64,000 bases of DNA, taken from assembly GCF_944393015.1 (NCBI RefSeq), contig NZ_CALXYQ010000001.1, positions 1 through 64,000 on the forward strand. Direction: 5' to 3'. This document shows positions 1 through 64,000 of this stretch, piece by piece. Source of the DNA: an uncultured Brachyspira sp. (GTDB taxonomy: Bacteria > Spirochaetota > Brachyspiria > Brachyspirales > Brachyspiraceae). Position numbers and translations under genes: made by a program. Under the pieces are notes generated by a model. That model worked only from the letters and a program-made list of their open reading frames with translations, did no database searches and was not told where the DNA came from. Positions within the stretch are counted from its first letter, which is position 1, and each line of letters opens with the position of its first letter.

Positions 1-69
1 TTTATTATCGATTTACTTATAGGCTTTTTTGAGCATAGCAATAATAAAAGCTGTTCTTTATTTTACTAA
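1..69 (+). CDS. C-terminal end of an upstream gene (partial)
   Basis: Frame 1 is open from the window edge to a TAA at 67-69 and gives 22 residues beginning FIIDLLIGFFEHSNN. A spanin start with a clean SD follows 40 bases later, so this is plausibly the tail of the preceding lysis or structural gene. The fragment is too short to name and could be chance. Confidence 0.35.
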   Translation, partial: FIIDLLIGFFEHSNNKSCSLFY

Positions 70-109
70 ATAAAAAAAATTAAAAAATATAATAAAAGGA
101 GATTTTTTA

Positions 110-649
110 ATGATACCAATAATAACGGGCTTTTTGTCCAAAATAAACAAAAAAATCATTATAGCAGTCATAATGGTTTTGATAGTTTCTATTTTTATAG
201 TATTAATAGCTGCTAAAGACAGTGAAATACATAAAAAAGAAAAAGAGATCGCACAGTATCAGGAAGATATTAAGGGCTTGGAGCTTAATAATCAAACGCT
301 TCAAAATGAGATACTGTTTATTAAAGAAAATGAAAAGCTTCAAAACAGCTTTAGTAATTCTAGTGTTATGATAAAAAATATAGATAAAGAATTACTGACA
401 AGGAAAGAGCATGAAACATTTAATAATATATCTAATAATTTTTATAAGTACTTTAATAATATTAACTTCATGTCAGGCTCAGGTAAAATATGTAAAAATA
501 CCTCTTTCTACTCCTCCCGAAATATTTATAATCAAGTCTGTAACAAATCGGCAGGATTTAATGAGAAGATATCAGGAAAGCATTATAAAAATAGGCGAAT
601 GGCAGCTCTGGTACAATATACAAGCAGGCACAAATTATTACTTATATAA
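110..649 (+). CDS. Inner-membrane spanin (Rz-like)
   Basis: A 179-residue protein with a short cytoplasmic N terminus, one membrane segment at about residues 16-35, then a Lys/Glu-rich coiled coil at about 38-80. This is the layout of phage i-spanins, which join an outer-membrane lipoprotein partner across the periplasm and fuse the membranes in the last step of lysis. The SD AAGGAG lies at proper spacing before the ATG. A second gene with a lipobox is embedded out of frame at 411-656, the strongest support for this call. The C-terminal 80 residues are low complexity, as expected where the other frame is constrained. There is no sequence-level match to lambda Rz; the call rests on architecture. 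Confidence 0.7.
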   Translation: MIPIITGFLSKINKKIIIAVIMVLIVSIFIVLIAAKDSEIHKKEKEIAQYQEDIKGLELNNQTLQNEILFIKENEKLQNSFSNSSVMIKNIDKELLTRKEHETFNNISNNFYKYFNNINFMSGSGKICKNTSFYSSRNIYNQVCNKSAGFNEKISGKHYKNRRMAALVQYTSRHKLLLI

Positions 650-656
650 AAAATAA
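411..656 (+). CDS. Outer-membrane spanin lipoprotein (Rz1-like), embedded out of frame
   Basis: An 81-residue ORF begins inside the i-spanin gene in another frame and ends 7 bases after it. It has its own SD (AAGGAAAG, 5 bases before the ATG), a hydrophobic signal segment, and a lipobox LTSC with the modified Cys at residue 21. A Pro-containing stretch follows (IPLSTPPEIF), as is common in Rz1 proteins. It should be exported, lipidated and anchored in the outer membrane, where it binds the i-spanin C terminus. Partial embedding of Rz1 in Rz is a known arrangement in phages of Gram-negative hosts. Confidence 0.72.
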   Translation: MKHLIIYLIIFISTLIILTSCQAQVKYVKIPLSTPPEIFIIKSVTNRQDLMRRYQESIIKIGEWQLWYNIQAGTNYYLYKK

Positions 657-665
657 ATAATATTT

Positions 666-700
666 ATACAGCTGCTTTTACCTCCGTGCAGCAGCTGTAT
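666..700 (+). promoter_or_regulatory. Intergenic hairpin before the tail-fibre-like gene
   Basis: ATACAGCTGC (666-675) pairs perfectly with GCAGCTGTAT (691-700) around a 15-base loop that contains CCTCC, complementary to an SD. No T-run follows, so it is not a standard terminator. The next bases, GAAAACATC, recur directly after the hairpin at 7118-7145, linking it to the hairpins between the small peptide genes further on. Confidence 0.5.
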
Positions 701-729
701 GAAAACATCCATGTTTTTAGGAGTTTTAT

Positions 730-2628
730 ATGGCTTTAAGTAAACCTAATGAATATAATGAAGTACCAGCTCAGCAAGGAGAAGCAACTGTATATGCCGA
801 AGATATTAATCAAATAATATCAAATATAGAAAAATTAAAAGGCGGTCAGGCTAATGAAGCTCCTATTTCTAATATTAAAGAATTAAAAGAGCATTTGGAT
901 AATTTAGAACAAGGAGCAGGAAGCGGAGGAAATATAGATAATATTCCGGCTGATAAAGTATCTTTTAATAATGATAATGCTAATTTAGATTTTTCTTCAA
1001 AGTATGATTTTCCTAAATTTAAAAATGAACTTAAAGAAATATATGAAATAAAATTAATAACTGATTATTCAATAAATAATGTTTCTCATATAGATGAAGT
1101 GCAGGATGTTTATACTCTTATATTAGAAAAGAATACTGATAAATATATATTAAAAGGAAACTTGAATTATAATAATACAAGCCAGTATACTAGTTCACTT
1201 AATTTTTATATAATATCGATAGATGGTAATAATGATTTCGGACATATAATAAGTGAAATGTTTCAATTTATAAATAGTGAGAGTAATGCAAAAGAAAATG
1301 AAATACTAATAGAAGGACTTAATAATTTTAAATATGCTTTTGGCTTTTACTATGCTATTCCTATTTTTCAAATAAAAAAGCAGGATAATTCTAACTTTGA
1401 AGAAAAAGAATATACGATTAATATAGAAATACAATTAAATAATATTAAAAATAATCAAGAGTTTATTCCTATAGCTTGCGGTACGTCAGAACTTTCATTT
1501 TTGAAATTAAAAAATATTAATGGGAAAGCAGCTATAATTGGAGAAACAATACAAACATCTGCTGATAGTAGTTTTATATTATTTTCTCATTTTGCTTTAG
1601 AAAATTATTTTGATATAAAAACTGATCAAAATGACAGCTATTATATAGAAGCTAATAATAATATAACTTCTAATAAAAATAAATCTTTGAAATATTATAT
1701 AAGAAAAGAAATAACTGATGGTTCAGAATTATCTCCTATATATGCCAATATACCTATAACTTTTTATTACTTAGAAATAAAACATTCTGATGATACTGAT
1801 ATAGAATATAAAGAAAGACTTACATTTAATTTAACAGCTCCAAAAAATGCCGATGTTCCCAAAATAGAGAAAGAGGCGAATATTCAAAATGCTATAGAAA
1901 TATTAAGCAGTCAGATAAAATATTTAATGCTTAATTTAGGAATAGGAAGCTCAAAAACTTATTTTGAAAAAACAGAAATTGATATAGAGGCAGGAGGAGA
2001 AGTACAGCATATAACTGCAGAAGCCTTAGAAGATGTTTCAGGACTTTATTTAGAAAAAAAATATGATGGTTCTTATTATATAAAAGGAAGCTTGAAAATC
2101 AGTACATCTGCATTAGAGCAAGCTATATTTGCTGTAAGAGTGAAAGCCGAGAGTTTAGAAAAATCAAAACTTAGAACTATGATTAATGATCATTTAAATG
2201 GAATTATTGTATATATTATCTATAAGGATAATTATATATACTGCGTATTTGCTCTTCAGCAAATAAGTGAAGATAGATATCAAAAAATAAATGAATATAA
2301 AATATATGATCAAAATATATTATCTCCTTTTGATAACGATATTATTACTGCTTCAGGAGTTATAATAGAAGAGCCTTTCGGAATATATTTGGTAAATGGA
2401 AAATATAAATTGAAAGGAAAAATCAGTATGGAAAGTCCTCTAGCATATTTTCAAACTATGGCTAATGAAGATATAAAACTATTTTTTGATAATGAATATA
2501 ACAATGGAGATTTTATGCTGCAATTAGGAGAAACTCAAATCGGCAATACAATGATAACTTGCGGATTTATTAGTGAAGGCAGTAATCGTATTTGCGATAT
2601 AGAGTGTCCTAAGCAGCCCAGTTTATAA
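730..2628 (+). CDS. Phage tail-fibre / structural-like protein
   Basis: A 632-residue soluble protein. The N terminus (MALSKPNEYNEVP, then YAEDINQIISNIEKL) resembles the start of many phage tail-fibre or baseplate proteins, followed by a Gly-rich hinge near residue 65. The rest is Ile/Asn-rich beta sequence. A loose repeated module can be seen: a Tyr/Leu-containing strand, Lys/Asp residues, then YYIKGSL, YKLKGKI or YILKGNL, at about residues 130, 450 and 555. There is no signal peptide or membrane segment. Its place after the spanin pair supports a phage origin. I do not recognise a specific family; a receptor-binding role is inference. Confidence 0.5.
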   Translation: MALSKPNEYNEVPAQQGEATVYAEDINQIISNIEKLKGGQANEAPISNIKELKEHLDNLEQGAGSGGNIDNIPADKVSFNNDNANLDFSSKYDFPKFKNELKEIYEIKLITDYSINNVSHIDEVQDVYTLILEKNTDKYILKGNLNYNNTSQYTSSLNFYIISIDGNNDFGHIISEMFQFINSESNAKENEILIEGLNNFKYAFGFYYAIPIFQIKKQDNSNFEEKEYTINIEIQLNNIKNNQEFIPIACGTSELSFLKLKNINGKAAIIGETIQTSADSSFILFSHFALENYFDIKTDQNDSYYIEANNNITSNKNKSLKYYIRKEITDGSELSPIYANIPITFYYLEIKHSDDTDIEYKERLTFNLTAPKNADVPKIEKEANIQNAIEILSSQIKYLMLNLGIGSSKTYFEKTEIDIEAGGEVQHITAEALEDVSGLYLEKKYDGSYYIKGSLKISTSALEQAIFAVRVKAESLEKSKLRTMINDHLNGIIVYIIYKDNYIYCVFALQQISEDRYQKINEYKIYDQNILSPFDNDIITASGVIIEEPFGIYLVNGKYKLKGKISMESPLAYFQTMANEDIKLFFDNEYNNGDFMLQLGETQIGNTMITCGFISEGSNRICDIECPKQPSL

Positions 2629-2656
2629 TAAATATAGTAAGGAGTGATATAAAAAT

Positions 2657-2866
2657 ATGTTTAAATTAATATTAATTTTTTTAATAGGTGTTATGGTACT
2701 TTTTACTTTCATTGGAATAGTAAAATACTATAACAAGTTTATGAATGAGAGCGAAGGAACTTTTACTGAGAGGTTAAAAGCTCTCATAAAAAACAAAACG
2801 TCAATATATTATTTTATTAAATTAACTTACGGATGTGTGATGTTTTTTATAGCTGTAATTTGTTAG
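2657..2866 (+). CDS. Small two-helix membrane protein, phage region
   Basis: 69 residues with one membrane segment at about 3-24 and a second at about 52-69, joined by a charged loop (NESEGTFTERLKALIKNK). The SD AAGGAGTG lies 11 bases before the ATG. Size, topology and position in the lysis region fit a holin or holin-associated protein, but no family motif is recognised. It is followed by a strong hairpin at 2911-2969. Confidence 0.5.
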   Translation: MFKLILIFLIGVMVLFTFIGIVKYYNKFMNESEGTFTERLKALIKNKTSIYYFIKLTYGCVMFFIAVIC

Positions 2867-2910
2867 GACGCATTATGAACGTATTAAAAGATTTACTTTT
2901 TATTATATAT

Positions 2911-2969
2911 AAAAAAATTGTCCGCTTTAAGTATCTGCTTGATAAATCAAGCAGATGCTCCCAATTTTT
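2911..2969 (+). terminator. Nested hairpin terminator
   Basis: The inner stem ATCTGCTTG/CAAGCAGAT (2933-2956) sits inside a second stem AAAAAATTG/CAATTTTTT, and a T-rich tract follows. It separates the 69-residue membrane protein from the holin-like gene at 3015. A 68-codon ORF running through it is treated as a shadow. Confidence 0.55.
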
Positions 2970-3014
2970 TATTTTTAATTTTTTTATATTAAAAAATTAT
3001 TACAGAGGTTATTT

Positions 3015-3239
3015 ATGTTCAATAGCTTTAAAGATTTAATTTCATGCTCAAAGACTGGGCATTTATCATCTATGCGTTTAATAAGTTTATTAGGTTCAGC
3101 GGTTATGCTTGTTTGTATAGCTTTCTTAGTTTTTTCTAAAGATGTTAGGCTTGGTGAAGCTCTTCCATTTTTGATGGGAGGTTTGCTTGGACTTGCTGGA
3201 TTTAAAAGTTATCAGTCAAAGTTTGAAGGCGATAAATAA
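3015..3239 (+). CDS. Holin-like small membrane protein
   Basis: 74 residues: a polar N terminus (about 1-20), two hydrophobic segments (about 23-40 and 47-62) joined by a short loop, and a charged C terminus SKFEGDK. SD AGAGG lies 7 bases before the ATG. Two helices with a charged tail is class II holin topology, and it lies downstream of spanins. No endolysin is visible in the window. It could instead be a superinfection or packaging accessory protein. It ends at a terminator (3290-3314). Confidence 0.5.
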   Translation: MFNSFKDLISCSKTGHLSSMRLISLLGSAVMLVCIAFLVFSKDVRLGEALPFLMGGLLGLAGFKSYQSKFEGDK

Positions 3240-3289
3240 TATTAACAAATCATTTACCATTTTTTTCTCCTAACAATAAAATGTTTTAA

Positions 3290-3314
3290 GGGCGGAGCTT
3301 AAAAAGTTCCGCCC
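3290..3314. terminator. Bidirectional hairpin terminator
   Basis: GGGCGGAGCTT and AAGTTCCGCCC form an 11 bp stem (one G-T pair) with an AAA loop. A T-rich tract follows on the plus strand, closing the phage operon. On the minus strand the same hairpin starts 10 bases after the stop of the 61-residue ORF, so it belongs to both units. Confidence 0.7.
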
Positions 3315-3324
3315 TGTTTTTTAT

Positions 3325-3510
3325 TTATTTTTTATTAAAAAATATTTCATAATAAAATATTGGTTTATTTTTAATATTTAATCTCATTTCAATATTGCTG
3401 TTATTAATAACTATTAAAAATATTATTATGCTTGCTATAAAAAATATTAATGATATAATAATATTGTTTACTATTTTTAAAAACAGCATTATACTATTTT
3501 TATTGATCAT
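3325..3510 (-). CDS. Small hydrophobic membrane peptide, left copy
   Basis: 61 residues starting MINKNSIMLFLKIVNN, with one long hydrophobic helix (about 7-36) and a basic C terminus ending FFNKK. It is a near-identical paralogue of the 60-residue ORF at 6801-6983 in the opposite orientation; even the upstream bases (CATAACACAAAGGACAAGCAT) are shared almost exactly. It lies between hairpins 3539-3567 and 3290-3314. Size and topology resemble type I toxins or small phage membrane peptides. Duplication of the coding frame argues that it is translated; function unknown. Confidence 0.55.
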   Translation of the reverse strand: MINKNSIMLFLKIVNNIIISLIFFIASIIIFLIVINNSNIEMRLNIKNKPIFYYEIFFNKK

Positions 3511-3538
3511 AATGCTTGTCCTTTGTGTTATGGTTTTT

Positions 3539-3567
3539 GAGGGTAAAGTTTTGGGGACTTTACCCTC
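3539..3567 (-). promoter_or_regulatory. Intergenic hairpin of the small-peptide array, left copy
   Basis: GAGGGTAAAGT and ACTTTACCCTC form a perfect 11 bp stem with a 7-base loop. It is the counterpart of the hairpin at 6746-6772. The stems differ at several positions but both remain fully paired, which supports conservation as RNA structure. On the minus strand it lies between the RHH remnant and the 61-residue ORF. Confidence 0.6.
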
Positions 3568-3585
3568 TTTTTTGATTTAGGCTTA

Positions 3586-3810
3586 TTATTTTTTGTATAT
3601 TTCATTCATATACATTTTATGCAGTTCTACTAAATACTCGCTTACTCTCATATTCAAACTGTCAGCCTCTATATATTCACCTAAAGACATATTGTACTTT
3701 CTTGCATAGTCTTTCATTTCATTAATACACTCTTCTGAAGCTGTAAAAGCCCAGTGTAATTTTTTTTGGTGCTTTTTTTAACTCTTCTTTTTTTCTAATT
3801 CATTAGTCAT
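3586..3810 (-). pseudogene. Ribbon-helix-helix protein remnant
   Basis: Reading leftward, an SD-preceded ATG at 3810 (AAGGAGTTGTAT) begins MTNELEKKKS and hits a stop at codon 11. Two compensating one-base shifts would restore a protein running through KKITLGFTASEECIN and EMKDYARKYNMSLGEYIE into SLNMRVSEYLVELHKMY. The last part is almost identical to the C terminus of the intact RHH protein at 6552-6725. This is a decayed copy inside an inverted duplication. A programmed frameshift at the long A-run is possible but less likely. Sequencing error in the homopolymers cannot be excluded. Confidence 0.6.
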
Positions 3811-3855
3811 ATACAACTCCTTGATATTATTTATTTTAATATTATAATTTTTAGT

Positions 3856-3884
3856 ATCAGGCATACTTGCAGTGTATGCCTGAT
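3856..3884 (-). promoter_or_regulatory. Intergenic hairpin with ACTGCAA loop
   Basis: ATCAGGCATAC and GTATGCCTGAT form a perfect 11 bp stem. Read on the minus strand the loop is ACTGCAA, resembling the CTGCCA loops at 6992-7017 and 7118-7145. It lies between a 28-residue ORF and the RHH remnant. Confidence 0.6.
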
Positions 3885-3906
3885 AGAGAACAAAGTTTTA
3901 TATTGT

Positions 3907-3993
3907 TCATTCTTTAAATATGTCTATTAGAGCAATTACGGTATTGGCTATAACAAATATTGCTCTAATAGCTTTTTCTAAATTAAAAGTCAT
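3907..3993 (-). CDS. 28-residue hydrophobic peptide
   Basis: ATG at 3993 preceded by a strong SD (GGAGG, 7 bases away). The peptide is MTFNLEKAIRA, then IFVIANTVIALID, then IFKE: a short amphipathic start, one hydrophobic helix and a charged end. Hairpins lie upstream (4042-4068) and downstream (3856-3884), as for the other small ORFs here. Translation is supported only by the SD and context. A small membrane peptide, possibly toxin-like. Confidence 0.45.
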   Translation of the reverse strand: MTFNLEKAIRAIFVIANTVIALIDIFKE

Positions 3994-4041
3994 AATTTAC
4001 CTCCTTTTTTATATGGAGGGATAAAATGAAATATAAAAAAT

Positions 4042-4068
4042 AAGGGCGGAGCTTAAACTCCTGCCCTT
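4042..4068 (-). promoter_or_regulatory. Intergenic hairpin at the head of the minus-strand small-peptide array
   Basis: AAGGGCGGAG pairs with CTCCTGCCCTT (one bulged T) around CTTAAA. Its left arm shares GGGCGGAGCTTAAA with the hairpin at 3290-3314. Read leftward it precedes the 28-residue ORF by about 50 bases. Confidence 0.5.
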
Positions 4069-4177
4069 GAAAAATTGAAATATAATTTATGAGTTTTTAG
4101 AAATTAATATAAATGAATTTTAAACTTTTTCATAAAAATAAGCAATCAATATGAATAGCAAAAGAATTACTCACATA

Positions 4178-4489
4178 CTATTTTTTATTTTTTGACGGGT
4201 ATATCATAACAATTCCATTCTTTTTATCTTCTATTATCATAGCTGCTATTTTTTTTATTTTATTATTATCATCAACTTTTACTGCAAGTGTCATAAATAA
4301 ACCATGACTGTATCCTCCGTTAGATTTTATCATATAAACTTTATGTTTATCATTGTAATATATCTCTTCGCTTCTTTGAAGTCTCCAGCATAAACCCTTA
4401 AAAATATCTGACAAAACAGGATATATTTTTTTCTTTTCATTTAAAAAGTCTATAACATTAGTTATATCTATTTCCCATATTATTGACAT
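4178..4489 (-). CDS. Candidate toxin partner of the Panacea antitoxin
   Basis: 103 residues, mixed alpha/beta, no signal peptide or membrane segment (MSIIWEIDITNVIDFLNEKK at the start, PSKNKK at the end). Its start overlaps the stop of the Panacea-domain gene by 10 bases with no SD of its own, implying translational coupling. Order (antitoxin first), size and overlap are those of a type II toxin-antitoxin pair, where the partner of a Panacea protein is very variable. I do not recognise the toxin fold; the role comes from context. Confidence 0.5.
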   Translation of the reverse strand: MSIIWEIDITNVIDFLNEKKKIYPVLSDIFKGLCWRLQRSEEIYYNDKHKVYMIKSNGGYSHGLFMTLAVKVDDNNKIKKIAAMIIEDKKNGIVMIYPSKNKK

Positions 4490-5007
4490 TCTGATAAAGC
4501 CTCTTCTATGTTTTTTATATCATTCTCATCTATTTCACCAAGCTTGTCAGCATGAACTGTATATAATGGAATTACTTCTCCTATATCAGCCATTTCCCAT
4601 ATTTCATTATGTGTAGTTTCGCTGATTTCTTTAGCAGTATAATCATTACATATATGATAATTATTATAGCTAATAGCATCAACATCCTGAGCGGTTAATT
4701 TAGTTAAATCAGGATCATTTAAACTTACAAAAATAGTTTGTTCATAATGCCCATGACGAACTTTATGAATTGCTATTTTCTTTTCATCTTCCAGCTCTTT
4801 TAATATTTCAAGTATATTTTTAGGTACTGGTCCGAATTGCCTTTTTATATATTCATCATTTGTTATTGATTTACCTGTATTAAAAAACATATCTGAATCT
4901 GAATAGAATAATATCTTATTTAATTTTATAGAACCTAATTTTATAGGATCATCGCAGCTTGCTATTATATAATGAACTGCAGCTTTATATTTTTCACTAT
5001 CAAGCAT
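4480..5007 (-). CDS. Panacea-domain (DUF4065, SocA/GepA-like) antitoxin
   Basis: 175 residues. The Panacea signature is visible: KLNKILFYSDSDMFFNTGKS (about 29-48), then RQFGPVPKNI (about 56-65), and near the C terminus a THNEIWEMAD motif. Panacea proteins are promiscuous antitoxins and proteolytic adaptors found next to diverse toxins, often on prophages. SD GAGGAGGT is very strong, giving high antitoxin translation, and the downstream 103-residue gene overlaps its end. Position beside an integrase suggests element maintenance or phage defence. The family call is good; actual neutralisation is inferred. Confidence 0.75.
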   Translation of the reverse strand: MLDSEKYKAAVHYIIASCDDPIKLGSIKLNKILFYSDSDMFFNTGKSITNDEYIKRQFGPVPKNILEILKELEDEKKIAIHKVRHGHYEQTIFVSLNDPDLTKLTAQDVDAISYNNYHICNDYTAKEISETTHNEIWEMADIGEVIPLYTVHADKLGEIDENDIKNIEEALSECQ

Positions 5008-5145
5008 TTTATTACCTCCTCAGAATAATCGGCAAATATAGTCTAATATATTTATATCTTATTTTCAATATATAAAAAATATTTTTTTCTTATATAAAAA
5101 TATTTAATAAAAAAATTATTTAAGACGATAATAATTATATCTAAG

Positions 5146-5209
5146 AAAACAACTCTATTCTTTTTCAAAAGTCAAGCAAATTTTTTAGAATAAAAAATGG
5201 AGTTGTTTT
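5146..5209 (+). promoter_or_regulatory. Terminator-like hairpin covering the integrase ribosome-binding site
   Basis: AAAACAACTCT (5146-5156) pairs with GGAGTTGTTTT (5199-5209), extended inside by ATTCT/AGAAT. The right arm contains the SD GGAG and runs straight into a T-tract just before the ATG at 5213. The structure could end transcription or hide the SD, so recombinase production probably needs readthrough or unfolding. Confidence 0.6.
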
Positions 5210-5212
5210 TTT

Positions 5213-6361
5213 ATGCTTAATGCTGAAAAATATAATCTTTATGATTATTCCAAAGATGTCAATTTTATTCTTCAATTTGCTGATTATCTTTCTATAGATA
5301 AAAGCCCATCAACTGTAAAAACATATAAAAATAATATTATATATTTTTTCAAGTTTATAATTAAACAAGATAATGATTATTCTATTTTTTCTGAAAAAGA
5401 TTATCTCTATATTTGCAGTACTGAAGTTTTATACCAAAATATAAATAAAGAATTATTAGAAAAATATATATCATATCAAACAGAAATTAAATTATCATCT
5501 GACATTATCAACTGCAGAATAAATGTTGTTAAAAGTTATTTAAAGTTTTTGCATAAGAAAAAAATAATAGAAGCTAAAATATTGATAGATACTTTTGATG
5601 ATATAAAAAGACCTAAACCAATAATAAAAGAACAGCTAGTAGTAAAAGCAAATCAAACTTTAGATATTATAAAAAAAATAGAAAGAACTTCAAAAGACAG
5701 TTTTACAAATCAAAGAAATATTTTAATGATGCTTTTAATGTCAAACACAGGCATTCGCAGAAAAGAAACTGCAGGCATAGATATTAGAAATATTAATCTT
5801 GAAAACAAAACTATAACTATTTATAAAACCAAAGGAAGCAAGCCCCGCATAGTTGTTTTTTCTGATATGATTAAAGATATATTAATTGATTATATATCAG
5901 AGCGTGATGAGATATTAAGAAAAAATAAAATAAAAGAACAGAATAATCTTTTTATTAAAAACAATGGACATGATTTAGCAATAGAAACTATGACTATGAT
6001 TATGAGAATAATATCAAAAAGAAATAAAGTAAAAATAACTTGCCATTCTTTTAGGCGAGGGTTTGCAACTGATATGGCAGAGAGCGGAACAGAAACTTAT
6101 TTAATAAGCAAGATGATGGGACATTCAAACATTAATACAACAACAAGCAGATATATTTATGTGCTTATGAATATGATAAAAAATGCAATGAGTAATCACC
6201 CATTCAATAAAGCAAATACAGAAAAAATAAATAGAGATAATGAAATCAAAAATATAAAAAATGATTTTCAGGAAAATATAACAAATACGCTTAATACAAT
6301 AGTGATAAAAATGAATGAGCTTAATAATAGGATTGATAAACTGAGTACAAAAAATGTATAG
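5213..6361 (+). CDS. Tyrosine recombinase / phage-type integrase
   Basis: 382 residues. N-terminal SAM-like core-binding domain (about 20-125, SPSTVKTYKNNI), then the catalytic domain with the full active-site set: Arg in TGIRRKE, Lys in the KGSKPR turn, HSFRR (HxxR), GHSNINTTTSRY giving the second His and nucleophile Tyr. A 60-residue helical C-terminal tail may mediate oligomerisation. It should cut and rejoin DNA for integration, excision or inversion. It lies between inverted copies of a small cassette and 205 bases from a divergent toxin-antitoxin pair. XerC/D housekeeping proteins are about 300 residues, so a phage or element integrase is more likely. Confidence 0.88.
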   Translation: MLNAEKYNLYDYSKDVNFILQFADYLSIDKSPSTVKTYKNNIIYFFKFIIKQDNDYSIFSEKDYLYICSTEVLYQNINKELLEKYISYQTEIKLSSDIINCRINVVKSYLKFLHKKKIIEAKILIDTFDDIKRPKPIIKEQLVVKANQTLDIIKKIERTSKDSFTNQRNILMMLLMSNTGIRRKETAGIDIRNINLENKTITIYKTKGSKPRIVVFSDMIKDILIDYISERDEILRKNKIKEQNNLFIKNNGHDLAIETMTMIMRIISKRNKVKITCHSFRRGFATDMAESGTETYLISKMMGHSNINTTTSRYIYVLMNMIKNAMSNHPFNKANTEKINRDNEIKNIKNDFQENITNTLNTIVIKMNELNNRIDKLSTKNV

Positions 6362-6551
6362 CTAAACTATGTATTTATACTATACCGTGATACTGTATAA
6401 TAAAATATAAACAAATTTATATTTGCAGACGCTTTTTTAAAAAAAATGATGTCAGTATGAATTTTTTTAAAAAATAAATAAAGAGCGGCTTATATTTCCT
6501 TATATTTTTTTACTAAGAGTATATAAAAAATAAATTTATAAGGAGTGCGGA

Positions 6552-6725
6552 ATGCAAAAATTAAAACCTGTTATCAAAGAAGAAAAAAATATAGGAATAA
6601 CTTTGAGAGTTACAAAGACAGCATTTCAAGAAATGAAGAAAGAGGCTGGCAGTTTGAATATGAGAGTAAGCGAGTATTTATTAGAACTGCATAAAATGTA
6701 TATCAATGAAGTAAATAAAAAGTAA
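6552..6725 (+). CDS. Ribbon-helix-helix DNA-binding protein
   Basis: 57 residues with SD AAGGAG. A beta strand (GITLRVT, about 15-21) is followed by two helices (KTAFQEMKKEAG and RVSEYLLELHKMY), the Arc/CopG fold in which strands from two subunits enter the DNA major groove. Probably an element-encoded repressor or antitoxin-type autoregulator. A decayed inverted copy lies at 3586-3810. The next genes on this strand are three hydrophobic peptides separated by hairpins, which it may control. Confidence 0.6.
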   Translation: MQKLKPVIKEEKNIGITLRVTKTAFQEMKKEAGSLNMRVSEYLLELHKMYINEVNKK

Positions 6726-6745
6726 TCAGCCTAAATAAAAAAAGA

Positions 6746-6772
6746 GGGTAAGGTTTTAGCAGAACCTTACCC
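6746..6772 (+). promoter_or_regulatory. Intergenic hairpin of the small-peptide array
   Basis: GGGTAAGGTT and AACCTTACCC, perfect 10 bp stem, loop TTAGCAG. It lies 20 bases after the RHH stop and 28 bases before the next ATG. Counterpart of the hairpin at 3539-3567, with different but still paired stem bases. Confidence 0.6.
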
Positions 6773-6800
6773 TAAAATCATAACACAAAGGACAAGCATT

Positions 6801-6983
6801 ATGATTAATAAAAATACTATAATACTGTTTTTAAAAATAGTAAACAGTATTATTATATCATTAATATGTTTAATAGCAAGTATAATAATCTTTTTAATAG
6901 TTATTAATAACTGCAGTATTGAAATGAAATTAAATATTAAAAACAAACCAATATTTTATGAAATATTTTTTTATAAAAAATAA
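6801..6983 (+). CDS. Small hydrophobic membrane peptide, right copy
   Basis: 60 residues beginning MINKNTIILFLKIVNS, one long membrane helix (about 7-36), then a basic tail ending FFYKK. SD AAAGGA. Paralogue of the minus-strand ORF at 3325-3510, differing at a handful of residues and one length change, so the reading frame is conserved in both copies. Flanked by hairpins on each side. It resembles small type I toxin or phage membrane peptides in size and topology; function unknown. Confidence 0.55.
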   Translation: MINKNTIILFLKIVNSIIISLICLIASIIIFLIVINNCSIEMKLNIKNKPIFYEIFFYKK

Positions 6984-6991
6984 ATAATAAA

Positions 6992-7017
6992 GGCTGGAAC
7001 TCTGCCAAGTTTCAGCC
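6992..7017 (+). promoter_or_regulatory. Intergenic hairpin with CTGCCA loop
   Basis: GGCTGGAACT and AGTTTCAGCC form a 10 bp stem (one G-T pair) closing a CTGCCA loop. It begins 8 bases after the 60-residue ORF. The loop is identical to that of the hairpin at 7118-7145 although the stems differ in sequence. Confidence 0.62.
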
Positions 7018-7045
7018 CTGAATCCAACATATTAGGAGGTCTAAT

Positions 7046-7108
7046 ATGCAAGACACTATATTGTTTTTAGTTTTATTAATCTTGCTTATACAAGAAATAA
7101 AAAAATAA
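7046..7108 (+). CDS. 20-residue hydrophobic peptide
   Basis: ATG preceded by a very strong SD (AGGAGG, 6 bases). The peptide MQDTILFLVLLILLIQEIKK is almost entirely one membrane helix with a Lys tail, like the short type I toxins (Ibs, TisB class). Hairpins flank it on both sides. The SD and position in a row of similar ORFs support translation; there is no homology evidence. Confidence 0.45.
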   Translation: MQDTILFLVLLILLIQEIKK

Positions 7109-7117
7109 GCAATATAC

Positions 7118-7145
7118 AGTGTAAGGTTCTGCCAAACCTTACACT
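7118..7145 (+). promoter_or_regulatory. Intergenic hairpin with CTGCCA loop
   Basis: AGTGTAAGGTT and AACCTTACACT form a perfect 11 bp stem around CTGCCA. The bases after it, GAAAACATC, also follow the hairpin at 666-700. No strong T-run, so processing or translational control is as likely as termination. Confidence 0.62.
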
Positions 7146-7177
7146 TGAAAACATCATTTTAAAATGGAGTTAAAACA

Positions 7178-7270
7178 ATGTTCAATATTGATATCAAAAT
7201 TATATTACTATTTTTAAAAATAGTAAAGTACATTTTAACTTTTTTCATCAAAATAATCAAGTCTGATTAA
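7178..7270 (+). CDS. 30-residue hydrophobic peptide
   Basis: ATG preceded by TGGAG (9 bases). The peptide MFNIDIKIILLFLKIVKYIL then TFFIKIIKSD is amphipathic and Lys-spaced, unlike the uniform helix of its neighbour. It contains LLFLKIVK, recalling the LFLKIVN of the 60-residue ORF, so it may be a shortened relative. Last of the plus-strand array; AT-rich non-coding DNA follows. Confidence 0.4.
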   Translation: MFNIDIKIILLFLKIVKYILTFFIKIIKSD

Positions 7271-7382
7271 AAAATCAAAATATATATCAATATCAAAAAT
7301 CATTAGAGAATATAAGCTCATTAAAAATTAAATCAAAACTTTTTGATTTAACTTTTTATAATTGATTTCTTGATTTTGTATA

Positions 7383-7481
7383 AGATTAGCATTTTGTCAG
7401 ACTAACATTTTAGCAGGCTCATTAAAAAAATTGTATGAGATTAGCATTTTGTTAGACTAACATTTTAGCAGGCTCATTAAA
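7383..7481 (+). repeat. Two 44-bp direct repeats
   Basis: AGATTAGCATTTTGTCAGAC... at 7383-7426 recurs at 7438-7481 with one substitution (C to T), 55 bases apart. Both end GCAGGCTCATTAAA. No gene overlaps them. Possible binding sites or an element end; function unknown. Confidence 0.6.
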
Positions 7482-7668
7482 TATTTTGATGTTAGTTGTT
7501 TCTATAAAAAGGCGTTTTGTAATGCTGATTTATGCTGTTGCGATAACATCATCAAAAATTGAGTTTTGATTTTTGATTTGAAGGGCTTTATTTGAAGCGT
7601 AGAGGCTTGTTTTCGGGGCTTTTTTAGGTTTAATATAGATTTATTTGTATGCCTGATTAAAAAACTTC

Positions 7669-7721
7669 AAAAACTAGGCTTTTTTTATAAATACTAGATA
7701 ACTATGTTTTCTAGTTTTTTT
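7669..7721 (+). terminator. Possible terminator hairpin
   Basis: AAAAACTAG (7669-7677) can pair with CTAGTTTTT (7711-7719), followed by a T-tract. A competing inner hairpin ACTAG/CTAGT (7693-7715) uses the same right arm. There is no obvious gene immediately upstream. Confidence 0.3.
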
Positions 7722-7754
7722 ATTTTTAAAACCTTTAAATCAAAAAGAAAGTTT

Positions 7755-7834
7755 AAAAGTAGGTAGTAGTAGTAGTTAACTACTACTGCAAGAAACGTGC
7801 CAATTAATTTGACTACTACCACTACTACTTTTTT
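7755..7834. repeat. AGT/ACT triplet palindromes
   Basis: AAAAGTAGGTAGTAGTAGTA leads into a perfect 20 bp palindrome centred at 7777/7778 (AGTAGTAGTT/AACTACTACT). A second ACT-rich arm at 7811-7830 ends in a T-run. The left arm can pair with either the middle or the right arm. It lies in the gene-free stretch 7271-8322, and could be an attachment, replication or RNA-switch site. Confidence 0.5.
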
Positions 7835-7883
7835 ACTAAAATTTATTTTATTAAAAATTAATTTAAAAAATTTTTGTATTTTG

Positions 7884-7911
7884 TTGACTTTAAAATTATT
7901 TTGTGTATATT
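7884..7911 (+). promoter_or_regulatory. Candidate sigma-70 promoter
   Basis: TTGACT, 16 bases, TATATT. Transcription would start near 7918, at the left arm of the inverted repeat 7916-8153. No convincing protein gene lies downstream, so it may drive a non-coding RNA. Confidence 0.45.
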
Positions 7912-7915
7912 AGTA

Positions 7916-8153
7916 ATTGACAAGCAAAATTATAAAATGCTATCAAAACAAAAGCCTGAGAAACTTTTGCAGCATTGTAAGGAAAGAAAATATGAAAGCG
8001 GATAGAGGTATAATACTATCTTTTAAGGAGCTGTATGCTCAGAAGAAAAATAATAGTAATTGTTCTTTAATTTTAATAAGCTCGAAATGCGGTACAAGTG
8101 TGAAAAACTATCTCTCAAATAGTTTCTTTCCTGCTTGTATTTTGCTTGTCAAT
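7916..8153 (+). other. 238-bp segment bounded by a 15-bp perfect inverted repeat
   Basis: ATTGACAAGCAAAAT at 7916-7930 is exactly inverted at 8139-8153. Inside and overlapping are AAACTAT/ATAGTTT (about 8105-8125) and GCGGTACAAG/CTTGTACCGC (8091-8100 and about 8165-8174). A 106-codon frame with a TTG start spans it, and an inner ATG at about 7992 has a weak SD, but the frame does not look like a real protein. A structured RNA or a mini-element is more likely. Nothing else is seen in 8240-8322. Confidence 0.35.
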
Positions 8154-8322
8154 AAAAATAAAGCCTTGTACCGCTTTCTTATAGATTTTAAAAAATTCGT
8201 TAAACTTTTAACTTTATCAATTTTAAATAAGCATTAGTATTCAATCATACTAAAATTATATTACAGTAAATTTAAACTAACAAATTGTTACAGTTTTAAT
8301 ATCAAATTATTTTTTCTTTTAC

Positions 8323-8835
8323 TTAAATAAAAGAATCACTCAAAAAAATCTGAACCCAATATTTACTTCCATTATGCTCATAAACTCCAACACCAATAGT
8401 AGTATAATAATCAGCTAAAATATTATCTTTATGTCCCTGAGAGTTCATCCAAGCATTCATAGCTGAAGAAACACTTTCTCTCATAGCAACTATATTCTCG
8501 CCTCTAACATAAGCCCCTGAATTAAATCCGTATTCATCAAGCACAGTATCCCATTCTCTTCCGTCAGGTCTTACATGATCATATTTCTCTACTATTTCTT
8601 TAGCTCTTTGGTTGGCAGCTTCACATAATTTGGCATCTAATTTATACTCTGTAAGTCCTGCTTTTACTCTTTCTTGATTAACTAAATTAAATACTTCCTT
8701 GGCATCTGCACTTATTGATGTGTTATTATTGGAATTATTATTAGAGTTATTGTTGTAATTATTGCCGGGATTAGTAGTATTGTTATTACAAGACATTATA
8801 ATCAGCAATAAAAAAATTAAAATATAGTTTTTCAT
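8323..8835 (-). CDS. CAP/SCP-domain lipoprotein
   Basis: 170 residues. Signal peptide with lipobox MSC (Cys at about 16), an Asn-rich linker (about 17-42), then a CAP domain (PF00188): VFNLVNQERVKAGL, DHVRPDG with the metal-site His, GENIVA with the Glu, GHKDNILADYY and YWVQIF. SD AAAGGTG. Bacterial CAP (YkwD-like) lipoproteins are surface or periplasmic; their biochemical role is poorly known. Monocistronic and convergent with the element region; likely the first host gene after the element. Confidence 0.85.
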   Translation of the reverse strand: MKNYILIFLLLIIMSCNNNTTNPGNNYNNNSNNNSNNNTSISADAKEVFNLVNQERVKAGLTEYKLDAKLCEAANQRAKEIVEKYDHVRPDGREWDTVLDEYGFNSGAYVRGENIVAMRESVSSAMNAWMNSQGHKDNILADYYTTIGVGVYEHNGSKYWVQIFLSDSFI

Positions 8836-8925
8836 TTTACACCTTTGTTTTATTCGTTTAATTTTTAATATAACAATTTTATTAATAATGTGTAATATTA
8901 AAACAAAATTATTTAAATGCCGTAC

Positions 8926-8953
8926 TTGAATTTTTATAGATATATGATATATT
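8926..8953 (+). promoter_or_regulatory. Candidate promoter of the pyr operon
   Basis: TTGAAT, 16 bases, TATATT. The start would fall next to a run of five T residues just before the leader-peptide ATG at 8962. A T-run at the start point is a setting where UTP-sensitive slippage occurs in enteric pyr genes. Confidence 0.4.
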
Positions 8954-8961
8954 CAGTTTTT

Positions 8962-9003
8962 ATGAAACATATTATTTATTTTTTACATCATGATAATATT
9001 TAA
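8962..9003 (+). CDS. Putative leader peptide of the pyr operon
   Basis: A 13-residue ORF MKHIIYFLHHDNI ending 12 bases before a terminator hairpin. Codons 4-8 are ATT ATT TAT TTT TTA, a U-rich stretch as in the E. coli pyrBI leader, where RNA polymerase pausing at low UTP couples translation to readthrough. It has no SD; transcription may start almost at its ATG, so translation is uncertain. Confidence 0.3.
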   Translation: MKHIIYFLHHDNI

Positions 9004-9015
9004 AAAGAAATTTTC

Positions 9016-9060
9016 AAAGAATACAGTCTTCTATAAAAGGAAGAGGTATTCTTTTTTTAT
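9016..9060 (+). terminator. Attenuator-like terminator before pyrK
   Basis: AAAGAATAC pairs with GTATTCTTT, extended inside by TCTTC/GAAGA, then seven or more T. It lies 35 bases upstream of pyrK and after the CAP gene's divergent start, so it can only act on the pyr leader. No PyrR-binding consensus was recognised. Confidence 0.6.
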
Positions 9061-9094
9061 ATAAAAAATATTTATAAAAATAAAGGTTCATAAA

Positions 9095-9862
9095 ATGTTT
9101 TTAGAAGACGGTATTATAATAAATAATATACAAATATCAAATGATAAGTATCTGCTTAGAATAAAATCAAAAGAAAGCTATAAACATTCAAAAGCAGGAC
9201 AATTTTTCATGCTTAAAAGCAATACTTTTTTAAGACGTCCTATAAGCCTGCATTATATTGATAATGATATACTTGAATTTTATTATCAGGTAAAAGGCGA
9301 AGGTACAGAGTATTTATCAAAATTAAAAGAAAATGATACTATTAGTATTCAAGGACCATTAGGCAATGGATTTGATACAAATATCAATAATAAAAAAATA
9401 TTAATAGTAGCAGGAGGAATGGGAATAGCACCTATTAAACTTTTAATAGAAAAATTAAACAATTCCAACAACTCTATAACATTGATAATTGGCGGTGCTG
9501 ATTCAAGTGCAATAAAAATAATGGATAGATTCAATACCAATAATATTGATTTACATATTACAACTGATGACGGTTCTGTCGGTGATAAATGCAATACAGT
9601 TGATAAAACCAAAGAATTATTAAAAGAAAAAACTTTTGATATTATATACACTTGCGGCCCTACTGTTATGATGAAAGCTTTAATAAAAGTTGCTAAAGAA
9701 AATAATATACTTTGCTATGCTTCACTTGAAGAGAGAATGGCTTGCGGAGTTAATGCATGCTTAGGATGCAATATAGAAATAAAAGATGAAAAGTCTGGAT
9801 ATACACTTAAAAAAGTTTGTCATGACGGCCCCGTATTCAATGCTGAATTATTAAACTTTTAA
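9095..9862 (+). CDS. pyrK: Dihydroorotate dehydrogenase electron-transfer subunit
   Basis: 255 residues, ferredoxin-reductase fold. The FAD motif RRPISL is at 47-52, the NAD-binding Gly-rich AGGMGIAPI at about 108-116, and four Cys at about 217, 222, 225 and 242 (CGVNACLGC...C) hold the [2Fe-2S] cluster. PyrK passes electrons from PyrD to NAD+, making the type IB enzyme. It is 12-24 bases before pyrD, in one operon with the PyrF-PyrE fusion. SD AAAGG. A terminator in the leader suggests attenuation control. Confidence 0.92.
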   Translation: MFLEDGIIINNIQISNDKYLLRIKSKESYKHSKAGQFFMLKSNTFLRRPISLHYIDNDILEFYYQVKGEGTEYLSKLKENDTISIQGPLGNGFDTNINNKKILIVAGGMGIAPIKLLIEKLNNSNNSITLIIGGADSSAIKIMDRFNTNNIDLHITTDDGSVGDKCNTVDKTKELLKEKTFDIIYTCGPTVMMKALIKVAKENNILCYASLEERMACGVNACLGCNIEIKDEKSGYTLKKVCHDGPVFNAELLNF

Positions 9863-9886
9863 ATTATAAAATATATGGATAAATTT

Positions 9887-10798
9887 ATGAGCAGATTAAA
9901 TATAAATTTTTTAGGAAAAGAATTAAAAAATAATGTTATAACATCTTCAGGCTGTTTCGGATTCGGTGAAGAATACAGCAATTACTTTGATGTTAATGAA
10001 CTTGGAGCAGTGAACTTAAAAGGCATAACATTAAATAAAAAAGACGGAAATAAAGGTACTCGTATAGCAGAAACTCCTTCAGGTATGATAAACTGCATAG
10101 GACTTGAAAATCCGGGAATAGAATATTTCAAAGATAATATAATAAAAAATATAAAATATTCTACGCCTATAATATTAAATATAAACGGTGCCACTATAGA
10201 TGAATATGTAAAAGTAGCTGAAATAGCAAATGAAATAGAAAGAGTTGATTTTATAGAGCTTAATATATCATGCCCTAATGTGAAAAATGGAGGAATGGCA
10301 TTTGGTGCAAGCTGTGAAAGTGCCGAGTCTACTACAAAGGCCGTAAAAAAAGTTCTTAGCAAAAAGCCTTTAATAGTAAAATTATCTCCGAATGTTACTG
10401 ATATAGCAAGCATAGCAAAAGCAGTTGAAAATGCAGGTGCTGATAGTGTATCACTTGTAAATACATTCTTATCTATGAAAATAGATACTAAAACTAGAAA
10501 ACCATTACTTGGAAATGTATTCGGAGGATTATCTGGTGCATGCATACGCCCTATAGCTGTAAGAATGGTTTATCAAGTATATAAAGCTGTAAAAGTGCCT
10601 ATTGTTGGTATGGGCGGTATCACTAATTATAATGATGCTTTAGAGTTTATACTTGCAGGAGCTTCTTTGGTTTCTATAGGAGCTGGAATATTCTCTAATC
10701 CTGTACTTCCTATAGAGGTTATCAATGTAATAGATAATTATCTTAAAGAGAATAAAATAGATAATATAAAAGATATAATAGGTGCGGCACATTTATAA
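9887..10798 (+). CDS. pyrD: Dihydroorotate dehydrogenase, class IB catalytic subunit
   Basis: About 303 residues, FMN-binding TIM barrel oxidising dihydroorotate to orotate. Visible signatures: N-terminal ASSG-like TSSGCFGFG, ENPGIE, active-site Cys in NISCPNVKNGG (about residue 129; Cys is typical of class 1), and the C-terminal GMGGI and SIGAGIF phosphate loops. An ATG at 9875 is also possible, but GGAT before 9887 and the family's usual MSRL-type start favour the later one. It partners PyrK directly upstream. Confidence 0.92.
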   Translation: MSRLNINFLGKELKNNVITSSGCFGFGEEYSNYFDVNELGAVNLKGITLNKKDGNKGTRIAETPSGMINCIGLENPGIEYFKDNIIKNIKYSTPIILNINGATIDEYVKVAEIANEIERVDFIELNISCPNVKNGGMAFGASCESAESTTKAVKKVLSKKPLIVKLSPNVTDIASIAKAVENAGADSVSLVNTFLSMKIDTKTRKPLLGNVFGGLSGACIRPIAVRMVYQVYKAVKVPIVGMGGITNYNDALEFILAGASLVSIGAGIFSNPVLPIEVINVIDNYLKENKIDNIKDIIGAAHL

Positions 10799-10866
10799 CT
10801 TTATCAAAATATTTAAGTTTTAAAATATAATAAATAATTTGATTATAAAAATATAAAGGATAAATT

Positions 10867-12222
10867 ATGACAAAATTAACTGAAAACCCAAAAGAAAGAT
10901 TAATTATAGCATTAGATTTTAATTCTATGGGAGAGGCTACCAAACTTATAGATGAGCTTGGAGATGAGGCTGTATTTTATAAAGTAGGACTAGAACTCTT
11001 TTTATACACTAAAGGTGAAATAATAGAATATTTAGCTAGTAAAAATAAAAAAGTATTTTTAGACTTGAAATTCCATGATATACCTAATACTACAGCTATG
11101 GCTTCATTATTCGCAGCTAAACAGAATGTATTTATGTTCAATGTACATACAAGCGGCGGTAAAAAGATGATGGAAAAAACTGTACAAGAGATAAAAAAAC
11201 TTAATAAAGATAATTTAATAATAGGCGTAACAATATTAACAAGCCTTTCAGAAAATGATGTAAAAAATATGTTCAGTTCTAATTTACCTCTTACAGATTT
11301 AGCAGTTAATTGGGCTAAATTAGGAAAAGAATCAGGACTTGATGGTGTTGTATGCTCTCCTAAAGAAGCAGCAGTAATAAAAAGAGAATGCGGAGAGAAT
11401 TTCAGAACAATTTGTCCGGGTGTAAGACCTAAATGGGCAGGCACTGATGATCAGGAAAGAGTAATGACTCCTAAAGAAGCTATTGAAAACGGATGTGATT
11501 ATCTTGTTGTTGGAAGACCTATTACAAGAAATGAAGACAGAGTAAAAGCCTGCAAAATGATTGTTGAAGAAATTGCTGAAGGTATGGAGAACAATAAAAA
11601 AGCAAAATCAAAATTAATAGCAGGTGCTTTATTAGAAACTAAAGCAGTTAAACTTAATGTTAAAGAGCCTTTCACATTTGTATCAGGAATAAAAAGCCCT
11701 ATATACTGCGATAATAGATATGTAATAGGATTCCCTGAGGCTAGAAAGGTTATAGTTGATGCCTTTGTGAGCATTTTGAGAGATAAAGACTTTGATGTTA
11801 TAGCTGGTACTGCCACAGCAGGAATACCTTGGGCTTCTTTCATAGCTTATGAACTTAATAAACCTTTATGCTATATAAGAGCAGAGAAAAAAGAACATGG
11901 AAGAGGAAAACAGATTGAAGGCGCTGAATGTAATGGTAAAAAATTAATATTGATAGAAGATTTAATTTCTACAGGAGGAAGTTCTATAAAGGCATTTGAA
12001 GCTGCTAAAGCTGAAGGAGCTATAGGACTTGAAATTATATCAATATTTACTTATGAATTTGAAAAAGCATATAAAAACTTTGAAGAAGCAGGAATTAAAT
12101 TCTCATCTCTTTCTAATTTCTCATCTCTTATGGAAATAGCTAAAGATGAAAAATATATAACAGAAGAAGAATTATCTAAGGCTTTGGAATGGAATAAAAA
12201 TCCTGATGCTTGGGGTAAATAA
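10867..12222 (+). CDS. pyrFE: Fused OMP decarboxylase - orotate phosphoribosyltransferase
   Basis: 451 residues with two complete enzymes. Residues 1-240 are PyrF: LDLKFHDIPNT at 65-75 carries the catalytic Asp/Lys array, and RPKWAGTDDQERV (187-199) binds phosphate. Residues 248-451 are PyrE: the PRPP loop LILIEDLISTGGSS lies at about 360-373 and the flexible AEKKEHGRGK loop at about 339-348. Together they turn orotate into UMP. The order ODC-OPRT is opposite to animal UMP synthase. SD AAAGGA; the operon ends at a strong terminator (12243-12265). Confidence 0.93.
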   Translation: MTKLTENPKERLIIALDFNSMGEATKLIDELGDEAVFYKVGLELFLYTKGEIIEYLASKNKKVFLDLKFHDIPNTTAMASLFAAKQNVFMFNVHTSGGKKMMEKTVQEIKKLNKDNLIIGVTILTSLSENDVKNMFSSNLPLTDLAVNWAKLGKESGLDGVVCSPKEAAVIKRECGENFRTICPGVRPKWAGTDDQERVMTPKEAIENGCDYLVVGRPITRNEDRVKACKMIVEEIAEGMENNKKAKSKLIAGALLETKAVKLNVKEPFTFVSGIKSPIYCDNRYVIGFPEARKVIVDAFVSILRDKDFDVIAGTATAGIPWASFIAYELNKPLCYIRAEKKEHGRGKQIEGAECNGKKLILIEDLISTGGSSIKAFEAAKAEGAIGLEIISIFTYEFEKAYKNFEEAGIKFSSLSNFSSLMEIAKDEKYITEEELSKALEWNKNPDAWGK

Positions 12223-12242
12223 ATAAAATTTAAATAAAATAA

Positions 12243-12265
12243 AAGCAAGGGATTATCCCTTGCTT
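12243..12265. terminator. Bidirectional terminator
   Basis: AAGCAAGGG/CCCTTGCTT with loop ATTAT, T-rich or A-rich on both sides. It serves the pyr operon and the converging rhodanese-CstR gene. Confidence 0.85.
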
Positions 12266-12274
12266 AAAAAATAA

Positions 12275-12880
12275 TTACTTGATAAGTTTTCTCATATATC
12301 TGAAGAAATCTTCTTTTTCTTTAGGTGAAATCATACATGTATTCAAAAATACTTCCATAATTTCCTGATTAACACTTCCCATAGCAGCTTTAACAGCTAA
12401 AGACTGATTAAGTATATCGCCGCAATATTCTCCTTTGGCAAGCATTTTTTTCATTCCTTTAATCTGACCTTCGATTCTGTTTAATCTTATAATAAGTCTT
12501 TTTCTTCTCTCAACAGCCTCTTCTCTGTCAAATTTAGAAACTTTGTTATTATCTCCAAAATGTTTATTCCAAGCCTTCAATCCGCCTTCTAATATATAGA
12601 GATTCTTAAATCCCTCTTCTTTCATATATTCCGCTGCTTTTATACTTAACTTACCAATGGAACAATATAGTAAATATGGAGCTTCTTTGTCTAATTTAGA
12701 TATTTCTCTTTTAAACACTCTTGGCTTAAGGAAATCCATAGAAATAGAATCTTCAATCATACCCTCATAATTATGTTCCATCTCCGTTCTGACATCCAAT
12801 ATTACTATATTATCTGTATTATTGATAATTTCATCAGCCTCTGAAGGAGATAATATTTTTAAATCATTTTCTATTAACAT
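12275..12880 (-). CDS. Rhodanese - CstR/CsoR-type repressor fusion
   Basis: 201 residues. Residues 8-108 are a rhodanese domain (ILDVRTEMEH; loop CSIGKLS with Cys73). Residues 118-201 are the four-helix CsoR/FrmR fold (LNRIEGQIKGM, GEYCGDIL, LNTCM) with Cys153 and Cys182. The His that CsoR uses for copper, four residues before the second Cys, is Phe here, so this is CstR-like: two thiols sense persulfide by forming di- or polysulfide links. The fused rhodanese may deliver sulfane sulfur straight to the sensor. SD AAGGATG. It lies downstream of a CoADR-rhodanese gene but behind its own terminator, so it is probably transcribed separately. Confidence 0.85.
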   Translation of the reverse strand: MLIENDLKILSPSEADEIINNTDNIVILDVRTEMEHNYEGMIEDSISMDFLKPRVFKREISKLDKEAPYLLYCSIGKLSIKAAEYMKEEGFKNLYILEGGLKAWNKHFGDNNKVSKFDREEAVERRKRLIIRLNRIEGQIKGMKKMLAKGEYCGDILNQSLAVKAAMGSVNQEIMEVFLNTCMISPKEKEDFFRYMRKLIK

Positions 12881-12998
12881 ATTTCATCCTTGTTAAAAGT
12901 ATATATCTTTTCTTATATTATATAATAAATATAAAAAAAATAAAATTATAAAATCTTTTTTTAAGAAAAAATTTGAATTATATATATTATTAACAATA

Positions 12999-13030
12999 AA
13001 AAGAGCCATTTCATAAAAAACGGCTCTTTT
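12999..13030 (-). terminator. Terminator of the CoADR-rhodanese gene
   Basis: AAAAGAGCC/GGCTCTTTT, 9 bp stem, 14-base loop, T-rich beyond on the minus strand. It separates the reductase transcript from the downstream regulator gene. Confidence 0.8.
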
Positions 13031-13055
13031 ATTATAAAGGTATACAAATATAAAA

Positions 13056-14744
13056 TTATCCGAAATATCCTGTTAATATAGGTTTTCTTCCAGTGCTTTT
13101 ATCATTAAAATATTCATATTGTGATAATCCAATAAATCCGCCTGAAACATTAACAACATTATTGAATCCGATATTTTGAAGTATTTTGCATGCTGTATAG
13201 CTTGTTAAGCCTGTTTTACAAGTTATATATACTGTTCTGTCTTTAGGTATTTCATTATATCTGCTTCTTAAAGCTCCAAGAGGTATATTAACAGCTTTTT
13301 CTAAATGTCCTACTGCAAAATCTTCAGGCATTCTTACATCTAGGAAATAAGCATCTTTTTCAACCAATTCTCTAACTTGACTATAATGAACTTGCTTATA
13401 ATCTCCGTTTCTCAAATTGGAAGCAACATAACCCGCAAAATTAACTACATCTTTAGCAGTACCGAATGAAGGAGCATAGCATAATTCTAAATCTTTAAGA
13501 TCATCTATAGTGCCGCCGAATTTTATGATAGTAGCTATAACATCTATTCTCTTATCAACATTTCCTTTACCTATAGCCTGAGCACCTAATATTTTACCTG
13601 TAGGTACTTCATATATAAGTTTGAAATGCATTAATCTAGCATTAGGCATAATTGATACACCATCAAAAGGAATAATCTCTACAGTATCATAATCTATATT
13701 CAAATTCATAGCTTTAATGAATCCTTCAGAAAGTCCTGTAGAAGCTCCATTATATCCGAATACTTTAATAACTGATGAACTTATAAATCCTCTATTATCA
13801 ACTGTTCTTCCATTGATATGATCAGCAACTGCCCTAGCCTGTTTTTGAGCAGGTCCAGCTAAAGGAAGTCTGTAATAATCATTGAATAAAGGACTATATA
13901 CCTCTATAGCATCTCCCACTGCATAAATATCTTTATCATTAGTTCTGTAAGTAGAATCTACTTTTATAGCTTTAGTTTTTCCTAATTCTATACCAGCTTT
14001 AACAGCAATATCAGTTTCAGGAGCTACACCTATAGCAAGAATAACAGCATCAGCCTCTATTTTTTTACCTGAAGCTAAAATAACTGTATTTGTATCGAAG
14101 CTATCAACTTTATCATTAACTATTAAATTAACTCCATTGTCCATAATTTCTCTATGAAGAATTTGAACCATATCATAGTCAAAAGGCTTCATTATTTGAG
14201 GCAATGCTTCTATTATAGTTACATCATATCCTACTTTTTTCAAATTCTCAGCCATCTCAATGCCTATAAATCCGCCGCCTATAACAGACACTTTAGCATT
14301 TGGTTTTCCATTGAGGAAATTATGTATTTTGCTTATATCAACAACATTTCTTACAGTAAATACATTAACTTTTTCAATTCCTCTAATAGGTGGTACTATA
14401 GGTTTAGCACCCATTGAAAGTATAAGTTTATCATAGCTTTCTCTATACTCTCTGCCTTCAGATACAACTACAACCTCTTTATTTTCTCTATCTATTGCAA
14501 CAACTTCGCTATTAACTCTTGCATCTACATTAAACTGTTTTAAAAATTTCTCAGGATTCATTAAAAGTAAAGTTTCTTCATTAGGTATAAGTCCTCCTAC
14601 ATGATAAGGAAGAGAACAATTAGAGAAAGATACATGAGGACCTTTTTCAAACATTATTATTTTATCTTCTTCATTTAATCTTCTAAGTCTTGCAGCTGCA
14701 GAAGCTCCGCCTGCAACACCGCCTACTATTAATATTTTTTTCAT
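13056..14744 (-). CDS. CoA-disulfide / persulfide reductase with C-terminal rhodanese domain
   Basis: 562 residues. N-terminal FAD motif GGVAGGASAAARLRR, single redox Cys43 in SFSNCSLPYHVGG (CoADR type, not the CxxxxC of glutathione reductase), NAD motif VIGGGFIGIE (about 155-164), dimerisation domain, then a rhodanese domain (about 455-562) with Cys509 in CKTGLTS. CoADR-RHD enzymes reduce CoA-persulfide and polysulfide, and in Firmicutes sit in CstR-controlled sulfide-defence operons. The nearby CstR fusion and a palindrome over its promoter agree. It could also maintain CoA thiols. Confidence 0.9.
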   Translation of the reverse strand: MKKILIVGGVAGGASAAARLRRLNEEDKIIMFEKGPHVSFSNCSLPYHVGGLIPNEETLLLMNPEKFLKQFNVDARVNSEVVAIDRENKEVVVVSEGREYRESYDKLILSMGAKPIVPPIRGIEKVNVFTVRNVVDISKIHNFLNGKPNAKVSVIGGGFIGIEMAENLKKVGYDVTIIEALPQIMKPFDYDMVQILHREIMDNGVNLIVNDKVDSFDTNTVILASGKKIEADAVILAIGVAPETDIAVKAGIELGKTKAIKVDSTYRTNDKDIYAVGDAIEVYSPLFNDYYRLPLAGPAQKQARAVADHINGRTVDNRGFISSSVIKVFGYNGASTGLSEGFIKAMNLNIDYDTVEIIPFDGVSIMPNARLMHFKLIYEVPTGKILGAQAIGKGNVDKRIDVIATIIKFGGTIDDLKDLELCYAPSFGTAKDVVNFAGYVASNLRNGDYKQVHYSQVRELVEKDAYFLDVRMPEDFAVGHLEKAVNIPLGALRSRYNEIPKDRTVYITCKTGLTSYTACKILQNIGFNNVVNVSGGFIGLSQYEYFNDKSTGRKPILTGYFG

Positions 14745-14779
14745 AGTACAAAACTCCCAGATAATATTTTATTTTAATA

Positions 14780-14816
14780 ATATACCTAGTATATGTATTA
14801 TTAAAAAATAAGTCAA
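14780..14816 (-). promoter_or_regulatory. Promoter with overlapping palindromic operator
   Basis: Reading leftward: TTGACT (14816-14811), 17 bases, TATACT (14793-14788). The palindrome ATATAC-CTA-GTATAT at 14780-14794 covers the -10 box. It resembles the shape of CstR/CsoR sites (TACC centre CTAG GGTA). A repressor bound here would block transcription of the CoADR-rhodanese gene. Confidence 0.6.
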
Positions 14817-15022
14817 TATTTTTAAACAAAAATATAACAAAAAATATTATTTTACTATATTAAATAATATTGCTGTAATAATAATGCTTTGTATTTTCAC
14901 TTAAACTTTAAATTATGAAAACATACAAAATTTTATACATTTCTTTCATTTTTAATATTTATGTTCATTTTAATAATAAATATTCCGATATTATATGTAT
15001 AATAAGTCTTTGGAGGTTTTAA

Positions 15023-15226
15023 ATGGGTGTTTCACTTAACTCTATTTATTCATCCGATATGTTTCCATTGACTAGACATATGACTTCTGCAGGATTAAAT
15101 GTTTACAACTCTTCTGCTTACGGCTCTGCTCAGTCTGCTGATAAAGTTGCAAGCATGGTAACTCCTCAGGGATCATCTGCTCCTATAAACAACAATATTG
15201 GAAAGACTTTGGATGTATATGCTTAA
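15023..15226 (+). CDS. YjfB-like putative motility protein, copy 1
   Basis: 67 residues, soluble, Ser/Ala-rich (MGVSLNSIYSSDMFPL...), ending PINNNIGKTLDVYA. It aligns end to end with the protein at 15477-15665: both have a Ser-Ala-Gln/Ala-x-x-x-DK helix centre, a Pro-Gln/Gly-x-SAP turn and end in G-x-x-L-x-x-YA. The YjfB family (PF14070) is annotated as putative motility proteins and often lies near flagellar genes. Strong SD GGAGG. It ends at its own terminator, so each copy is a separate transcript. Role unknown. Confidence 0.55.
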   Translation: MGVSLNSIYSSDMFPLTRHMTSAGLNVYNSSAYGSAQSADKVASMVTPQGSSAPINNNIGKTLDVYA

Positions 15227-15237
15227 TTATTAGTTTT

Positions 15238-15317
15238 GACCAATTATGTGAAAGTACTGCTCTGTAAGTTGATAAAAAATAAAAATAATAAAAACATAAT
15301 TGGTCATCTTTTTTAAC
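15238..15317 (+). terminator. Long-loop terminator
   Basis: GACCAATTATG (15238-15248) pairs perfectly with CATAATTGGTC (15295-15305) across a 46-base loop, then a T-run. It closes the first YjfB-like gene. Confidence 0.6.
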
Positions 15318-15476
15318 AAAAAAATACATTATGTAAACCATATTGTTATCATAACACATTCTATAAAGTTTATTTTTAAACATTTTTAAATATTTTTCTT
15401 GATTTAATATAGCATTGATTTACAATTATATAGTAAATTAGTTTTAAATTTATAAATTTAAATGGAGGTATATACT

Positions 15477-15665
15477 ATGGATCTTTCAGCTTATAGTTCT
15501 TATTCTACTGGAATGCTTAAACAAGACATTTCTTTAAGCATGATAAGAAAAACTTCAGACATGCAAGCTCAGGCTGTTGATAAAATTATGACTAGCATGC
15601 AGCCTCAAGCTGTTTCTGCACCTATGAGACCTGGTGTAGGTGAAAGATTAAGCACTTATGCTTAA
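15477..15665 (+). CDS. YjfB-like putative motility protein, copy 2
   Basis: 62 residues from ATG 15477 (MDLSAYSSYSTGML...STYA). An upstream in-frame ATG at 15462 is rejected because the SD GGAGG overlaps it and is correctly spaced for 15477. The MDLSAYSS start, the central QAQAVDKIM helix and the VSAPM turn fit the YjfB family better than copy 1. Probably a small structural or regulatory protein of flagellar function; unproven. A weak hairpin with a T-run (15690-15720) follows. Confidence 0.6.
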   Translation: MDLSAYSSYSTGMLKQDISLSMIRKTSDMQAQAVDKIMTSMQPQAVSAPMRPGVGERLSTYA

Positions 15666-15689
15666 TTAAAGTAAAGTAATTTTCATAAG

Positions 15690-15720
15690 GTTGCTGATAT
15701 TTATTATTGGCAGCTTTTTT
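15690..15720 (+). terminator. Terminator after the second YjfB-like gene
   Basis: GTTGCTG/TGGCAGC (7 pairs including wobble) then six T. Weak stem but well placed. Confidence 0.45.
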
Positions 15721-15860
15721 ATTTATAATAAACAAAACATACCCACTATAAAACACCAAAAATATACTTTTTTCACTAATAATCAAATTATAAATTGTTT
15801 TTTTAATTAAAATTTTTGTATATCATAAATAAATAGACATAAGTATGAATGGAGTTTTTT

Positions 15861-16223
15861 ATGATGGATACAGAAGTAGTATTAAAAAATTTAGGTCAAA
15901 ATATAAGAGAATTAAGAAAAAACAAAAAAATGACTATAGATGAATTAGCTGAAAAATCTTCTCTTTCCGGAAAATATCTTCAGGGTGTAGAAGTTGGTAA
16001 TAGAAATATATCAATAAAAAATCTAAATAAAATCTGTAAAGCATTAGAAACTTCTCCGGATATATTATTGAATATGAAACCATACAATTTAAAAACTTCA
16101 GAAGAAAAAATATTTGCAATATCAGAAAAACTCAAAAAAATTGAAGAAAACAAATTGGATTTTATAGGAAATATGATAGATCATTTAAACAATATAATAA
16201 AAAACGAAGAAAAAAATGAATAA
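15861..16223 (+). CDS. XRE-family helix-turn-helix regulator
   Basis: About 120 residues. HTH_3/Cro-type domain at about 8-65: LGQNIRELRKNKKMTIDELA, SGKYLQGVEVGNRNIS, LNKICKALETSPDILL. The C-terminal half is a Lys/Glu helix, possibly for dimerisation. The in-frame ATG at 15849 contains the SD GGAG, so translation should begin at 15861 or 15864. It ends 11 bases from the convergent queH. Target unknown; such single HTH proteins are usually autoregulators. Confidence 0.82.
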   Translation: MMDTEVVLKNLGQNIRELRKNKKMTIDELAEKSSLSGKYLQGVEVGNRNISIKNLNKICKALETSPDILLNMKPYNLKTSEEKIFAISEKLKKIEENKLDFIGNMIDHLNNIIKNEEKNE

Positions 16224-16234
16224 TATACATTAAA

Positions 16235-16780
16235 TTATCTTATACTAAATTCACATCCGCAATAATTTTGTCTATAAAGTCCAGCTTCATTAGCTATTAT
16301 ATTAGTCTTTTTAAATCCGTCTTTTTTCTTAAAGTCAAAATGCAAATACTCTATTCCTTCATAATTATCTGCTAAACTTTTACCTATCATCTCAATAACT
16401 TTACTGTTTTTATGAGGGCTTACAGTCATTACAGTAGCAACATATTTAGCATTTATACTTTTAGCATATTCAAAAGCCTTTTTCATTCTATGCTTAAAAC
16501 AAATACTGCATCTTGCCCCTTTTTCAGGTTCATTTTCAAAACCTTTTATATCATTGTACCATTTTGCAACATCATCATCTTCTTCAGATATATAAGTTTT
16601 TATACCCAAAGTATTAGTATAATTTATAAACTCATCCCTTCTTCTTTTATATTCTTCGATGGGATATATATTAGGATTATAAAAATAAAACACAGTATCA
16701 TAATCCTCTAAAATAGTACGAGGATAAGACATACAAACTGCACAGCAAGTATGAACAACTAATTTTTCTTTAATATCCAT
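16235..16780 (-). CDS. queH: Epoxyqueuosine reductase QueH
   Basis: 181 residues, DUF208/QueH family, last step of queuosine synthesis in tRNA (epoxyqueuosine to queuosine). Cys-rich metal motifs are all present: HTCCAVC (about 10-16), ARCSICFKHR (about 88-97) and YCGCEFS near the C terminus, holding the Fe-S cluster and second metal. It starts 11 bases after the LPP20/FlgT-like lipoprotein gene, so it is probably co-transcribed with that unrelated gene. Confidence 0.92.
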   Translation of the reverse strand: MDIKEKLVVHTCCAVCMSYPRTILEDYDTVFYFYNPNIYPIEEYKRRRDEFINYTNTLGIKTYISEEDDDVAKWYNDIKGFENEPEKGARCSICFKHRMKKAFEYAKSINAKYVATVMTVSPHKNSKVIEMIGKSLADNYEGIEYLHFDFKKKDGFKKTNIIANEAGLYRQNYCGCEFSIR

Positions 16781-16791
16781 AACAGAAAAAA

Positions 16792-18033
16792 TTACCTCTT
16801 ACTTGCCTTCAAAGTAATAGTTTTATCATCAAAGCTATTTATTATTATCTGATATCCCATATTTTTAGCTTTAGAATTAATATCAACAGCCAAATCTCTG
16901 CTGCTTCCTATATAAGTAACAACATATCTTGAAGACTCTCCGGATACTCCTCTATTATAAATATTTTTTAATCCGCCTATATTCTTTTTCATAGCTTCTT
17001 CAAAACCTATAGATTCATTAAAATCAAGTCCGTTTACATATATAGTATACTCTGTACCATTTTGAACTTCGCTCTGCCATTTATTAACTATCTGATTAAC
17101 AAAATCATCTGATACATAATCTGCTGATTTAACCAAAGCTATAGAATGTGCATCCTTATCGCTTCCTCCAACACCGCCTGCCTGATGTGTAGCACGGGCT
17201 ATAGTAGAATAATCTGATATATTAATAGCTGTTATTGCAACATCGCTTCTATAACTTTTCATAGCAGTACCTTGTATAGTTGTAAAGAAAGCTGCATCTG
17301 CTTTACCTATTATAGCTATTTGAGCTCCTGTTGCATCGGCTATCTTTTTTATTGAAGAAGATGAACGTGAACCTCTTGTATCTTCGTAAGTTATATTTTC
17401 TTTTCTCATTACATTCTCTAATGATGAAGGACTAACAAATTTAAATCCTTTCTCGCTCATATTATTTTCTAATTCTACATTAAATGATTCGCTTAAATTT
17501 CCTGTTTCATCTGTAACAAGCACAACTATAAGAGGAAGATTTTTTCTATCCATAAGTATGCCCATAGCCTGAAGATTATCTTGAAGCATGTCCACACCAA
17601 CTGTAGCCTCTATTTTAGAATACCAAACAGAACCTGATTTAGATATATTAATAACTTTATATGCAGATATATAACCTGTTGTATTATCATATATTTTTGA
17701 ACTTATAAGTTTGTTATTTTCTACCAAAGTACTTCCATTAACTATAGAACCAACTGCCTGCTCTACTGCATTTCTTTTAGCACTTTCAATGGATCTTTCT
17801 ATAGCATCAGCCTCTCCTCTTCCGTCAGCAGATGCATAACCTTCAGCAATTATTTTTGTAGTTTTTCCGCCTTTGAAATCAGGATTCTTCCAATTATTAA
17901 CTATTCCAATCTCTCCAGTTTCCTCTCCTACATATACGCCGCCGCTTGATGTGTTTTTAGAAGTTGTAGCACATGATATAAAAAATAAAGATAAAAATAT
18001 AAATAGATATAACTTATTCAATGTAAATTTCAT
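16792..18033 (-). CDS. LPP20/FlgT-like lipoprotein
   Basis: 413 residues. Lipobox ISCA (Cys about 21). Residues about 60-155 carry EGYASADGRGEADAIERSIE then AKRNAVEQAVGSIV, the pattern of LPP20 lipoproteins and the FlgT N-terminal domain (repeated Ala-rich helix ending RNA.E..G). The middle (about 165-300) resembles the FlgT/TolB-like domain that binds envelope partners (LIVVLVTDE, GAQIAIIGKADA). It probably sits on the inner face of the outer membrane or periplasm; a flagellar link is possible but not shown by neighbours. SD GAGG. Confidence 0.65.
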   Translation of the reverse strand: MKFTLNKLYLFIFLSLFFISCATTSKNTSSGGVYVGEETGEIGIVNNWKNPDFKGGKTTKIIAEGYASADGRGEADAIERSIESAKRNAVEQAVGSIVNGSTLVENNKLISSKIYDNTTGYISAYKVINISKSGSVWYSKIEATVGVDMLQDNLQAMGILMDRKNLPLIVVLVTDETGNLSESFNVELENNMSEKGFKFVSPSSLENVMRKENITYEDTRGSRSSSSIKKIADATGAQIAIIGKADAAFFTTIQGTAMKSYRSDVAITAINISDYSTIARATHQAGGVGGSDKDAHSIALVKSADYVSDDFVNQIVNKWQSEVQNGTEYTIYVNGLDFNESIGFEEAMKKNIGGLKNIYNRGVSGESSRYVVTYIGSSRDLAVDINSKAKNMGYQIIINSFDDKTITLKASKR

Positions 18034-18156
18034 ATTATCATAAACCTCAATTAATATTATATAAAACTCTTATTATAAATAAAAAACAAATTTTAATTAA
18101 ATATAATGTTATTAACATATATTTTATAATAAAGTTATATTTTTTCAAGAAAGAAT

Positions 18157-18807
18157 TCAATATAATAAATAGAATTCATCAAATTCATGCTGTAAATCCT
18201 CAAAGAAAATACCCACATGATATCCATCGCATACACTATGATGTATTTGTAAACATAAAGGCATCATTATATTGTTTTTATCATCTGTATAATATTTTCC
18301 TATAGTAAATATCGGAGCTAAATACTCAAAACTATTTGGTAAATTAAGATTAAAACTAGTAAAAGCTGATAATGGAAGAGATGAAATATTAAATATATTT
18401 TTCATATTGCATGGCTTAGCCAAAAAAGTTTTATTTTCTCCATAAGTTTCCATATCTGAAATATAATTTTTATAAAACAAATCAAATTTCTCATTATATT
18501 CTGTATGAATAGAAGAAAAAGTTTTTGTATCATTATGAAATATGGTATAGCTTGGATTAATAATATCATAATAGCCAAGTTCTTTATTATCATTCAATAC
18601 CATTTTAAATTCTTTGTATTTATTTACAACTTTTGATATTAAGTAAATAACAGAGGCATAAAATTTAATATTCTTATCTTTAACAGCTTTTTTAAATTTT
18701 GTGATATTTAAAGGTACTGTTATGCTATATGTACATGGAATATTATTCATATACATTTCATAATGTTCTTTTCTATTATAATTATTTAAATCTATTTTAT
18801 TAAACAT
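18157..18807 (-). CDS. cat: Chloramphenicol O-acetyltransferase (type A CAT)
   Basis: 216 residues, the usual CAT length. The whole family pattern is present: RKEHYEMY (about 12-19), FHNDTKTFSS, FTSFNLN with the oxyanion Ser, FTIGKYY, and QIHHSVCDGYHVG with catalytic His190 and structural Asp194. It forms a trimer and acetylates chloramphenicol with acetyl-CoA. Base composition matches the host and no mobile element adjoins, so it is either long-resident or native. No clear SD. Activity is expected from intact residues but not proven. Confidence 0.9.
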   Translation of the reverse strand: MFNKIDLNNYNRKEHYEMYMNNIPCTYSITVPLNITKFKKAVKDKNIKFYASVIYLISKVVNKYKEFKMVLNDNKELGYYDIINPSYTIFHNDTKTFSSIHTEYNEKFDLFYKNYISDMETYGENKTFLAKPCNMKNIFNISSLPLSAFTSFNLNLPNSFEYLAPIFTIGKYYTDDKNNIMMPLCLQIHHSVCDGYHVGIFFEDLQHEFDEFYLLY

Positions 18808-18888
18808 ATTACAATTATATTTTTACAATTTTTATATTTATAAAAAATTATTCGCTTTTAGCATATTTTAAGTAAACTCAAAATATGC

Positions 18889-19799
18889 TCATAATTTTTT
18901 TATATCTTCTATACTTAATCCTGTATATTTTGATATTGTATTCAAATCTACTTTATCTCTCTTCATATTTATAGCCATAGATATTTTTGTTTTCTCTATA
19001 CCTTCTTTTATACCTTGCTGAATACCTATTTCTATACCTTCTATTTTTCCTTCTTCTCTCTCATACTGAAGCATAGCAGCCTGTCCATAAAGAAAAGTAT
19101 CTCTTTCATTATAGGCAGACATCTCTTTTTCATCAGCTACAAATCTTTTATATTTATCTATTACTTTAGGCATAATAATGTTACCTCCTATTAACTTATT
19201 AATACTTTTTTCTAAATCTTTAGTTGTAAAAAAATCAATCCAAGATAGAAGTTTATTTTTATTATACTCATCTGAACTAGCATTTCTTAATATTTCTGCA
19301 AATCTATTAATCTCTATAAAATGTATCTGAAAATCGTCCAGCCTAAGGCTAGGATTGTTAATATCAGCAAATGTTAAACATTTATGTTCTTTTTTTATAT
19401 CAGTTTTACTTCCCATATCTAAATTAAAATTTATAAAACTAATACTAATCATCTTACTTATATTAATATATAAATCACTTTCTTTTAATTCTGAAGCTAT
19501 ATTTTTTGCTATATAATATAATATAATATTCTTTTTATAAAGTTATTATTTCCTACCAACTGTATTTCAATAAGTATTTTCTTACCGTCTTTAGTTTTTG
19601 CTTTAACGTCAAGTATAGACTCTTTTAAATTTTCATTTTCAGGTAAGTTATAAGGATTAATAATTTCAAGATTGCTTACAGATTCAAAACCAACATCATT
19701 CAAAACAGCATTAACAATATTTTCTAATATATCCTCATCGCCTTCAGTACCAATTAGATATCGTACAAATAAATCATTAAGTCTGTTAATTTCTTTCAT
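18889..19799 (-). pseudogene. Rpn-type PD-(D/E)XK nuclease/transposase, frameshifted
   Basis: Two adjacent frames make one Rpn/PDDEXK_2 protein. The first (19799-19509, 96 aa) has RYLIGTEGDEDIL and the catalytic ILDVKAKTKDGKKILIEIQ, then stops at ILYYII. The second (from about 19520 to 18889) continues the family: FTTKDLEKSI, YNERDTFLYGQ, then REEGKIEGIEIGIQQGIKEG repeats and a C-terminal helix typical of Rpn tails. The break lies exactly in an ATATT pentanucleotide run; one unit fewer would restore the frame. Rpn proteins are DNA endonucleases linked to RecA-independent recombination. Either decayed or length-variable. Confidence 0.75.
19511..19530. repeat. ATATT pentanucleotide repeat at the Rpn frameshift
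   Basis: On the minus strand ATATT occurs three times followed by ATATA, right where the frame breaks. Losing one 5-base unit would join the two halves in frame. Confidence 0.6.
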
Positions 19800-19841
19800 A
19801 GCTTAATTATACTAAAAATATAAGACTTTGTCAAAATAAGA

Positions 19842-20840
19842 TTAAATACCTTTATAAACAGACAAAAGTGAAGGAAGAATTTCTTCAGGTTCAAGTTTTT
19901 TTAAGCAGTCAATAGTTTTGCATCCTCTTTTCATATACTCGCAATGAAAACTTTTTAATGCTGAGCAGTATTTTTTTCTTGCCTCTATATTTATAGCTTT
20001 ATCTCCTCTAGCTCCGTAAATCAAAGGCAAAGTATCTCCGAATATACCTATAGAATATATATTGCATGCATTAGCTATATGCAAAGGGGCACTATCTCCG
20101 CCAATCAATGCATAAGAATGTTTTATTACTGATATAAGCTCCCTTATAGTCAATTTATTAGTAAAATCATCAGCTATTATATTTCCTAATCTTTTTTTCA
20201 TCTCATCAGAAAAATCTAAATCATCTTTAGCACCTATCAATATTATAGGCATTTGTTTTTCTTTATAAAACATATCTATAAGTTTTGAAAAATTATCTAT
20301 CCCATACCTTTTACTTATCCTAGTAGCCCCGCCATGCACAAGTAAAGCATTTTTATAATTTTTCATTTTATTAAAGCCGAATTCATTTTCTTTTTCATTT
20401 AGAAATATTTCTGCATTTATGCCATCAGATTCTATATTCATAGGTTTTAATATAGAAAGTATTGTATCTACTATATGTCTTTTATGTTTTTTCCAAGAAG
20501 TTTTTTTATTAAGAAGAAATCCGCGGCATTCACTGTTTACTCCAGCTCTTATTGGTATTTTTGCCTTATATAAAAGTGAAGCTCCGTAAAATGCTGTTGT
20601 AGCTGTAATACCTATATCATAGTTCTGATTTTTTATATATTCTAATGCTTTATCATCTCTGACTATAATATTATTTATATAAGGATTCTCTTGTAAAATA
20701 TCTATTCCCCTAGCTCCATTTACAACATCAATAATACAATCATTATAATGTTTTTTTACGGCTCTTATTAAAGGAGTTATAAATATAGTATCTCCTATAT
20801 AATTCATTCCTATAATCAATATCTTTGTCATATTTGTCAT
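19842..20840 (-). CDS. Glycosyltransferase family 9 (heptosyltransferase-like)
   Basis: 332 residues. GT9 signatures: N-terminal ILIIGMNYIGDTIFITPLIR, central VHGGATRISKRY (donor-side phosphate contacts), then IGGDSAPLHIANA (nucleotide-sugar site) and IFGDTLPLIYG. GT9 enzymes add heptose or other sugars to the lipooligosaccharide core at the cytoplasmic face. Starts MTNMTK; either Met is possible. It lies 29 bases after the AI-2E-type transporter gene, probably co-transcribed. The exact sugar cannot be told. Confidence 0.85.
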   Translation of the reverse strand: MTNMTKILIIGMNYIGDTIFITPLIRAVKKHYNDCIIDVVNGARGIDILQENPYINNIIVRDDKALEYIKNQNYDIGITATTAFYGASLLYKAKIPIRAGVNSECRGFLLNKKTSWKKHKRHIVDTILSILKPMNIESDGINAEIFLNEKENEFGFNKMKNYKNALLVHGGATRISKRYGIDNFSKLIDMFYKEKQMPIILIGAKDDLDFSDEMKKRLGNIIADDFTNKLTIRELISVIKHSYALIGGDSAPLHIANACNIYSIGIFGDTLPLIYGARGDKAINIEARKKYCSALKSFHCEYMKRGCKTIDCLKKLEPEEILPSLLSVYKGI

Positions 20841-20869
20841 AGATAAAACTCTTGATAATTATTATTAAA

Positions 20870-21988
20870 TTATGATAATCTTCGTCTTTTTAACATTCTT
20901 TCCTTTTTTGATTCTAATGCTCTTTCTTCATTGTATATTTTCATAATCTCAAAGAATAGTATAAAACTCAAAGGGCCTAATATAATTCCTGAAAGTCCGA
21001 AGAATAATACACCTCCAAGTATAGCAAAGAAAATAAATAATGGATGAAGTTCTATTCTGTTTCCAAGAAGCAAAGGACGTACAAAATTATCAGGTATTGT
21101 AATAAAGAACCATGAACATACTATAAATATAATAGCTTTAATAATTTCACCATTTATTAGAAACAATATACCCAAAGGTATCCATATTATAGTAGTTCCT
21201 ATTATAGGCATAAAAGATGCTATTATAGTAAGAAATGCAAATGTAAATGAATTGGAAACACCAAATATAGTATATACTATAAAAGCACAAAAGCCCTGAA
21301 ACATTCCTGTAAACAAATTTCCAAATACTATTCCTTTTATACCTTCAGAAACCTGTTTTATAAGTCTGTCAAGATATTTTGCATCTATAGGAACTAATGT
21401 TCTTACCTGACCTATCAAATATTCCCCGTCTACAAAAAAGAAAAATAATGAGAACATCATAAATATAAATGAACTTACAAATCCGCCTGTACTTTTTAAT
21501 AAACTAGCTACATTTTGAGTAAGATACGAACTTATAAATGTTAAATTTGAAAGAGAAGAATCCTGTATCCTTTTTAATATAGTTTCCATAGATACATCTA
21601 TAGGCAATGATTTAAGAAAATTATTTATGTTAGAATTATTCATAACTTCATTAACATCTAAATTCATAAAATATTTAATACCAATATTTGAAATATCTAT
21701 AAGCTGAACTATTATAGTATATGCTAATATGCTTGTAGGAACTAAAAATATAATTAAAGATATAAGAGAAAATAGCAATGCCAAAGTATTTTTTTTGATT
21801 ATAGAAAGCTTATCAGTTTTTTTATAACTTTTCCCCATAGCCTTTATAAAAAGAGGATTTAATATGACATAAAAAACAACGGCAAAGAATATTATCATGC
21901 CGAAAGGTTTTAATAATTTGTACATTATAAATATAGACAGGAATATAAAAGCTATAAAGAAAATATAGCCTATATTGTTTTTATTCAT
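20870..21988 (-). CDS. AI-2E family transporter (UPF0118)
   Basis: 372 residues with about eight membrane segments: pairs at about 7-45, a long one at 68-95, and a cluster from about 155 to the C terminus. The family pattern is seen: hydrophobic N-terminal hairpin, extracytoplasmic loop about 100-150, conserved GNLFTGMFQGF, ITIPDNFVRPLLLGNRIELHPL and GLSGIILGPL. Some members export autoinducer-2, others are Na+/H+ antiporters, so the substrate is open. SD GGAG. Confidence 0.87.
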   Translation of the reverse strand: MNKNNIGYIFFIAFIFLSIFIMYKLLKPFGMIIFFAVVFYVILNPLFIKAMGKSYKKTDKLSIIKKNTLALLFSLISLIIFLVPTSILAYTIIVQLIDISNIGIKYFMNLDVNEVMNNSNINNFLKSLPIDVSMETILKRIQDSSLSNLTFISSYLTQNVASLLKSTGGFVSSFIFMMFSLFFFFVDGEYLIGQVRTLVPIDAKYLDRLIKQVSEGIKGIVFGNLFTGMFQGFCAFIVYTIFGVSNSFTFAFLTIIASFMPIIGTTIIWIPLGILFLINGEIIKAIIFIVCSWFFITIPDNFVRPLLLGNRIELHPLFIFFAILGGVLFFGLSGIILGPLSFILFFEIMKIYNEERALESKKERMLKRRRLS

Positions 21989-22110
21989 AAAATCTCCAAA
22001 ATAAAATAGTCCAAATTAATAAAATTAATTAGGTTTTTATAATAATATATATAATATATTTTTCAAGCATTTTAATTTGAATTATTAAATATTTATGTTA
22101 TCATATAAAA

Positions 22111-25100
22111 ATGGTATTCAATTTAAATGATAAACAAAAAGATATAATAAAATGTTTTGAAGATAATGGCTTATGCTTTGTTAATGCATCGGCAGGCACA
22201 GGAAAAACAAGCACTATAACAGAAATATATATAAAATTATTAGAAAATAAAGAAAAAGTTTCAAATATAGTAGTTATCACTTTCACAAAAGCTGCAGCTA
22301 ATGAAATGCTTTTTAGAATAAGATCCAAAGTAAGAAATAAAATAGATAATATAAAAAATACAAATGATGAAAAATCTTTAAAAGAAAAAAAATACTGGCA
22401 GAATGTTTATAAAGATATACTTACAAGTGCTAAAATTTCAACAATAAATGCATTTGCCAACTCTATAGCTATGGAAAATGCAATGTATCTTTCCATACCT
22501 CCTAATATGGCAATATTGGAAGATAGTATTGATATTCAGGAAACATTAAAAAGCGAGATTTTAAATATTTTAAGACAATCAAAACATGCCGAAATTATAC
22601 GTTCTCTATATAGAATATCTACAGAAGACAGTAAAAATAAATTTGCTCAAAGAATACTGCATTTCTTACTAAAAATAAAGCCAAGATTAGAAAATATAAA
22701 TAGATTTGAAGAAAAAGCATTAGAAATAATAAAAATAGATGATAAAGAATATGATAAGCTATACAATAATATATATAATTACGGTATAGAGCTTATAAAT
22801 GATAATCTAAAAAGCGGTAAATTTATAACAGAATGCAAAAATAGAATATCTCTTCTTCTTCAAAAGATTGATTTGATAAAAAATAAAGAAAAAGTAAAAG
22901 AATTAAAATCAGAAGATTATGAATATATTAGAATTGCATTGGATAATGTATCAGATGCTAAATTAGGAAATACAAAGCATGATGAATTCAGAGCAGTATT
23001 AGAAGATTTAAAACAATGCACTATATCTATGCTTAATTATATTGATATATTATATAACGAAGAAAATTATAAAGCGGTAATAGATTTTATAAAAGAAACA
23101 TACAATCATATAGAAAAAATAAAATATAATATAGGCATATACTCTCATGAAGATATGATGTATAAAGCTATAGAAGCATTAGAAAATAAAGACATATCAA
23201 AAGAAATAAGAGATAATATATCAGCATTAATATTAGATGAAGCTCAAGATACAAGCATTCTTCAGTTTGATTTCATAAATTTAATAGTATTCGGACAAAG
23301 AGAAATAACAAGCAAATCAAAAACAGATAAAAAATTAATGATAGTAGGAGATAGAAAGCAGTCTATATACAGATTCAGAAATGCTGATGTAAATGCCTTC
23401 ACTAATACTCAGGAAAATTTCAGCGATTATGTAAGATACTTAAAAGATAATTACAGAAGCAATTCTATGCTTATAGATTTCTTTAATGATTTATTTAAAA
23501 GCACAGTATTTATAAATGATGATATTAATTATAAAGATGAAGATGATTTGGATTATAATAAAAAAACAAATGATAAATCGGTATCTTTACTAATATTAAA
23601 TAATAATATAGAAGATGAAAGCATTAATTTATATGCAGATGATAAAACAGAATTAGAAGCATATGCAATAGCTGAATATATAAAAAATAATTATAGTAAT
23701 GATTATAAAAATACTGTTATACTTCTTCCTACATTCAGCAGATTAGATAAATATTTACAAGCATTATCAGATTATAAAATACCATACTATATAGACGGCG
23801 GAAATAAATTCTACTCAAGAGAAGAAATAGTATTAATAAAAACATTCTTAGAATATTTAATATTAAGAGATCATGCAAAACTGCCTGAAATTCTTAGAAG
23901 TGAATTATTCGATATCGATATAGGCAATTTATCAGATTTTCTATTCAGTTTATATGTCAAAAATTTGGATATAAAAGATTATTTCCCAAAAATGATATAC
24001 GATGAAAATAAATATAAAGAAATAGAAAATATAGCTAAATCAAAAAGTTATTATTATCAATTAAAAACAGCCAAAGAATTATTAAACAGCATAGAAAGTA
24101 AAATACATAAGATGAATGCTGCTGAAATAATTGAAACAATATGTATTGATACTAATTTCTATAATTATTTAATGACTATGAATGATGCGGAAATTTCTTA
24201 TGCCAATATAGAAAAATTAAAAAAAATAGCAAATGATTTTGAAAATCAAACAGGAAATAATATTTATGATTTTGTACTCAATCTAAAAAATACCAATGAT
24301 AATGAAGCCTACTCTGCTATACCAAAATTATCAGTAGAATCCGTAAAAATAATGACTATACATAAATCTAAAGGACTTGAATTTAATAATGTATTTGTTG
24401 CAGGAATAGGCGGTTATATAAAACCTAATTTATCAGATTTTGATTTTATAGAAGATTCATCATTTATAAAACTTCCTGTAAAAAATAAACATTATAGTGT
24501 AGATTTCTCAGCATTAAATACTGATTACAATAAAAAAAGTGAATTTTCAGAAAAAAGAAGATTATTATATGTAGCATTAACAAGAGCATCAAACAATTTA
24601 ATACTTTCAGGTGAACATACCAAAGAAGAAACATATAGATCATATTTAGATAAATATTTTCATGATGAAACAAAAAAATATAAAGCTGATATTATAAGCG
24701 AAGATACAGAAGGATTGATAAAAATTGATGATATAGAAAATAAATTTATTGATACATATTTCTATGGATTAGCTATAAAAAGAGAAGAAGAAATAGACAT
24801 TAAAGATGCTCAGTCAATAAAAGAAAAGATTGATAGTCTTTCAAAAGAAGATAAAAAAGAAAATAATAATCAATATATAAAAAATATTAATCCGTCTTTA
24901 AATAACATATTCAATAAAAATTATGTTAATATAACAAAGCTTCTAGATAGAAAAATATCAAAACTTGAAAATGATATAAATAATACAGATAATGAATATA
25001 ATGAGGACATAGAACTCATATCATATAAAGATATAGGAATAATAATACATAAAATGCTTGAATATTTTAACTTTGATAAATACAACAAAGAAAAAGATCA

Positions 25101-25500
25101 ATATTTAGAAAAAGTAAAATCATATATTATAAAAAGCAATAATCATTATAGTAAAGAGCAATTAACAGAAAGTTTGAATACAGCATTCAAAAAGCTATTT
25201 GAAAATCATCATATACAAAATATACTTAATGGTGATGAAGAAATAGTTTCAAGAGAACATACATACCAGCATTATGACGGAAAATATTTTATGACAGGAA
25301 AAATTGATATTATAACTAAAAATAAAAATGATGAGTATTATATTCTAGATTATAAAGTAGCAGAAGAAAGCGAATATAATATAAATAAATATCAATACCA
25401 ATTAAATAGTTATAAGTATATGTTTGAAAAAGTACTTAGTCAAAAATCTTCTAATATAGATAAGAATAAAATAAAAACTGATATTATATTCCTTAAATAA
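22111..25500 (+). CDS. AddA/RecB-like helicase-nuclease (UvrD superfamily)
   Basis: 1129 residues. SF1 helicase motifs in order: Walker A ASAGTGKTST (26-35), Ia VITFTKAAANEM, II LILDEAQDTS, III GDRKQSIYRFRNAD, IV/V YYIDGGNKFYSREEI and TIHKSKGLEFNNVFV, VI RLLYVALTRAS. The C-terminal 150 residues hold a RecB-type nuclease: GKIDIITKNKNDEYYILDYKVA with the Asp and DxK triad. This is the AddA architecture for processing double-strand breaks to recombinogenic ends. No AddB partner is adjacent. No clear SD. Confidence 0.87.
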   Translation: MVFNLNDKQKDIIKCFEDNGLCFVNASAGTGKTSTITEIYIKLLENKEKVSNIVVITFTKAAANEMLFRIRSKVRNKIDNIKNTNDEKSLKEKKYWQNVYKDILTSAKISTINAFANSIAMENAMYLSIPPNMAILEDSIDIQETLKSEILNILRQSKHAEIIRSLYRISTEDSKNKFAQRILHFLLKIKPRLENINRFEEKALEIIKIDDKEYDKLYNNIYNYGIELINDNLKSGKFITECKNRISLLLQKIDLIKNKEKVKELKSEDYEYIRIALDNVSDAKLGNTKHDEFRAVLEDLKQCTISMLNYIDILYNEENYKAVIDFIKETYNHIEKIKYNIGIYSHEDMMYKAIEALENKDISKEIRDNISALILDEAQDTSILQFDFINLIVFGQREITSKSKTDKKLMIVGDRKQSIYRFRNADVNAFTNTQENFSDYVRYLKDNYRSNSMLIDFFNDLFKSTVFINDDINYKDEDDLDYNKKTNDKSVSLLILNNNIEDESINLYADDKTELEAYAIAEYIKNNYSNDYKNTVILLPTFSRLDKYLQALSDYKIPYYIDGGNKFYSREEIVLIKTFLEYLILRDHAKLPEILRSELFDIDIGNLSDFLFSLYVKNLDIKDYFPKMIYDENKYKEIENIAKSKSYYYQLKTAKELLNSIESKIHKMNAAEIIETICIDTNFYNYLMTMNDAEISYANIEKLKKIANDFENQTGNNIYDFVLNLKNTNDNEAYSAIPKLSVESVKIMTIHKSKGLEFNNVFVAGIGGYIKPNLSDFDFIEDSSFIKLPVKNKHYSVDFSALNTDYNKKSEFSEKRRLLYVALTRASNNLILSGEHTKEETYRSYLDKYFHDETKKYKADIISEDTEGLIKIDDIENKFIDTYFYGLAIKREEEIDIKDAQSIKEKIDSLSKEDKKENNNQYIKNINPSLNNIFNKNYVNITKLLDRKISKLENDINNTDNEYNEDIELISYKDIGIIIHKMLEYFNFDKYNKEKDQYLEKVKSYIIKSNNHYSKEQLTESLNTAFKKLFENHHIQNILNGDEEIVSREHTYQHYDGKYFMTGKIDIITKNKNDEYYILDYKVAEESEYNINKYQYQLNSYKYMFEKVLSQKSSNIDKNKIKTDIIFLK

Positions 25501-25653
25501 ATTATGAATATCAAATTTTAATCATATTTATTATAAAATATACTATATTTTTATATTATTACGATATATTTTTATTAATTATTTCTATTATATTAATAAT
25601 TTCCTTTACTTTTTTCTATTATATTGTATATATTATAACTGTGAGGAAAATGA

Positions 25654-26367
25654 ATGGAAGTAATTTTAAAATATTTTACATTAATAATTTGTTTTTTATC
25701 TATCATATCATGTGATAAGCAGGTATTTTTCAATAGATTTAATTTAAACAGAGCTTATAATCTATATGAAAAAGGAAAGAATGCAGATGATGACAAGGCA
25801 CTTCTTGAAATAACTTCCACCTATAATGACATTATAAATCAAAAAATATATGCTCAGGATAGACTAGCATCTGTATATAGGACATTAGGTGAAAGAAGTT
25901 TAGTAAAAGAACAGTATGCATATTCAGCAAAATATTTTACTGAGGCATTAAAAATACTTCCAAATAGCCCTTATTTAAGATACGGACTTGGAATATCTTA
26001 TGCCAATTTAGCAGAAAGTGCTGATACTTATGAAAAAAAGAGTAATTTTATACAAAGAGCGGAAAATAATATTAGATTTGCTATAGATAAAGACCCTAAC
26101 AATGCAAATTATTATGCAGCTTTAGCATCATTAAAGGGAATGCATCAGGATAATTATGAAGAAGCATTTGATAATATAAAAAAAGCTGTTGAAATGAATC
26201 CTAATAATGCAGATTATTTGATGCTTCTTGCAAGAATACAGTACAGCAGGGGAAATTATAATGAAGCTGTGGCAGCGTACAGAAAAATACTCAATCTCCC
26301 TGTTGAAAATAATGTTAAAGAAACGGTATTAAAAAATATTGAGCAAATTATAGGACAGAGAAATTGA
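25654..26367 (+). CDS. TPR-repeat lipoprotein
   Basis: 237 residues. Lipobox IISC (Cys about 20), then tetratricopeptide repeats: a partial unit at about 30-65, then AYSAKYFTEALKILPNSPYL, ANYYAALASLKGMHQDNYEE, AVEMNPNNADYLMLLARIQY and YNEAVAAYRKIL. TPRs form a scaffold for protein contacts, here anchored in the envelope. Its stop overlaps the TTG start of dprA, so the two are translationally coupled, an odd pairing of an envelope and a DNA-uptake gene. SD GAGGAAAA. Confidence 0.82.
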   Translation: MEVILKYFTLIICFLSIISCDKQVFFNRFNLNRAYNLYEKGKNADDDKALLEITSTYNDIINQKIYAQDRLASVYRTLGERSLVKEQYAYSAKYFTEALKILPNSPYLRYGLGISYANLAESADTYEKKSNFIQRAENNIRFAIDKDPNNANYYAALASLKGMHQDNYEEAFDNIKKAVEMNPNNADYLMLLARIQYSRGNYNEAVAAYRKILNLPVENNVKETVLKNIEQIIGQRN

Positions 26368-27638
26368 GTAAAAGTTATGATGTAAAAACTTATTTGATTG
26401 CCTTGAATCAAATTGATAAAGTAGGAGATAAAAGAATATCCGAACTTATAAATCATTATGAATCTGTAGAAAATATTTTTGATGATAAAGAAGAAAATAT
26501 AAAGGAATTATTAGAAAAAAAATTTAAATCTCAAATAGGTAATTTTGATAAAAATGAGATATTAGATAAAGCAAATACAATAGTAGAAAAATCAAATAAC
26601 TATGGTATAGGAATATTAAGTTTATTTGATGAAGATTATCCATTTAATTTAAAACAAATAGATAATCCGCCATATATACTTTATTATAAGGGAGATTTAA
26701 AAAAACTAAGAAGAAATGCTATAGCAATAGTAGGTACTAGAGAGCCTACAAATGAAAGCCGTAAGTATTCTTTCGAGCTTGCTAGTAAATTATCATCTTT
26801 GAATATATCTGTTGTATCAGGAATGGCTAAAGGAGTCGATAGAGAGGCACATCTTGGAGCAATATCATCTCATATTAATACTGTGGCAGTTTTAGGAAAC
26901 GGCATTGATAATGTTTACCCTTCTGAAAATTTGCAGATATATAATAAATTATCAGAAAAAGGTTTAATAGTAAGCGAATTTGAAATAGGAAGAAAGCCTG
27001 ACAGAATGAATTTCCCTAGAAGAAACAGAATAATATCAGGACTTTCTTATGCTGTTGTTATGGTGGAAGCTGCTAGTAAATCCGGTGCTTTAATTACTGT
27101 TGATTATGCCCTTAATCAAGGCAGAGACGTTTATATTGCACCTTATGATGAGAAGAAAAGCTGTTATTTTGGAAATCATAAACTATATAAAGACGGTGCT
27201 AAAATAGCATATAGTTATATGGATATACTTGAAGATTTTGATTCAATATTCTCAAATGATGATGATTATGTGAAAATGAAATTAAAATATTTTGAAGGCG
27301 GAGATATAAAATCTAAAGCTGTAAAAAATGATTCTATAAAAAGTGAAAGCAATAATAATAAAGAAAAGAAAGAAACAAAAAAAGAAGAAGTAAAAGATAA
27401 AAAAGAAAAGAAAAAAAATAAAATATCAAAACAAAATGATGAATCTATTATAAGTACTTTACAGGAAGATGAGGCATTGCTTTATAATATAATAAAACAA
27501 AATGATAAAATACATATTGATGAAGTTATAGAGGAAAGCAAAATGAAAGTGCAGGCTGTAACTTCTATGCTTATGCAATTAGAGATAAAAGGGATTATAA
27601 AGCAGCTTTCGGGAAAATATTATACTATAGAAAAATAA
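26364..27638 (+). CDS. dprA: DNA processing protein DprA/Smf
   Basis: 424 residues, longer than usual. N-terminal helical domain (about 5-75), Rossmann-like DprA core (about 95-300) with IAIVGTREPT, VVSGMAKGVDREAHLGA, TVAVLGNGIDNVYP, NFPRRNRIISGLS and SKSGALITVDYALNQGR. A Lys/Glu-rich linker (about 320-365) leads to a C-terminal winged helix (about 370-424). DprA loads RecA on incoming single-stranded DNA. TTG start overlapping the upstream stop by two bases; an internal ATG is less likely because SKSYDVKTYL fits the family start. Confidence 0.9.
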   Translation: MSKSYDVKTYLIALNQIDKVGDKRISELINHYESVENIFDDKEENIKELLEKKFKSQIGNFDKNEILDKANTIVEKSNNYGIGILSLFDEDYPFNLKQIDNPPYILYYKGDLKKLRRNAIAIVGTREPTNESRKYSFELASKLSSLNISVVSGMAKGVDREAHLGAISSHINTVAVLGNGIDNVYPSENLQIYNKLSEKGLIVSEFEIGRKPDRMNFPRRNRIISGLSYAVVMVEAASKSGALITVDYALNQGRDVYIAPYDEKKSCYFGNHKLYKDGAKIAYSYMDILEDFDSIFSNDDDYVKMKLKYFEGGDIKSKAVKNDSIKSESNNNKEKKETKKEEVKDKKEKKKNKISKQNDESIISTLQEDEALLYNIIKQNDKIHIDEVIEESKMKVQAVTSMLMQLEIKGIIKQLSGKYYTIEK

Positions 27639-27680
27639 AAAATATATATAACTTTAGGATTTATAAAAGGAGATTTAACT

Positions 27681-29831
27681 ATGGCTACAACAACAGAGGA
27701 AAAAGTAAAAAAAACAACAAGTAAAAAGACAAAAGATAAAAAAGAGTCTAAAAAGAAAAAACTTATTATAGTGGAGTCTCCGGCGAAAGCTAAAACAATT
27801 AATAGATATTTAGGCTCTGATTATCTTGTAATGTCATCAATGGGGCATTTAATTGATTTGCCTAGAAGCAGACTGGCTATAGATGTAGATCATGGCTTTG
27901 AACCTGAATACATCACTATAAGAGGAAGAGCTAAAATATTAAATGATTTGAAAAAAGAGGCAAAAAAAGCGGAAGAAGTATTGCTAGCTGCCGACGATGA
28001 TAGAGAGGGAGAAAGCATAGCTTGGCATATAGGAAATAAAATCAGAGGCGTAAACTCTGCTGTACCTATAAAGAGAATAGTTTTTCATGAGATAACAAAA
28101 GATGCATTAAAAGAAGCTATTGATCAGCCAAGAGATATAGATATTTCAAAAGTTAATGCTCAAAAGGCAAGAAGAGTATTAGACAGACTTATCGGTTATA
28201 ATTTAAGCCCTTTACTTTGGGATAAAATAAAAAGAGGACTTTCTGCAGGAAGAGTACAGAATGTAGCTTTACTTATAATATGTAATAGAGAAGATGAAAT
28301 TGAAACTTTTGTACCTGTAGAATATTGGACTTTCGGAGTATTTTTAAAGCATAAAAATAAAGAGTTTTTAGCAGAACTTCAAAAATATAAAGGTGAAAAA
28401 CCTGATTTAAAAACTAAACAAGATGTTGAAGATATAATGGAGCATCTTAAAGACAAAACTTATACTGTTGCAAGCATAGAGGTAAAAGACAGATTAAGAA
28501 ACCCTACTGCTCCATATACTACAAGTAAGCTTCAGCAGGCAGCAAGCAGTGCATTAGGATACAGTGCTTCAAAAACTATGCAGGTGGCACAATCACTTTA
28601 TGAAGGTGTTGATATAGCAGGAGAAGCAACTGGTTTGATAACTTATATGCGTACCGATAGTGTAAGGATATCTCCTGTTGCTCAGGAACAGGCTAAAGAG
28701 TTTATAGAAAAAGAATATGGAAGCAATTATTTACCTCCTGAACCTCCTACATATTCAGTAAAAAAGAATGCTCAGGACGCTCACGAGGCTATAAGACCTA
28801 CTAATGTATTTTTAACTCCTGACAGCATAAAAGAATATTTAAAAACAGACCAATATAAACTGTATAAACTTATATGGGAGAGATTTGTATCATCTCAAAT
28901 GCTTCCAGCTAAAATGAAAAATACAAGAGCTATAATAGTGGCAGGAGATTGTGAGTTTTCTCTTTCTTCTTCAAAAATAGAATTTGACGGATTTATGAAG
29001 GTTCTTACAATAGACAAAGAAGATAAAGAAAAAGCTTCAAAAATGCCTAATTTATCAAAAGATGATGTATGTGAATTTGTTGAAAATAATCCTCAGCAGC
29101 ATTTCACAACACCTCCTCCAAGATATACAGATGCTTCACTTGTAAAAATACTTGAAGAATCAGGTATAGGAAGACCTTCTACTTATGCCCCAACTATTAA
29201 AACAATAATATCAAGGCATTATGTACAGAGAAAAGGAAAACAATTAGTACCTACAGAATTAGGAAAACTAGTTAATGAGCTTATAAGCGAAAATTTCCCT
29301 GAACTTGTAAATATTAACTTTACTGCCGACATGGAAAGTAAACTTGATAAAATAGAAGACGATAATATAGAATGGAATAATATATTAAAAGAATTCTATC
29401 CTCATTTTTTGGACACATTGAAAACAGCTACTGAAAATATCAATAATATGAAAGACTTTTTCAATGAAGAAACTGATTTTGTATGTGAAAAATGCGGTAA
29501 GAAGATGATTAAGCGTTTGGGAAGATACGGATATTTTATAGCTTGTTCCGGATTCCCTGAATGTAAAAACACTAAAGGAATATCTTTTGGTGTTTGTCCT
29601 AAATGCGGAGGAGATATTACATTAAAACGCTCAAAAAGAGGAAGAGAATTCTATGGTTGTTCTAATTATCCTAAATGCGATTTTGTAAGTTGGGATAAAC
29701 CTCTTCAAGAACCTTGTCCTAAATGCGGAGGACTTATGGTTGAGAAGAATATTAAAAACAAAGGATTGTTTAAAGTTTGTATCAAGGAAGATTGCGGTTA
29801 TTCGGAGGAAATCAAAGAGGACGAAGAATAA
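27681..29831 (+). CDS. topA: DNA topoisomerase I
   Basis: 716 residues. A Lys-rich N-terminal tail (1-28) precedes the Toprim domain (LIIVESPAKAKTINRYLG; AADDDREGESIAWH). The catalytic domain has the nucleophile Tyr in GLITYMRTDSVRIS. Near the C terminus are three Cys4 zinc ribbons starting about 595, 640 and 680 (CEKCGKKM, CPKCGGDI, CPKCGGLM). It relaxes negative supercoils. SD AAGGAG; it follows dprA by 42 bases, a common bacterial gene order. The amidase frame begins inside its 3' end. Confidence 0.96.
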   Translation: MATTTEEKVKKTTSKKTKDKKESKKKKLIIVESPAKAKTINRYLGSDYLVMSSMGHLIDLPRSRLAIDVDHGFEPEYITIRGRAKILNDLKKEAKKAEEVLLAADDDREGESIAWHIGNKIRGVNSAVPIKRIVFHEITKDALKEAIDQPRDIDISKVNAQKARRVLDRLIGYNLSPLLWDKIKRGLSAGRVQNVALLIICNREDEIETFVPVEYWTFGVFLKHKNKEFLAELQKYKGEKPDLKTKQDVEDIMEHLKDKTYTVASIEVKDRLRNPTAPYTTSKLQQAASSALGYSASKTMQVAQSLYEGVDIAGEATGLITYMRTDSVRISPVAQEQAKEFIEKEYGSNYLPPEPPTYSVKKNAQDAHEAIRPTNVFLTPDSIKEYLKTDQYKLYKLIWERFVSSQMLPAKMKNTRAIIVAGDCEFSLSSSKIEFDGFMKVLTIDKEDKEKASKMPNLSKDDVCEFVENNPQQHFTTPPPRYTDASLVKILEESGIGRPSTYAPTIKTIISRHYVQRKGKQLVPTELGKLVNELISENFPELVNINFTADMESKLDKIEDDNIEWNNILKEFYPHFLDTLKTATENINNMKDFFNEETDFVCEKCGKKMIKRLGRYGYFIACSGFPECKNTKGISFGVCPKCGGDITLKRSKRGREFYGCSNYPKCDFVSWDKPLQEPCPKCGGLMVEKNIKNKGLFKVCIKEDCGYSEEIKEDEE

Positions 29832-30724
29832 CATTACTATTAATTACTGTATTAGCTCTGTTTAATACTTGTTATCTACTTTATCCGCAAAATAATGATA
29901 AGATAAAACTAAATAATTTAAATATAAAAGTAGAAGATTTGAAAGAGGCTTTTAATCCAGCTGTAAGTAAATTCAGTGAGAAAACTATATCTACAATAAT
30001 TATAGATCCCGGACATGGAGGAAAAGACCCTGGAGCTGTTGGAGTAAATAAATTATTTGAAAAAGATATAGTTTTAGCCTTTTCATTAGAATTAAAAGAA
30101 GAATTAGAGGATTTACTTCCAAATGTCAAAATTGTGCTTACGAGAACAGGTGATACTTACCCTACTCTTGAAAAGCGTTTTGAAATAGCTAATAATGCCG
30201 CAAAAATAAACACAGATAAAGCCAAAAATGCATTATTTGTAAGTGTTCATGCAAATGCTTCATTCAGTCCGAATGCTAGAGGTTTTGAGGCTTATTTTGT
30301 GAGTGCTCAGGAGTCAAGCGAATATGCAAGAGCAGTGTCTATGTTTGAGAATGAGGCTTTAGTAAAGTTTGATAATATAGACCCTTCAAAATATGAAAAA
30401 GATTCCTCGCAAATCACTCATAACTATATGCTTGTAGAACAGTATCAAAAAGAAAGCAAATTATTAGCAGAATCAATCACAGAACAAGTTCTCAAAGTAT
30501 CAGGAGTGGCAAGAAGAACTAAACCTGTACAGAATGCTTTATTTTATGTTCTTAAGGGTGCCGTTATGCCTTCAACATTAATAGAATTGGGATTCATAAC
30601 AAATCCTGCTGATGCCAAGTTTATGAACACCAAAGAAACAAGATTAAAAATGGTAAAAGCTACAGCAGAGGGTATAAAGAAATACATAGAACTTTTTGAA
30701 AAAACTAAAGGTTTTACAAAATAA
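29777..30724 (+). CDS. N-acetylmuramoyl-L-alanine amidase (Amidase_3)
   Basis: About 315 residues. A membrane/signal segment (RRITLLLITVLALFNTCYLL) is followed by the Amidase_3 domain: zinc ligands in IIIDPGHGGKDPGA (His80), the FEKD Glu95, SVHANAS His158, and catalytic Glu270 in LIELGFITN. It cuts the amide between MurNAc and the stem peptide in the periplasm. The start is unclear: the frame has TTG at 29777 and 29792, both inside topA, and no ATG before the signal segment. Overlap with topA suggests coupled expression. Confidence 0.87.
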   Translation: MYQGRLRLFGGNQRGRRITLLLITVLALFNTCYLLYPQNNDKIKLNNLNIKVEDLKEAFNPAVSKFSEKTISTIIIDPGHGGKDPGAVGVNKLFEKDIVLAFSLELKEELEDLLPNVKIVLTRTGDTYPTLEKRFEIANNAAKINTDKAKNALFVSVHANASFSPNARGFEAYFVSAQESSEYARAVSMFENEALVKFDNIDPSKYEKDSSQITHNYMLVEQYQKESKLLAESITEQVLKVSGVARRTKPVQNALFYVLKGAVMPSTLIELGFITNPADAKFMNTKETRLKMVKATAEGIKKYIELFEKTKGFTK

Positions 30725-30831
30725 TAGCAATATTCAAAATTAATTTTATAAATAAAAACATAATATCTTTTATTCTTAATAAGATTTTATATCATTAATA
30801 AAAAATTTAATAAAACAGCATATCATAATAT

Positions 30832-31371
30832 TTAGAAATTCTTTCTATAAAATTCTAATGCCTTTTTTTCTATGTCTTTTATAAATTTATCTTTATAATT
30901 GCAATATAATTCAATATCATTATTACAATTTTTCAAAGCTTCCAATTTTATTTTAACATATTCTTCAGCGATATTTTTATTTGCCATTAAAAAATCTCTA
31001 AAAGCTAAATGCCTTTCAATATCGAATTTATTATTAATATCAAATATATGTATATGAGAAAATCTTTTTTGGGTACCATTATCATCGATATAATCTTTCA
31101 TAAAAAATCTTCTCTTTGCTATTCCATTTTCTCCCATGGCTTTATAACCAATATTAGCAAAATCATTATTATAACGATCAACTTTATTTATATCATCAAC
31201 TACAGCTAGCATATCTATAATAGGTTTTGCTTTTAAATTTTCTATTGATGTGCTTCCTATATGATGAATGCTTATAAGTATATCATTAATAATATTTTTT
31301 ATTTTTGATTCTTCCTCTCTATATAAATTCTTCCAATTATAATCATAATCAACAATTTCAATTATTCTCAT
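30832..31371 (-). CDS. GrpB/UPF0157 nucleotidyltransferase-like protein
   Basis: About 179 residues. GrpB motif [21 protein letters not shown] (GS...D-x-D-like core of the nucleotidyltransferase fold), then RRFFMKDY and [17 protein letters not shown]. The function of the family is not established. Start 31371 is chosen over 31383 because GGAG overlaps the earlier ATG. A consensus promoter at the left end of the repeat 31399-31708 points at it: -10 TATACA ends 27 bases upstream of the start. Confidence 0.82.
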
Positions 31372-31398
31372 TACCAACTCCAAATAATAAAATTATTA

Positions 31399-31708
31399 TG
31401 TATACTAAAACAAATATATTTTGTCAAAATAATTTTTTTAATTCAAAATATTTTCAGGGCTTTGCCCCCCTCCACACTTCTTTTGTTGCCACAAAGAAGC
31501 TATATCCTCGATAAACTCGGATACGCTTCGCGAAAGGCTATATTTGAACTTAAATGTAATAAATTATTTACATGTAAGACAAAATTAGTATTATTTAGTA
31601 CTAATTTTATACTTGCACTTTTTACAACTTTGACGAAGTCCGCCTATGGCGTGCGGCGGGAAAAAGTTGAATAAAAAAATTGACAAACTTAAAAATTCTC
31701 AGTATATA
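31399..31708. repeat. Dispersed promoter-ended repeat, copy R1
   Basis: 310 bp filling the gap between the grpB-like gene and polA. Left end, minus strand: TTGACA (31427-31422), 17 bases, TATACA (31404-31399). Right end, plus strand: TTGACA (31680-31685), 17 bases, TATATA (31703-31708). Inside: a GC hairpin, ACTTCTTTTGTTGCCACAAA, a GC-rich block B (31501-31537), TTACATGTAA, the TAGTACTA palindrome region, and block C (31632-31660). About 0.2 kb between 31709 and the polA terminator shows nothing else. Confidence 0.75.
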
Positions 31709-31828
31709 CTAAAGAATAATATAAATATTACAAAAACTACTGAAACATAATAGATTTATTTTTCATTGTTTTTTATAACGCACATCAAAAATAATAAATA
31801 TATAACAATGATTTATTAATTTTTATTT

Positions 31829-31873
31829 AAGAAAAAGAGTTTTTATATAAAAAAATAAAATACTCTTTTTCTT
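31829..31873. terminator. Terminator of polA
   Basis: AAGAAAAAGAGT and ACTCTTTTTCTT form a 12 bp stem with a 21-base AT loop; symmetrical enough to act on both strands. It lies just after the polA stop. Confidence 0.75.
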
Positions 31874-31888
31874 TAAAAAAATCAAATA

Positions 31889-34648
31889 TTAATGAACCTC
31901 TCCCCAGCTGTTTCCTTTATGTATATCAACAGTTATAGGCACATTAGTTTTTACTGAATGCTCCATTATCTCTTTCATTATAGTCATAGCCTTGTCAGCC
32001 TCTTTTTCAGAAACTTCTACTACTAATTCGTCATGAACTTGCATAACTATTTTTGCAGTTTTCAAATGATTTTTAAACTCTTTATGTATAGCAACCATAG
32101 CAACCTTTATCATATCAGCAGCACTTCCCTGAATAAGAGTATTTAAAGCCATTCTTTCAGCCTCATTTCTAGCCATAGCATTTGAAGAATTGATAGTCTT
32201 TGATAAATCCCTAATTCTTCCGCACATAGTTCTTACAAAGCCCTTATTTCTTACTTCCTCAACTACTTCCTCACAGAAAGGCTTCACTCTTGAATATGTT
32301 GAAAAATATCCTTTTATAAAATCCTCTGCTTCTTTTCTTTTTATTCCTAGCTCTTTTGAAAGTCCGAATGCTGTTTTACCGTAAATAATAGAGAAGTTTA
32401 TTATCTTAGCAATATTTCTCATTGAGGCAGTTACATGCTCTTTACTCACAGAATATATTTTCATTGCTGTTTTTCTGTGAATATCATCATTATTTTTGAA
32501 TGCTTCCACTAATACAGGATCATTACTGAAATGTGCCAATAATCTTAATTCTATTTGAGAATAGTCAGCAGCTATAAGTAAATTGCCTTTTTCAGGTATG
32601 AATGTATTTCTTATCTCTCTGCCCTCTTCACCTCTCACCGGAATATTCTGCAAGTTAGGTTCTGATGATGATAAACGTCCTGTAGCTGTTACAGTTTGAT
32701 TGAATGAAGCATGTATTCTTCCTGTTTTTTCATTTATCAAAGTAGGGAACACATCAAGATAAGTATTTTTTAATTTTGCATATTTTCTATATGTAAGCAT
32801 GTATTCTGCTATTTTGTATTTTTGGGAAAGCTCTGTTAATACTTCTTCATCAGTTGAGAAACCTGTTTTAGTTTTTTTAGTTGGAGGTATTCCCATTTTA
32901 TCGAATAGTATATACTCAAGCTGTTTAGGAGATTGTAAATTAAATTCTTCTCCTGCTTCTTTATATATTTTTTCTTTTGTCTTTTCTAATAGTGAAGTAT
33001 ACTCATCAGATAATGCTTTCATTTTTTCACTGCTTATATAAACACCGTCAAATTCCATATCAGCAAGTACGCTAACTAAAGGCATTTCTATATTGAAAAA
33101 TAATTCTTCAAGATTATGTGTTTTAAGTAATGGAGCAAAACATTCATAGAATCTAAATGTTACATCAGCATCTTCACAAGCATATTCAACAACATCTTTT
33201 AAAGGTGCATCTAATAATGTCTTTTTAGCATTATCAGTTAAATCGCCGTATTTGATTGTATTGTATGAAAGATATGCCATAGCCAAATCGTCCATATTAT
33301 ATCTTCCTCTTGTAGGATTAATCAAATATGCAGCAACCATAGTATCAAAGTACATATTTCCTAAACTTTTGCCTATAGCTCTCATCATCTTGTATTCATA
33401 TTTAAGATTATGACCTATAACCTTTATATCTTCTTTAGCTAAAGTATCAAATACAAGATTCATACATTTATCTTTATCAATATTTGTTCTTCCGCTTAAA
33501 TCTAAATAAAATGCTTCATTAGATCTTATAGCAAATGAAATTCCTATAATAGTATCTTTAAAAGTATCAAGTCCTGTAGTTTCAAAGTCTATACATACAA
33601 GCTTTTTACTGTTAATATCTTTTAAAAGATTTTCTAATTCTGTTTCATTCTCTATTAAATAATAGCTAGCCTTATTATCTTTAGCACTAAGTATAGGACT
33701 TTCTTCTTTTGCGGTATCATTGTTATTTGTTTTTTCATCAGATATTTTTACTTTATCATCTTTTTTGGAAGAACCATATATATATGAATTGATTTTATCT
33801 CTTATCTGTTTTAATTCTAATTCATCTAATATTTTATTAACTTCATCAATATTTATTTTACTGCTTGCTATTTCATTATAATCTAAATTAAAATCTTTAA
33901 TATCTCTTTCAATGGTAGCAAGTTTATAGCTCATATATGCCATATCTTTTGATTCTAACAGTTTTTCCTGTATCTTACCCTTAATAGAATCAATATTTTC
34001 ATATATACCGTCTAAACTTTTATATTCTTCAAGAAGTTTTAAAGCAGTCTTTTCACCTACTCCTTTAACTCCCGGTATATTATCTGAAGCATCGCCCATA
34101 AGAGCAAGTAAATCTATTATTTGATTAGGATAAACCCCTCTCTTTTCTTTAACAGCTTCCGTATCATACTCCATTAACTCATTATCTTTATTGCTGGCGA
34201 CCACTCTTACATCATCGCAAACAAGCTGAAGTATATCTTTATCAGGAGAATAAATTATAGTTTTTATATTCTCTTTTTTATTTTTTTCTGCAATAGTACC
34301 AACTATATCATCAGCCTCATAATTCTCAAGTACTATTCTAGATATACCTAAAGCATCTATAAGATTATAAAGTATAGGTATCTGACTTCTTAAATCATCA
34401 GGCATACTCTCTCTATTCTCTTTATACTCTTTATATATTTCATTTCTAAAAGTTTTTCTTGAGCTGTCCAAAGCTATAGCAACATATTCAGCAGGATATG
34501 TATTTATAAGTGAGAAATAAGTTCTCATAAAACCGTTAATAGATGAAACATTCTGACCTTTAGAGTTTAAAAGAGGTCTTTTCAAAAAAATAAAATGGTA
34601 TCTGTAAAGTATACCGAATGCATCGATAATAAGAAATGTTTTTTTCAT
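31889..34648 (-). CDS. polA: DNA polymerase I
   Basis: 919 residues with all three domains. 5'-3' exonuclease/FEN (1 to about 290; LLALMGDASDNIPGVKGVG helix-hairpin-helix). 3'-5' proofreading (about 330-500) with its acidic set intact (CIDFETTGLDT, GHNLKYEYKM, YACEDADVTF). Family A polymerase (about 540-919) with DYSQIELRLLAHFSND, RNIAKIINFSIIYG and QVHDELVVEV. Used in Okazaki-fragment maturation and repair. SD GGAAA. Confidence 0.96.
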   Translation of the reverse strand: MKKTFLIIDAFGILYRYHFIFLKRPLLNSKGQNVSSINGFMRTYFSLINTYPAEYVAIALDSSRKTFRNEIYKEYKENRESMPDDLRSQIPILYNLIDALGISRIVLENYEADDIVGTIAEKNKKENIKTIIYSPDKDILQLVCDDVRVVASNKDNELMEYDTEAVKEKRGVYPNQIIDLLALMGDASDNIPGVKGVGEKTALKLLEEYKSLDGIYENIDSIKGKIQEKLLESKDMAYMSYKLATIERDIKDFNLDYNEIASSKINIDEVNKILDELELKQIRDKINSYIYGSSKKDDKVKISDEKTNNNDTAKEESPILSAKDNKASYYLIENETELENLLKDINSKKLVCIDFETTGLDTFKDTIIGISFAIRSNEAFYLDLSGRTNIDKDKCMNLVFDTLAKEDIKVIGHNLKYEYKMMRAIGKSLGNMYFDTMVAAYLINPTRGRYNMDDLAMAYLSYNTIKYGDLTDNAKKTLLDAPLKDVVEYACEDADVTFRFYECFAPLLKTHNLEELFFNIEMPLVSVLADMEFDGVYISSEKMKALSDEYTSLLEKTKEKIYKEAGEEFNLQSPKQLEYILFDKMGIPPTKKTKTGFSTDEEVLTELSQKYKIAEYMLTYRKYAKLKNTYLDVFPTLINEKTGRIHASFNQTVTATGRLSSSEPNLQNIPVRGEEGREIRNTFIPEKGNLLIAADYSQIELRLLAHFSNDPVLVEAFKNNDDIHRKTAMKIYSVSKEHVTASMRNIAKIINFSIIYGKTAFGLSKELGIKRKEAEDFIKGYFSTYSRVKPFCEEVVEEVRNKGFVRTMCGRIRDLSKTINSSNAMARNEAERMALNTLIQGSAADMIKVAMVAIHKEFKNHLKTAKIVMQVHDELVVEVSEKEADKAMTIMKEIMEHSVKTNVPITVDIHKGNSWGEVH

Positions 34649-34692
34649 AATATTTCCATAATTGTTTTTTAATAGATTACATAACTTAATTA

Positions 34693-36051
34693 TTATCGTA
34701 ATTTTGCAGAAACATTTACAAAATATTCTCTGCTTGATATAGGATAACCTTTAATAGTTTCATACTTAACATCTAATACATTCTTTACACCAAATTTTAA
34801 TGATATATCTTTGTTAAATACAAATGAACTTATTATATCAAATGTGGTATAAGACTTATCAACTTCAGATTTTGTTGTATTATTATATTGATCCCCTATA
34901 TATTGTACATTAAAAAGTATGCTTGATTCAAAATCCTTATTTCGGCTATATATATATTCCAAAGATGTATTAAACTGATGCCTTGGAAGTCCCGGCAAAT
35001 CATTATTATTTACACTTACATTATATAAATTCTTACCGACTAAATATGAATAATTACCTTTTATTCTTATAGTTGAACTAATATCTTTTATTGGTATATT
35101 AAATATTATACTAGTTTTACTTCCTTGAGTTGTAAGATATTGATTATTATTTGTAAGCAAATCTTTTTTAGAACTTACAAAATATAAAGCTTCCAAAGTA
35201 ACTATATCATGAGGCTTTATAGAAACACCTATATTTCCTCCTTGATAAAGATTTTGATTTTTTATATTATTTGTATAACCTTTGTTGAGCATAGCAATAT
35301 CTGTCTGCATATTAACAAAATATTTACCAGTTAAACTTATTTGTTTCACTGGATTTACTTTAAAATTAACATTCCCATTCACATAAGATCTGAAATCTGC
35401 TGTTTTACTTTTCTTACCGCTGAATCCTCTTTCCTCCCCTGAAGTATCCAAATTAAAATTTAATGAACTATTATTCTGATTTTTTATATTATATTCAAGC
35501 AAATTCATTTTACCAGAAGATTTACTTTCATTGGTTTGAGTTTTTACATATTTAATAGTTTTATCCGATTCAATCTTAACATCCCTTGATAATTTTGTAT
35601 ATAAAAGCTCTTCAGATTTAGAATACTTCTTACTTAAAATATCATATACTATTCTTCCTCTTGATGCATAATAATTAATATTTATTGAATCTATATCATC
35701 TTTATTATATAAAAATAAATATATTTTTTTTTCATCATTATTAAGTACTTTACCATTTAATATAAATGTAGACTGTGAATATACTGTTTTATTTTTTATA
35801 TCTATATTACAATATTCTTTTATAAGCTCTGCCATATTTTGTGATTTAGATGATTTTATTTGACTTTTTCTTATATATATTGATTTATCCAAAAGAAATT
35901 GTTTTTCTTTATGAGATGCCTGAATTTCGTTTGTCTCTTCTTGTATAATTTCGTAATCAAATGTATTTTCATCTTCATACGGAATTTCATCTTCAGCATA
36001 AATAGGAAAAGACAAAAATATATATAATAATATTAATAAAAAAGCCGGCAT
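34693..36051 (-). CDS. Compact TonB-dependent receptor-like outer-membrane protein
   Basis: About 452 residues. Start 36051 gives a clean signal peptide (MPAFLLILLYIFLSFPIYA) with SD ATAGGA; the longer TTG-started frame does not. Residues about 75-140 look like a minimal plug (ELIKEYCNIDIK, TFILNGKVLN, DSININYYASRGRIVYDIL). The rest is alternating beta strands ending LKFGVKNVLDVKYETIKGYP...VNVSAKLR, the TonB-receptor C-terminal signature with final aromatic/charged strand. It is about 200 residues shorter than usual, so either a small-barrel variant or a non-TonB porin. No TonB box is certain. Confidence 0.65.
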   Translation of the reverse strand: MPAFLLILLYIFLSFPIYAEDEIPYEDENTFDYEIIQEETNEIQASHKEKQFLLDKSIYIRKSQIKSSKSQNMAELIKEYCNIDIKNKTVYSQSTFILNGKVLNNDEKKIYLFLYNKDDIDSININYYASRGRIVYDILSKKYSKSEELLYTKLSRDVKIESDKTIKYVKTQTNESKSSGKMNLLEYNIKNQNNSSLNFNLDTSGEERGFSGKKSKTADFRSYVNGNVNFKVNPVKQISLTGKYFVNMQTDIAMLNKGYTNNIKNQNLYQGGNIGVSIKPHDIVTLEALYFVSSKKDLLTNNNQYLTTQGSKTSIIFNIPIKDISSTIRIKGNYSYLVGKNLYNVSVNNNDLPGLPRHQFNTSLEYIYSRNKDFESSILFNVQYIGDQYNNTTKSEVDKSYTTFDIISSFVFNKDISLKFGVKNVLDVKYETIKGYPISSREYFVNVSAKLR

Positions 36052-36149
36052 ATTTTTAATTCCTATCTCATTTAACAATGTATAAACTTAAACCAATAAA
36101 ATAGAAATTTGAAAAATTAATAGTTGTAAAGCAAATTTACAGATAATAA

Positions 36150-36593
36150 TTATTTCAATATATTTTTTATAATTCTGAATGCTTTGTAAAATTCGCTGTC
36201 ATAATTATATGTAAAAGGCTCTTCATTTGGAAATAATAATATAAATCTAATGATGTATACGATTATAAAAATTAATAACATAGAGATTATAATATAATTA
36301 TTATGATAAATATAATTTGCTATCTTTAGTCTTTTTTGAAAAATTACTACAAAGAAAATAATACTTGGAAATATGAATAATGGATGATAATAAAAAGCTT
36401 TTTTGAAATTTAATTTTAAAACTTCTATATGTGCTCTAGTCATTCCGCAGCCTGGACATGGATATCCTGTAACATTTCTAATCATACACAATCTATCTAT
36501 TGGTATATAATATTTATCAAAATGTTTATTGCTGTCATAATTTATAAAAAATGCTAAAAAAGATATTAATATAAGTTTTAAAATTTTTGTCAT
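36150..36593 (-). CDS. DUF2752 membrane protein
   Basis: 147 residues. The hallmark PCPGCGMTRA (about 45-54) follows a first membrane segment, with further membrane segments at about 70-86 and 98-118. DUF2752 proteins are small inner-membrane proteins of unknown function; the two Cys suggest metal or disulfide chemistry. It is 98 bases upstream of the TonB-like receptor gene on the same strand, possibly one unit. No SD. Confidence 0.82.
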   Translation of the reverse strand: MTKILKLILISFLAFFINYDSNKHFDKYYIPIDRLCMIRNVTGYPCPGCGMTRAHIEVLKLNFKKAFYYHPLFIFPSIIFFVVIFQKRLKIANYIYHNNYIIISMLLIFIIVYIIRFILLFPNEEPFTYNYDSEFYKAFRIIKNILK

Positions 36594-36629
36594 AATATTA
36601 GATTATTATGTTTTTAAATTAAAACTATA

Positions 36630-37013
36630 TTATACATATTTTTCCATTTGATTATATATAATATCAGCAAGACCGAAAGTTTTTGTTTTTGAGAATTCTT
36701 TTGCATATTCATCATAAAGCATATCCTCAAATATCTGCTCAGCCATACCTCCATCTATTAAACCGCTTTTATCAACAGTCTTTCTCATCTCTTTAAGCAT
36801 TTGATTAATCATCAAAGCTTCAAAGTCTTCAGATACTTGTCTTAAACGTTTTTTTTCAAATTCTTTATTATATTTGGATATTGCATTATTTACATTTTCT
36901 GTTGGAGTTTCATCTATAGAAAATTTAGCATTTCCATATTGTTTTTTAGCGTTCTCTAATTTAGTTAAATTAGCACTGCCCATACTTAAATTATATTTAT
37001 CAGTTATATTCAT
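36630..37013 (-). CDS. FlgJ-like rod-binding protein (N-terminal domain only)
   Basis: 127 residues. The C-terminal half has the rod-binding signature SEDFEALMINQMLKEMRKTV, then GGMAEQIFEDMLYDEYAKEFS and FGLADIIYNQM. Enteric FlgJ adds a muramidase domain, absent here as in other spirochaetes. It should cap or guide assembly of the periplasmic flagellar rod. SD AGGAAAG. No other flagellar genes are adjacent. Confidence 0.85.
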   Translation of the reverse strand: MNITDKYNLSMGSANLTKLENAKKQYGNAKFSIDETPTENVNNAISKYNKEFEKKRLRQVSEDFEALMINQMLKEMRKTVDKSGLIDGGMAEQIFEDMLYDEYAKEFSKTKTFGLADIIYNQMEKYV

Positions 37014-37089
37014 AATCTTTCCTATAGTAAAATTATAAAATTATATCATTAATTATATCGGAAATCATTAAAATTATATTAGCAATAAA

Positions 37090-37122
37090 AAAGTCTGAAC
37101 CCTATTAAAAGATTCAGACTTT
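37090..37122 (-). terminator. Terminator of the chemoreceptor gene
   Basis: AAAGTCTGAA/TTCAGACTTT, 10 bp stem, 13-base loop, immediately after the chemoreceptor stop. Confidence 0.8.
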
Positions 37123-37138
37123 ATATTTTTATCAATGA

Positions 37139-40033
37139 TTACCAAGTTACTATATATTCAGTATAAATATAACCTTTACTTATAGACTTAGTCATTTTTA
37201 CCTTAGAACCATTAGGATATTTAAATCTAAATATGTTTTTTATTATTTCATCAAAATAAGTTTCTATCATAGAATCATAATTAGGGAAATAATGAAGATG
37301 GTAAATAATACGCTTCTTCTCTGCTTTAACTACTTCTACATGTATATTTTTAAACATCTTCTTAGTAAAGTTAACAAATACATCTGCCAAAGCATTCTTT
37401 TTTGCAATTTTGATGAATACTTTTTTTATAAAACTAAATCTTTTAAAATCATATCTAGCTTTTTGTCTAATACCTTCTCTAGCTCCGTCATAAAACTCAT
37501 CCATTATTGAAGTCATAGGTATAAAACAAGATGTAGATAAAGGATATTTCTTTCTAAATTTAGTCTTTTTCACTTCTTTAAATATGTTTTTACATTCATC
37601 AGGCATTTGATCTAAAAGAGTTTGGAATTTATCTTTTCCGAAAGTAGCTATAACAAATCTATAAATACTTTGTACGAATGCCTGTCTGCTGTATGCTCTA
37701 TCGCCTTCATTAATAATTTTTATTTTCTCTTTAATAACATCTTCAAAATCTTTTATGACATAATTAGACATTTCTTTTTCTAACATATCAACTGAATCAC
37801 TGGCTACATTAGAAAGCTGTTCTATCTCTTTTATAAGACCAAATACATTTCCTATTTGATTTCCCATATCCTGAGTCTTAGAAACTATATCATCACTATT
37901 TTGTGATACAAGCTTCATAGCCTCATCATTTTTCTTAGAGAAATCAGAAAGATTTACTAAATCATCTTTAGCTATAGATATTCTTCCATGTAAATTTGTA
38001 TATTGTTCTTTAATCTCTTTAACAGCATCATACAAACTTTCTATAGATACGCTTATCTCTTTTGTAGAATCATATTTTTCATCTGCAACTTTTTTAACTT
38101 TAGTCATAGTATTAACAAAATTTTGAAGCTTCACTAACATATCTTCTGTAGTTACTATTCTTTCTGTCATACTAGACATAATCTGATTCATTTCTTTTTC
38201 TATATCTCTTAATATTTTCCAAGCTTTTTCAGACTGTAAATTTGTTGTAGTAGCTAATTTTCTAATCTCTTCAGCAACAACTGCGAATCCTTTACCTTGT
38301 TCCCCAGCATGTGCAGCCTCAATAGCAGCGTTCATCGCTAACATATTTGTCTGCTGAGATATATCAATAGTAGAATTTACGAAGTCAGTAATACCTCTTA
38401 TAGAAGTTATTAATGATTTTGTAATATTTTCAGTTTTTACTATTTTTTCTTTACTGTCCTCTGCTAAAGATACAACATGTTCAGATTCTTCTTTAGCCTT
38501 ACCAACTGAAAGAGATACTTCCTGCATATCTTTTTGCATAGTCATAGTTAATGAATTAATTTGATTGATACTTACAGACTGATCATCAATCTTACTTTGA
38601 AGATTATTAGTCATATCATCAATGGAAATCAATTCAGCCAAGCTAGAAGCTATAATCTTATATATTTCTAAATTACTAGTTTCTACATGTTTAAATTCTG
38701 TTTGCTGAGATGATATATTATCTATTATCATACTTACAGATTCAGTCATAGAACCAGCTGCTTCAGATATATCTACCATCTTAACTTTTAAAGCATTACT
38801 TTGCTCTTTTGATACTTTAAGAGTTTTTGATACGCTTGAGAATACATGCTGAACCATATCAAAAAATATTCTTATCCAAGTACTTAAATCTCCAAGAGAG
38901 TCCCTAGAATGAATCTTACTTACATTAACAAATATATTATTATCAAATACTCCGGATTCTAATTCCTGAGATATTTTGTCTAAAGGTTTTAATGATATAG
39001 GAATAGTAATATTTAAAACCACTATTATAACTATAATAGCAACTATTAATATAGTAAATATTGTATTATTAGTTGTTACCAATACATTGTAGAAGAAGCT
39101 TGTAGGAACATACATAAATATATTGTAAAAACCATTATCAAACTGTTTGAAAAATAAAGTATATGTATTATCGCCTACTTTATAATTCTCTCTTATTCTA
39201 GTATTAGTATAGAATGTTGTATTATCTATTGCATTGTTAATCCATTCTATATCTTTTAAATCACTTAATATATAATTGGCATTATCATGATAAACTATCT
39301 TTTTATTTCTAGAATCGAATATAACAGTATTGAATGGACCTGTTTTTACTATATTAGTAAACATCTCATGAACTATTTCTAAAGAAACATCTGATAGAGA
39401 AACTCCTATAAGATTATCATTAATACTTGAATATATAGGAGATGAGAAAGAAATAACTTTTTGAGGCTTATCAATATTCTTTAAATATGGAGAAGAATAA
39501 TAAATAGTTCTAGGTCTTTTAGCTTCTCTATTCCAATTCTCAGGAAGAGCCAAAGAATAAAATTCTTCTTGATTATAATTATCGTTAGCTGTTTCTATTT
39601 TAGGCTGCATATTACCTGTGTTGCCTACATCATACAAATATAAAGAGTAAAGTCCTCTCATATAAGGATTATTATTTATGATATCTGGTTCAAAATAAAT
39701 ACCATTTGCTATAACATGATGCAAACCTAATTGAGATTTATGGAATCTATATATTATTTTTCTTAAATTAGTAGCAACATCTGTAACACTTCCTGTAGAG
39801 TATAAATCATAAGATACTGTAGCTATATCTGATAAGGAAACAGTACCTACAGTCGTTGAAGTGAATATATTATCAAAAGTAGAAGATACATCATAAAAAT
39901 AGTTCTGCGAAATATTCATAGCAGAATTATATAATGCTTCTCTATTTGTTCTAGTATTTATAAAAATTGTTGGTGATAATGCTAAAATTACAACTATAAT
40001 AACTAATAAAAGTACCTTATTTTTTAGACTCAT
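37139..40033 (-). CDS. Methyl-accepting chemotaxis protein with novel C-terminal domain
   Basis: 964 residues. Membrane segment about 6-26, a large periplasmic dCache-like sensor (about 30-320, with [17 protein letters not shown]), second membrane segment about 328-350, HAMP-like region, then the signalling coiled coil (about 420-760) with the conserved tip [20 protein letters not shown] then AEEIRKLA. Unlike ordinary MCPs it continues about 195 residues: an alpha/beta domain ([20 protein letters not shown] ... [13 protein letters not shown]) that I cannot assign, in size and layout like DUF2378 or heme-NO-binding-fold proteins. No CheR-binding pentapeptide at the end. SD AAGG. Confidence 0.9.
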
Positions 40034-40112
40034 AGAAAAAACCTTATATTAAATAAAAAATTACTGCTTAAATTATCGGATACTTTTTTCTTATTATTAA
40101 GAATGATATATA

Positions 40113-41726
40113 TTATTTTTTCAGAAACTTTCTTGATAATCTGCCTTTAAACATACTAATAAAGGAAACAAAATCATCATTTCTTAATATAATGTTCATT
40201 ATAGAATAAACAACAACTCCTAATAATATTACTATAAATACTTTTAATATAAAAAATATCCTAGAATCAGCATTACCAGATAACAAATAATATTTCATAC
40301 CATAGACAGAAGCAGCCATAAATAAACTAGCAGCCAATGTCTTCACAACCTCAATTTTTTTATTTATTATCGATTTCACTGCCATTCTCTTTATAAGCAA
40401 TACATATAGTATACAAAAAGATACAATATTTGCAACAACACTTGATATAGATATTCCTATAATATCGAATTTAAATATATAAACACATAAATAATTACTA
40501 ACAGCATTAATAATAAATGTAAAAAATGCTACATATACAGGAGTTTTCATGTCTTTCATAGCATAAAATGACTGTACAAGTATTCTATAGCTTGCCACAA
40601 AGAATAATGATATAGATAAATATCTTAAAGCACTAGATACTAAATATGTAGATTTTGAAGAAAAAGCACCGTATTCAAATATCATTCTTACAATTTCTCT
40701 GCCAAGTACCACAAATCCAAAAGTAGCTGGAATAGTAACTAAAGCAACTAGCCTTAATGAATACCCTAAATTTTCAACAGCTTCATCTTTTTTATTGTCA
40801 GCTATTAATTTACTTAAAGTAGGAAGCATAACAGTCGCCACACTTACAGCAAAAACACCTAAAACAAATTCATGTATTCTAGTAGCAAAAGTAACAGCTG
40901 AAACCCTGCCCTCTCCTATAGCACCGGCAAATGCAGTAGAAACAAGCAAATTTATCTGATATATGCTGGCACCGAAAATACCTGGAGCAAATAATTTTAT
41001 CATCTTTATAACATAAGGTTCTTTAAAATGAAAATAAGGCTTAAAACTAAAACCCTGTTTATGTACAAAAGGCATTTGATAGGCAAATTGTACGAATCCT
41101 CCAAGCAATACAGCAAATGCGAATACATAAGCCATATTATTGAAAAAATTAGGAAGAAAGAATTTAAAAAACAAAGCCATAGATATAATTACAGTATTTA
41201 AAAGTATAGGGCTTGCCGCAGATATTGAATAGTAGCCTCTTATATTAAGCACACCCTGCATCAAAGCCGCCAAAGATATAAATAAAAGATAAGGAAACAT
41301 TATTCTTGATAAATCCGATGCCAGATTAAGTGCTTCTATATTATTATGTGCTGATTTATAAAGTATTTTTACAAGCAAAGGAGATATTATTATTCCAATA
41401 CCTACAACTACTATAAGTATTAATCCTAATAATGTAAAAACCGCCCTAAAAAATTTCTTTGATTCTTCTATACCCTTTTCTTTTTCAAGTTCAGTAAATA
41501 CAGGTATAAAACTAGCTACCATATTACCTTCAGCAAATAATCGCCTTAAAAGATTAGGAAGTATAAATCCTATTGCAAAAGCATCTGCTATGAATGTAGT
41601 ACCAAGCAAAGCTGCCTGTATTTGATCTCTTACAAGCCCGAATACTCTGCTTACTGTAGTTACCAATGACATTTTTAATGATGATTTAGCTATCTTTTCT
41701 TTACTTACTGTTTTATTCTCTGACAT
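40113..41726 (-). CDS. murJ: Lipid II flippase MurJ (MviN)
   Basis: 537 residues, about 14 membrane helices (MOP superfamily). MurJ motifs: SRVFGLVRDQIQAALLG, ADAFAIGFILPNLLRRLFAEG (Arg residues of the central cavity), SFIPVF, LASDLSRIMFPYL. It flips lipid II to the periplasmic side for wall synthesis. SD GAGG. A promoter from the inverted repeat element at about 41943-41971 points towards it with a long leader. Confidence 0.93.
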   Translation of the reverse strand: MSENKTVSKEKIAKSSLKMSLVTTVSRVFGLVRDQIQAALLGTTFIADAFAIGFILPNLLRRLFAEGNMVASFIPVFTELEKEKGIEESKKFFRAVFTLLGLILIVVVGIGIIISPLLVKILYKSAHNNIEALNLASDLSRIMFPYLLFISLAALMQGVLNIRGYYSISAASPILLNTVIISMALFFKFFLPNFFNNMAYVFAFAVLLGGFVQFAYQMPFVHKQGFSFKPYFHFKEPYVIKMIKLFAPGIFGASIYQINLLVSTAFAGAIGEGRVSAVTFATRIHEFVLGVFAVSVATVMLPTLSKLIADNKKDEAVENLGYSLRLVALVTIPATFGFVVLGREIVRMIFEYGAFSSKSTYLVSSALRYLSISLFFVASYRILVQSFYAMKDMKTPVYVAFFTFIINAVSNYLCVYIFKFDIIGISISSVVANIVSFCILYVLLIKRMAVKSIINKKIEVVKTLAASLFMAASVYGMKYYLLSGNADSRIFFILKVFIVILLGVVVYSIMNIILRNDDFVSFISMFKGRLSRKFLKK

Positions 41727-41942
41727 ATTGCCTCTATTATAATATTTATTAAATTATAACTAAAATAATAATTTATTATTGTTGCTAGCAATAAACTAGC
41801 AAAAGATAACTGAAAACTAAAATTATCAGCTGCTCGTTTATCACTTTAAAAAGTTCATAACATAATTAATATTTAATTTTATTAATTTTACATAAAAATC
41901 TTGTTAATTATAACAGTATATCAAACATATAATAAAAAGCGA

Positions 41943-42180
41943 ATTTATACTAAAATTTTTAAGTTTGTCAATTTTTTTATTGTTATTTTTCTAGCAAGTG
42001 TACATAGAAAGAAACATACAAAGTCGATTACAAAATATGCCAACGAAATACATCTATGGTGTTATCAGCCGAAAGTGTAAGCACAAAATTAGTACTAAAC
42101 AACATTAAATTTATTTTACATGTAATATAAAATATTAAATTTAAGTTGAAATATATAGCATTTACAATTTGCTGGCTATA
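41943..42180. repeat. Dispersed promoter-ended repeat, degenerate inverted copy R2
   Basis: At 41949-41971 the element's right end appears inverted: TTGACA on the minus strand, then about 16 bases to TATAAA, facing murJ. Inside, GTGTAAGCACAAAATTAGTA and TTACATGTAA are inverted versions of internal blocks in the other copies. The far end is too decayed to place. The rest of 41727-42571 is AT-rich with CAATACCAT/ATGGTATTG (42215-42256) and no gene. Confidence 0.5.
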
Positions 42181-42571
42181 TATACTTATACACAAATACA
42201 TACTCTGTATATAACAATACCATAATTACTTCAATATAAAAAGAATCATGGTATTGCATAAACATGCATAATGGAATATAAATACTAAAATATAAAAACA
42301 AACTATAATTTTATTTTTGAATAAATTACAGTTTTTTAAGTATATATTATCAATTTTTTATATGCTTTCTCCAAAAGTGACTGCTATCATAAAAGACTTT
42401 ATTCAGTTGCAGTAAATACTCAAATACTACAGATTTAGATTTTATACATATAAAAAATATATTCTTTTAAGAATTTGAAAATAACATATATCATAATAAT
42501 AAAAATTCAAATTTGATTAAAGAATAAAAATATATTATACTAATCAAAAAATTTATAAACGGATAACTATA

Positions 42572-45235
42572 ATGCAAGAAACATTTTTTGGAAGCGAAAA
42601 AGAAGAAAATCAAAAACTCACTCCTATGATGAGGCAGTATAAAGAAATAAAAGATAAATATAATGATAGTATACTTCTTTTTAGAATGGGGGATTTTTAC
42701 GAAGTATTTTTTGATGATGCAAAAGTAGTGTCCGATATATTGGGGCTTACACTTACAAAGAGAGCTAATGTGCCTATGGCCGGAGTGCCTTATCATGCTA
42801 TAGACAATTATTTATCAAGATTAGTTAAATCAGGAATGAAGATTGCTATATGCGATCAAATGGAAGATCCAAAACTTGCAAAAGGTATAGTAAAAAGAGA
42901 GGTTACTCAGGTTATAACTCCGGGTACTATTTCAGAAAATAAATATTTAGAATCAAAAAGCAATAATTATTTAGCTTCTGTAATAGTATCAAAAAGCGAG
43001 AAAAATGCTGCATTATCTATATGCGATATTTCTACAGGAGAACTTTATGCCACAGAAATAAATTCTAATTTAGAAAATCATAATGAAGCTTTAAAAGAAA
43101 TCATTAATGAACTTACAGAAGAAATTATAAGATTCTCTCCTAAAGAGATTATGACTATAGAATCCGTTTCTGAAAGCATTATTATAAAAGAAATTCAAAA
43201 TAAATTTAATAATGTATTTTACAGCACTACCCCAAATTATACTGCAGAATATTCTTATGCATATAAAACTTTAACTAATCATTTTAAAACAGTATCATTA
43301 AAAAGTTTTGGTATAGAAGAAAAACCTCTTTTAATATCATTATTAGGATCAACTATATTTTATATACAGGAGCTTTCAAAAACTTCTCTTGAGCATATTT
43401 CAAATATTAAGCTATATAATAGAAAAGATTCTATGACTTTGGATTATGCCACAATAGCAAGTTTGGAAATATTAGAAACTATAAGAAATGATAATAATAA
43501 AATGACATTGTTTGACACAATAGACAGAACAAAAACTTCTATGGGAGCAAGATATTTAAAAAGAATAATCGTAGAACCATTATTAAATATAGAAGAAATA
43601 AATAAAAGACTTAATAATGTAGAGTTTTTCTATAAAAATCAAAAGTTTATGTATAAAATAAGAGATTTGCTTCAGGATATTGGAGATATAGAAAGACTGG
43701 CATCTAAATTGGCTTTAGGAAGGATTAACCCAAAAGAATTAGTATCATTAAAAAGATTTTTAGTAGGTTCTCTTGAAGTTGTAACAGAACTTGCAATGAA
43801 TAACTTTGAAGATGTAAACTTTGAAGAAGTTAATGATATCAAAATAATAACTGATTTGATAGAGCGTGCAATATTAGAAGACCCGAAAGTCGTTATAAAT
43901 GAAGGCGACATTATAAAAGATGATTATGATGAAACATTAAAAAAATATAATGAAGCAAGAAGAGAAGGCAGGTCTTGGATAGCAGAACTTGAATATAATT
44001 ATAAACAAGATACAGGAATAAATAATCTTAAAATAAGATACAATAATGTTATAGGCTATTATGTAGAAGTAACAAAAGCAAATGTATCATCAGTTCCAAA
44101 TGATTTTATAAAAAGACAAACATTAATAGGAAGCGAAAGATATACTACAAGTAAATTAATGGAATATGAAACTATTATAAATGAAGCTAATGAAAAAAGT
44201 TATGCCTTAGAATACAATATATTTATTGAAGTTAGAAATAAAACCAATGAATATTTAAACTCAATATTAAAAATGGCAAGAGTAATTTCCATAATAGATG
44301 TTTATTCTTCGCTTGCATGCTTAGCTAAAGAAGATAATTATATAAAACCTATAATAACAGATGACGGCATAATAGATATAAAAGACGGAAGACACCCAGT
44401 CGTAGAAGTTAATCTAAAAACAGAAAGCTTCATTCCAAATGATACATATTTAGACAATAAAAATGAACATATGCTTATAATCACAGGTCCAAATATGAGC
44501 GGTAAAAGTACATATTTAAGACAAACAGCTTTGATAGTGCTTCTTGCTCAAATAGGTTCATTCGTTCCGGCATCAAGTGCTAAAATTTCTATAGTTGACC
44601 GTATATTTACACGCGTTGGGGCAAGCGATAATATAGCAAGAGGAGAAAGTACATTTTTAGTAGAAATGAATGAAACAGCATATATTTTAAATCATTGTAC
44701 GGATAAAAGTCTTGTTATAATGGATGAAATAGGAAGAGGTACTTCAACTTATGATGGGCTTTCCATTGCTTGGGCTATAGTTGAATATTTAGTTCATGAA
44801 GAAAATAAAAAAGCTAAAACTCTATTTGCTACGCATTACCATGAACTTACTATGCTTGAAGATTTGGAAGGTGTAAAAAATTATAAAGTATTAGTTGAAG
44901 AATATAAAGATGAAATAATATTCATGAAAAAAGTTACTGAAGGAGCAGCTAAATCCAGTTATGGTATATATGCAGCAAAAATAGCCGGTGCCCCTAATAA
45001 AGTTATAAAAAGAGCCACTGAAATATTAAAAAGATTAGAAGCTGATGCAAGTGTTCAGGTAGAAAATATAGAATTAAATACTCAAAAATCTAAAGATATA
45101 CTTCCGCTTTATGAAGAGCCTAAAATAATAGAAAAAGAAAGTGAAATAGAAAAAGAAATAAAAGATTTGAATATTAATACGATAACACCTCTTGATGCTA
45201 TGAATTTAATTAATAAATGGAAGAACATGATGTGA
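42572..45235 (+). CDS. mutS: DNA mismatch repair protein MutS
   Basis: 887 residues. The mismatch-binding N terminus has LLFRMGDFYEVFFDDA (the FxE wedge region). Connector and lever domains follow, then the ATPase: Walker A TGPNMSGKSTYLRQ, Walker B SLVIMDEIGRGTSTYDGLSI, ATHYHEL. The C-terminal Lys/Glu-rich tail precedes a short dimerisation helix (PLDAMNLINKWKNM). Weak SD. No mutL in the window. Confidence 0.96.
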   Translation: MQETFFGSEKEENQKLTPMMRQYKEIKDKYNDSILLFRMGDFYEVFFDDAKVVSDILGLTLTKRANVPMAGVPYHAIDNYLSRLVKSGMKIAICDQMEDPKLAKGIVKREVTQVITPGTISENKYLESKSNNYLASVIVSKSEKNAALSICDISTGELYATEINSNLENHNEALKEIINELTEEIIRFSPKEIMTIESVSESIIIKEIQNKFNNVFYSTTPNYTAEYSYAYKTLTNHFKTVSLKSFGIEEKPLLISLLGSTIFYIQELSKTSLEHISNIKLYNRKDSMTLDYATIASLEILETIRNDNNKMTLFDTIDRTKTSMGARYLKRIIVEPLLNIEEINKRLNNVEFFYKNQKFMYKIRDLLQDIGDIERLASKLALGRINPKELVSLKRFLVGSLEVVTELAMNNFEDVNFEEVNDIKIITDLIERAILEDPKVVINEGDIIKDDYDETLKKYNEARREGRSWIAELEYNYKQDTGINNLKIRYNNVIGYYVEVTKANVSSVPNDFIKRQTLIGSERYTTSKLMEYETIINEANEKSYALEYNIFIEVRNKTNEYLNSILKMARVISIIDVYSSLACLAKEDNYIKPIITDDGIIDIKDGRHPVVEVNLKTESFIPNDTYLDNKNEHMLIITGPNMSGKSTYLRQTALIVLLAQIGSFVPASSAKISIVDRIFTRVGASDNIARGESTFLVEMNETAYILNHCTDKSLVIMDEIGRGTSTYDGLSIAWAIVEYLVHEENKKAKTLFATHYHELTMLEDLEGVKNYKVLVEEYKDEIIFMKKVTEGAAKSSYGIYAAKIAGAPNKVIKRATEILKRLEADASVQVENIELNTQKSKDILPLYEEPKIIEKESEIEKEIKDLNINTITPLDAMNLINKWKNMM

Positions 45236-45323
45236 AAATATCATATTAATTTCATTGATTTTTTTATAAATTCAATTTTAAGAGGTTGCAAGCCGAAATT
45301 ATAGTATAATAATGAGGTGTACA

Positions 45324-45647
45324 ATGACTGAACAATATTACTACAAATCAACAACTGAAAGAGAATTCGACTGCGTAAAAGATGATGAGAGATTGATAGA
45401 AACTTTGTCTGATAAAGGCTATACTGTTTATGCCATTGCACAAAAATCTAATCAATTAATACCATATCATGAACATCCTTCCGAAGAAATGGTAATAGTA
45501 TTAAGCGGTAAAGTAAGATATATAGTAGAAGAAGAAATCGTGGATTTAGAAGAAGGCGATATTATAAGGGTAAGACCGCATTCTGTGCATTCCATGATAG
45601 GAATTTCTGAAAACGGTATATCTAATTTACTTTTAGTATTTATTTAA
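45324..45647 (+). CDS. Small cupin-domain protein
   Basis: About 107 residues, single cupin_2 barrel: YHEHPSEEMVIVLSGKVRYI (motif 1, HxH...E), then EGDIIRVRPHSVHSMIG (motif 2, with His). Such proteins bind a metal and a small ligand; no substrate is suggested. Start 45324 is chosen because GAGGTG upstream overlaps the earlier ATG at 45312. It follows mutS by 88 bases. Confidence 0.82.
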   Translation: MTEQYYYKSTTEREFDCVKDDERLIETLSDKGYTVYAIAQKSNQLIPYHEHPSEEMVIVLSGKVRYIVEEEIVDLEEGDIIRVRPHSVHSMIGISENGISNLLLVFI

Positions 45648-45725
45648 TCTTTTATAAATTAATAGTTAAAAAATATAATTGTATAATATAATAATCTAAA
45701 ATTATATTACACTAAAAATTTTCAG

Positions 45726-45971
45726 TATATACCTAAACAATTATATTTTGTCAATTTTTGCTTTTTTATGAATGTAAATAATATTTTTTTATAAAATAAA
45801 ATATTATTTTATATCGATCAAATATGTTTTATATGTAAGATAAATTATTAATTTTTGTAAAATAGTGAGTAATCAGCCGCACGTATAGTTGGCTATCCAT
45901 AATAATTTGCAATACTGTGCGGAAAGCCCATATGGTGAATATTTGACAAACTTAAAAATTTTCAGTATATA
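45726..45971. repeat. Dispersed promoter-ended repeat, copy R3a
   Basis: 246 bp with decayed interior. Left end, minus strand: TTGACA (45754-45749), 17 bases, TATATA (45731-45726). Right end, plus strand: TTGACA (45943-45948), 17 bases, TATATA (45966-45971). A partial right end of a still older copy abuts at about 45703-45725. Its right TATATA is shared with R3b. Confidence 0.65.
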
Positions 45972-46230
45972 CCTAAACAACTATAATTTGTCAAAAAAAT
46001 AGTTTTTATGTTTTTATTATTTCGGGGACTAGCCCCCGAACCCCCACTTCTTTTGTTGACACAAAGAAGCAAAAAGGCTATATTTTAACTTAAATTTGAT
46101 TAATTATATTACATGTAATACAATTTTAGTACGATTTAATACTAATTTTATACTTGCACTTTTTGGTTCTTTTTGCGGCGGGAAAAAGAACAATAAAAAA
46201 ATTGACAAACTTAAAAATTTTCAGTATACA
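45966..46230. repeat. Dispersed promoter-ended repeat, copy R3b
   Basis: 265 bp. Left end: TTGACA (45994-45989, minus), 17 bases, TATATA (45971-45966). Right end: TTGACA (46202-46207), 17 bases, TATACA (46225-46230). This is the plain form, without the GC-rich blocks B and C found in R1, R4 and R5: it has TTCGGGG/CCCCGAA, ACTTCTTTTGTTGACACAAA, AAAGGCTATATTTTAACTTA and TTTTTGCGGCGGGAAAAAG. The stretch 45648-46314 contains no gene. Confidence 0.75.
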
Positions 46231-46314
46231 CTAAATATATTTCAAATGTAAAAATTGAAATGGATTATTTTTAATATAAAAGTATTAATTAAAAAATTTA
46301 ATACAAATACTAAA

Positions 46315-46833
46315 TTACTTGAAATCTTTATAAAGCATACTAGGCTGAACATCAGTATTATTCTGGTATTTGCTGCTTGTATACTCTTCATATTCTCCGT
46401 CTATTGTATGATAATAAAGCTGAGCTATTTCAACCCCTGGATATATTATTATAGGCTTTATACAGAAAATTTCTAAAGTCCAGTATCCTGCAAATCCTAC
46501 ATCTCCGAAACCAGCAGTAATATGAATAAATATTCCAAGCCTTCCTATAGATGATCTGCCCTCTATCATAGGAACAAATTTTTTTGTATTAGTATATTCT
46601 AAAGTTCTGCCTAAATATAATTCATTAGGCTTTAATTGATAACCGCTTTCTGGTATTATTATTTCCTCTACTTCATTTGGTTTTTTCATATCAAGAACAT
46701 TATCTTTATATACCAAAAGTTTATCATGAAGTTTTACATTATAACTATTTGAATTTAATTGTTTTCTATTGAATGGTTCTATTATTATATCTTTACCGAG
46801 ATTTTTTTCTATTTCAAGCCCTGACAAAATCAT
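46315..46833 (-). CDS. dcd: dCTP deaminase
   Basis: 172 residues, trimeric dUTPase-like fold. EGRSSIGRLGIFIHITAGFG (about 91-110) holds the catalytic Glu and nucleotide contacts; GFAGYWTLEI follows. The enzyme deaminates dCTP to dUTP, or directly to dUMP if bifunctional; the sequence seen does not decide. SD AGGAAAA. It is divergent from pgi and its 3' end faces the right-end promoter of R3b. Confidence 0.9.
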   Translation of the reverse strand: MILSGLEIEKNLGKDIIIEPFNRKQLNSNSYNVKLHDKLLVYKDNVLDMKKPNEVEEIIIPESGYQLKPNELYLGRTLEYTNTKKFVPMIEGRSSIGRLGIFIHITAGFGDVGFAGYWTLEIFCIKPIIIYPGVEIAQLYYHTIDGEYEEYTSSKYQNNTDVQPSMLYKDFK

Positions 46834-46933
46834 TTATTTATTTTCCTGCAATTTATTTTAAATTATTTCACTTTATTTTTCGGTATTATTATAGTATAAT
46901 TTATCGAGCAAAATAAAATGAGGGAGTTATTAA

Positions 46934-48265
46934 ATGCTATCTATAAATTATAAAAACGTTTTAGGATTTTTACAAGAGCATGAATTGGAATATCTTGCTG
47001 AGCATGCTAAATATGCAAATGAACTTCTTGAAAACAAAAAAGGTGCCGGAAATGACTTTTTAGGCTGGGTTAATTTACCAACTGAAGCTTTGAAAATGGT
47101 TAAAGAAATCGATGAATTAGCTAAAGAAATAAGAGAAAATGCTGAAGTATTAGTATCTGTTGGTATAGGCGGTTCTTATTTAGGCGGTAAAGCAGTAATT
47201 GAATCATTTTTGAATCCTTTCTCTCAAGCTAAAAAAGGAAATACTCAGGTTGTATATGCCGGTCATAATATGAACGGAGAATATTTCAAACATTTATTAG
47301 ATTATTTAGAGGGAAAAGACTTCTATATTAATGTTATATCAAAAAGCGGTACTACAACTGAACCTGCTATAGCTTTCAGAATGTTAAAAGAATATGCTGA
47401 AAAAAGATATGGTAAAGACGGTGCTGCTAAAAGAATAATCGCTACTACAGATAAAGCAAAAGGAGCTTTAAAAACATTATCTACAGAAAATAAATATAGA
47501 ACTTTTGTAATACCTGATGATGTAGGCGGAAGATATTCAGTTCTCACTCCTGTAGGACTTATACCTATAGCTGTTGCTGGAATCAATATCGAAGAGTTTG
47601 TTAAAGGCTTTGATTCTATGGCAAAAATAACTAAAGAAATGGATTATAAGAAAAATCCTTCTATGTTATATGCTATGATAAGAAATGCTCTTTATAATAA
47701 AGGATTCAGCACAGAAATAATGGTTAACTATATACCTAGAATGCATTATGTATCTGAATGGTGGAAACAATTATACGGTGAAAGTGAAGGTAAAGATAAA
47801 AAAGGTATATTCCCTGCTTCTGTTGATTTCTCTACTGACTTACACTCTTTAGGTCAATTCATACAAGACGGTAAAAGAGGATTATTTGAAACAGTTATAA
47901 GAGTTGATAAAGAAGATATTGACTTAAAAATGAAAAAAGAAGATTCTGATTTGGACGGACTTAATTATTTAGATGGAAAATCTTTACATGAAATTAACAA
48001 ATCAGCATTAGAAGCTACAGTTCTTGCCCATGTTGATGGAGGAGTACCAAATATCATAATAGATTTAGATAAAATTACTCCATTCACTATTGGAGAGCTT
48101 TTGTACTTCTTTGAAAAAGCATGCGGAATATCTGGACATATACTTGGAGTTAATCCATTCGATCAGCCCGGTGTAGAAGCATACAAGAAAAATATGTTTG
48201 CTATGCTTGGTAAAAAAGGTTATGAAGAAATGGGTAAAACTTTAAGAGCTAGATTAGAAAAATAA
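46934..48265 (+). CDS. pgi: Glucose-6-phosphate isomerase
   Basis: 443 residues, the short bacterial form. SIS domains: VSVGIGGSYLGGKAVIESF (sugar-phosphate site), VISKSGTTTEPA, DVGGRYSVLTPVGL, and GESEGKDKKGIFP plus FDQPGVEAYK near the C terminus, carrying catalytic Glu and Lys. Links glucose from the PTS and glycosidase locus to glycolysis. SD GAGGGAG; terminator at 48292-48333. Confidence 0.96.
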   Translation: MLSINYKNVLGFLQEHELEYLAEHAKYANELLENKKGAGNDFLGWVNLPTEALKMVKEIDELAKEIRENAEVLVSVGIGGSYLGGKAVIESFLNPFSQAKKGNTQVVYAGHNMNGEYFKHLLDYLEGKDFYINVISKSGTTTEPAIAFRMLKEYAEKRYGKDGAAKRIIATTDKAKGALKTLSTENKYRTFVIPDDVGGRYSVLTPVGLIPIAVAGINIEEFVKGFDSMAKITKEMDYKKNPSMLYAMIRNALYNKGFSTEIMVNYIPRMHYVSEWWKQLYGESEGKDKKGIFPASVDFSTDLHSLGQFIQDGKRGLFETVIRVDKEDIDLKMKKEDSDLDGLNYLDGKSLHEINKSALEATVLAHVDGGVPNIIIDLDKITPFTIGELLYFFEKACGISGHILGVNPFDQPGVEAYKKNMFAMLGKKGYEEMGKTLRARLEK

Positions 48266-48291
48266 TTATTATTGATTATAATATTATTAAT

Positions 48292-48333
48292 AAGGCTGAT
48301 AGTAAATTGTAAATAAAATTTATTATCAGCTTT
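48292..48333. terminator. Terminator after pgi
   Basis: AAGGCTGATA/TATCAGCTTT (one G-T), extended by inner AT pairs, T-rich afterwards; shared with the converging methyltransferase gene. Confidence 0.75.
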
Positions 48334-48350
48334 AATTTTTTATATATCTA

Positions 48351-48971
48351 TTATTTTTGTCCTACAACAGAATATATAAAACCTTTTATTTGTTTTTTAT
48401 CTATTACTTTAAATCCGTTTTTTATCATTAGTTTAGATATACCTTCTTTGTTTTCTGTATGACAATCTCCGCTTTTCATTATCTTAAATAAAATATGATT
48501 GTCTATCCAAGCTGCAATTCCGCCAACTCCTGTATCTGATAATATATAAAGTCCTCCTTTTTTGAGAACTCGATAAGCCTCTCTCATAGCCTCATTAGGA
48601 TATGGATAATGATGAAAACTTTGTATACATGTTACTATATCAAAAGCATCATCATCAAAAGGAAGTTTATTGGCACTGCCCAAAATAAATTGAGCATTCT
48701 CAATATTTTTAGATTTTGCAATCTTTATCATCTCTTCTGATAAATCAAGTCCATAAAATTCTGCCATTTCTTTATCTTTTAGCATATTTATTAAATAACC
48801 TGTTCCAGAGCCTATATCTAGAAGTTTATTATAATCTATATTTTTTAAATATTCTGACACATAATTGCAGCTTATTTTTCCGTATTTAGAATAATAAATA
48901 GTATCTTTTTCATCATAAATACTAGCTTGCCTATTGAAATGTTCTTTTGATAATTTTTCATAATCTTTCAT
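48351..48971 (-). CDS. Class I SAM-dependent methyltransferase
   Basis: About 206 residues, Methyltransf_11 type. Motif I LLDIGSGTGYLINML (about 43-57), GLDLSEEMIKIAK, motif III-like FDDDAFDIVTCIQSFHHYP, then LKKGGLYILSDTG. Start 48971 is preferred: GGAAAA precedes it and the N terminus MKDYEKLSKEHFNRQA fits the family, while the earlier ATG at 49013 lies inside a palindrome. Substrate unknown (small molecule or quinone-like). Confidence 0.83.
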   Translation of the reverse strand: MKDYEKLSKEHFNRQASIYDEKDTIYYSKYGKISCNYVSEYLKNIDYNKLLDIGSGTGYLINMLKDKEMAEFYGLDLSEEMIKIAKSKNIENAQFILGSANKLPFDDDAFDIVTCIQSFHHYPYPNEAMREAYRVLKKGGLYILSDTGVGGIAAWIDNHILFKIMKSGDCHTENKEGISKLMIKNGFKVIDKKQIKGFIYSVVGQK

Positions 48972-48993
48972 AAATATTTTCCATACATGAATA

Positions 48994-49013
48994 ATGTTAG
49001 TATATTCTAACAT
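48994..49013. promoter_or_regulatory. Palindrome upstream of the methyltransferase gene
   Basis: ATGTTAG-TATATT-CTAACAT, 7 bp arms and 6-base spacer, about 22 bases upstream of the chosen start. Possible repressor site; it would also lie in the leader RNA as a hairpin. Confidence 0.35.
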
Positions 49014-49185
49014 TTAAAATAATTAAATCAATAATAAATTTTCACTAATATTTTCATATATTCAATTATGTAAATATAAATTATTTTGAAAAAAACACAT
49101 GATTTCATATTATTTTTAGATTGTATTTATTTCTATTTATTGTATAAACTGTTTTATATAGCAATAATTTTTAAAGGAAAACATT

Positions 49186-49872
49186 ATGAAAAAAATATTA
49201 ATACTCTTTACTATTGTGATATCTTTTATATCAATAATATCATGCTCTAATCAATCAGAAAAACAAAATAATAATTCACAGCAAAATGCACAAAAAATGA
49301 TAAAAACAGGAGAATGGGATATTAATCCTAAACAAATAAATGAAGTAGATGAAAATATAAAAACAATTTTTGATAATACTGTAAAGAATTTATTAGGCGT
49401 AAAAAGAGAATTAATGCTTTATTTAGGAAATCAAACAGTTAATGGTATAAATTATGCTTTTATATGCCGAAGCGAAATAACATATCCTTCAGCATTGCCT
49501 TATTATGAAATTATTATATGCAATGTATCTCCTTCAAATGAAATATCTATAGTAAAATTAGAAAAGATAATAGAAAGCAGTCAGAGCAGTGTCGGCGGAA
49601 TAGTATGCACATCATCCGATGAAGCTAAAATTAATATATCAAATTCTAAAGAAGCTAATGATATTATTAAAATATTTAAAAATGCTGTTAAAGATATTAA
49701 AGATATAAAATATACTCCAGAACTTTATGCTGCAAGCCAAGTTGTAAAAGGAATCAATTATTATTTTATAGCTCATGCAGAACTTAATGATGGAACTCAT
49801 TCAATAAAATTACTAACAATAAATAATTTTACAGAATCAAGCGAAGTCATTGAAGTAAAAAATATTTTATGA
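49186..49872 (+). CDS. Lipoprotein with two cystatin-like repeats
   Basis: 228 residues. Lipobox IISC (Cys20), Gln/Asn-rich linker to about 40, then two similar domains: LMLYLGNQTVNGINYAFICR (about 87-106) and ELYAASQVVKGINYYFIAHA (about 183-202). Each has the cystatin Q-x-V-x-G loop followed by the Asn-Tyr strand. Cystatins block papain-like proteases with this loop. The lipid anchor would place it in the envelope. Fold and motif are read by eye; inhibitory function is inference. SD AAAGGA. Confidence 0.6.
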   Translation: MKKILILFTIVISFISIISCSNQSEKQNNNSQQNAQKMIKTGEWDINPKQINEVDENIKTIFDNTVKNLLGVKRELMLYLGNQTVNGINYAFICRSEITYPSALPYYEIIICNVSPSNEISIVKLEKIIESSQSSVGGIVCTSSDEAKINISNSKEANDIIKIFKNAVKDIKDIKYTPELYAASQVVKGINYYFIAHAELNDGTHSIKLLTINNFTESSEVIEVKNIL

Positions 49873-49986
49873 TATTAAGAATTCAGAAGTTATGTAAACT
49901 CATTATTAAAAATATTATAGTCAATTAACATAACAATGCAGATTTATGATATCCTTAACCGATAATAATCTGTAAGAGGTATCAAC

Positions 49987-51657
49987 ATGAGAAACATAAG
50001 ATATAAATATTTGTTTGTTATTTTATCGGTAGTATTCATTTCTACTTTAGAAAATTTATATGGTCAAATCGCCGTAAATACCTATTCTTTAGAAATTACT
50101 ACTAACGATATAGAAATAGTAAAGTTTATAAATGGATATCAGCTTTATTTAAAGAAAAAGCCGAATGTATACGGATATAGAATACAATTAAAAGGACAAG
50201 ACGGTTTTAATTCTTATCTTTATATTGATAATAGCGGCAATACTAACTCTATAGTCAGAATAAGAGAAAGCGATTATCATTATAAACTTGGGGAAGTATT
50301 TAAAGTATTTATTCCGCAAAATGTATATTTGGATAGAAGAAACAATAATTCTTCATTTACTTTAAGGGATAATATTACTCTAATTTTAGAGGCCTATAAT
50401 ATCAACAATGAGATTTTAATAAATAATGAAATAATATTAAAGGCAAATAATGCTGAAATTTCAACACCTACTATAACACTTAGAAATGTTGAAAAAGAAG
50501 GCGATCTATATGCATTTTATCTATACTACTCCGGAGGCGATAACGGAGAATATGCATTTTATGTAAGAGAAGGAAGAACAAATACATCATATAAATTAAT
50601 AGATACTTCTTATGGAAATACCGGAAATTATGACAGCAGCGGTATTGTATTAGAAGATACTTTTAATAGATCATTGGGTAAAAAACTTTATATAAAAGCA
50701 TATTTTAAACAGCTGCCTGAGGATAGATATTTATCTTTCAATGTATTTAATACTCAGGGTGAAAGCTTTACTTATCCTATAGATTATGTTATAGAAACTA
50801 CAAATGTACAAAAGGAAGCAGTACCTCCTCAAATGCCTAGCGGAGGAAATGAAGGCCCTGTACAAATAAGACCTAGAGATAGAGTGATAGAAACTTCTAC
50901 AAATACCATAATAGTAAAAAAAGATGCTCAGCCTCAAAAAGAAAATAATGAGATAAAAATTTTATCTTCTGCTAATATTGTTGAAAAACCTGTAGAAGAA
51001 GAAAAAGCTATAGAAGAACCTGAAGTAAAAGAAAATTTCAATTATAACTTGGAAGCTATGGATAATTTAAATAATGCTAGTAAATCATTCAATACTCCTA
51101 ATAATTATGTAAAAGATAAAGAAGAATTGAGCGATAAAGTTAAAAGCATTATTAAAAGATACAAAGATGAAGGAAGTATCGATTTAGTTGTAGTGCTAGA
51201 TACAACAGAAAGTATGCATCCTTATTTGAAAACCATAAAAAGAGATATAAGAGGTATGATTACAGAATTATTCGATAATCATAAATATTCAAGAGTAGGT
51301 TTTTTGCTTTACAGAGATGTTAAAGATACTTATCTTACAAAAAAAATAGACTTCAGCGATAATATTAACTTTATAAATAGAGAAGTTAATTATTTCTATG
51401 CAGCAGGAGGCGGAGATAAAGCAGAACCTATGTATGAAGCTTTGCAGGAAGCATTAGAAACATTTGATTATATTAATCAGAAAAGATTGATAATAGTTCT
51501 TACAGATGCACCTGCTAAAGTTATTGGAAGAGCTAATTTGGATTTGAATTTATCTACAGCTAAAGAAAAAAATGTTACTGTAGAATTTATATTAGCTTCA
51601 GAAATAGAGGAAGAAGAAGATCTTTCTGATGATTATTTATACTTCTTTAATTTCTAA
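49987..51657 (+). CDS. Secreted VWA-domain protein
   Basis: 556 residues. Signal peptide (about 1-28, ending LYGQ), two beta-rich domains (about 30-140 and 165-270), a disordered Glu/Pro/Lys linker (about 275-385), then a von Willebrand A domain (about 395-556) with MIDAS DTTES and AGGGDKAEPMYEAL and LTDAP supplying the other metal ligands. Probably a surface or periplasmic adhesion or scaffold protein. SD AGAGG. Follows the cystatin-like lipoprotein by 114 bases; ends at the terminator 51680-51711. Confidence 0.85.
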   Translation: MRNIRYKYLFVILSVVFISTLENLYGQIAVNTYSLEITTNDIEIVKFINGYQLYLKKKPNVYGYRIQLKGQDGFNSYLYIDNSGNTNSIVRIRESDYHYKLGEVFKVFIPQNVYLDRRNNNSSFTLRDNITLILEAYNINNEILINNEIILKANNAEISTPTITLRNVEKEGDLYAFYLYYSGGDNGEYAFYVREGRTNTSYKLIDTSYGNTGNYDSSGIVLEDTFNRSLGKKLYIKAYFKQLPEDRYLSFNVFNTQGESFTYPIDYVIETTNVQKEAVPPQMPSGGNEGPVQIRPRDRVIETSTNTIIVKKDAQPQKENNEIKILSSANIVEKPVEEEKAIEEPEVKENFNYNLEAMDNLNNASKSFNTPNNYVKDKEELSDKVKSIIKRYKDEGSIDLVVVLDTTESMHPYLKTIKRDIRGMITELFDNHKYSRVGFLLYRDVKDTYLTKKIDFSDNINFINREVNYFYAAGGGDKAEPMYEALQEALETFDYINQKRLIIVLTDAPAKVIGRANLDLNLSTAKEKNVTVEFILASEIEEEEDLSDDYLYFFNF

Positions 51658-51679
51658 TATATGTTGATAATAATGAATG

Positions 51680-51711
51680 AAAAGCCCTTACCAAATAAGG
51701 TTTGGGCTTTT
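51680..51711. terminator. Bidirectional terminator
   Basis: AAAGCCC/GGGCTTT with inner pairing, A-rich one side and T-rich the other; between the converging VWA and PAP2 genes. Confidence 0.75.
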
Positions 51712-51718
51712 ATTATAT

Positions 51719-52309
51719 TTATGGGTTATCGAATTTATTTATGATTGGAATTTGATTTAATCTGTATTCAATATTCAATCTCTTAAAAATAAAATAAGTT
51801 AAACAAGATACGCTTATCCCAATGAATGCCCCAAATACTACATCGCTAGGATAATGAACTACTAAATAAATTCTTGAAAAGCCTATTAATGCTGCAATCA
51901 ATACAGCTATAAAACTATATTTCTTATTAAAATAAAGAAAAATAGGAAAAAGCACAGCAAATGATGCAGTAGTATGTGAGGAAGGACATGAAAATGAAGT
52001 TTCAAGATGCTTTCCAACAGCAATCCAATATTCATTATAAACGGGATCTGTAAAAGGACGTTCTCTTGCTATTAATGGTTTTAATATAATAGCTCCTAGC
52101 AATATAGATATGAATAAACTTACAGCCATATTAATACCGCAGACTCTAGTCCTTTTTATGAATATTAATATAATTGTAAATACTATCAAAGGAATTGATT
52201 CTCCTAAATATGTTATAGATGAAAAAAACAAATCTAATATTTGATAATTATTATGTAAACTATGAGCAAATTCTATTATAGTTTTATCGAATATATTTAT
52301 TATCTGCAT
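51719..52309 (-). CDS. PAP2-family phosphatase
   Basis: 196 residues, about five membrane helices. The three PAP2 motifs are intact: KPLIARERPF (KxxxxxxRP), CPSSHTTASF (PSGH-like) and SRIYLVVHYPSDVVFG (SRxxxxxHxxxD). These enzymes dephosphorylate undecaprenyl-PP or phosphatidate at the periplasmic face. SD AGGAA. The left-end promoter of repeat R4 (-10 at 52387-52382) faces this gene with a 73-base leader. Confidence 0.9.
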   Translation of the reverse strand: MQIINIFDKTIIEFAHSLHNNYQILDLFFSSITYLGESIPLIVFTIILIFIKRTRVCGINMAVSLFISILLGAIILKPLIARERPFTDPVYNEYWIAVGKHLETSFSCPSSHTTASFAVLFPIFLYFNKKYSFIAVLIAALIGFSRIYLVVHYPSDVVFGAFIGISVSCLTYFIFKRLNIEYRLNQIPIINKFDNP

Positions 52310-52381
52310 TTACTATTCCTATAATTAATTTTTTAATAAAACAATTATATTATAAATATGTAATAAATTTTTTAGTAATAG

Positions 52382-52781
52382 AGTATACCTAAATAACTAT
52401 ATTTTGTCAAAAATTATTTTATTATTTTTATTATTTGTGGGGACTAGCCCCACCGCTCTGCGTACTTCGTAACACCCCCACTTCTTTTGCGACTGAAGGA
52501 AGTACCTGCGACTGAAAGGAGTACCTGACGAAGTCCACTGTAAGTGTAGGTATGGTATTGCCACAAAGAAGCTATATCCTCGACAGGCTCGGATACGCTT
52601 CGCGAAAGGCTATATTTTATCTTAAATTTAATGAATTACCTTACATATAAGACAATTTTAATATGATTTAGTACTAATTTTTACACTTGCACTTTTTGGT
52701 TCTTTGACGAAGTCCGCCTGTGGCGTGCGGCGGGAAAAAGAACAGTAAAAAATTGACAAACTTAAAAATTTTCAGTATATA
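52382..52781. repeat. Dispersed promoter-ended repeat, copy R4
   Basis: 400 bp, the largest complete copy. Left end, minus: TTGACA (52410-52405), 17 bases, TATACT (52387-52382). Right end, plus: TTGACA (52753-52758), 17 bases, TATATA (52776-52781). GTGGGG/CCCCAC hairpin near the left. The ACTTCTTTTG...CACAAAGAAGC hairpin is split by about 70 extra bases containing the repeated unit GCGACTGAAGGAAGTACCTG (about 52489 and 52508). Block B at 52573-52610 and block C at 52705-52734. Local GC is far above the host. 52310-52849 holds nothing else except the terminator at 52788. Confidence 0.78.
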
Positions 52782-52787
52782 TAAAAA

Positions 52788-52822
52788 ATAGGAAAGGAGT
52801 AATAATTTCCCCTTCCCTATTC
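52788..52822 (-). terminator. Terminator of the alpha-glucoside operon
   Basis: GGAAAGG and CCTTCC arms around an AT-rich loop, downstream of the GH4 gene on the minus strand. Confidence 0.45.
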
Positions 52823-52849
52823 TAATATCATATAATTATTAAAAAATAA

Positions 52850-54205
<1,356 letters not shown>

Positions 54206-54211
54206 TTATTA

Positions 54212-55795
54212 TTATTCACTAGTTTTTAAAAGTTCTTCAAATTTAGCTTTTACTTGAGGAACTGATAAACCTACTATTATTTGTATAGCATTTCCTTTTT
54301 TAACAAGTCCATGAGCACCGCCTTCTTTGAATGCATCTACATCTTTTACAAGATTCACATCTTTAACTGTTACTCTCAATCTAGTAGCACAATTAGTAAC
54401 ATGCTCTATATTATTTCTTCCGCCCAATGCCTCTAAATAAATAGCAGCCTGCTCATCAAAACTTGATTTTTTAGCTTCTCTTTCTTTATAATCTTTTTTG
54501 GTATATAGTTTAGTTTTGCTGTCTCCTCTTCCCGGAGTAGGAATATTAAATTTCAATATTAAAAATCTAAATACAACAAACCATATACCAGTAAATATAA
54601 GCCCTATAACAATATTTGCTATAACCATAGATGAATGATTTTTCATAGCAAATATCCAGTTTTGCGTTATGAAAGCTATTAATCCTGATCCATAGTTTCC
54701 TACTACGCCTCCAACTACATATAATACTGTAGCTAAACTAGCAGCCAAAATAGAATGCACTAAAAATAAGAAAGGAGATATAAATAAGAATGTAAACTCT
54801 AAAGGTTCAGTAATACCTACAAGTATTGATGTTAATGTTACAGGTATAAGTAAAGCAGCCATTCTTTCACGATTCTCTTTATTAGCACAGAAATAAATTG
54901 CTAAAGCAAGTCCGGGAGCTCCGAATACTTTAGAGTTTCCATGCAAAGCAAATCCGCCTTCAGGGAATAATTGTTTAAGAGGCTCAACCATATTTGAAAA
55001 TTCAGCAACATGTTTTATCCAATAAGGTTCTATACCTTCAGGTACAACAGCTGGCCCGTAAATAAAAGGTCCATAAATGAAATGGTGAAGTCCTGTAGGT
55101 ATTAATATTCTTTCTAAAAAAGTATATATAAATACTCCTGCTCCGCCTGCACTGGCTAAGAAGCTCTGCATTGAAGCTATCAAAGCCTGTATTTTAGGCC
55201 ATATCAAACATGTTAAGAATGCTAAAACCAATACAACAAAGAAACCTATAATATGTACAAAAGATGTTCCTTGGAATACTCCCAAATAATCAGGAAGTTT
55301 TGTTTCATAGAATCTATTATGAATAATAGTAATAACTACTCCTATAAATATAGCACCTATTATGCTTGTATCTAATGTTTTAATACCTGCTATTAAAGCT
55401 AAACCGCTTACTCCGCCTGCTTCCTGAGTGAAATCAACTCCAAACTGAGGACCCCAAAATTTAAGTATAGCAGCTATAAAATAATTATATGATAAGTAAC
55501 ATATCAAAGTTGCTAATATTGCTCTTTCAGGCGCCATTTTTGAAAGACCTATAGGAATACCTAAACAGAAAAATAAAGGCATATTTCTGAATATAGTCCA
55601 AGCACCTTCTTCTATTATAAATACTAACTTGTAGAATGTTCCATCAGGATTAGCCAAATTACCTACTATAGACTGATCCTTAAAAATAATAGTTAATCCT
55701 ACAACTAAACCGGAAAACGAAAAAAGTAATACCGGTACAAACATGGCCGCCCCAAATTTTTGGAAACTAGCCCTTAAATCAATATTGGCAAACAT
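54212..55795 (-). CDS. PTS alpha-glucoside transporter subunit EIICB
   Basis: 527 residues. EIIC (about 1-430) with ten or so membrane segments, including LERILIPTGLHHFIYGPF and GITEPLEFTFLFISP, the glucose/maltose (GlvC/MalX) subfamily marks. EIIB (about 450-527) has the phosphorylated Cys in VTNCATRLRVTV. There is no EIIA domain, so a shared Crr-type EIIA elsewhere must donate phosphate. It imports and phosphorylates maltose-like sugars for the GH4 enzymes on either side. SD GAGGGGG. Confidence 0.9.
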   Translation of the reverse strand: MFANIDLRASFQKFGAAMFVPVLLFSFSGLVVGLTIIFKDQSIVGNLANPDGTFYKLVFIIEEGAWTIFRNMPLFFCLGIPIGLSKMAPERAILATLICYLSYNYFIAAILKFWGPQFGVDFTQEAGGVSGLALIAGIKTLDTSIIGAIFIGVVITIIHNRFYETKLPDYLGVFQGTSFVHIIGFFVVLVLAFLTCLIWPKIQALIASMQSFLASAGGAGVFIYTFLERILIPTGLHHFIYGPFIYGPAVVPEGIEPYWIKHVAEFSNMVEPLKQLFPEGGFALHGNSKVFGAPGLALAIYFCANKENRERMAALLIPVTLTSILVGITEPLEFTFLFISPFLFLVHSILAASLATVLYVVGGVVGNYGSGLIAFITQNWIFAMKNHSSMVIANIVIGLIFTGIWFVVFRFLILKFNIPTPGRGDSKTKLYTKKDYKEREAKKSSFDEQAAIYLEALGGRNNIEHVTNCATRLRVTVKDVNLVKDVDAFKEGGAHGLVKKGNAIQIIVGLSVPQVKAKFEELLKTSE

Positions 55796-55900
55796 TTTAT
55801 ATCCCCCTCATTTTAAATTTTTATATCATAATTCAGAGCTTTATAATCTCTAAAATATTTGCATCCTCCTTTATAAAACGCAGACGAAAATAAAAATAAC

Positions 55901-57259
55901 TTATTTTAAATAATCTAAATATGGTTTTTGAGAATCTATCATTCTGTCCACCATCTCTTCAATATTTTTACATACATTAACAACAGGGTTAGCAAGTATA
56001 GCCTGTATAGCATATTCTTTTTTATGATGTATAGCAGCCTCAGCTGTTAAATCGTATACGCTTACATAATTTCTTAAAAGTGATAAATAACCTTTAGGAA
56101 CATTATTTAATTTTACGCCTTTAACTCCGTCTTTGCTTATTTCAGCAGGAACTTCAACTGCTATCCAGCTAGGCAAATCTTCTATTAATCCATCATTCAA
56201 AATATTAACAGCCTCTTCTACATAGCTTTCATTTGTAACAATACCATTTATTATGCTTGAAGCTCTTTCTTTTACTCTTAACTCTATTTTAGGTTCAGCT
56301 TTAGAAAGTACAGTTCTGTATAATTCATAGAAATCTAATATTCCTCTATGATCAACAACGTCCCAAGCCCAGCCTATATATTCACCGAAATGGCTGTCAA
56401 CTGTTATAGGCAAAAGATTATATTTTTCTAATATCACTTTTAATAATCTTCTGTCAGCCCATATAAATTCGCCTTTTAATTTATCTTCTATAGAGTGATC
56501 AAAACTTTCTGTTTTTGAAAATGCATTATTTGCTTTAGCGTATTTTAATAAATCACTATAGCCTACTTCATGCTCAAAATAACCATGTGCATTTTTTAAT
56601 ACATCAGGATATAAATCCTTTCCTGTTTTTTTATCTTTAATTTCTAATAAGCAGCTGAAATGATTAAGTCCTCCTGCTTTAATATCAAATGAGTCATAAT
56701 TCATTCTTAAAATTTTTGGAAGCCATTTATGAAGCCAGCCTATCTCATGGCACATACCAATAAATTTAGCATTAGGATAAACTCTTTTTACAGCAGTACA
56801 TATAGCAGTCATAGGATTTGAGAAATTGAATATATAAGCATTAGGACATATATCCATAGCATCTTTTACTATATCCAAAATAGGCGGAATGATTCTTAAA
56901 GAGTGAAATACTCCTCCAGGTCCTCCATTTTCTCCATAAACCTGATGAATACCATACTGCATAGGTATTTTCCAATCTTCATCCCATAATTGAAATCTAT
57001 CTCCTACCTCTATTGAACTTATAATAAATTCAGCATTTTTAAAAGCCTCTTTCCTATCTGTAGTGGCATCAACAGTAAAATTTAATTTATTAGACTCAAT
57101 AAACTCTTTAACATAATCATATACTTTTTTCAAAGCATTAGGGTTAATATCAAGTAAAGTTATATGAGAGCCTTCTAAAGACTTAGTAGAGAAAATATCC
57201 CCAAGCATATCACATCCAAATTGTGCACTTCCTGCACCTACCAAAACAAATTTAATCAT
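55901..57259 (-). CDS. GH4 alpha-glucosidase-like enzyme
   Basis: About 452 residues. N-terminal NAD motif VLVGAGSAQFGCDML; the GH4 diagnostic motif here is CHEI (GMCHEIGWL), unlike the CDMP of its neighbour, placing it with unphosphorylated-substrate alpha-glucosidases (AglA type); GGLNHFSC carries the metal His. Two GH4 enzymes in one operon suggest handling of both phosphorylated and free alpha-glucosides. Start 57259 is used because AGGAG overlaps the earlier ATG at 57265. First gene of the operon. Confidence 0.85.
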   Translation of the reverse strand: MIKFVLVGAGSAQFGCDMLGDIFSTKSLEGSHITLLDINPNALKKVYDYVKEFIESNKLNFTVDATTDRKEAFKNAEFIISSIEVGDRFQLWDEDWKIPMQYGIHQVYGENGGPGGVFHSLRIIPPILDIVKDAMDICPNAYIFNFSNPMTAICTAVKRVYPNAKFIGMCHEIGWLHKWLPKILRMNYDSFDIKAGGLNHFSCLLEIKDKKTGKDLYPDVLKNAHGYFEHEVGYSDLLKYAKANNAFSKTESFDHSIEDKLKGEFIWADRRLLKVILEKYNLLPITVDSHFGEYIGWAWDVVDHRGILDFYELYRTVLSKAEPKIELRVKERASSIINGIVTNESYVEEAVNILNDGLIEDLPSWIAVEVPAEISKDGVKGVKLNNVPKGYLSLLRNYVSVYDLTAEAAIHHKKEYAIQAILANPVVNVCKNIEEMVDRMIDSQKPYLDYLK

Positions 57260-57365
57260 TTCCATCTCCTTTTATTTATAAAATTGAATATTAATTAAAT
57301 ATTCAGCCTATAAAATATCTATAGTTATTATTATATACAAATATTTTACAATATCAATAAAATGA

Positions 57366-57409
57366 TACTAAAAAATCATTTTTTTAGTACTATATAATCA
57401 TTTTTTAGT
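57366..57409. promoter_or_regulatory. Candidate operator between lacI-type gene and GH4 operon
   Basis: TACTAAAAAATCATTTTTTT then AGTA (57366-57389) is an inverted repeat (ACTAAAAAA/TTTTTTAGT). A further half-site TCATTTTTTAGT lies at 57398-57409. Lying in the 300-base divergent gap beside a LacI gene, it is the best candidate for its binding site. Confidence 0.5.
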
Positions 57410-57561
57410 TAAAGATATAGATTTTTTATATAAAATATACTATTATTAATATTAATTACTATTTTTGTTAATATTTATTATATTTTTAATATCATTATTA
57501 TGATATTGTTTATTATAAAAAAATGTAATATAATATAAGAAATCATTACAGGACTGGTTCA

Positions 57562-58536
57562 ATGGTACAGAAAGAGAAAGTTGAGAATATTGCTAAAATT
57601 TTAAATATTGCAGAAACAACAGTAAAGAGATTTTTTTATTCTCCTGAAAAACTGCATAGTGATACTTTTAGAGAGATAATGTCTGTTTTGGCTGAATACT
57701 ATCCTGAAGATTTAAGATCAATAGTAAAATCAGACTATAGGGATATATTATTTATATTAAGAGATCATAATTTGATGGTAGCTTCTGATATAATTAAATA
57801 TTTACAGAAAATAACTTTAAAATATAATATTTCAATAAGACTATATGAAAATAATGAAAATATACCTTTGAATATACTTATTAATAAAAACAAAAAGAAA
57901 TGGAGCGATATTAGAGGTATTATAAGTTTATCAACTGAGACCGAAGAAATTACAAATGACTTTTTAATTCCTACAGTATTTTTAAATATGCCTCAGCAGG
58001 AGTACGGATTAAATATAGATGTTAATGATTATTTAGGCGGTAAATTAGCCATAGAACATTTATATGAAAATAATTGGAAAAATACTGCTTTTGTAGGACA
58101 TTATGAATTAAGCGGCGATATAGTAGAAAGATACGAAGGAGTAAAAACTGCATGCGAAAATCTTAATATAGATTGCAAACTGTTTACCACATATAATTTT
58201 TCTATGGAAGAATCATACAATATAACAAAAAAAATTTTACAGGATAAAACAATAGATTCTATTTTTTATTTTTGCGATCAAATGGCTATAGGCGGAATTA
58301 AAGCTATAAATGAATATGGATATGAAATGGGTAAAGATATAGGTGTAATAGGATTTGACAATTTAGAGATATCTGAATTTTTAGGATTAAGCTCTATGGA
58401 TCAGAAATTGTATGAAAAAATTCTATACTCTATAGAATATATTTTATTCGGAAACGGAAAACCTTTTACAGAGAAATCTCCTTTAATAAGTTATACTCCC
58501 GAGGTAGTAGCCAGAAAAAGCTCCTTAAGAAGATAA
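57562..58536 (+). CDS. LacI-family transcriptional regulator
   Basis: 324 residues. N-terminal HTH (about 6-50: VENIAKILNIAETTVKRFF, SPEKLHSDTFREIM), with a divergent second helix compared with the usual VSxxTVSR. The periplasmic-binding-like ligand domain (about 60-324) includes VNDYLGGKLAIEHLYENN, FYFCDQMAIGGIKAINEYG and IGVIGFDNLE. Divergent from the alpha-glucoside operon, so it probably represses it until an alpha-glucoside or its phosphate binds. SD AGGA. Confidence 0.87.
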   Translation: MVQKEKVENIAKILNIAETTVKRFFYSPEKLHSDTFREIMSVLAEYYPEDLRSIVKSDYRDILFILRDHNLMVASDIIKYLQKITLKYNISIRLYENNENIPLNILINKNKKKWSDIRGIISLSTETEEITNDFLIPTVFLNMPQQEYGLNIDVNDYLGGKLAIEHLYENNWKNTAFVGHYELSGDIVERYEGVKTACENLNIDCKLFTTYNFSMEESYNITKKILQDKTIDSIFYFCDQMAIGGIKAINEYGYEMGKDIGVIGFDNLEISEFLGLSSMDQKLYEKILYSIEYILFGNGKPFTEKSPLISYTPEVVARKSSLRR

Positions 58537-58559
58537 AATAGGAAGATAAAATATTATTA

Positions 58560-59225
58560 CTAAAATAAATCCTTAATAATATTAGGATATTTAATATCAT
58601 TTATTTTTGATATTCCTGCATTATTATCAAATTCTGTTATATGAACTTTTATGGGATCTATTTGTCTTGTAATATACTTTATAACATTAGATGAAACAAA
58701 TACATCTTTTTTTACATTGATAATTATAAAAGGTATTTTAAATCCTCTAGTATGAAATAATTCCACCTGCTCTAAAGATGAATGTATAACATTATAATCA
58801 TATTCTACAATAGGTATTATATGAATTTCATTTTCTTTTTCTATATCAAGCATTAAATCCATAAAATTATAATTCTCTTTTATAGGCGAATATAAAGATA
58901 ATGATTCAAACACCATATAATCATAAGTATTATTACTTTCATCTATAAGATCGGTAATATCTCTTTCATCTATTTTTGCATTAATACTGTGAAGAGGAGA
59001 TATATTTCCATTGGTAGCATAGGAAACAAATATTTCTGAAGCTTTTAAAGAAGTTGTATTTTTTATATATTCAGGGTCGAATAATTTATTATCTCTTACT
59101 TCCATTACAAAAGGTTTATAATAGCATACACTTTTATCAAGCATCTTTAATGATGATACTATATGAGAAGAAATATAAGTCTTACCAACATGACTCTTAT
59201 CAGATATAACACAAAACAGCTTCAT
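58560..59225 (-). CDS. BioD-like P-loop ATPase
   Basis: 221 residues. N-terminal MKLFCVISDKSHVGKTYISS is a deviant Walker A of the dethiobiotin-synthetase/SIMIBI type, followed by VCYYKP (BioD-like Lys-Pro). The Gly-rich EGAGG loop of true BioD is replaced by FESLSLYS, so biotin synthesis is doubtful. No other bio genes nearby. It starts 17 bases after the GH57 gene ends, hence probably co-transcribed with it. SD AAAGGTAG. Function unassigned. Confidence 0.55.
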   Translation of the reverse strand: MKLFCVISDKSHVGKTYISSHIVSSLKMLDKSVCYYKPFVMEVRDNKLFDPEYIKNTTSLKASEIFVSYATNGNISPLHSINAKIDERDITDLIDESNNTYDYMVFESLSLYSPIKENYNFMDLMLDIEKENEIHIIPIVEYDYNVIHSSLEQVELFHTRGFKIPFIIINVKKDVFVSSNVIKYITRQIDPIKVHITEFDNNAGISKINDIKYPNIIKDLF

Positions 59226-59242
59226 CTACACTACCTTTAAAA

Positions 59243-61363
59243 TTAAATATACTTAACATCTAATTTTACTTTATATTTAACTTTTTCTCCGGCTTTTAAT
59301 GATATATTCTTACAGCATACTACAGTAGAATTTTGATAATTCATTTCAAGTTTATCAACAGCATCGGATATAGTGAAGTTAGGCATATATAAGAACACTG
59401 TTTCTTCGCTTGCTTCCATTAATACATTTATTTTTATATATGATTCATCGGCCATACCGAAAACTGTTCCTTTGTATTCTCCGCAGTCAGACAAATTATT
59501 AGAAACTTTTTCATTGCCTCCTATATAGTATCTGTCTGGTTCCTGTCCTGCAAGCAATGTTATATTATTTTCTAAAGCATATACAAATTCTATATCTTCA
59601 TTAGATTTATTTTCTATAATAGATTCAACAGAAAATTTTCCGTCATTGTTTACAATATATCTTTTTACCAAATGTATATCTTTACCATTAACCTTTGAAG
59701 TCTTTTCAAAAGATACAGTAGCATAATCTTTATTGATAAGATTTTCCAAAACATTATAATGAAGATTATAAAAATCTGCATTTTCTTCATACTTTAATAA
59801 TTGGAATTCTTCAGCAGTAGGCATTTTATTTAAGAAGTGGTCAACTCCGAATACTTTTTCATTTTTATCGAATACCAAATATTTAGCAATCTTTTCATCA
59901 ACTTTTTTTGCTATTTCATGTATTGATACATGCTCATCATTATTTTGATCATTATTAGAATTTCTTACAGCAGCTATATGATAAGCCTCTTCCCTTCTTC
60001 TAAGACAGTCTATTAAATTTATATGATTTCCTTTTTTCAAATCCCATTCTATTAAAGAACCGCTTAAAGTATGGAAAACTAATCCGGCATTCTCACATGA
60101 AATCATGATCTCCTCTCTGCCGTCCATATCAAAATCCAAACTATGACTTAAAAAATATTTTCTTCCATAAACTTTCTCTAAAGATATACAAGTAGCCTTA
60201 ATTAAATTAGCATAGGTAGCATGTCTTAAATTATTTAAATAAAGTCCTCCGAATGTACCATGCCAATAAGGACAATTACACTGACCTTTTAATAAATAGC
60301 TTAAAGCCTCTTCTTTTTCTTTATAATTAGACTCTGTAATCTCCCCTATCATATTAGAAGTAAATATCATTCTTTTATTCATTCTATTGCTTTCAGAATA
60401 CTTACTGAAATAATTTCTCCAGAAACCGCCTCTCATAAATCTGCTTACAATCTCATTATCTTCAGATTTTTTTAATTCCTCCTGTTTTGAATGGAATTCG
60501 TCCTGTACTTTAGCAGGTAAAACCCAAGTAAGCATTTCTTCATAAGAACCCGTAGGTATATAAATTCTTGATATAGGAGGATGTTTCTCCATATATTCAC
60601 TGTATGTAGTAGTGATAATTGTATCTTTCTCTTTTGTAAGGGCATCAAAAAACTTTTCAAGCCATTTATCTTCATATACCCATTTTTGAGTACCAGGCCA
60701 ATCTCCGTATTTTTCCCCATCATCATGAAGAACTACAACTCTGTCGCCTTCTTCAGTAGCTATTGATTTTAAATATTCAATAGACTTTTCAACATCTCTG
60801 AACGGTATTAAATAACGAAGTTCCTGAGATATTGGGAATATATTTAATTTATAATTCTCATTATCAGTTATAAAATAACCAAACATATTTTTAGTGTCTA
60901 TTCCTGTAGTTAAAAACTGAGAATCATCAAGCATTATATATTTGATGCCATTCATAGCTAAATTCTTAACTAATGTAGGCTCCCAAACTCTCTCAGCAAT
61001 CCAAGCACCTTGAGGAGTAATATTAAAATTCTTTTCTATATATTCATTTAATTTTTTAATCTGTATATCTTTATCTTTATCCGGTATTGAAGGCATTATA
61101 GGTTCATAAAAACCACCGCTTTGCATTTCTATTCTCTTTTCTTCTGCAAGTTTTTTCAAAGCCTGAATATGTTCTGGGTGATTCTTTTCAAGCCATTCTA
61201 ATAAACAGCCTGTATAGTGAAAATTAAATTTTATGTCTTTATACTTTTCTAATATATCTAAAAAAGGCTTATAAGCATTTTTATATGTATTTTCAAATAC
61301 AAAGTCAAAATTGCCAACCGGCTGATGATTATGGTTACCCAATATTAAATTAATAGTCTTCAT
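59243..61363 (-). CDS. GH57 4-alpha-glucanotransferase / alpha-amylase
   Basis: 706 residues. GH57 barrel (about 1-310): LGNHNHQPVGNFD (motif 1), GGFYEPIMP, nucleophile Glu in GAWIAERVWEP, acid/base Asp in LHDDGEKYGDWPGT, then TWVLPAKVQ. The rest is the DUF1925/1926-type beta domains (LDFDMDGREEIMISCENAGL; GSLIEWDLK). It acts on alpha-1,4-glucans, probably cytoplasmic glycogen (no signal peptide). Near the maltose PTS locus. Weak SD AGGG. Confidence 0.9.
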   Translation of the reverse strand: MKTINLILGNHNHQPVGNFDFVFENTYKNAYKPFLDILEKYKDIKFNFHYTGCLLEWLEKNHPEHIQALKKLAEEKRIEMQSGGFYEPIMPSIPDKDKDIQIKKLNEYIEKNFNITPQGAWIAERVWEPTLVKNLAMNGIKYIMLDDSQFLTTGIDTKNMFGYFITDNENYKLNIFPISQELRYLIPFRDVEKSIEYLKSIATEEGDRVVVLHDDGEKYGDWPGTQKWVYEDKWLEKFFDALTKEKDTIITTTYSEYMEKHPPISRIYIPTGSYEEMLTWVLPAKVQDEFHSKQEELKKSEDNEIVSRFMRGGFWRNYFSKYSESNRMNKRMIFTSNMIGEITESNYKEKEEALSYLLKGQCNCPYWHGTFGGLYLNNLRHATYANLIKATCISLEKVYGRKYFLSHSLDFDMDGREEIMISCENAGLVFHTLSGSLIEWDLKKGNHINLIDCLRRREEAYHIAAVRNSNNDQNNDEHVSIHEIAKKVDEKIAKYLVFDKNEKVFGVDHFLNKMPTAEEFQLLKYEENADFYNLHYNVLENLINKDYATVSFEKTSKVNGKDIHLVKRYIVNNDGKFSVESIIENKSNEDIEFVYALENNITLLAGQEPDRYYIGGNEKVSNNLSDCGEYKGTVFGMADESYIKINVLMEASEETVFLYMPNFTISDAVDKLEMNYQNSTVVCCKNISLKAGEKVKYKVKLDVKYI

Positions 61364-61492
61364 GATAATGCCCTGTTTTATTGAAATTTATTACTTATAA
61401 TTTCGTAATAATAGAAAAATTAATTAACATAATTCTATAATAAATAAGTCTTTTTGTAAAGCATCTTTTTTACAGTATTACTTCAAACAGTA

Positions 61493-61571
61493 TTGACTTT
61501 TTACTTTTTTTATTTATCATATTCGATTATCAAAAAAACTCATTTTTTAAAAATGATGTATTTTTGATAAA
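61493..61571 (+). promoter_or_regulatory. glmS promoter candidate and leader hairpin
   Basis: TTGACT (61493-61498), 16 bases, TATCAT. Downstream, ATCAAAAA (61529-61536) and TTTTTGAT flank an inner CATTTT/AAAATG, giving a two-part AT hairpin that ends about 28 bases before the glmS ATG. No glmS-ribozyme core is present. Confidence 0.4.
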
Positions 61572-61595
61572 ATCTTATTTAAGGACTTTTTAATT

Positions 61596-63425
61596 ATGTG
61601 CAGTATTGTTGGATATATAGGCTATAATAATAAGGCATCAGATATATTAATGCATGGACTATCTTCATTAGAATACAGAGGATATGATTCTGCTGGTATA
61701 TCTATAGCAGATTCTAATAATAACATTATTACTTTCAAAGCCGAAGGAAAACTTGAAAATCTAAAAAACATATTAAAAAATGAAAAAAACATAGAGTCAA
61801 ATATAGGTATAGGACATACAAGATGGGCTACTCATGGTGCTCCTTCAGATATTAATGCTCATCCTCATTTTACTGAAAGGCTTACATTGGTACATAATGG
61901 AATTATAGAAAACTATAAAGATATAAAAAATGATTTAATAAAAAAAGGATATAAATTCTTATCAGAAACGGATACTGAAGCAGCAGCTAATTTAATAGAT
62001 TCATTATATGAAGGCGATCCTTTAACTGCCATAAAAAAGGCTTTGGATATTATAGAAGGCTCTTATGCATTCGCTATCATTTTTAAAGATGATATTAATA
62101 AATTATATGCCGTTAGAAAATCTGCTCCTTTAATAGCTGCTTTAGGTGAAAATGAAAATTTCTTAGCTTCAGATATACCGGCAATATTAAAATATACAAA
62201 TAAATACATTTTGATAGATGACGGAGATATAGCTATTTTAGAAAAAAATAAAATAACTATATATGATGAAAACTTAAAAGAAAAAGATTATGAAATACTT
62301 GAGGCAAATTGGACTGTAGAACAAGCTGAAAAATGCGGATATGAACATTTTATGCTTAAAGAGATTAATGAACAGCCTAAAGCTCTTCTTGATACAATAG
62401 AACCTAGAATAGTGCATGGTATTCCAGATTTTAAAAGAGACGGAATCGAAGATGAAAGTTTTTGGACATTCTTTGATAGGGTTTATATAATAGGATGCGG
62501 TACTGCTATGCATGCTGCCATGATAGGAAAAAGACTCATAGAAGATAATTGCAGAATACCCGTAGAATGCGAAATAGCTTCTGAGTTCAGATATAAAAAC
62601 CCTATACTCACAGAAAAAACTCTTTCTATATTTATATCACAATCCGGAGAAACTGCTGATACTTTAGCTGCTTTAAATTTAGTTAAAGAAAAAGGATACA
62701 AAACTTTAGCTATAGTAAATGTTAATAGTTCTTCTATAGCTAGAAATGCAAATTATGTTATATATACTTATGCAGGCCCTGAAATATCTGTGGCTTCTAC
62801 AAAGGCTTATTCTGTACAAATGGCTATAATGTATTTGATAACTTTTAAAATAATATCAGCAAGAAAAATCAAAGATAATGATTATATAAAAATACTTATA
62901 AAAAATCTACTTAATACAATAGATTCTGTAAATAAAGTTCTAACTATGAATAATGAAATAAAATCACTATGCTATGATTATAAAGAAGCTAACAGCATAT
63001 TCTTTATAGGAAGAGATTTAGATTATTATCAGGTAATGGAAGGAGCTTTAAAGATGAAAGAGATAAGCTATATTCATTGTGAGGCTTATGCAGGAGGAGA
63101 ACTCAAACATGGTGCCATATCTCTTATCACAGACAATACTCCTGTAGTGGCATTGGCTATACAAGAAAAAATACTTAGTAAAATGATAAGCAATACAAAA
63201 GAGGTAATATCAAGAGGAGCTAATGTTTTACTTTTTGTAAAGGAAGGTATTGATATAGATAAAGATTCATATAAAAAAATAGTATATCTTCCTAAAGTTG
63301 AGGATATGTTTATGCCTATAGTTTCCATTGTGGCATTACAATTATTAGCATATCATACATCTGTAATAAGAGGATGCAATGTTGATAAGCCTAGAAATTT
63401 GGCTAAAAGTGTTACAGTTGAATAA
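61596..63425 (+). CDS. glmS: Glutamine-fructose-6-phosphate aminotransferase
   Basis: 609 residues. Class II glutaminase with N-terminal catalytic Cys (MCSIVGYIG), EYRGYDSAG, HTRWATHGAPS; two SIS domains with GCGTAMHAAMIG, SQSGETADTLAAL, VASTKAYSVQ; C terminus ending DKPRNLAKSVTVE as in the family. It makes glucosamine-6-P for peptidoglycan and lipooligosaccharide. SD AAGGAC; strong terminator follows. Confidence 0.97.
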   Translation: MCSIVGYIGYNNKASDILMHGLSSLEYRGYDSAGISIADSNNNIITFKAEGKLENLKNILKNEKNIESNIGIGHTRWATHGAPSDINAHPHFTERLTLVHNGIIENYKDIKNDLIKKGYKFLSETDTEAAANLIDSLYEGDPLTAIKKALDIIEGSYAFAIIFKDDINKLYAVRKSAPLIAALGENENFLASDIPAILKYTNKYILIDDGDIAILEKNKITIYDENLKEKDYEILEANWTVEQAEKCGYEHFMLKEINEQPKALLDTIEPRIVHGIPDFKRDGIEDESFWTFFDRVYIIGCGTAMHAAMIGKRLIEDNCRIPVECEIASEFRYKNPILTEKTLSIFISQSGETADTLAALNLVKEKGYKTLAIVNVNSSSIARNANYVIYTYAGPEISVASTKAYSVQMAIMYLITFKIISARKIKDNDYIKILIKNLLNTIDSVNKVLTMNNEIKSLCYDYKEANSIFFIGRDLDYYQVMEGALKMKEISYIHCEAYAGGELKHGAISLITDNTPVVALAIQEKILSKMISNTKEVISRGANVLLFVKEGIDIDKDSYKKIVYLPKVEDMFMPIVSIVALQLLAYHTSVIRGCNVDKPRNLAKSVTVE

Positions 63426-63440
63426 ATAATACAAAAATTA

Positions 63441-63510
63441 AAAATCTTGTATTTTATTAAATATTTATTTTAGCTTATTTATTTTTTCAAAATACAGGAT
63501 TTTTTATTTA
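63441..63510 (+). terminator. Terminator after glmS
   Basis: AAAATCTTGTATTTT (63441-63455) and AAAATACAGGATTTT (63489-63503) form a 15 bp stem (one G-T) over an AT loop, then a T-run. Confidence 0.75.
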
Positions 63511-63576
63511 ACTAAATAAATAATTATTATAATTGTATTTTTTTATTAATTGATTTATTATTAACATAATTATTAG

Positions 63577-63942
63577 AATATACTTAAACAACTATATTTT
63601 GTAAGAAATAATTTTTTTTAAATTGGAATATCTGCAAGGCTTTGCTGCGAAGCACACAAACGTGCCACCCCCCTACTTCTTTTGCGACCGAAGGAAGTGT
63701 CTGTGGTATTGCCACATGCGAAGCCTGCCTTCGGTGAAGGAATATATTTGAGCTTAAACTAATAATTTATATTACATGTAAAATAATTTTAGTATTATTT
63801 AGTACTAATTTTATACTTGCACTTTCGAGAAGCGTATCCGAGTTTATCGAGGATATAAGGTTCTTTGACGAAGTCCGCAGAGCGTATGCGGCGGGAAAAA
63901 GAACAACAAAAAATTGACAAACTTAAAAATTTTTAGTATATA
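63577..63942. repeat. Dispersed promoter-ended repeat, copy R5
   Basis: 366 bp. Left end, minus: CTTACA (63605-63600), 17 bases, TATATT (63582-63577), somewhat decayed. Right end, plus: TTGACA (63914-63919), 17 bases, TATATA (63937-63942). Block B is present but inverted and moved (63826-63857), block C at 63867-63894. The right TATATA is shared with the left end of a further copy running out of the window at 64000. No gene in 63426-64000. Confidence 0.75.
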
Positions 63943-64000
63943 CCTAAACAACTATATTTTGTCAAAAATAAATTTATATTTTTGTTTTTATATCTGGGGC

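Follow-up and report, generated by a model that had tools for sequence, protein, structure and literature searches.

The window, that is, the whole 64,000-nt stretch of DNA analysed here (positions 1 to 64,000 of contig NZ_CALXYQ010000001.1, uncultured Brachyspira sp.), opens with the right end of a Brachyspira prophage, in which a tail-fibre-like gene extending to position 2628 is followed by holin-like genes. A minus-strand array of small genes (5007-3216), a tyrosine integrase gene (5213-6361) and a plus-strand array (6552-7270) come next along the window (Table 1), and 3' of the latter lie a prophage-specific repeat region and then host-like genes (a CAP-domain gene and a pyrK-like gene). 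In the minus-strand array, which is related to the plus-strand one, the 60-aa ORF has a paralogue and the 57-aa ribbon-helix-helix (RHH) gene a decayed counterpart; a 28-aa hydrophobic ORF and further hairpins are also present there.

A preliminary description of the plus-strand array had reported three consecutive hydrophobic ORFs of 60, 20 and 30 residues with good SDs, alternating with three hairpins. All of these elements are present, each ORF with a good SD, and the best 19-residue hydropathy windows of the three peptides reached 3.48, 1.64 and 2.16, respectively. The 57-aa RHH protein matched a NikA-like Pfam family below the cut-off (E = 0.0012). Its structural model (pLDDT 82) had its best PDB fold matches among RHH proteins (e.g. 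MazE6, AtaR, Arc, CopG and NikA), none of them at E < 0.001, and a sequence search of solved structures with RHH proteins gave no convincing match, the likeness being one of fold only.

Table 1. Coordinates of genes, hairpins and predicted antisense elements in and around the two arrays
Feature	Position	Strand	Remarks
Holin-like gene	3015-3239		just before the D-type hairpin
14-aa ORF, possibly no gene	3260-3216	-	second array
D-type hairpin	3289-3315	+	putative antisense terminator upstream of 14-aa ORF; could equally end the phage late operon
61-aa paralogue of 60-aa ORF	3325-3510	-	second array; 85% identical
Antisense promoter-like TTTACT-N17-TATACT	3467-3495	+	for 61-aa paralogue
Predicted 75-nt antisense RNA of 61-aa paralogue	3502-3576	+	terminator hairpin at 3539-3567, followed by TTTTTTGAT
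Decayed RHH gene	about 3811-3586	-	second array
Hairpin, loop ACTGCAA	3855-3885	-	between F3 and decayed RHH gene
28-aa hydrophobic peptide ORF, family F3	3907-3993	-	
Tyrosine integrase, XerC/D-like	5213-6361	+	between the two arrays; not integron type
57-aa RHH gene (Arc/NikA-like)	6552-6725	+	first gene of downstream array
Predicted 74-nt antisense RNA over SD and start of 60-aa ORF	6736-6809	-	SL1 (anti-SD TCCT in loop), SL2 6773-6745, CTTTTTTTA tail
Hairpin 1, 11 bp, plus-strand loop TTAGCAG	6745-6773	-	predicted terminator stem-loop of 60-aa ORF antisense RNA
60-aa hydrophobic peptide ORF, family F1a	6801-6983	+	
Antisense promoter-like TTTACT-N17-TATAGT	6816-6844	-	position shared by 12 F1 genes
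Second antisense site TTGCTA-N16-TATAAT with TG	6879-6852	-	p_syn 0.02
Hairpin 2, plus-strand loop CTGCCA	about 6990-7019	-	terminator-like, weak U-tract TTTATTATTTATTTTTTA
Antisense SL1 of 20-aa ORF, GCATATTAGACCTCCTAATATGT	7020-7054	-	stem contains anti-start; most of anti-SD in loop
20-aa hydrophobic peptide ORF, family F2	7046-7108	+	
Predicted 84-nt antisense RNA of 30-aa ORF	7109-7192	-	two stem-loops
Hairpin 3, plus-strand loop CTGCCA	7118-7145	-	
30-aa hydrophobic peptide ORF, family F1b	7178-7270	+	shorter than 59-aa copy in L023
Antisense promoter-like TTTACT-N17-TATAAT	7199-7227	-	

Distinct hairpin-plus-ORF units were collected into a cassette set of 37 rows (5-6 of which are not array cassettes) with 24 distinct hairpins. 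The encoded products comprise F1 (30-75 aa, with an N-terminal IILFLKIV in common), F2 (20-22 aa), F3 (26-28 aa), RHH regulators (56-67 aa) and a doubtful F4 (14-15 aa). Pooled pN/pS was 0.59 for F1, 0.64 for F2, 0.39 for F3, 0.15-0.50 for RHH and above 1 for F4, many of these values being only moderately below 1; a comparison of two F3 types gave a pS of about 0.7 versus a pN of about 0.27. Judged by their SDs and these ratios, the F1, F2 and F3 peptides look translated; F4, with its pN/pS above 1, is not supported as a gene. The peptides had no relevant match in Pfam, NCBIfam or PHROGs and showed no homology to a described toxin family, which membership in the type I toxin-antitoxin class does not require, and Rfam 15 gave no match above the gathering score in the window. 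Being 14-75 aa long and without a family match in the libraries searched, such peptides could easily be missed by sequence-based annotation.

Relatives of the integrase (E of 1e-20 or better) occur in 16 of 29 genomes of the family, many with adjoining arrays, and relatives of the arrays recur next to the integrase in many Brachyspira prophages. In a profile search of GTDB contigs F1 was confined to Brachyspira, the named records being an uncultured Brachyspira MAG and B. innocens ATCC 29796. The F1 profile had no match in IMG/VR, where the RHH profile matched one prophage contig, and array DNA matched nothing among phage and plasmid records. At about 5000-7500 of locus L022 (G015:C106), a stretch of about 2.5 kb contains four RHH genes that have diverged and a near-identical pair of F1 copies, one of which has stops; this array appears to be partly duplicated and decaying.

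Orientation and variability of the hairpins

The hairpins stand 27-46 nt 5' of a start codon, most of them directly 3' of an A-run (6.52 A per 10 nt just 5' of the hairpins versus 4.13 in the 30 nt after the stops of 44 larger ORFs). RNA fold z values of hairpins 1, 2 and 3 were −6.9, −2.2 and −4.0, respectively, and eight terminator-like hairpins were found in 2600-8300 compared with 1.2 ± 1.4 in shuffled sequences; pairing statistics are circular when taken alone, because the hairpin set was found by pairing. The preliminary description would have been refuted by a lack of further such hairpins next to small ORFs, and 24 distinct ones were found to precede small ORFs in the window and sister prophages. 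Their tails contain 6.25 T per 10 nt on the antisense strand versus 2.33 on the sense strand, and 13 G-U pairs fall on the antisense RNA versus 5 on the sense RNA (one-sided p = 0.048), counts that are not independent, as cassette copies share ancestry and recombine. Since U-runs and G-U pairs favour the opposite strand, the hairpins look like one-way intrinsic terminators directed against the genes, and they are most likely Rho-independent terminators of opposite-strand RNAs and not elements of the ORFs' own mRNA. A proximal U-run is lacking from hairpin 3 (in front of the 30-aa ORF) and from those that precede RHH genes; the terminator of the antisense RNA of the 30-aa ORF would be weak because its U-run begins about 11 nt past the stem.

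As had been noted earlier, hairpins 2 and 3 share the loop CTGCCA and a similar loop occurs in the other array (ACTGCAA, read from 3885 to 3855); the plus-strand loop of hairpin 1 is TTAGCAG, the reverse complement of CTGCTAA. The accompanying statements that the stems differ completely and the loop stays constant went too far. Hairpins 1 and 3 have GTAAGGTT/AACCTTAC in common, most stems of the family look related, and the loops of sister cassettes read CTAGGAA, CTGCGAA, TTCCTAG, TTCGCGG, CCCCAAA or TTT. Compensatory stem change does occur: 9 of 11 stem pairs have changes on both sides, a figure that is partly circular because the hairpins were chosen by pairing, and clearer evidence comes from orthologous sites of hairpin 3 (AGTGTAAGGTT/AACCTTACACT in the window, AGGGTAAGGTT/AACCTTACCCT in L023, one unpaired site in L020). 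By itself it is no proof of selection on the loop, because template switching yields compensatory stems with a kept loop and loop inversions besides. Such an inversion is seen at one locus, with CTAGGAA in L024 and L059 versus TTCCTAG in L020. Homogenised arms together with inverted loops are the signature described for template switching (PMC8794818, PMC8604942), and the loop therefore need not be a binding site.

The CTGCCA loop as a protein or kissing-loop site was rejected as the main idea, given that it varies and inverts. CTGCNA-like loops on different stems, which a terminator role does not explain, are most simply read as the result of common descent while the stems drifted. The coexistence of compensatory stems and loop inversions bears on hairpin evolution by template switching, and cautions that covariation alone does not prove selection on one strand. 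Stem lengths are variable and MAFFT placed the hairpin arms out of register; a DNA pattern for stem A gave 69 scattered matches in IMG/VR that were treated as uninformative. In L066 and L072, a long perfect hairpin (ACTGCATTTTGCAG / CTGCAAAATGCAGT) directly follows the integrase, and its 9-nt loop is cleanly inverted between the two loci (ggtagcata versus tatgctacc).

Antisense promoter-like sites and predicted antisense RNAs

All 12 distinct F1 copies carry an antisense TTTACT-N17-TA(T/G)NNT at one fixed place, the spacer being exactly 17 bp and the −10 reading TATAAT, TATAGT, TATACT, TATTAT, TATATT or TAGAAT. The mean score of this site was 7.88 (z = 5.0 over 140 positions; lowest copy 6.36) compared with a mean of 1.82 for the best sense site, scores that are limited by an E. 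coli-like matrix, Brachyspira promoters being little known; among the positions scored in F1 no strong sense promoter was found at a fixed place, the promoter-like site there being antisense. T, A and the final T are retained in the antisense −10, and the overlying codons vary (I, T, S or N; I or L). In 14 F1 copies the FLKIV codons, which overlie the −35 and spacer, are free of synonymous change, pS elsewhere being mostly 0.3-0.8; gene conversion could account for this as an alternative to promoter constraint. F1a genes carry the second antisense site as well (p_syn 0.01-0.02), and scoring of F2, F4 and RHH genes revealed no convincing antisense promoter. A near-palindromic core (CTATTTTTAAAAATAG or CTGTTTTTAAAAATAG) with the invariant FLKIV codons is present in all F1 genes; besides acting as spacer of the antisense promoter-like site, this core might have some additional role.

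With a start 7 nt after the −10, the predicted F1 antisense RNA is 74-86 nt long; it spans the leader together with SD and start codon and terminates at the hairpin. Its 5' part is predicted to form a second stem-loop (SL1) with the anti-start CAU paired and the anti-SD mostly in the loop. Antisense leader folds had a mean z of −3.96 for F1 (n = 13), −3.36 for F2 (n = 4), −1.3 for RHH and −0.7 for F4, compared with −0.02 for the leaders of 32 larger genes of the window used as controls, and sense-strand folds of the same leaders gave −1.2 (F1) and −1.4 (F2); for SL1 of the 20-aa ORF, z was −4.8 antisense versus −2.4 sense. When the anti-start was required to be fully paired and the anti-SD mostly unpaired, this geometry was seen in 11/13 F1, 2/4 F2, 1/2 F4 and 0/4 RHH leaders and in 0/32 controls, so that the SL1 feature goes with F1 and partly F2 and is absent from RHH regulators. 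Sense-leader MFE was uninformative as a test of SD sequestration (SD bracketed in 14 of 23 leaders versus 20 of 32 controls); folding of the antisense strand does tell the two apart. The hairpin of the preliminary description is likely SL2, the terminator of the antisense RNA, with SL1 in the leader as the recognition element, and the predicted RNA would have the anatomy of the RBS-blocking type, as in type I toxin-antitoxin (TA) systems or FinP/RepX.

In the upstream arrays of L024 and L059, F1 copies have a one-base frameshift inside the FLKIV core and retain the antisense terminator and the anti-SD stem-loop (z of −6.2 and −6.6), as expected if the peptide is lost before the antidote.

Cassette exchange and explanations of the arrays

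Because homology between prophages breaks at the hairpins, these also serve as cassette boundaries. In 27 cassette pairs one 25-nt flank is retained and the other swapped at the hairpin (left retained in 17, right in 10); for instance, the left flank ...aaaaagtaatcagcctaaataaaaaaag is common to the window, L020, L023, L024, L059 and L103, with differing right flanks and F1 genes. Exchange has taken place inside F1 genes too (L059, L024). By virtue of the 27 flank replacements the hairpins resemble T4-type PeSLs (promoter early stem-loops), in that a stem-loop composite marks shuffled modules. The promoter and terminator of a PeSL serve the genes' own strand, whereas those predicted here face against the genes. 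The location of stem-loop and promoter composites at small-gene boundaries is a further likeness (refs 36 and 37 as cited in PMC4503421).

We consider it fairly probable that the row of ORFs is a tandem, modular, reshufflable array of type I toxin-antitoxin-like cassettes with cis-antisense RNAs. Every F1 ORF (and probably every F2 ORF) would have a dedicated antisense RNA of about 75-85 nt, encoded in cis, which, once made, would pair with the leader of the peptide mRNA via the anti-SD loop, blocking ribosome loading and promoting decay. On loss of the prophage or depletion of the RNA, the membrane peptide would be made and would harm the cell. The terminator would double as the edge of the exchange unit, and template switching would keep its stem perfect and flip its loop. 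A resemblance to an array of type I toxin-like peptides had been pointed out before, and it is the anatomy that bears this out, namely small hydrophobic ORFs with a predicted cis-antisense RNA over each RBS. Small, hydrophobic, SD-bearing ORFs under coding constraint were found in F1, F2 and F3 and not in F4; an overlapping antisense gene with promoter and terminator is recognisable, by sequence only, for F1, and F2 has the terminator and SL1 with no clear antisense promoter. The peptides may be toxic and serve prophage maintenance or abortive defence, by analogy with the type I systems of C. difficile and Bacillus prophages (PMC7699646, PMC5848175).

The hairpins might instead be reverse-facing insulator terminators that only stop convergent transcription (entering the upstream array from the late operon and the downstream array from host genes), with no dedicated antisense RNAs and with the peptides being ordinary prophage morons, e.g. 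for superinfection exclusion. This would accommodate the T-runs on the antisense strand, the D-type hairpin right after the holin-like gene, where it could end the late operon, and the F4 and F2 cassettes with terminators and no clear antisense promoters. We regard it as unlikely, however, since the fixed antisense promoter of all F1 genes, the antisense anti-SD stem-loop and its absence from RHH genes, and the presence of one terminator per gene would all be left unexplained. Nor do we give much weight to the idea that the hairpins persist, in PeSL-like fashion, mainly as short homology or as a recombinase site for shuffling near the integrase: the stems measure just 10-13 bp and differ wholesale from one locus to the next, exchange extends into F1 genes, and strand-specific U-runs, G-U bias and an antisense promoter are not predicted by it, even though flanks are replaced at hairpins in the 27 pairs, stems A, B and E are almost confined to integrase-side arrays (zero matches for a control pattern) and the distance from array to integrase is at most about 3 kb. 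Such recombination is compatible with type I-like cassettes as a by-product.

That the inverted repeats are DNA operators at which array RHH proteins repress each module seems very improbable. RHH genes do belong to the arrays, and a protein that binds DNA as a dimer would fit the perfect symmetry and the inverting loops, but the sites lie between stop codon and SD and not at sense promoters, their arms are paired at nearly every base, and the U-runs and G-U bias are strand-specific. The preliminary description had suggested a selected RNA element, perhaps a processing or protein/antisense-binding site; intercistronic processing or stability hairpins on the coding strand would agree with the location between stop and SD and with stable coding-strand folds. 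However, it is on the opposite strand that mismatched positions more often form G-U pairs, that the U-run is found and that the leader fold is much stronger, which makes an antisense terminator more likely than a processing or loop-recognition site in the peptide mRNA and leaves the coding-strand role scarcely credible. Integron attC cassettes share with the arrays a tyrosine recombinase adjoining small promoterless ORFs, each with a palindrome. An IntI-type integrase was rejected (TIGR02249, 54 bits versus a cut-off of 265), as was an attC site (R''/R' cores, 57 nt or longer), the elements here being 25-32 nt with outer ends devoid, on inspection, of integron core motifs; because neither integrase type nor site anatomy fits, the attC reading was discarded. 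There is a slender chance that the arrays are integron-like phage cassettes, each made of a membrane peptide and an antisense antidote, with the terminator hairpin as the recombination site, possibly for the neighbouring tyrosine integrase; prophages would then trade toxin-antidote specificities as ready-made units.

Related systems and neighbouring features

If the reading as type I-like cassettes is right, membrane peptides under antisense control occur in Brachyspira prophages as tandem sets that reshuffle, a class of which we found no report for spirochaetes in the literature searched. Such arrays would offer a natural collection of many versions of a single RBS-blocking antisense design, with which the evolution of specificity between neighbouring toxin-antidote pairs could be studied. 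In SymE/SymR and Ibs/Sib, too, an antisense RNA spans the SD and start codon of a small ORF; Ibs peptides are hydrophobic as well, and Ibs/Sib is likewise multicopy (five copies in E. coli MG1655); blocking of ribosome entry by the antisense RNA has been described for Sib and proposed for SymR (PMC4147584). In contrast to these, the present arrays each hold two or three unrelated families of putatively toxic peptides together with regulator genes, and have neither a known-toxin match (Pfam, NCBIfam, PHROGs) nor an Rfam match in the window.

The yonT/SR6/yoyJ locus of Bacillus prophage SPbeta also pairs small toxin ORFs with an antisense RNA of about 100 nt; SR6 is situated between two toxin ORFs, overlaps one of them in its 5' region and extends to the other (PMC5848175). 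One RNA thus serves two toxins there and pairs mainly with the yonT 3' end, whereas here each F1 leader has its own predicted promoter-terminator unit. In C. difficile prophages, type I TA systems (CD0977.1/RCd11 etc.) similarly comprise small hydrophobic peptides and antisense RNAs and are widespread in the phages of one species (PMC7699646), but their peptides are unrelated, have a lysine-rich tail and are encoded in a convergent arrangement, and they are not described as hairpin-bounded cassettes. A two-stem-loop antisense RNA with a U tail at the target RBS is common to FinP/traJ and RepX/repA, where the FinP-traJ duplex blocks the traJ RBS and RepX (75 nt) is antisense to the RBS of repA-repC (PMC8136791); a regulator gene and a replication gene are targeted there instead of membrane peptides, and FinP/traJ depends on the FinO chaperone, with none known for the array. 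Inverted repeats upstream of many phage-gene start codons are likewise present as SAS/ESAS in cluster K mycobacteriophages. These differ in having a conserved 13-bp start sequence and 17-bp imperfect repeats, with no antisense terminator described in the sections of PMC3203893 dealing with them.

A Panacea/SocA-like antitoxin gene (E = 1e-13) occupies 4178-5007 on the minus strand and overlaps a 103-aa gene of no assigned family, the two forming a candidate Panacea toxin-antitoxin pair. The same slot is occupied by a DnaQ-type-exonuclease-like gene in L057 and L062, and the slot between integrase and array therefore seems to be a cargo site. Beyond the plus-strand array, a 55-bp direct repeat (1.9 copies) lies at 7376-7481, and sister prophages have unrelated repeat arrays in this position (about 46-bp gatgcacgaaatgaacatgcacgctttgtacactttactggtaa; about 44-bp gcaaactgtcattttgttaatttcaaagaatagcagtttacggt), as though prophages exchanged the repeat unit in one block. 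At about 7754-7832, facing blocks GTAGGTAGTAGTAG... and ...CTACTACCACTACTAC flank a conserved GCAAGAAA(T/C)GTGCCA; three alleles of the blocks (GTAGTAG, GTCAGTTAG and GTAGGTAGGTA types) occur among sister prophages, both blocks changing together, and the region is possibly an att site or a binding region for a recombinase or regulator.

Follow-up and report, generated by a model that had tools for sequence, protein, structure and literature searches.

A symmetric 52-base motif in Brachyspira is the seam between transposase-less IS630-type elements inserted next to one another at TA

The 52-base motif TTGACA-N17-TATATA-N17-TGTCAA, present in a window of 64,000 nucleotides (the whole stretch of DNA analysed) from an uncultured Brachyspira sp., is the seam formed where one transposase-less IS630-type element has inserted in the TA just outside another. 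As a landing site the seam is self-renewing and in repeated use across Brachyspira, and its formation is mostly ordinary transposon behaviour. We consider it very probable, close to certain, that the seam is a junction of two non-autonomous MITEs of IS630/Tc1-mariner type and arose by TA insertion into an end box. According to the mechanism that we propose, an IS630-family transposase, presumably acting in trans, would insert a MITE at TA, preferably at the TA in the middle of TATATA(C), and duplicate that TA. Since the termini of the elements themselves consist of TA followed by C, insertion at such a box would create a new TATATAC-like box on either side, and elements arriving later could insert into the end boxes of those already present, generating tandem arrays with a single TATATA between facing ends. 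A self-renewing target box would provide a simple and testable reason both for the tandem arrays and for the presence of different elements at one spot in sister species.

The index seam, between the elements R3a and R3b (Table 1), reads TTGACA-AACTTAAAAATTTTCAG-TATATA-CCTAAACAACTATAATT-TGTCAA, with spacers of 17 bases and 0 mismatches, exactly the symmetric junction that a preliminary description of this DNA had proposed, and the window contains a second exact copy. Shuffled windows yielded a mean of 0.17 matches, even allowing up to 3 mismatches; the motif is confirmed as real and is far from chance. A strict 52-bp IUPAC consensus of the seam matched 22 places in the element's own genome, 62 in G015, 20 in G024, 17 in G009 and 13 in G025, and its reversed control matched 0 places in the same genomes. 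The left half of the seam is the R end of R3a (TTGACAAACTTAAAAATTTTCAGTATA; ~164 genome copies with up to 3 mismatches allowed), the right half the L end of R3b (TATATACCTAAACAAYTATATTTTGTCAA; ~173 genome copies), so that each end type is present in about 165-175 copies in the own genome. The halves are imperfect rather than identical inverted repeats, the L end being TATATACCTAAACAAYTATATTTTGTCAA and the R end TTGACAAACTTAAAAATTTTCAGTATATA. R3a and R3b lie head-to-tail and differ in their interiors; with their end boxes included they cover 45726-45971 and 45966-46230, respectively. The predicted RNA fold of R3b is stronger than that of shuffled sequences (z -3.5), and a search for Rfam families in 44000-64000 found none.

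Table 1. Positions of elements, seams and target sites in the window, and of the decayed IS630-family element
Feature	Position	Strand	Remarks
L..R family element with its end boxes	31399..31708	+	
Relic R end (CTAAAAATTTTCAG) left of R3a	45711..45725	+	common to G009, G025, G007
TA target copy, left of R3a	45728..45729	.	register from filled/empty pairs
R3a, 238-bp MITE (TACCTAAAC...TTTTCAGTA)	45730..45967	+	interior with GCCGCACGTATAGTTGGC...GTGCGG
Seam R3a/R3b	45943..45994	.	TTGACA-N17-TATATA-N17-TGTCAA, exact match; 22 genome-wide
Shared TATATA box	45966..45971	.	register from filled/empty pairs; 6-bp spacer in 30/31 seams
Terminal TA of R3a	45966-45967	.	first third of shared TATATA box
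Target-site TA	45968-45969	.	middle of shared TATATA box
Terminal TA of R3b	45970-45971	.	last third of shared TATATA box
R3b, 257-bp MITE	45970..46226	+	CGGGGACTAGCCCCCG and two more hairpins in the interior
TA target copy, right of R3b	46227..46228	.	then CA = changed TA
L..R family element	52382..52781	+	G009 orthologous copy 95-96% identical
Family element, first of second tandem pair	63577..63942	+	
Second symmetric seam	63914..63965	.	partner element from 63937 to 64249, beyond window end
Decayed IS630-family element, 1,056 bp	L132:758-1813 (G016:C8, Brachyspira sp. G79)		R and L ends with 1 and 3 mismatches

The 101 distinct units examined are about 160-450 bp long, are mostly of the L..R form with some L..L or R..R, and carry several related interiors. 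Each spans TACC...CAGTA and is bounded by imperfect terminal inverted repeats of 27-29 bp, in keeping with the ~25-30 bp of the IS630/Tc1-mariner group. Being short, multi-copy, intergenic, without a transposase gene and bounded by terminal inverted repeats of a known IS family, they qualify as MITEs. Hundreds of these intergenic elements are present in Brachyspira genomes, and the literature that we searched had nothing about them: no relevant report on Brachyspira IS630 elements or MITEs was found, nor any paper combining Brachyspira and IS630. With exact boundaries, a parent and a TA rule, the elements become annotatable, some assembly breaks and 'promoter' calls are explained, and markers for strain typing become available.

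The insertion rule was deduced from pairs of filled and empty sites. From each filled site the empty allele was predicted as x1x2-TA-x5x6, and this allele was found exactly at four loci, G025_76442 (compared with G007 and G009), G025_97419, G025_115796 (with G009) and G007_164047 (with G009 and G025); two further loci, G000_194144 and G000_157565, deviate from it by 1 substitution. Since no single 4-bp register fits all filled/empty pairs, the target duplication is the 2-bp TA and every element begins and ends with TA. Insertion at TA with duplication of TA, as in IS630/Tc1-mariner elements, was thus observed directly at empty sites, and again in a seam at 68289 described below. Target duplications of 4 bp (TATA) and 6 bp (TATATA) were considered and rejected on account of differing left and right flanks (AATATA/TATATA; TATATA/TATAAT). 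Of the earlier suggestion that insertion is TATA- or TA-targeted, the TA reading, with a 2-bp duplication, is supported. Among clean empty alleles, no excision footprints of the form x1x2-TATATA-x5x6 were seen. Because the elements start and end with TA, the index TATATA is made up of the last TA of R3a, a single target TA and the first TA of R3b.

The target preference was likewise read directly from the flanks. Outward of nearly every end lies TATA, followed by the pair TA in 68% of 193 non-tandem ends and by TT, AT, CA or AA in the others; after TATA-TA, C is found in 36% (background 10%) and A at +5 in 72%. The preferred target, TATATAC followed by T/A and then by an A-rich stretch, resembles the elements' own ends, TATATACYKAA. 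Within the window, GTATATAC occurs seven times, and element ends account for 4/7. In a model weighted by this preference, which is rough in that positions are assumed to be independent, 40-70% of insertions would be expected at element ends, as against <1% for insertion at any TA. In 30/31 seams among all sequences compared, 6 bp separate the two facing ends, as expected from use of the central TA of TATATA.

One seam could be caught forming. In G000, the genome to which the window belongs, two facing elements at 67853-68572 meet at 68289 in an R|R seam with the same symmetry, and G009 carries at this locus the first element alone, 98% identical. Removing a 275-bp element and one TA from the G000 sequence restores the single-element allele of G009, with 60/60 identical bases around the site and 807/823 in total, which shows that one element inserted into the end box of another. 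The comparison of empty and filled sites between relatives that the preliminary description had called for thus returns exactly the allele of a sister species and, together with the empty sites, bears out its statement that the elements are joined without duplication beyond the shared box. The same description had named ordinary segmental duplication as the finding that would overturn an insertional origin. Origin of the tandem pairs from an existing element, through segmental (tandem) duplication or unequal recombination, is very improbable, although head-to-tail seams predominate (26/31) and the members of one pair, 63577/63937, agree in 93% of aligned columns. Neighbouring interiors are no closer to each other than those of random element pairs (similarity about 0.38-0.73, against a mean of 0.51), which argues that the arrays are not duplications; for the index seam, duplication is refuted by the different interiors of R3a and R3b, and for 68289 by the seam being an insertion relative to G009. 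What does count against insertion into end boxes is the orientation of the seams, 26 head-to-tail, 4 R|R and 1 L|L (n=31; p = 2e-4), a bias not expected from insertion in random orientation unless selection also acts. The head-to-tail excess may stem from counterselection of long palindromes.

The history of the index locus, which lies between a cupin-like gene and dcd, points to repeated occupation of one spot. The slot holds one R3a-like element in G009, an R3c-type element in G025 and G007, an R3c-type element with other ends in G015 and an inverted R3b-type element in G023, and it is empty of elements in G022 and G019. The flanks are 93-98% identical among G000, G009, G025 and G007, and the interiors 74-81% identical in aligned columns, except for G025 versus G007 (98%). 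The relic R end to the left of R3a appears to be the trace of an older, lost element. Since flanks are conserved, interiors differ and this relic end is present, the slot has evidently been reused, as far as sequence comparison can tell. Across the same four genomes, the same TATATA box carries clearly different elements at ~10 loci and the same element at ~3. Different occupants of the same box are sometimes inverted relative to each other, and their flanks are mostly 93-98% identical. In at least one case (148577), an odd base in the L end is common to both occupants, which points to a single insertion whose interior was altered. Turnover at the boxes may thus reflect reuse, insertion of a neighbour followed by loss, or gene conversion. 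It could also be, though we find this rather unlikely, that the TATATA end box is inherited as a docking site and exchanges its occupants through insertion beside it, excision or replacement, with excision regenerating TATATA. If so, Brachyspira would possess a self-addressing array system, with fixed genomic slots and cargo (the interiors) turning over.

Different occupants in one box would also be expected if excised circles with joined R and L ends recombined site-specifically into the end box, in the manner of cassette exchange by a serine or tyrosine recombinase rather than of DDE transposition. The seam would then be the joined-ends junction of the circle, and the head-to-tail bias would agree with it. 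We nevertheless hold this to be highly unlikely, because the insertion sites are many unrelated TAs that share only a weak consensus, because TA duplication is a hallmark of IS630 and because the parent element encodes a DDE_3 domain, not a recombinase.

A search for PF13358 (DDE_3), which is the catalytic domain of IS630, in 26 Brachyspira genomes returned a single match (E 4.8e-10), in G016, on a contig of Brachyspira sp. G79. It lies in a decayed IS630-family element (Table 1) between the same ends as those of the MITEs, so the MITE family is, judging from these sequences, IS630-derived. The transposase gene of this element is broken, with disrupted reading frames in which the IS630/Tc1 motif LPSYSQNLNLIE is still readable; its HTH matches are weak and below the cut-off. 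A second relic lies ~11 kb upstream. In the own genome no IS630 transposase was found by PF13358, parent DNA or protein, and no contig ends inside the parent element there. An intact parent copy was found neither in the four genomes that were compared in most detail nor in the named genome collection, where the only representatives are the two relics of Brachyspira sp. G79. G007 and G009, both complete or nearly so, likewise had no DDE_3 match, and the insertions in these two and in the own genome nevertheless differ from those of sister species, which counts against our explanation. However, contig boundaries cut through the same IS630 element in four other species (L134, L135, L136 and L137, from G023, G015, G021 and G024), where an open N- or C-terminal part of the parent protein adjoins an element end. 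This suggests that these four genomes contain intact multi-copy IS630 elements that the assemblies could not place. On L134, TTGTCA-N17-TATAAT stands upstream of an ATG, ~10 nt from the start codon, possibly giving a leaderless transposase mRNA.

The TTGACA of the seam also belongs to the terminal inverted repeat carried by the parent IS, and this suffices to explain its conservation. The preliminary description had instead read the 52 bp as a pair of opposed promoters with a single -10 element, and one could suppose that the seam was selected as a bidirectional promoter, that is, as two sigma-70 promoters with a common -10 and outward transcription. TTGACA and the 17-bp spacing do occur on both strands, and where the target supplies AT, a perfect consensus TTGACA-N17-TATAAT results, as it does at 15/193 ends (T6 is present in ~23%). 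We regard selection as a promoter as improbable all the same. In the sigma-70 test, a comparison with the consensus only, the -35 of the seam is perfect on both strands but the -10, TATATA, matches at 4/6 positions, the conserved T6 not among them. The region contains 10 promoter-like sites where 7.7 are expected, which is background, and the genes flanking the index locus are convergent, so that promoters there would point at gene 3′ ends. More generally, the elements are enriched between convergent genes (22/53, against 133/874 of all gaps, Fisher p = 9e-6, with genes defined by a simple ORF rule and some loci contributing from two or more species); gaps between divergent genes show no such excess. 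The claim of two opposed promoters thus comes down to a consensus match. Outward promoters may exist at some ends, and they do not account for the seam motif, which we attribute to insertion of one MITE in the end box of another.

Among described elements, the closest kind is RUP (Repeat Unit of Pneumococcus) of S. pneumoniae, an AT-rich 107-bp MITE with ~110 copies and IS630-Spn1 as its proposed mover, whose terminal inverted repeats resemble those of an IS630-family element, which has target duplications and which is over-represented between convergent genes (PMC3049150). IS630-like terminal inverted repeats, target duplication and the convergent-gene bias are common to RUP and the Brachyspira elements. 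RUP is, however, a simple 107-bp unit, whereas the Brachyspira elements are longer, have several interior types and, unlike RUP, frequently form tandem arrays via the end box, their parent IS being represented by relic or contig-end fragments only. For ISY100 of Synechocystis, an IS630/Tc1-mariner element, the available part of the report describes duplication of TA, 24-bp imperfect terminal inverted repeats, cleavage 2 nt inside the 5′ ends and a TATATA junction upon excision in vitro (PMC2170065). This junction implies ends that start with TA, as in the Brachyspira elements. ISY100 differs in that it is an autonomous, active element with demonstrated in vitro transposition, and that part of the report mentions no self-targeting arrays. 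As regards the targeting of own ends, the closest system is IS30, which makes a 2-bp duplication, inserts in hot spots or beside its own inverted repeats and forms IR-IR junctions (PMC9333248). The 2-bp duplication and the IR-IR junctions are alike, but IS30 moves by copy-out-paste-in via circles with a transposase of another family, and the end preference in Brachyspira, unlike that of IS30, follows from the resemblance of the ends to the target. Membership of the IS30 family was considered and rejected, as the parent relic is of the DDE_3/IS630 type.

The R3b-type interior itself varies in size. In 52382-52781 and 31399-31708, compared with 45966-46230, the loops and spacers of its GC-rich hairpins are enlarged by additional short repeats, GACGAAGTCCGCCTGTGGCGTGCGGCGGG and TATATCCTCGATAAACTCGGATACGCTTCGCGAAAGG, which makes for small palindromic repeats nested in one another.
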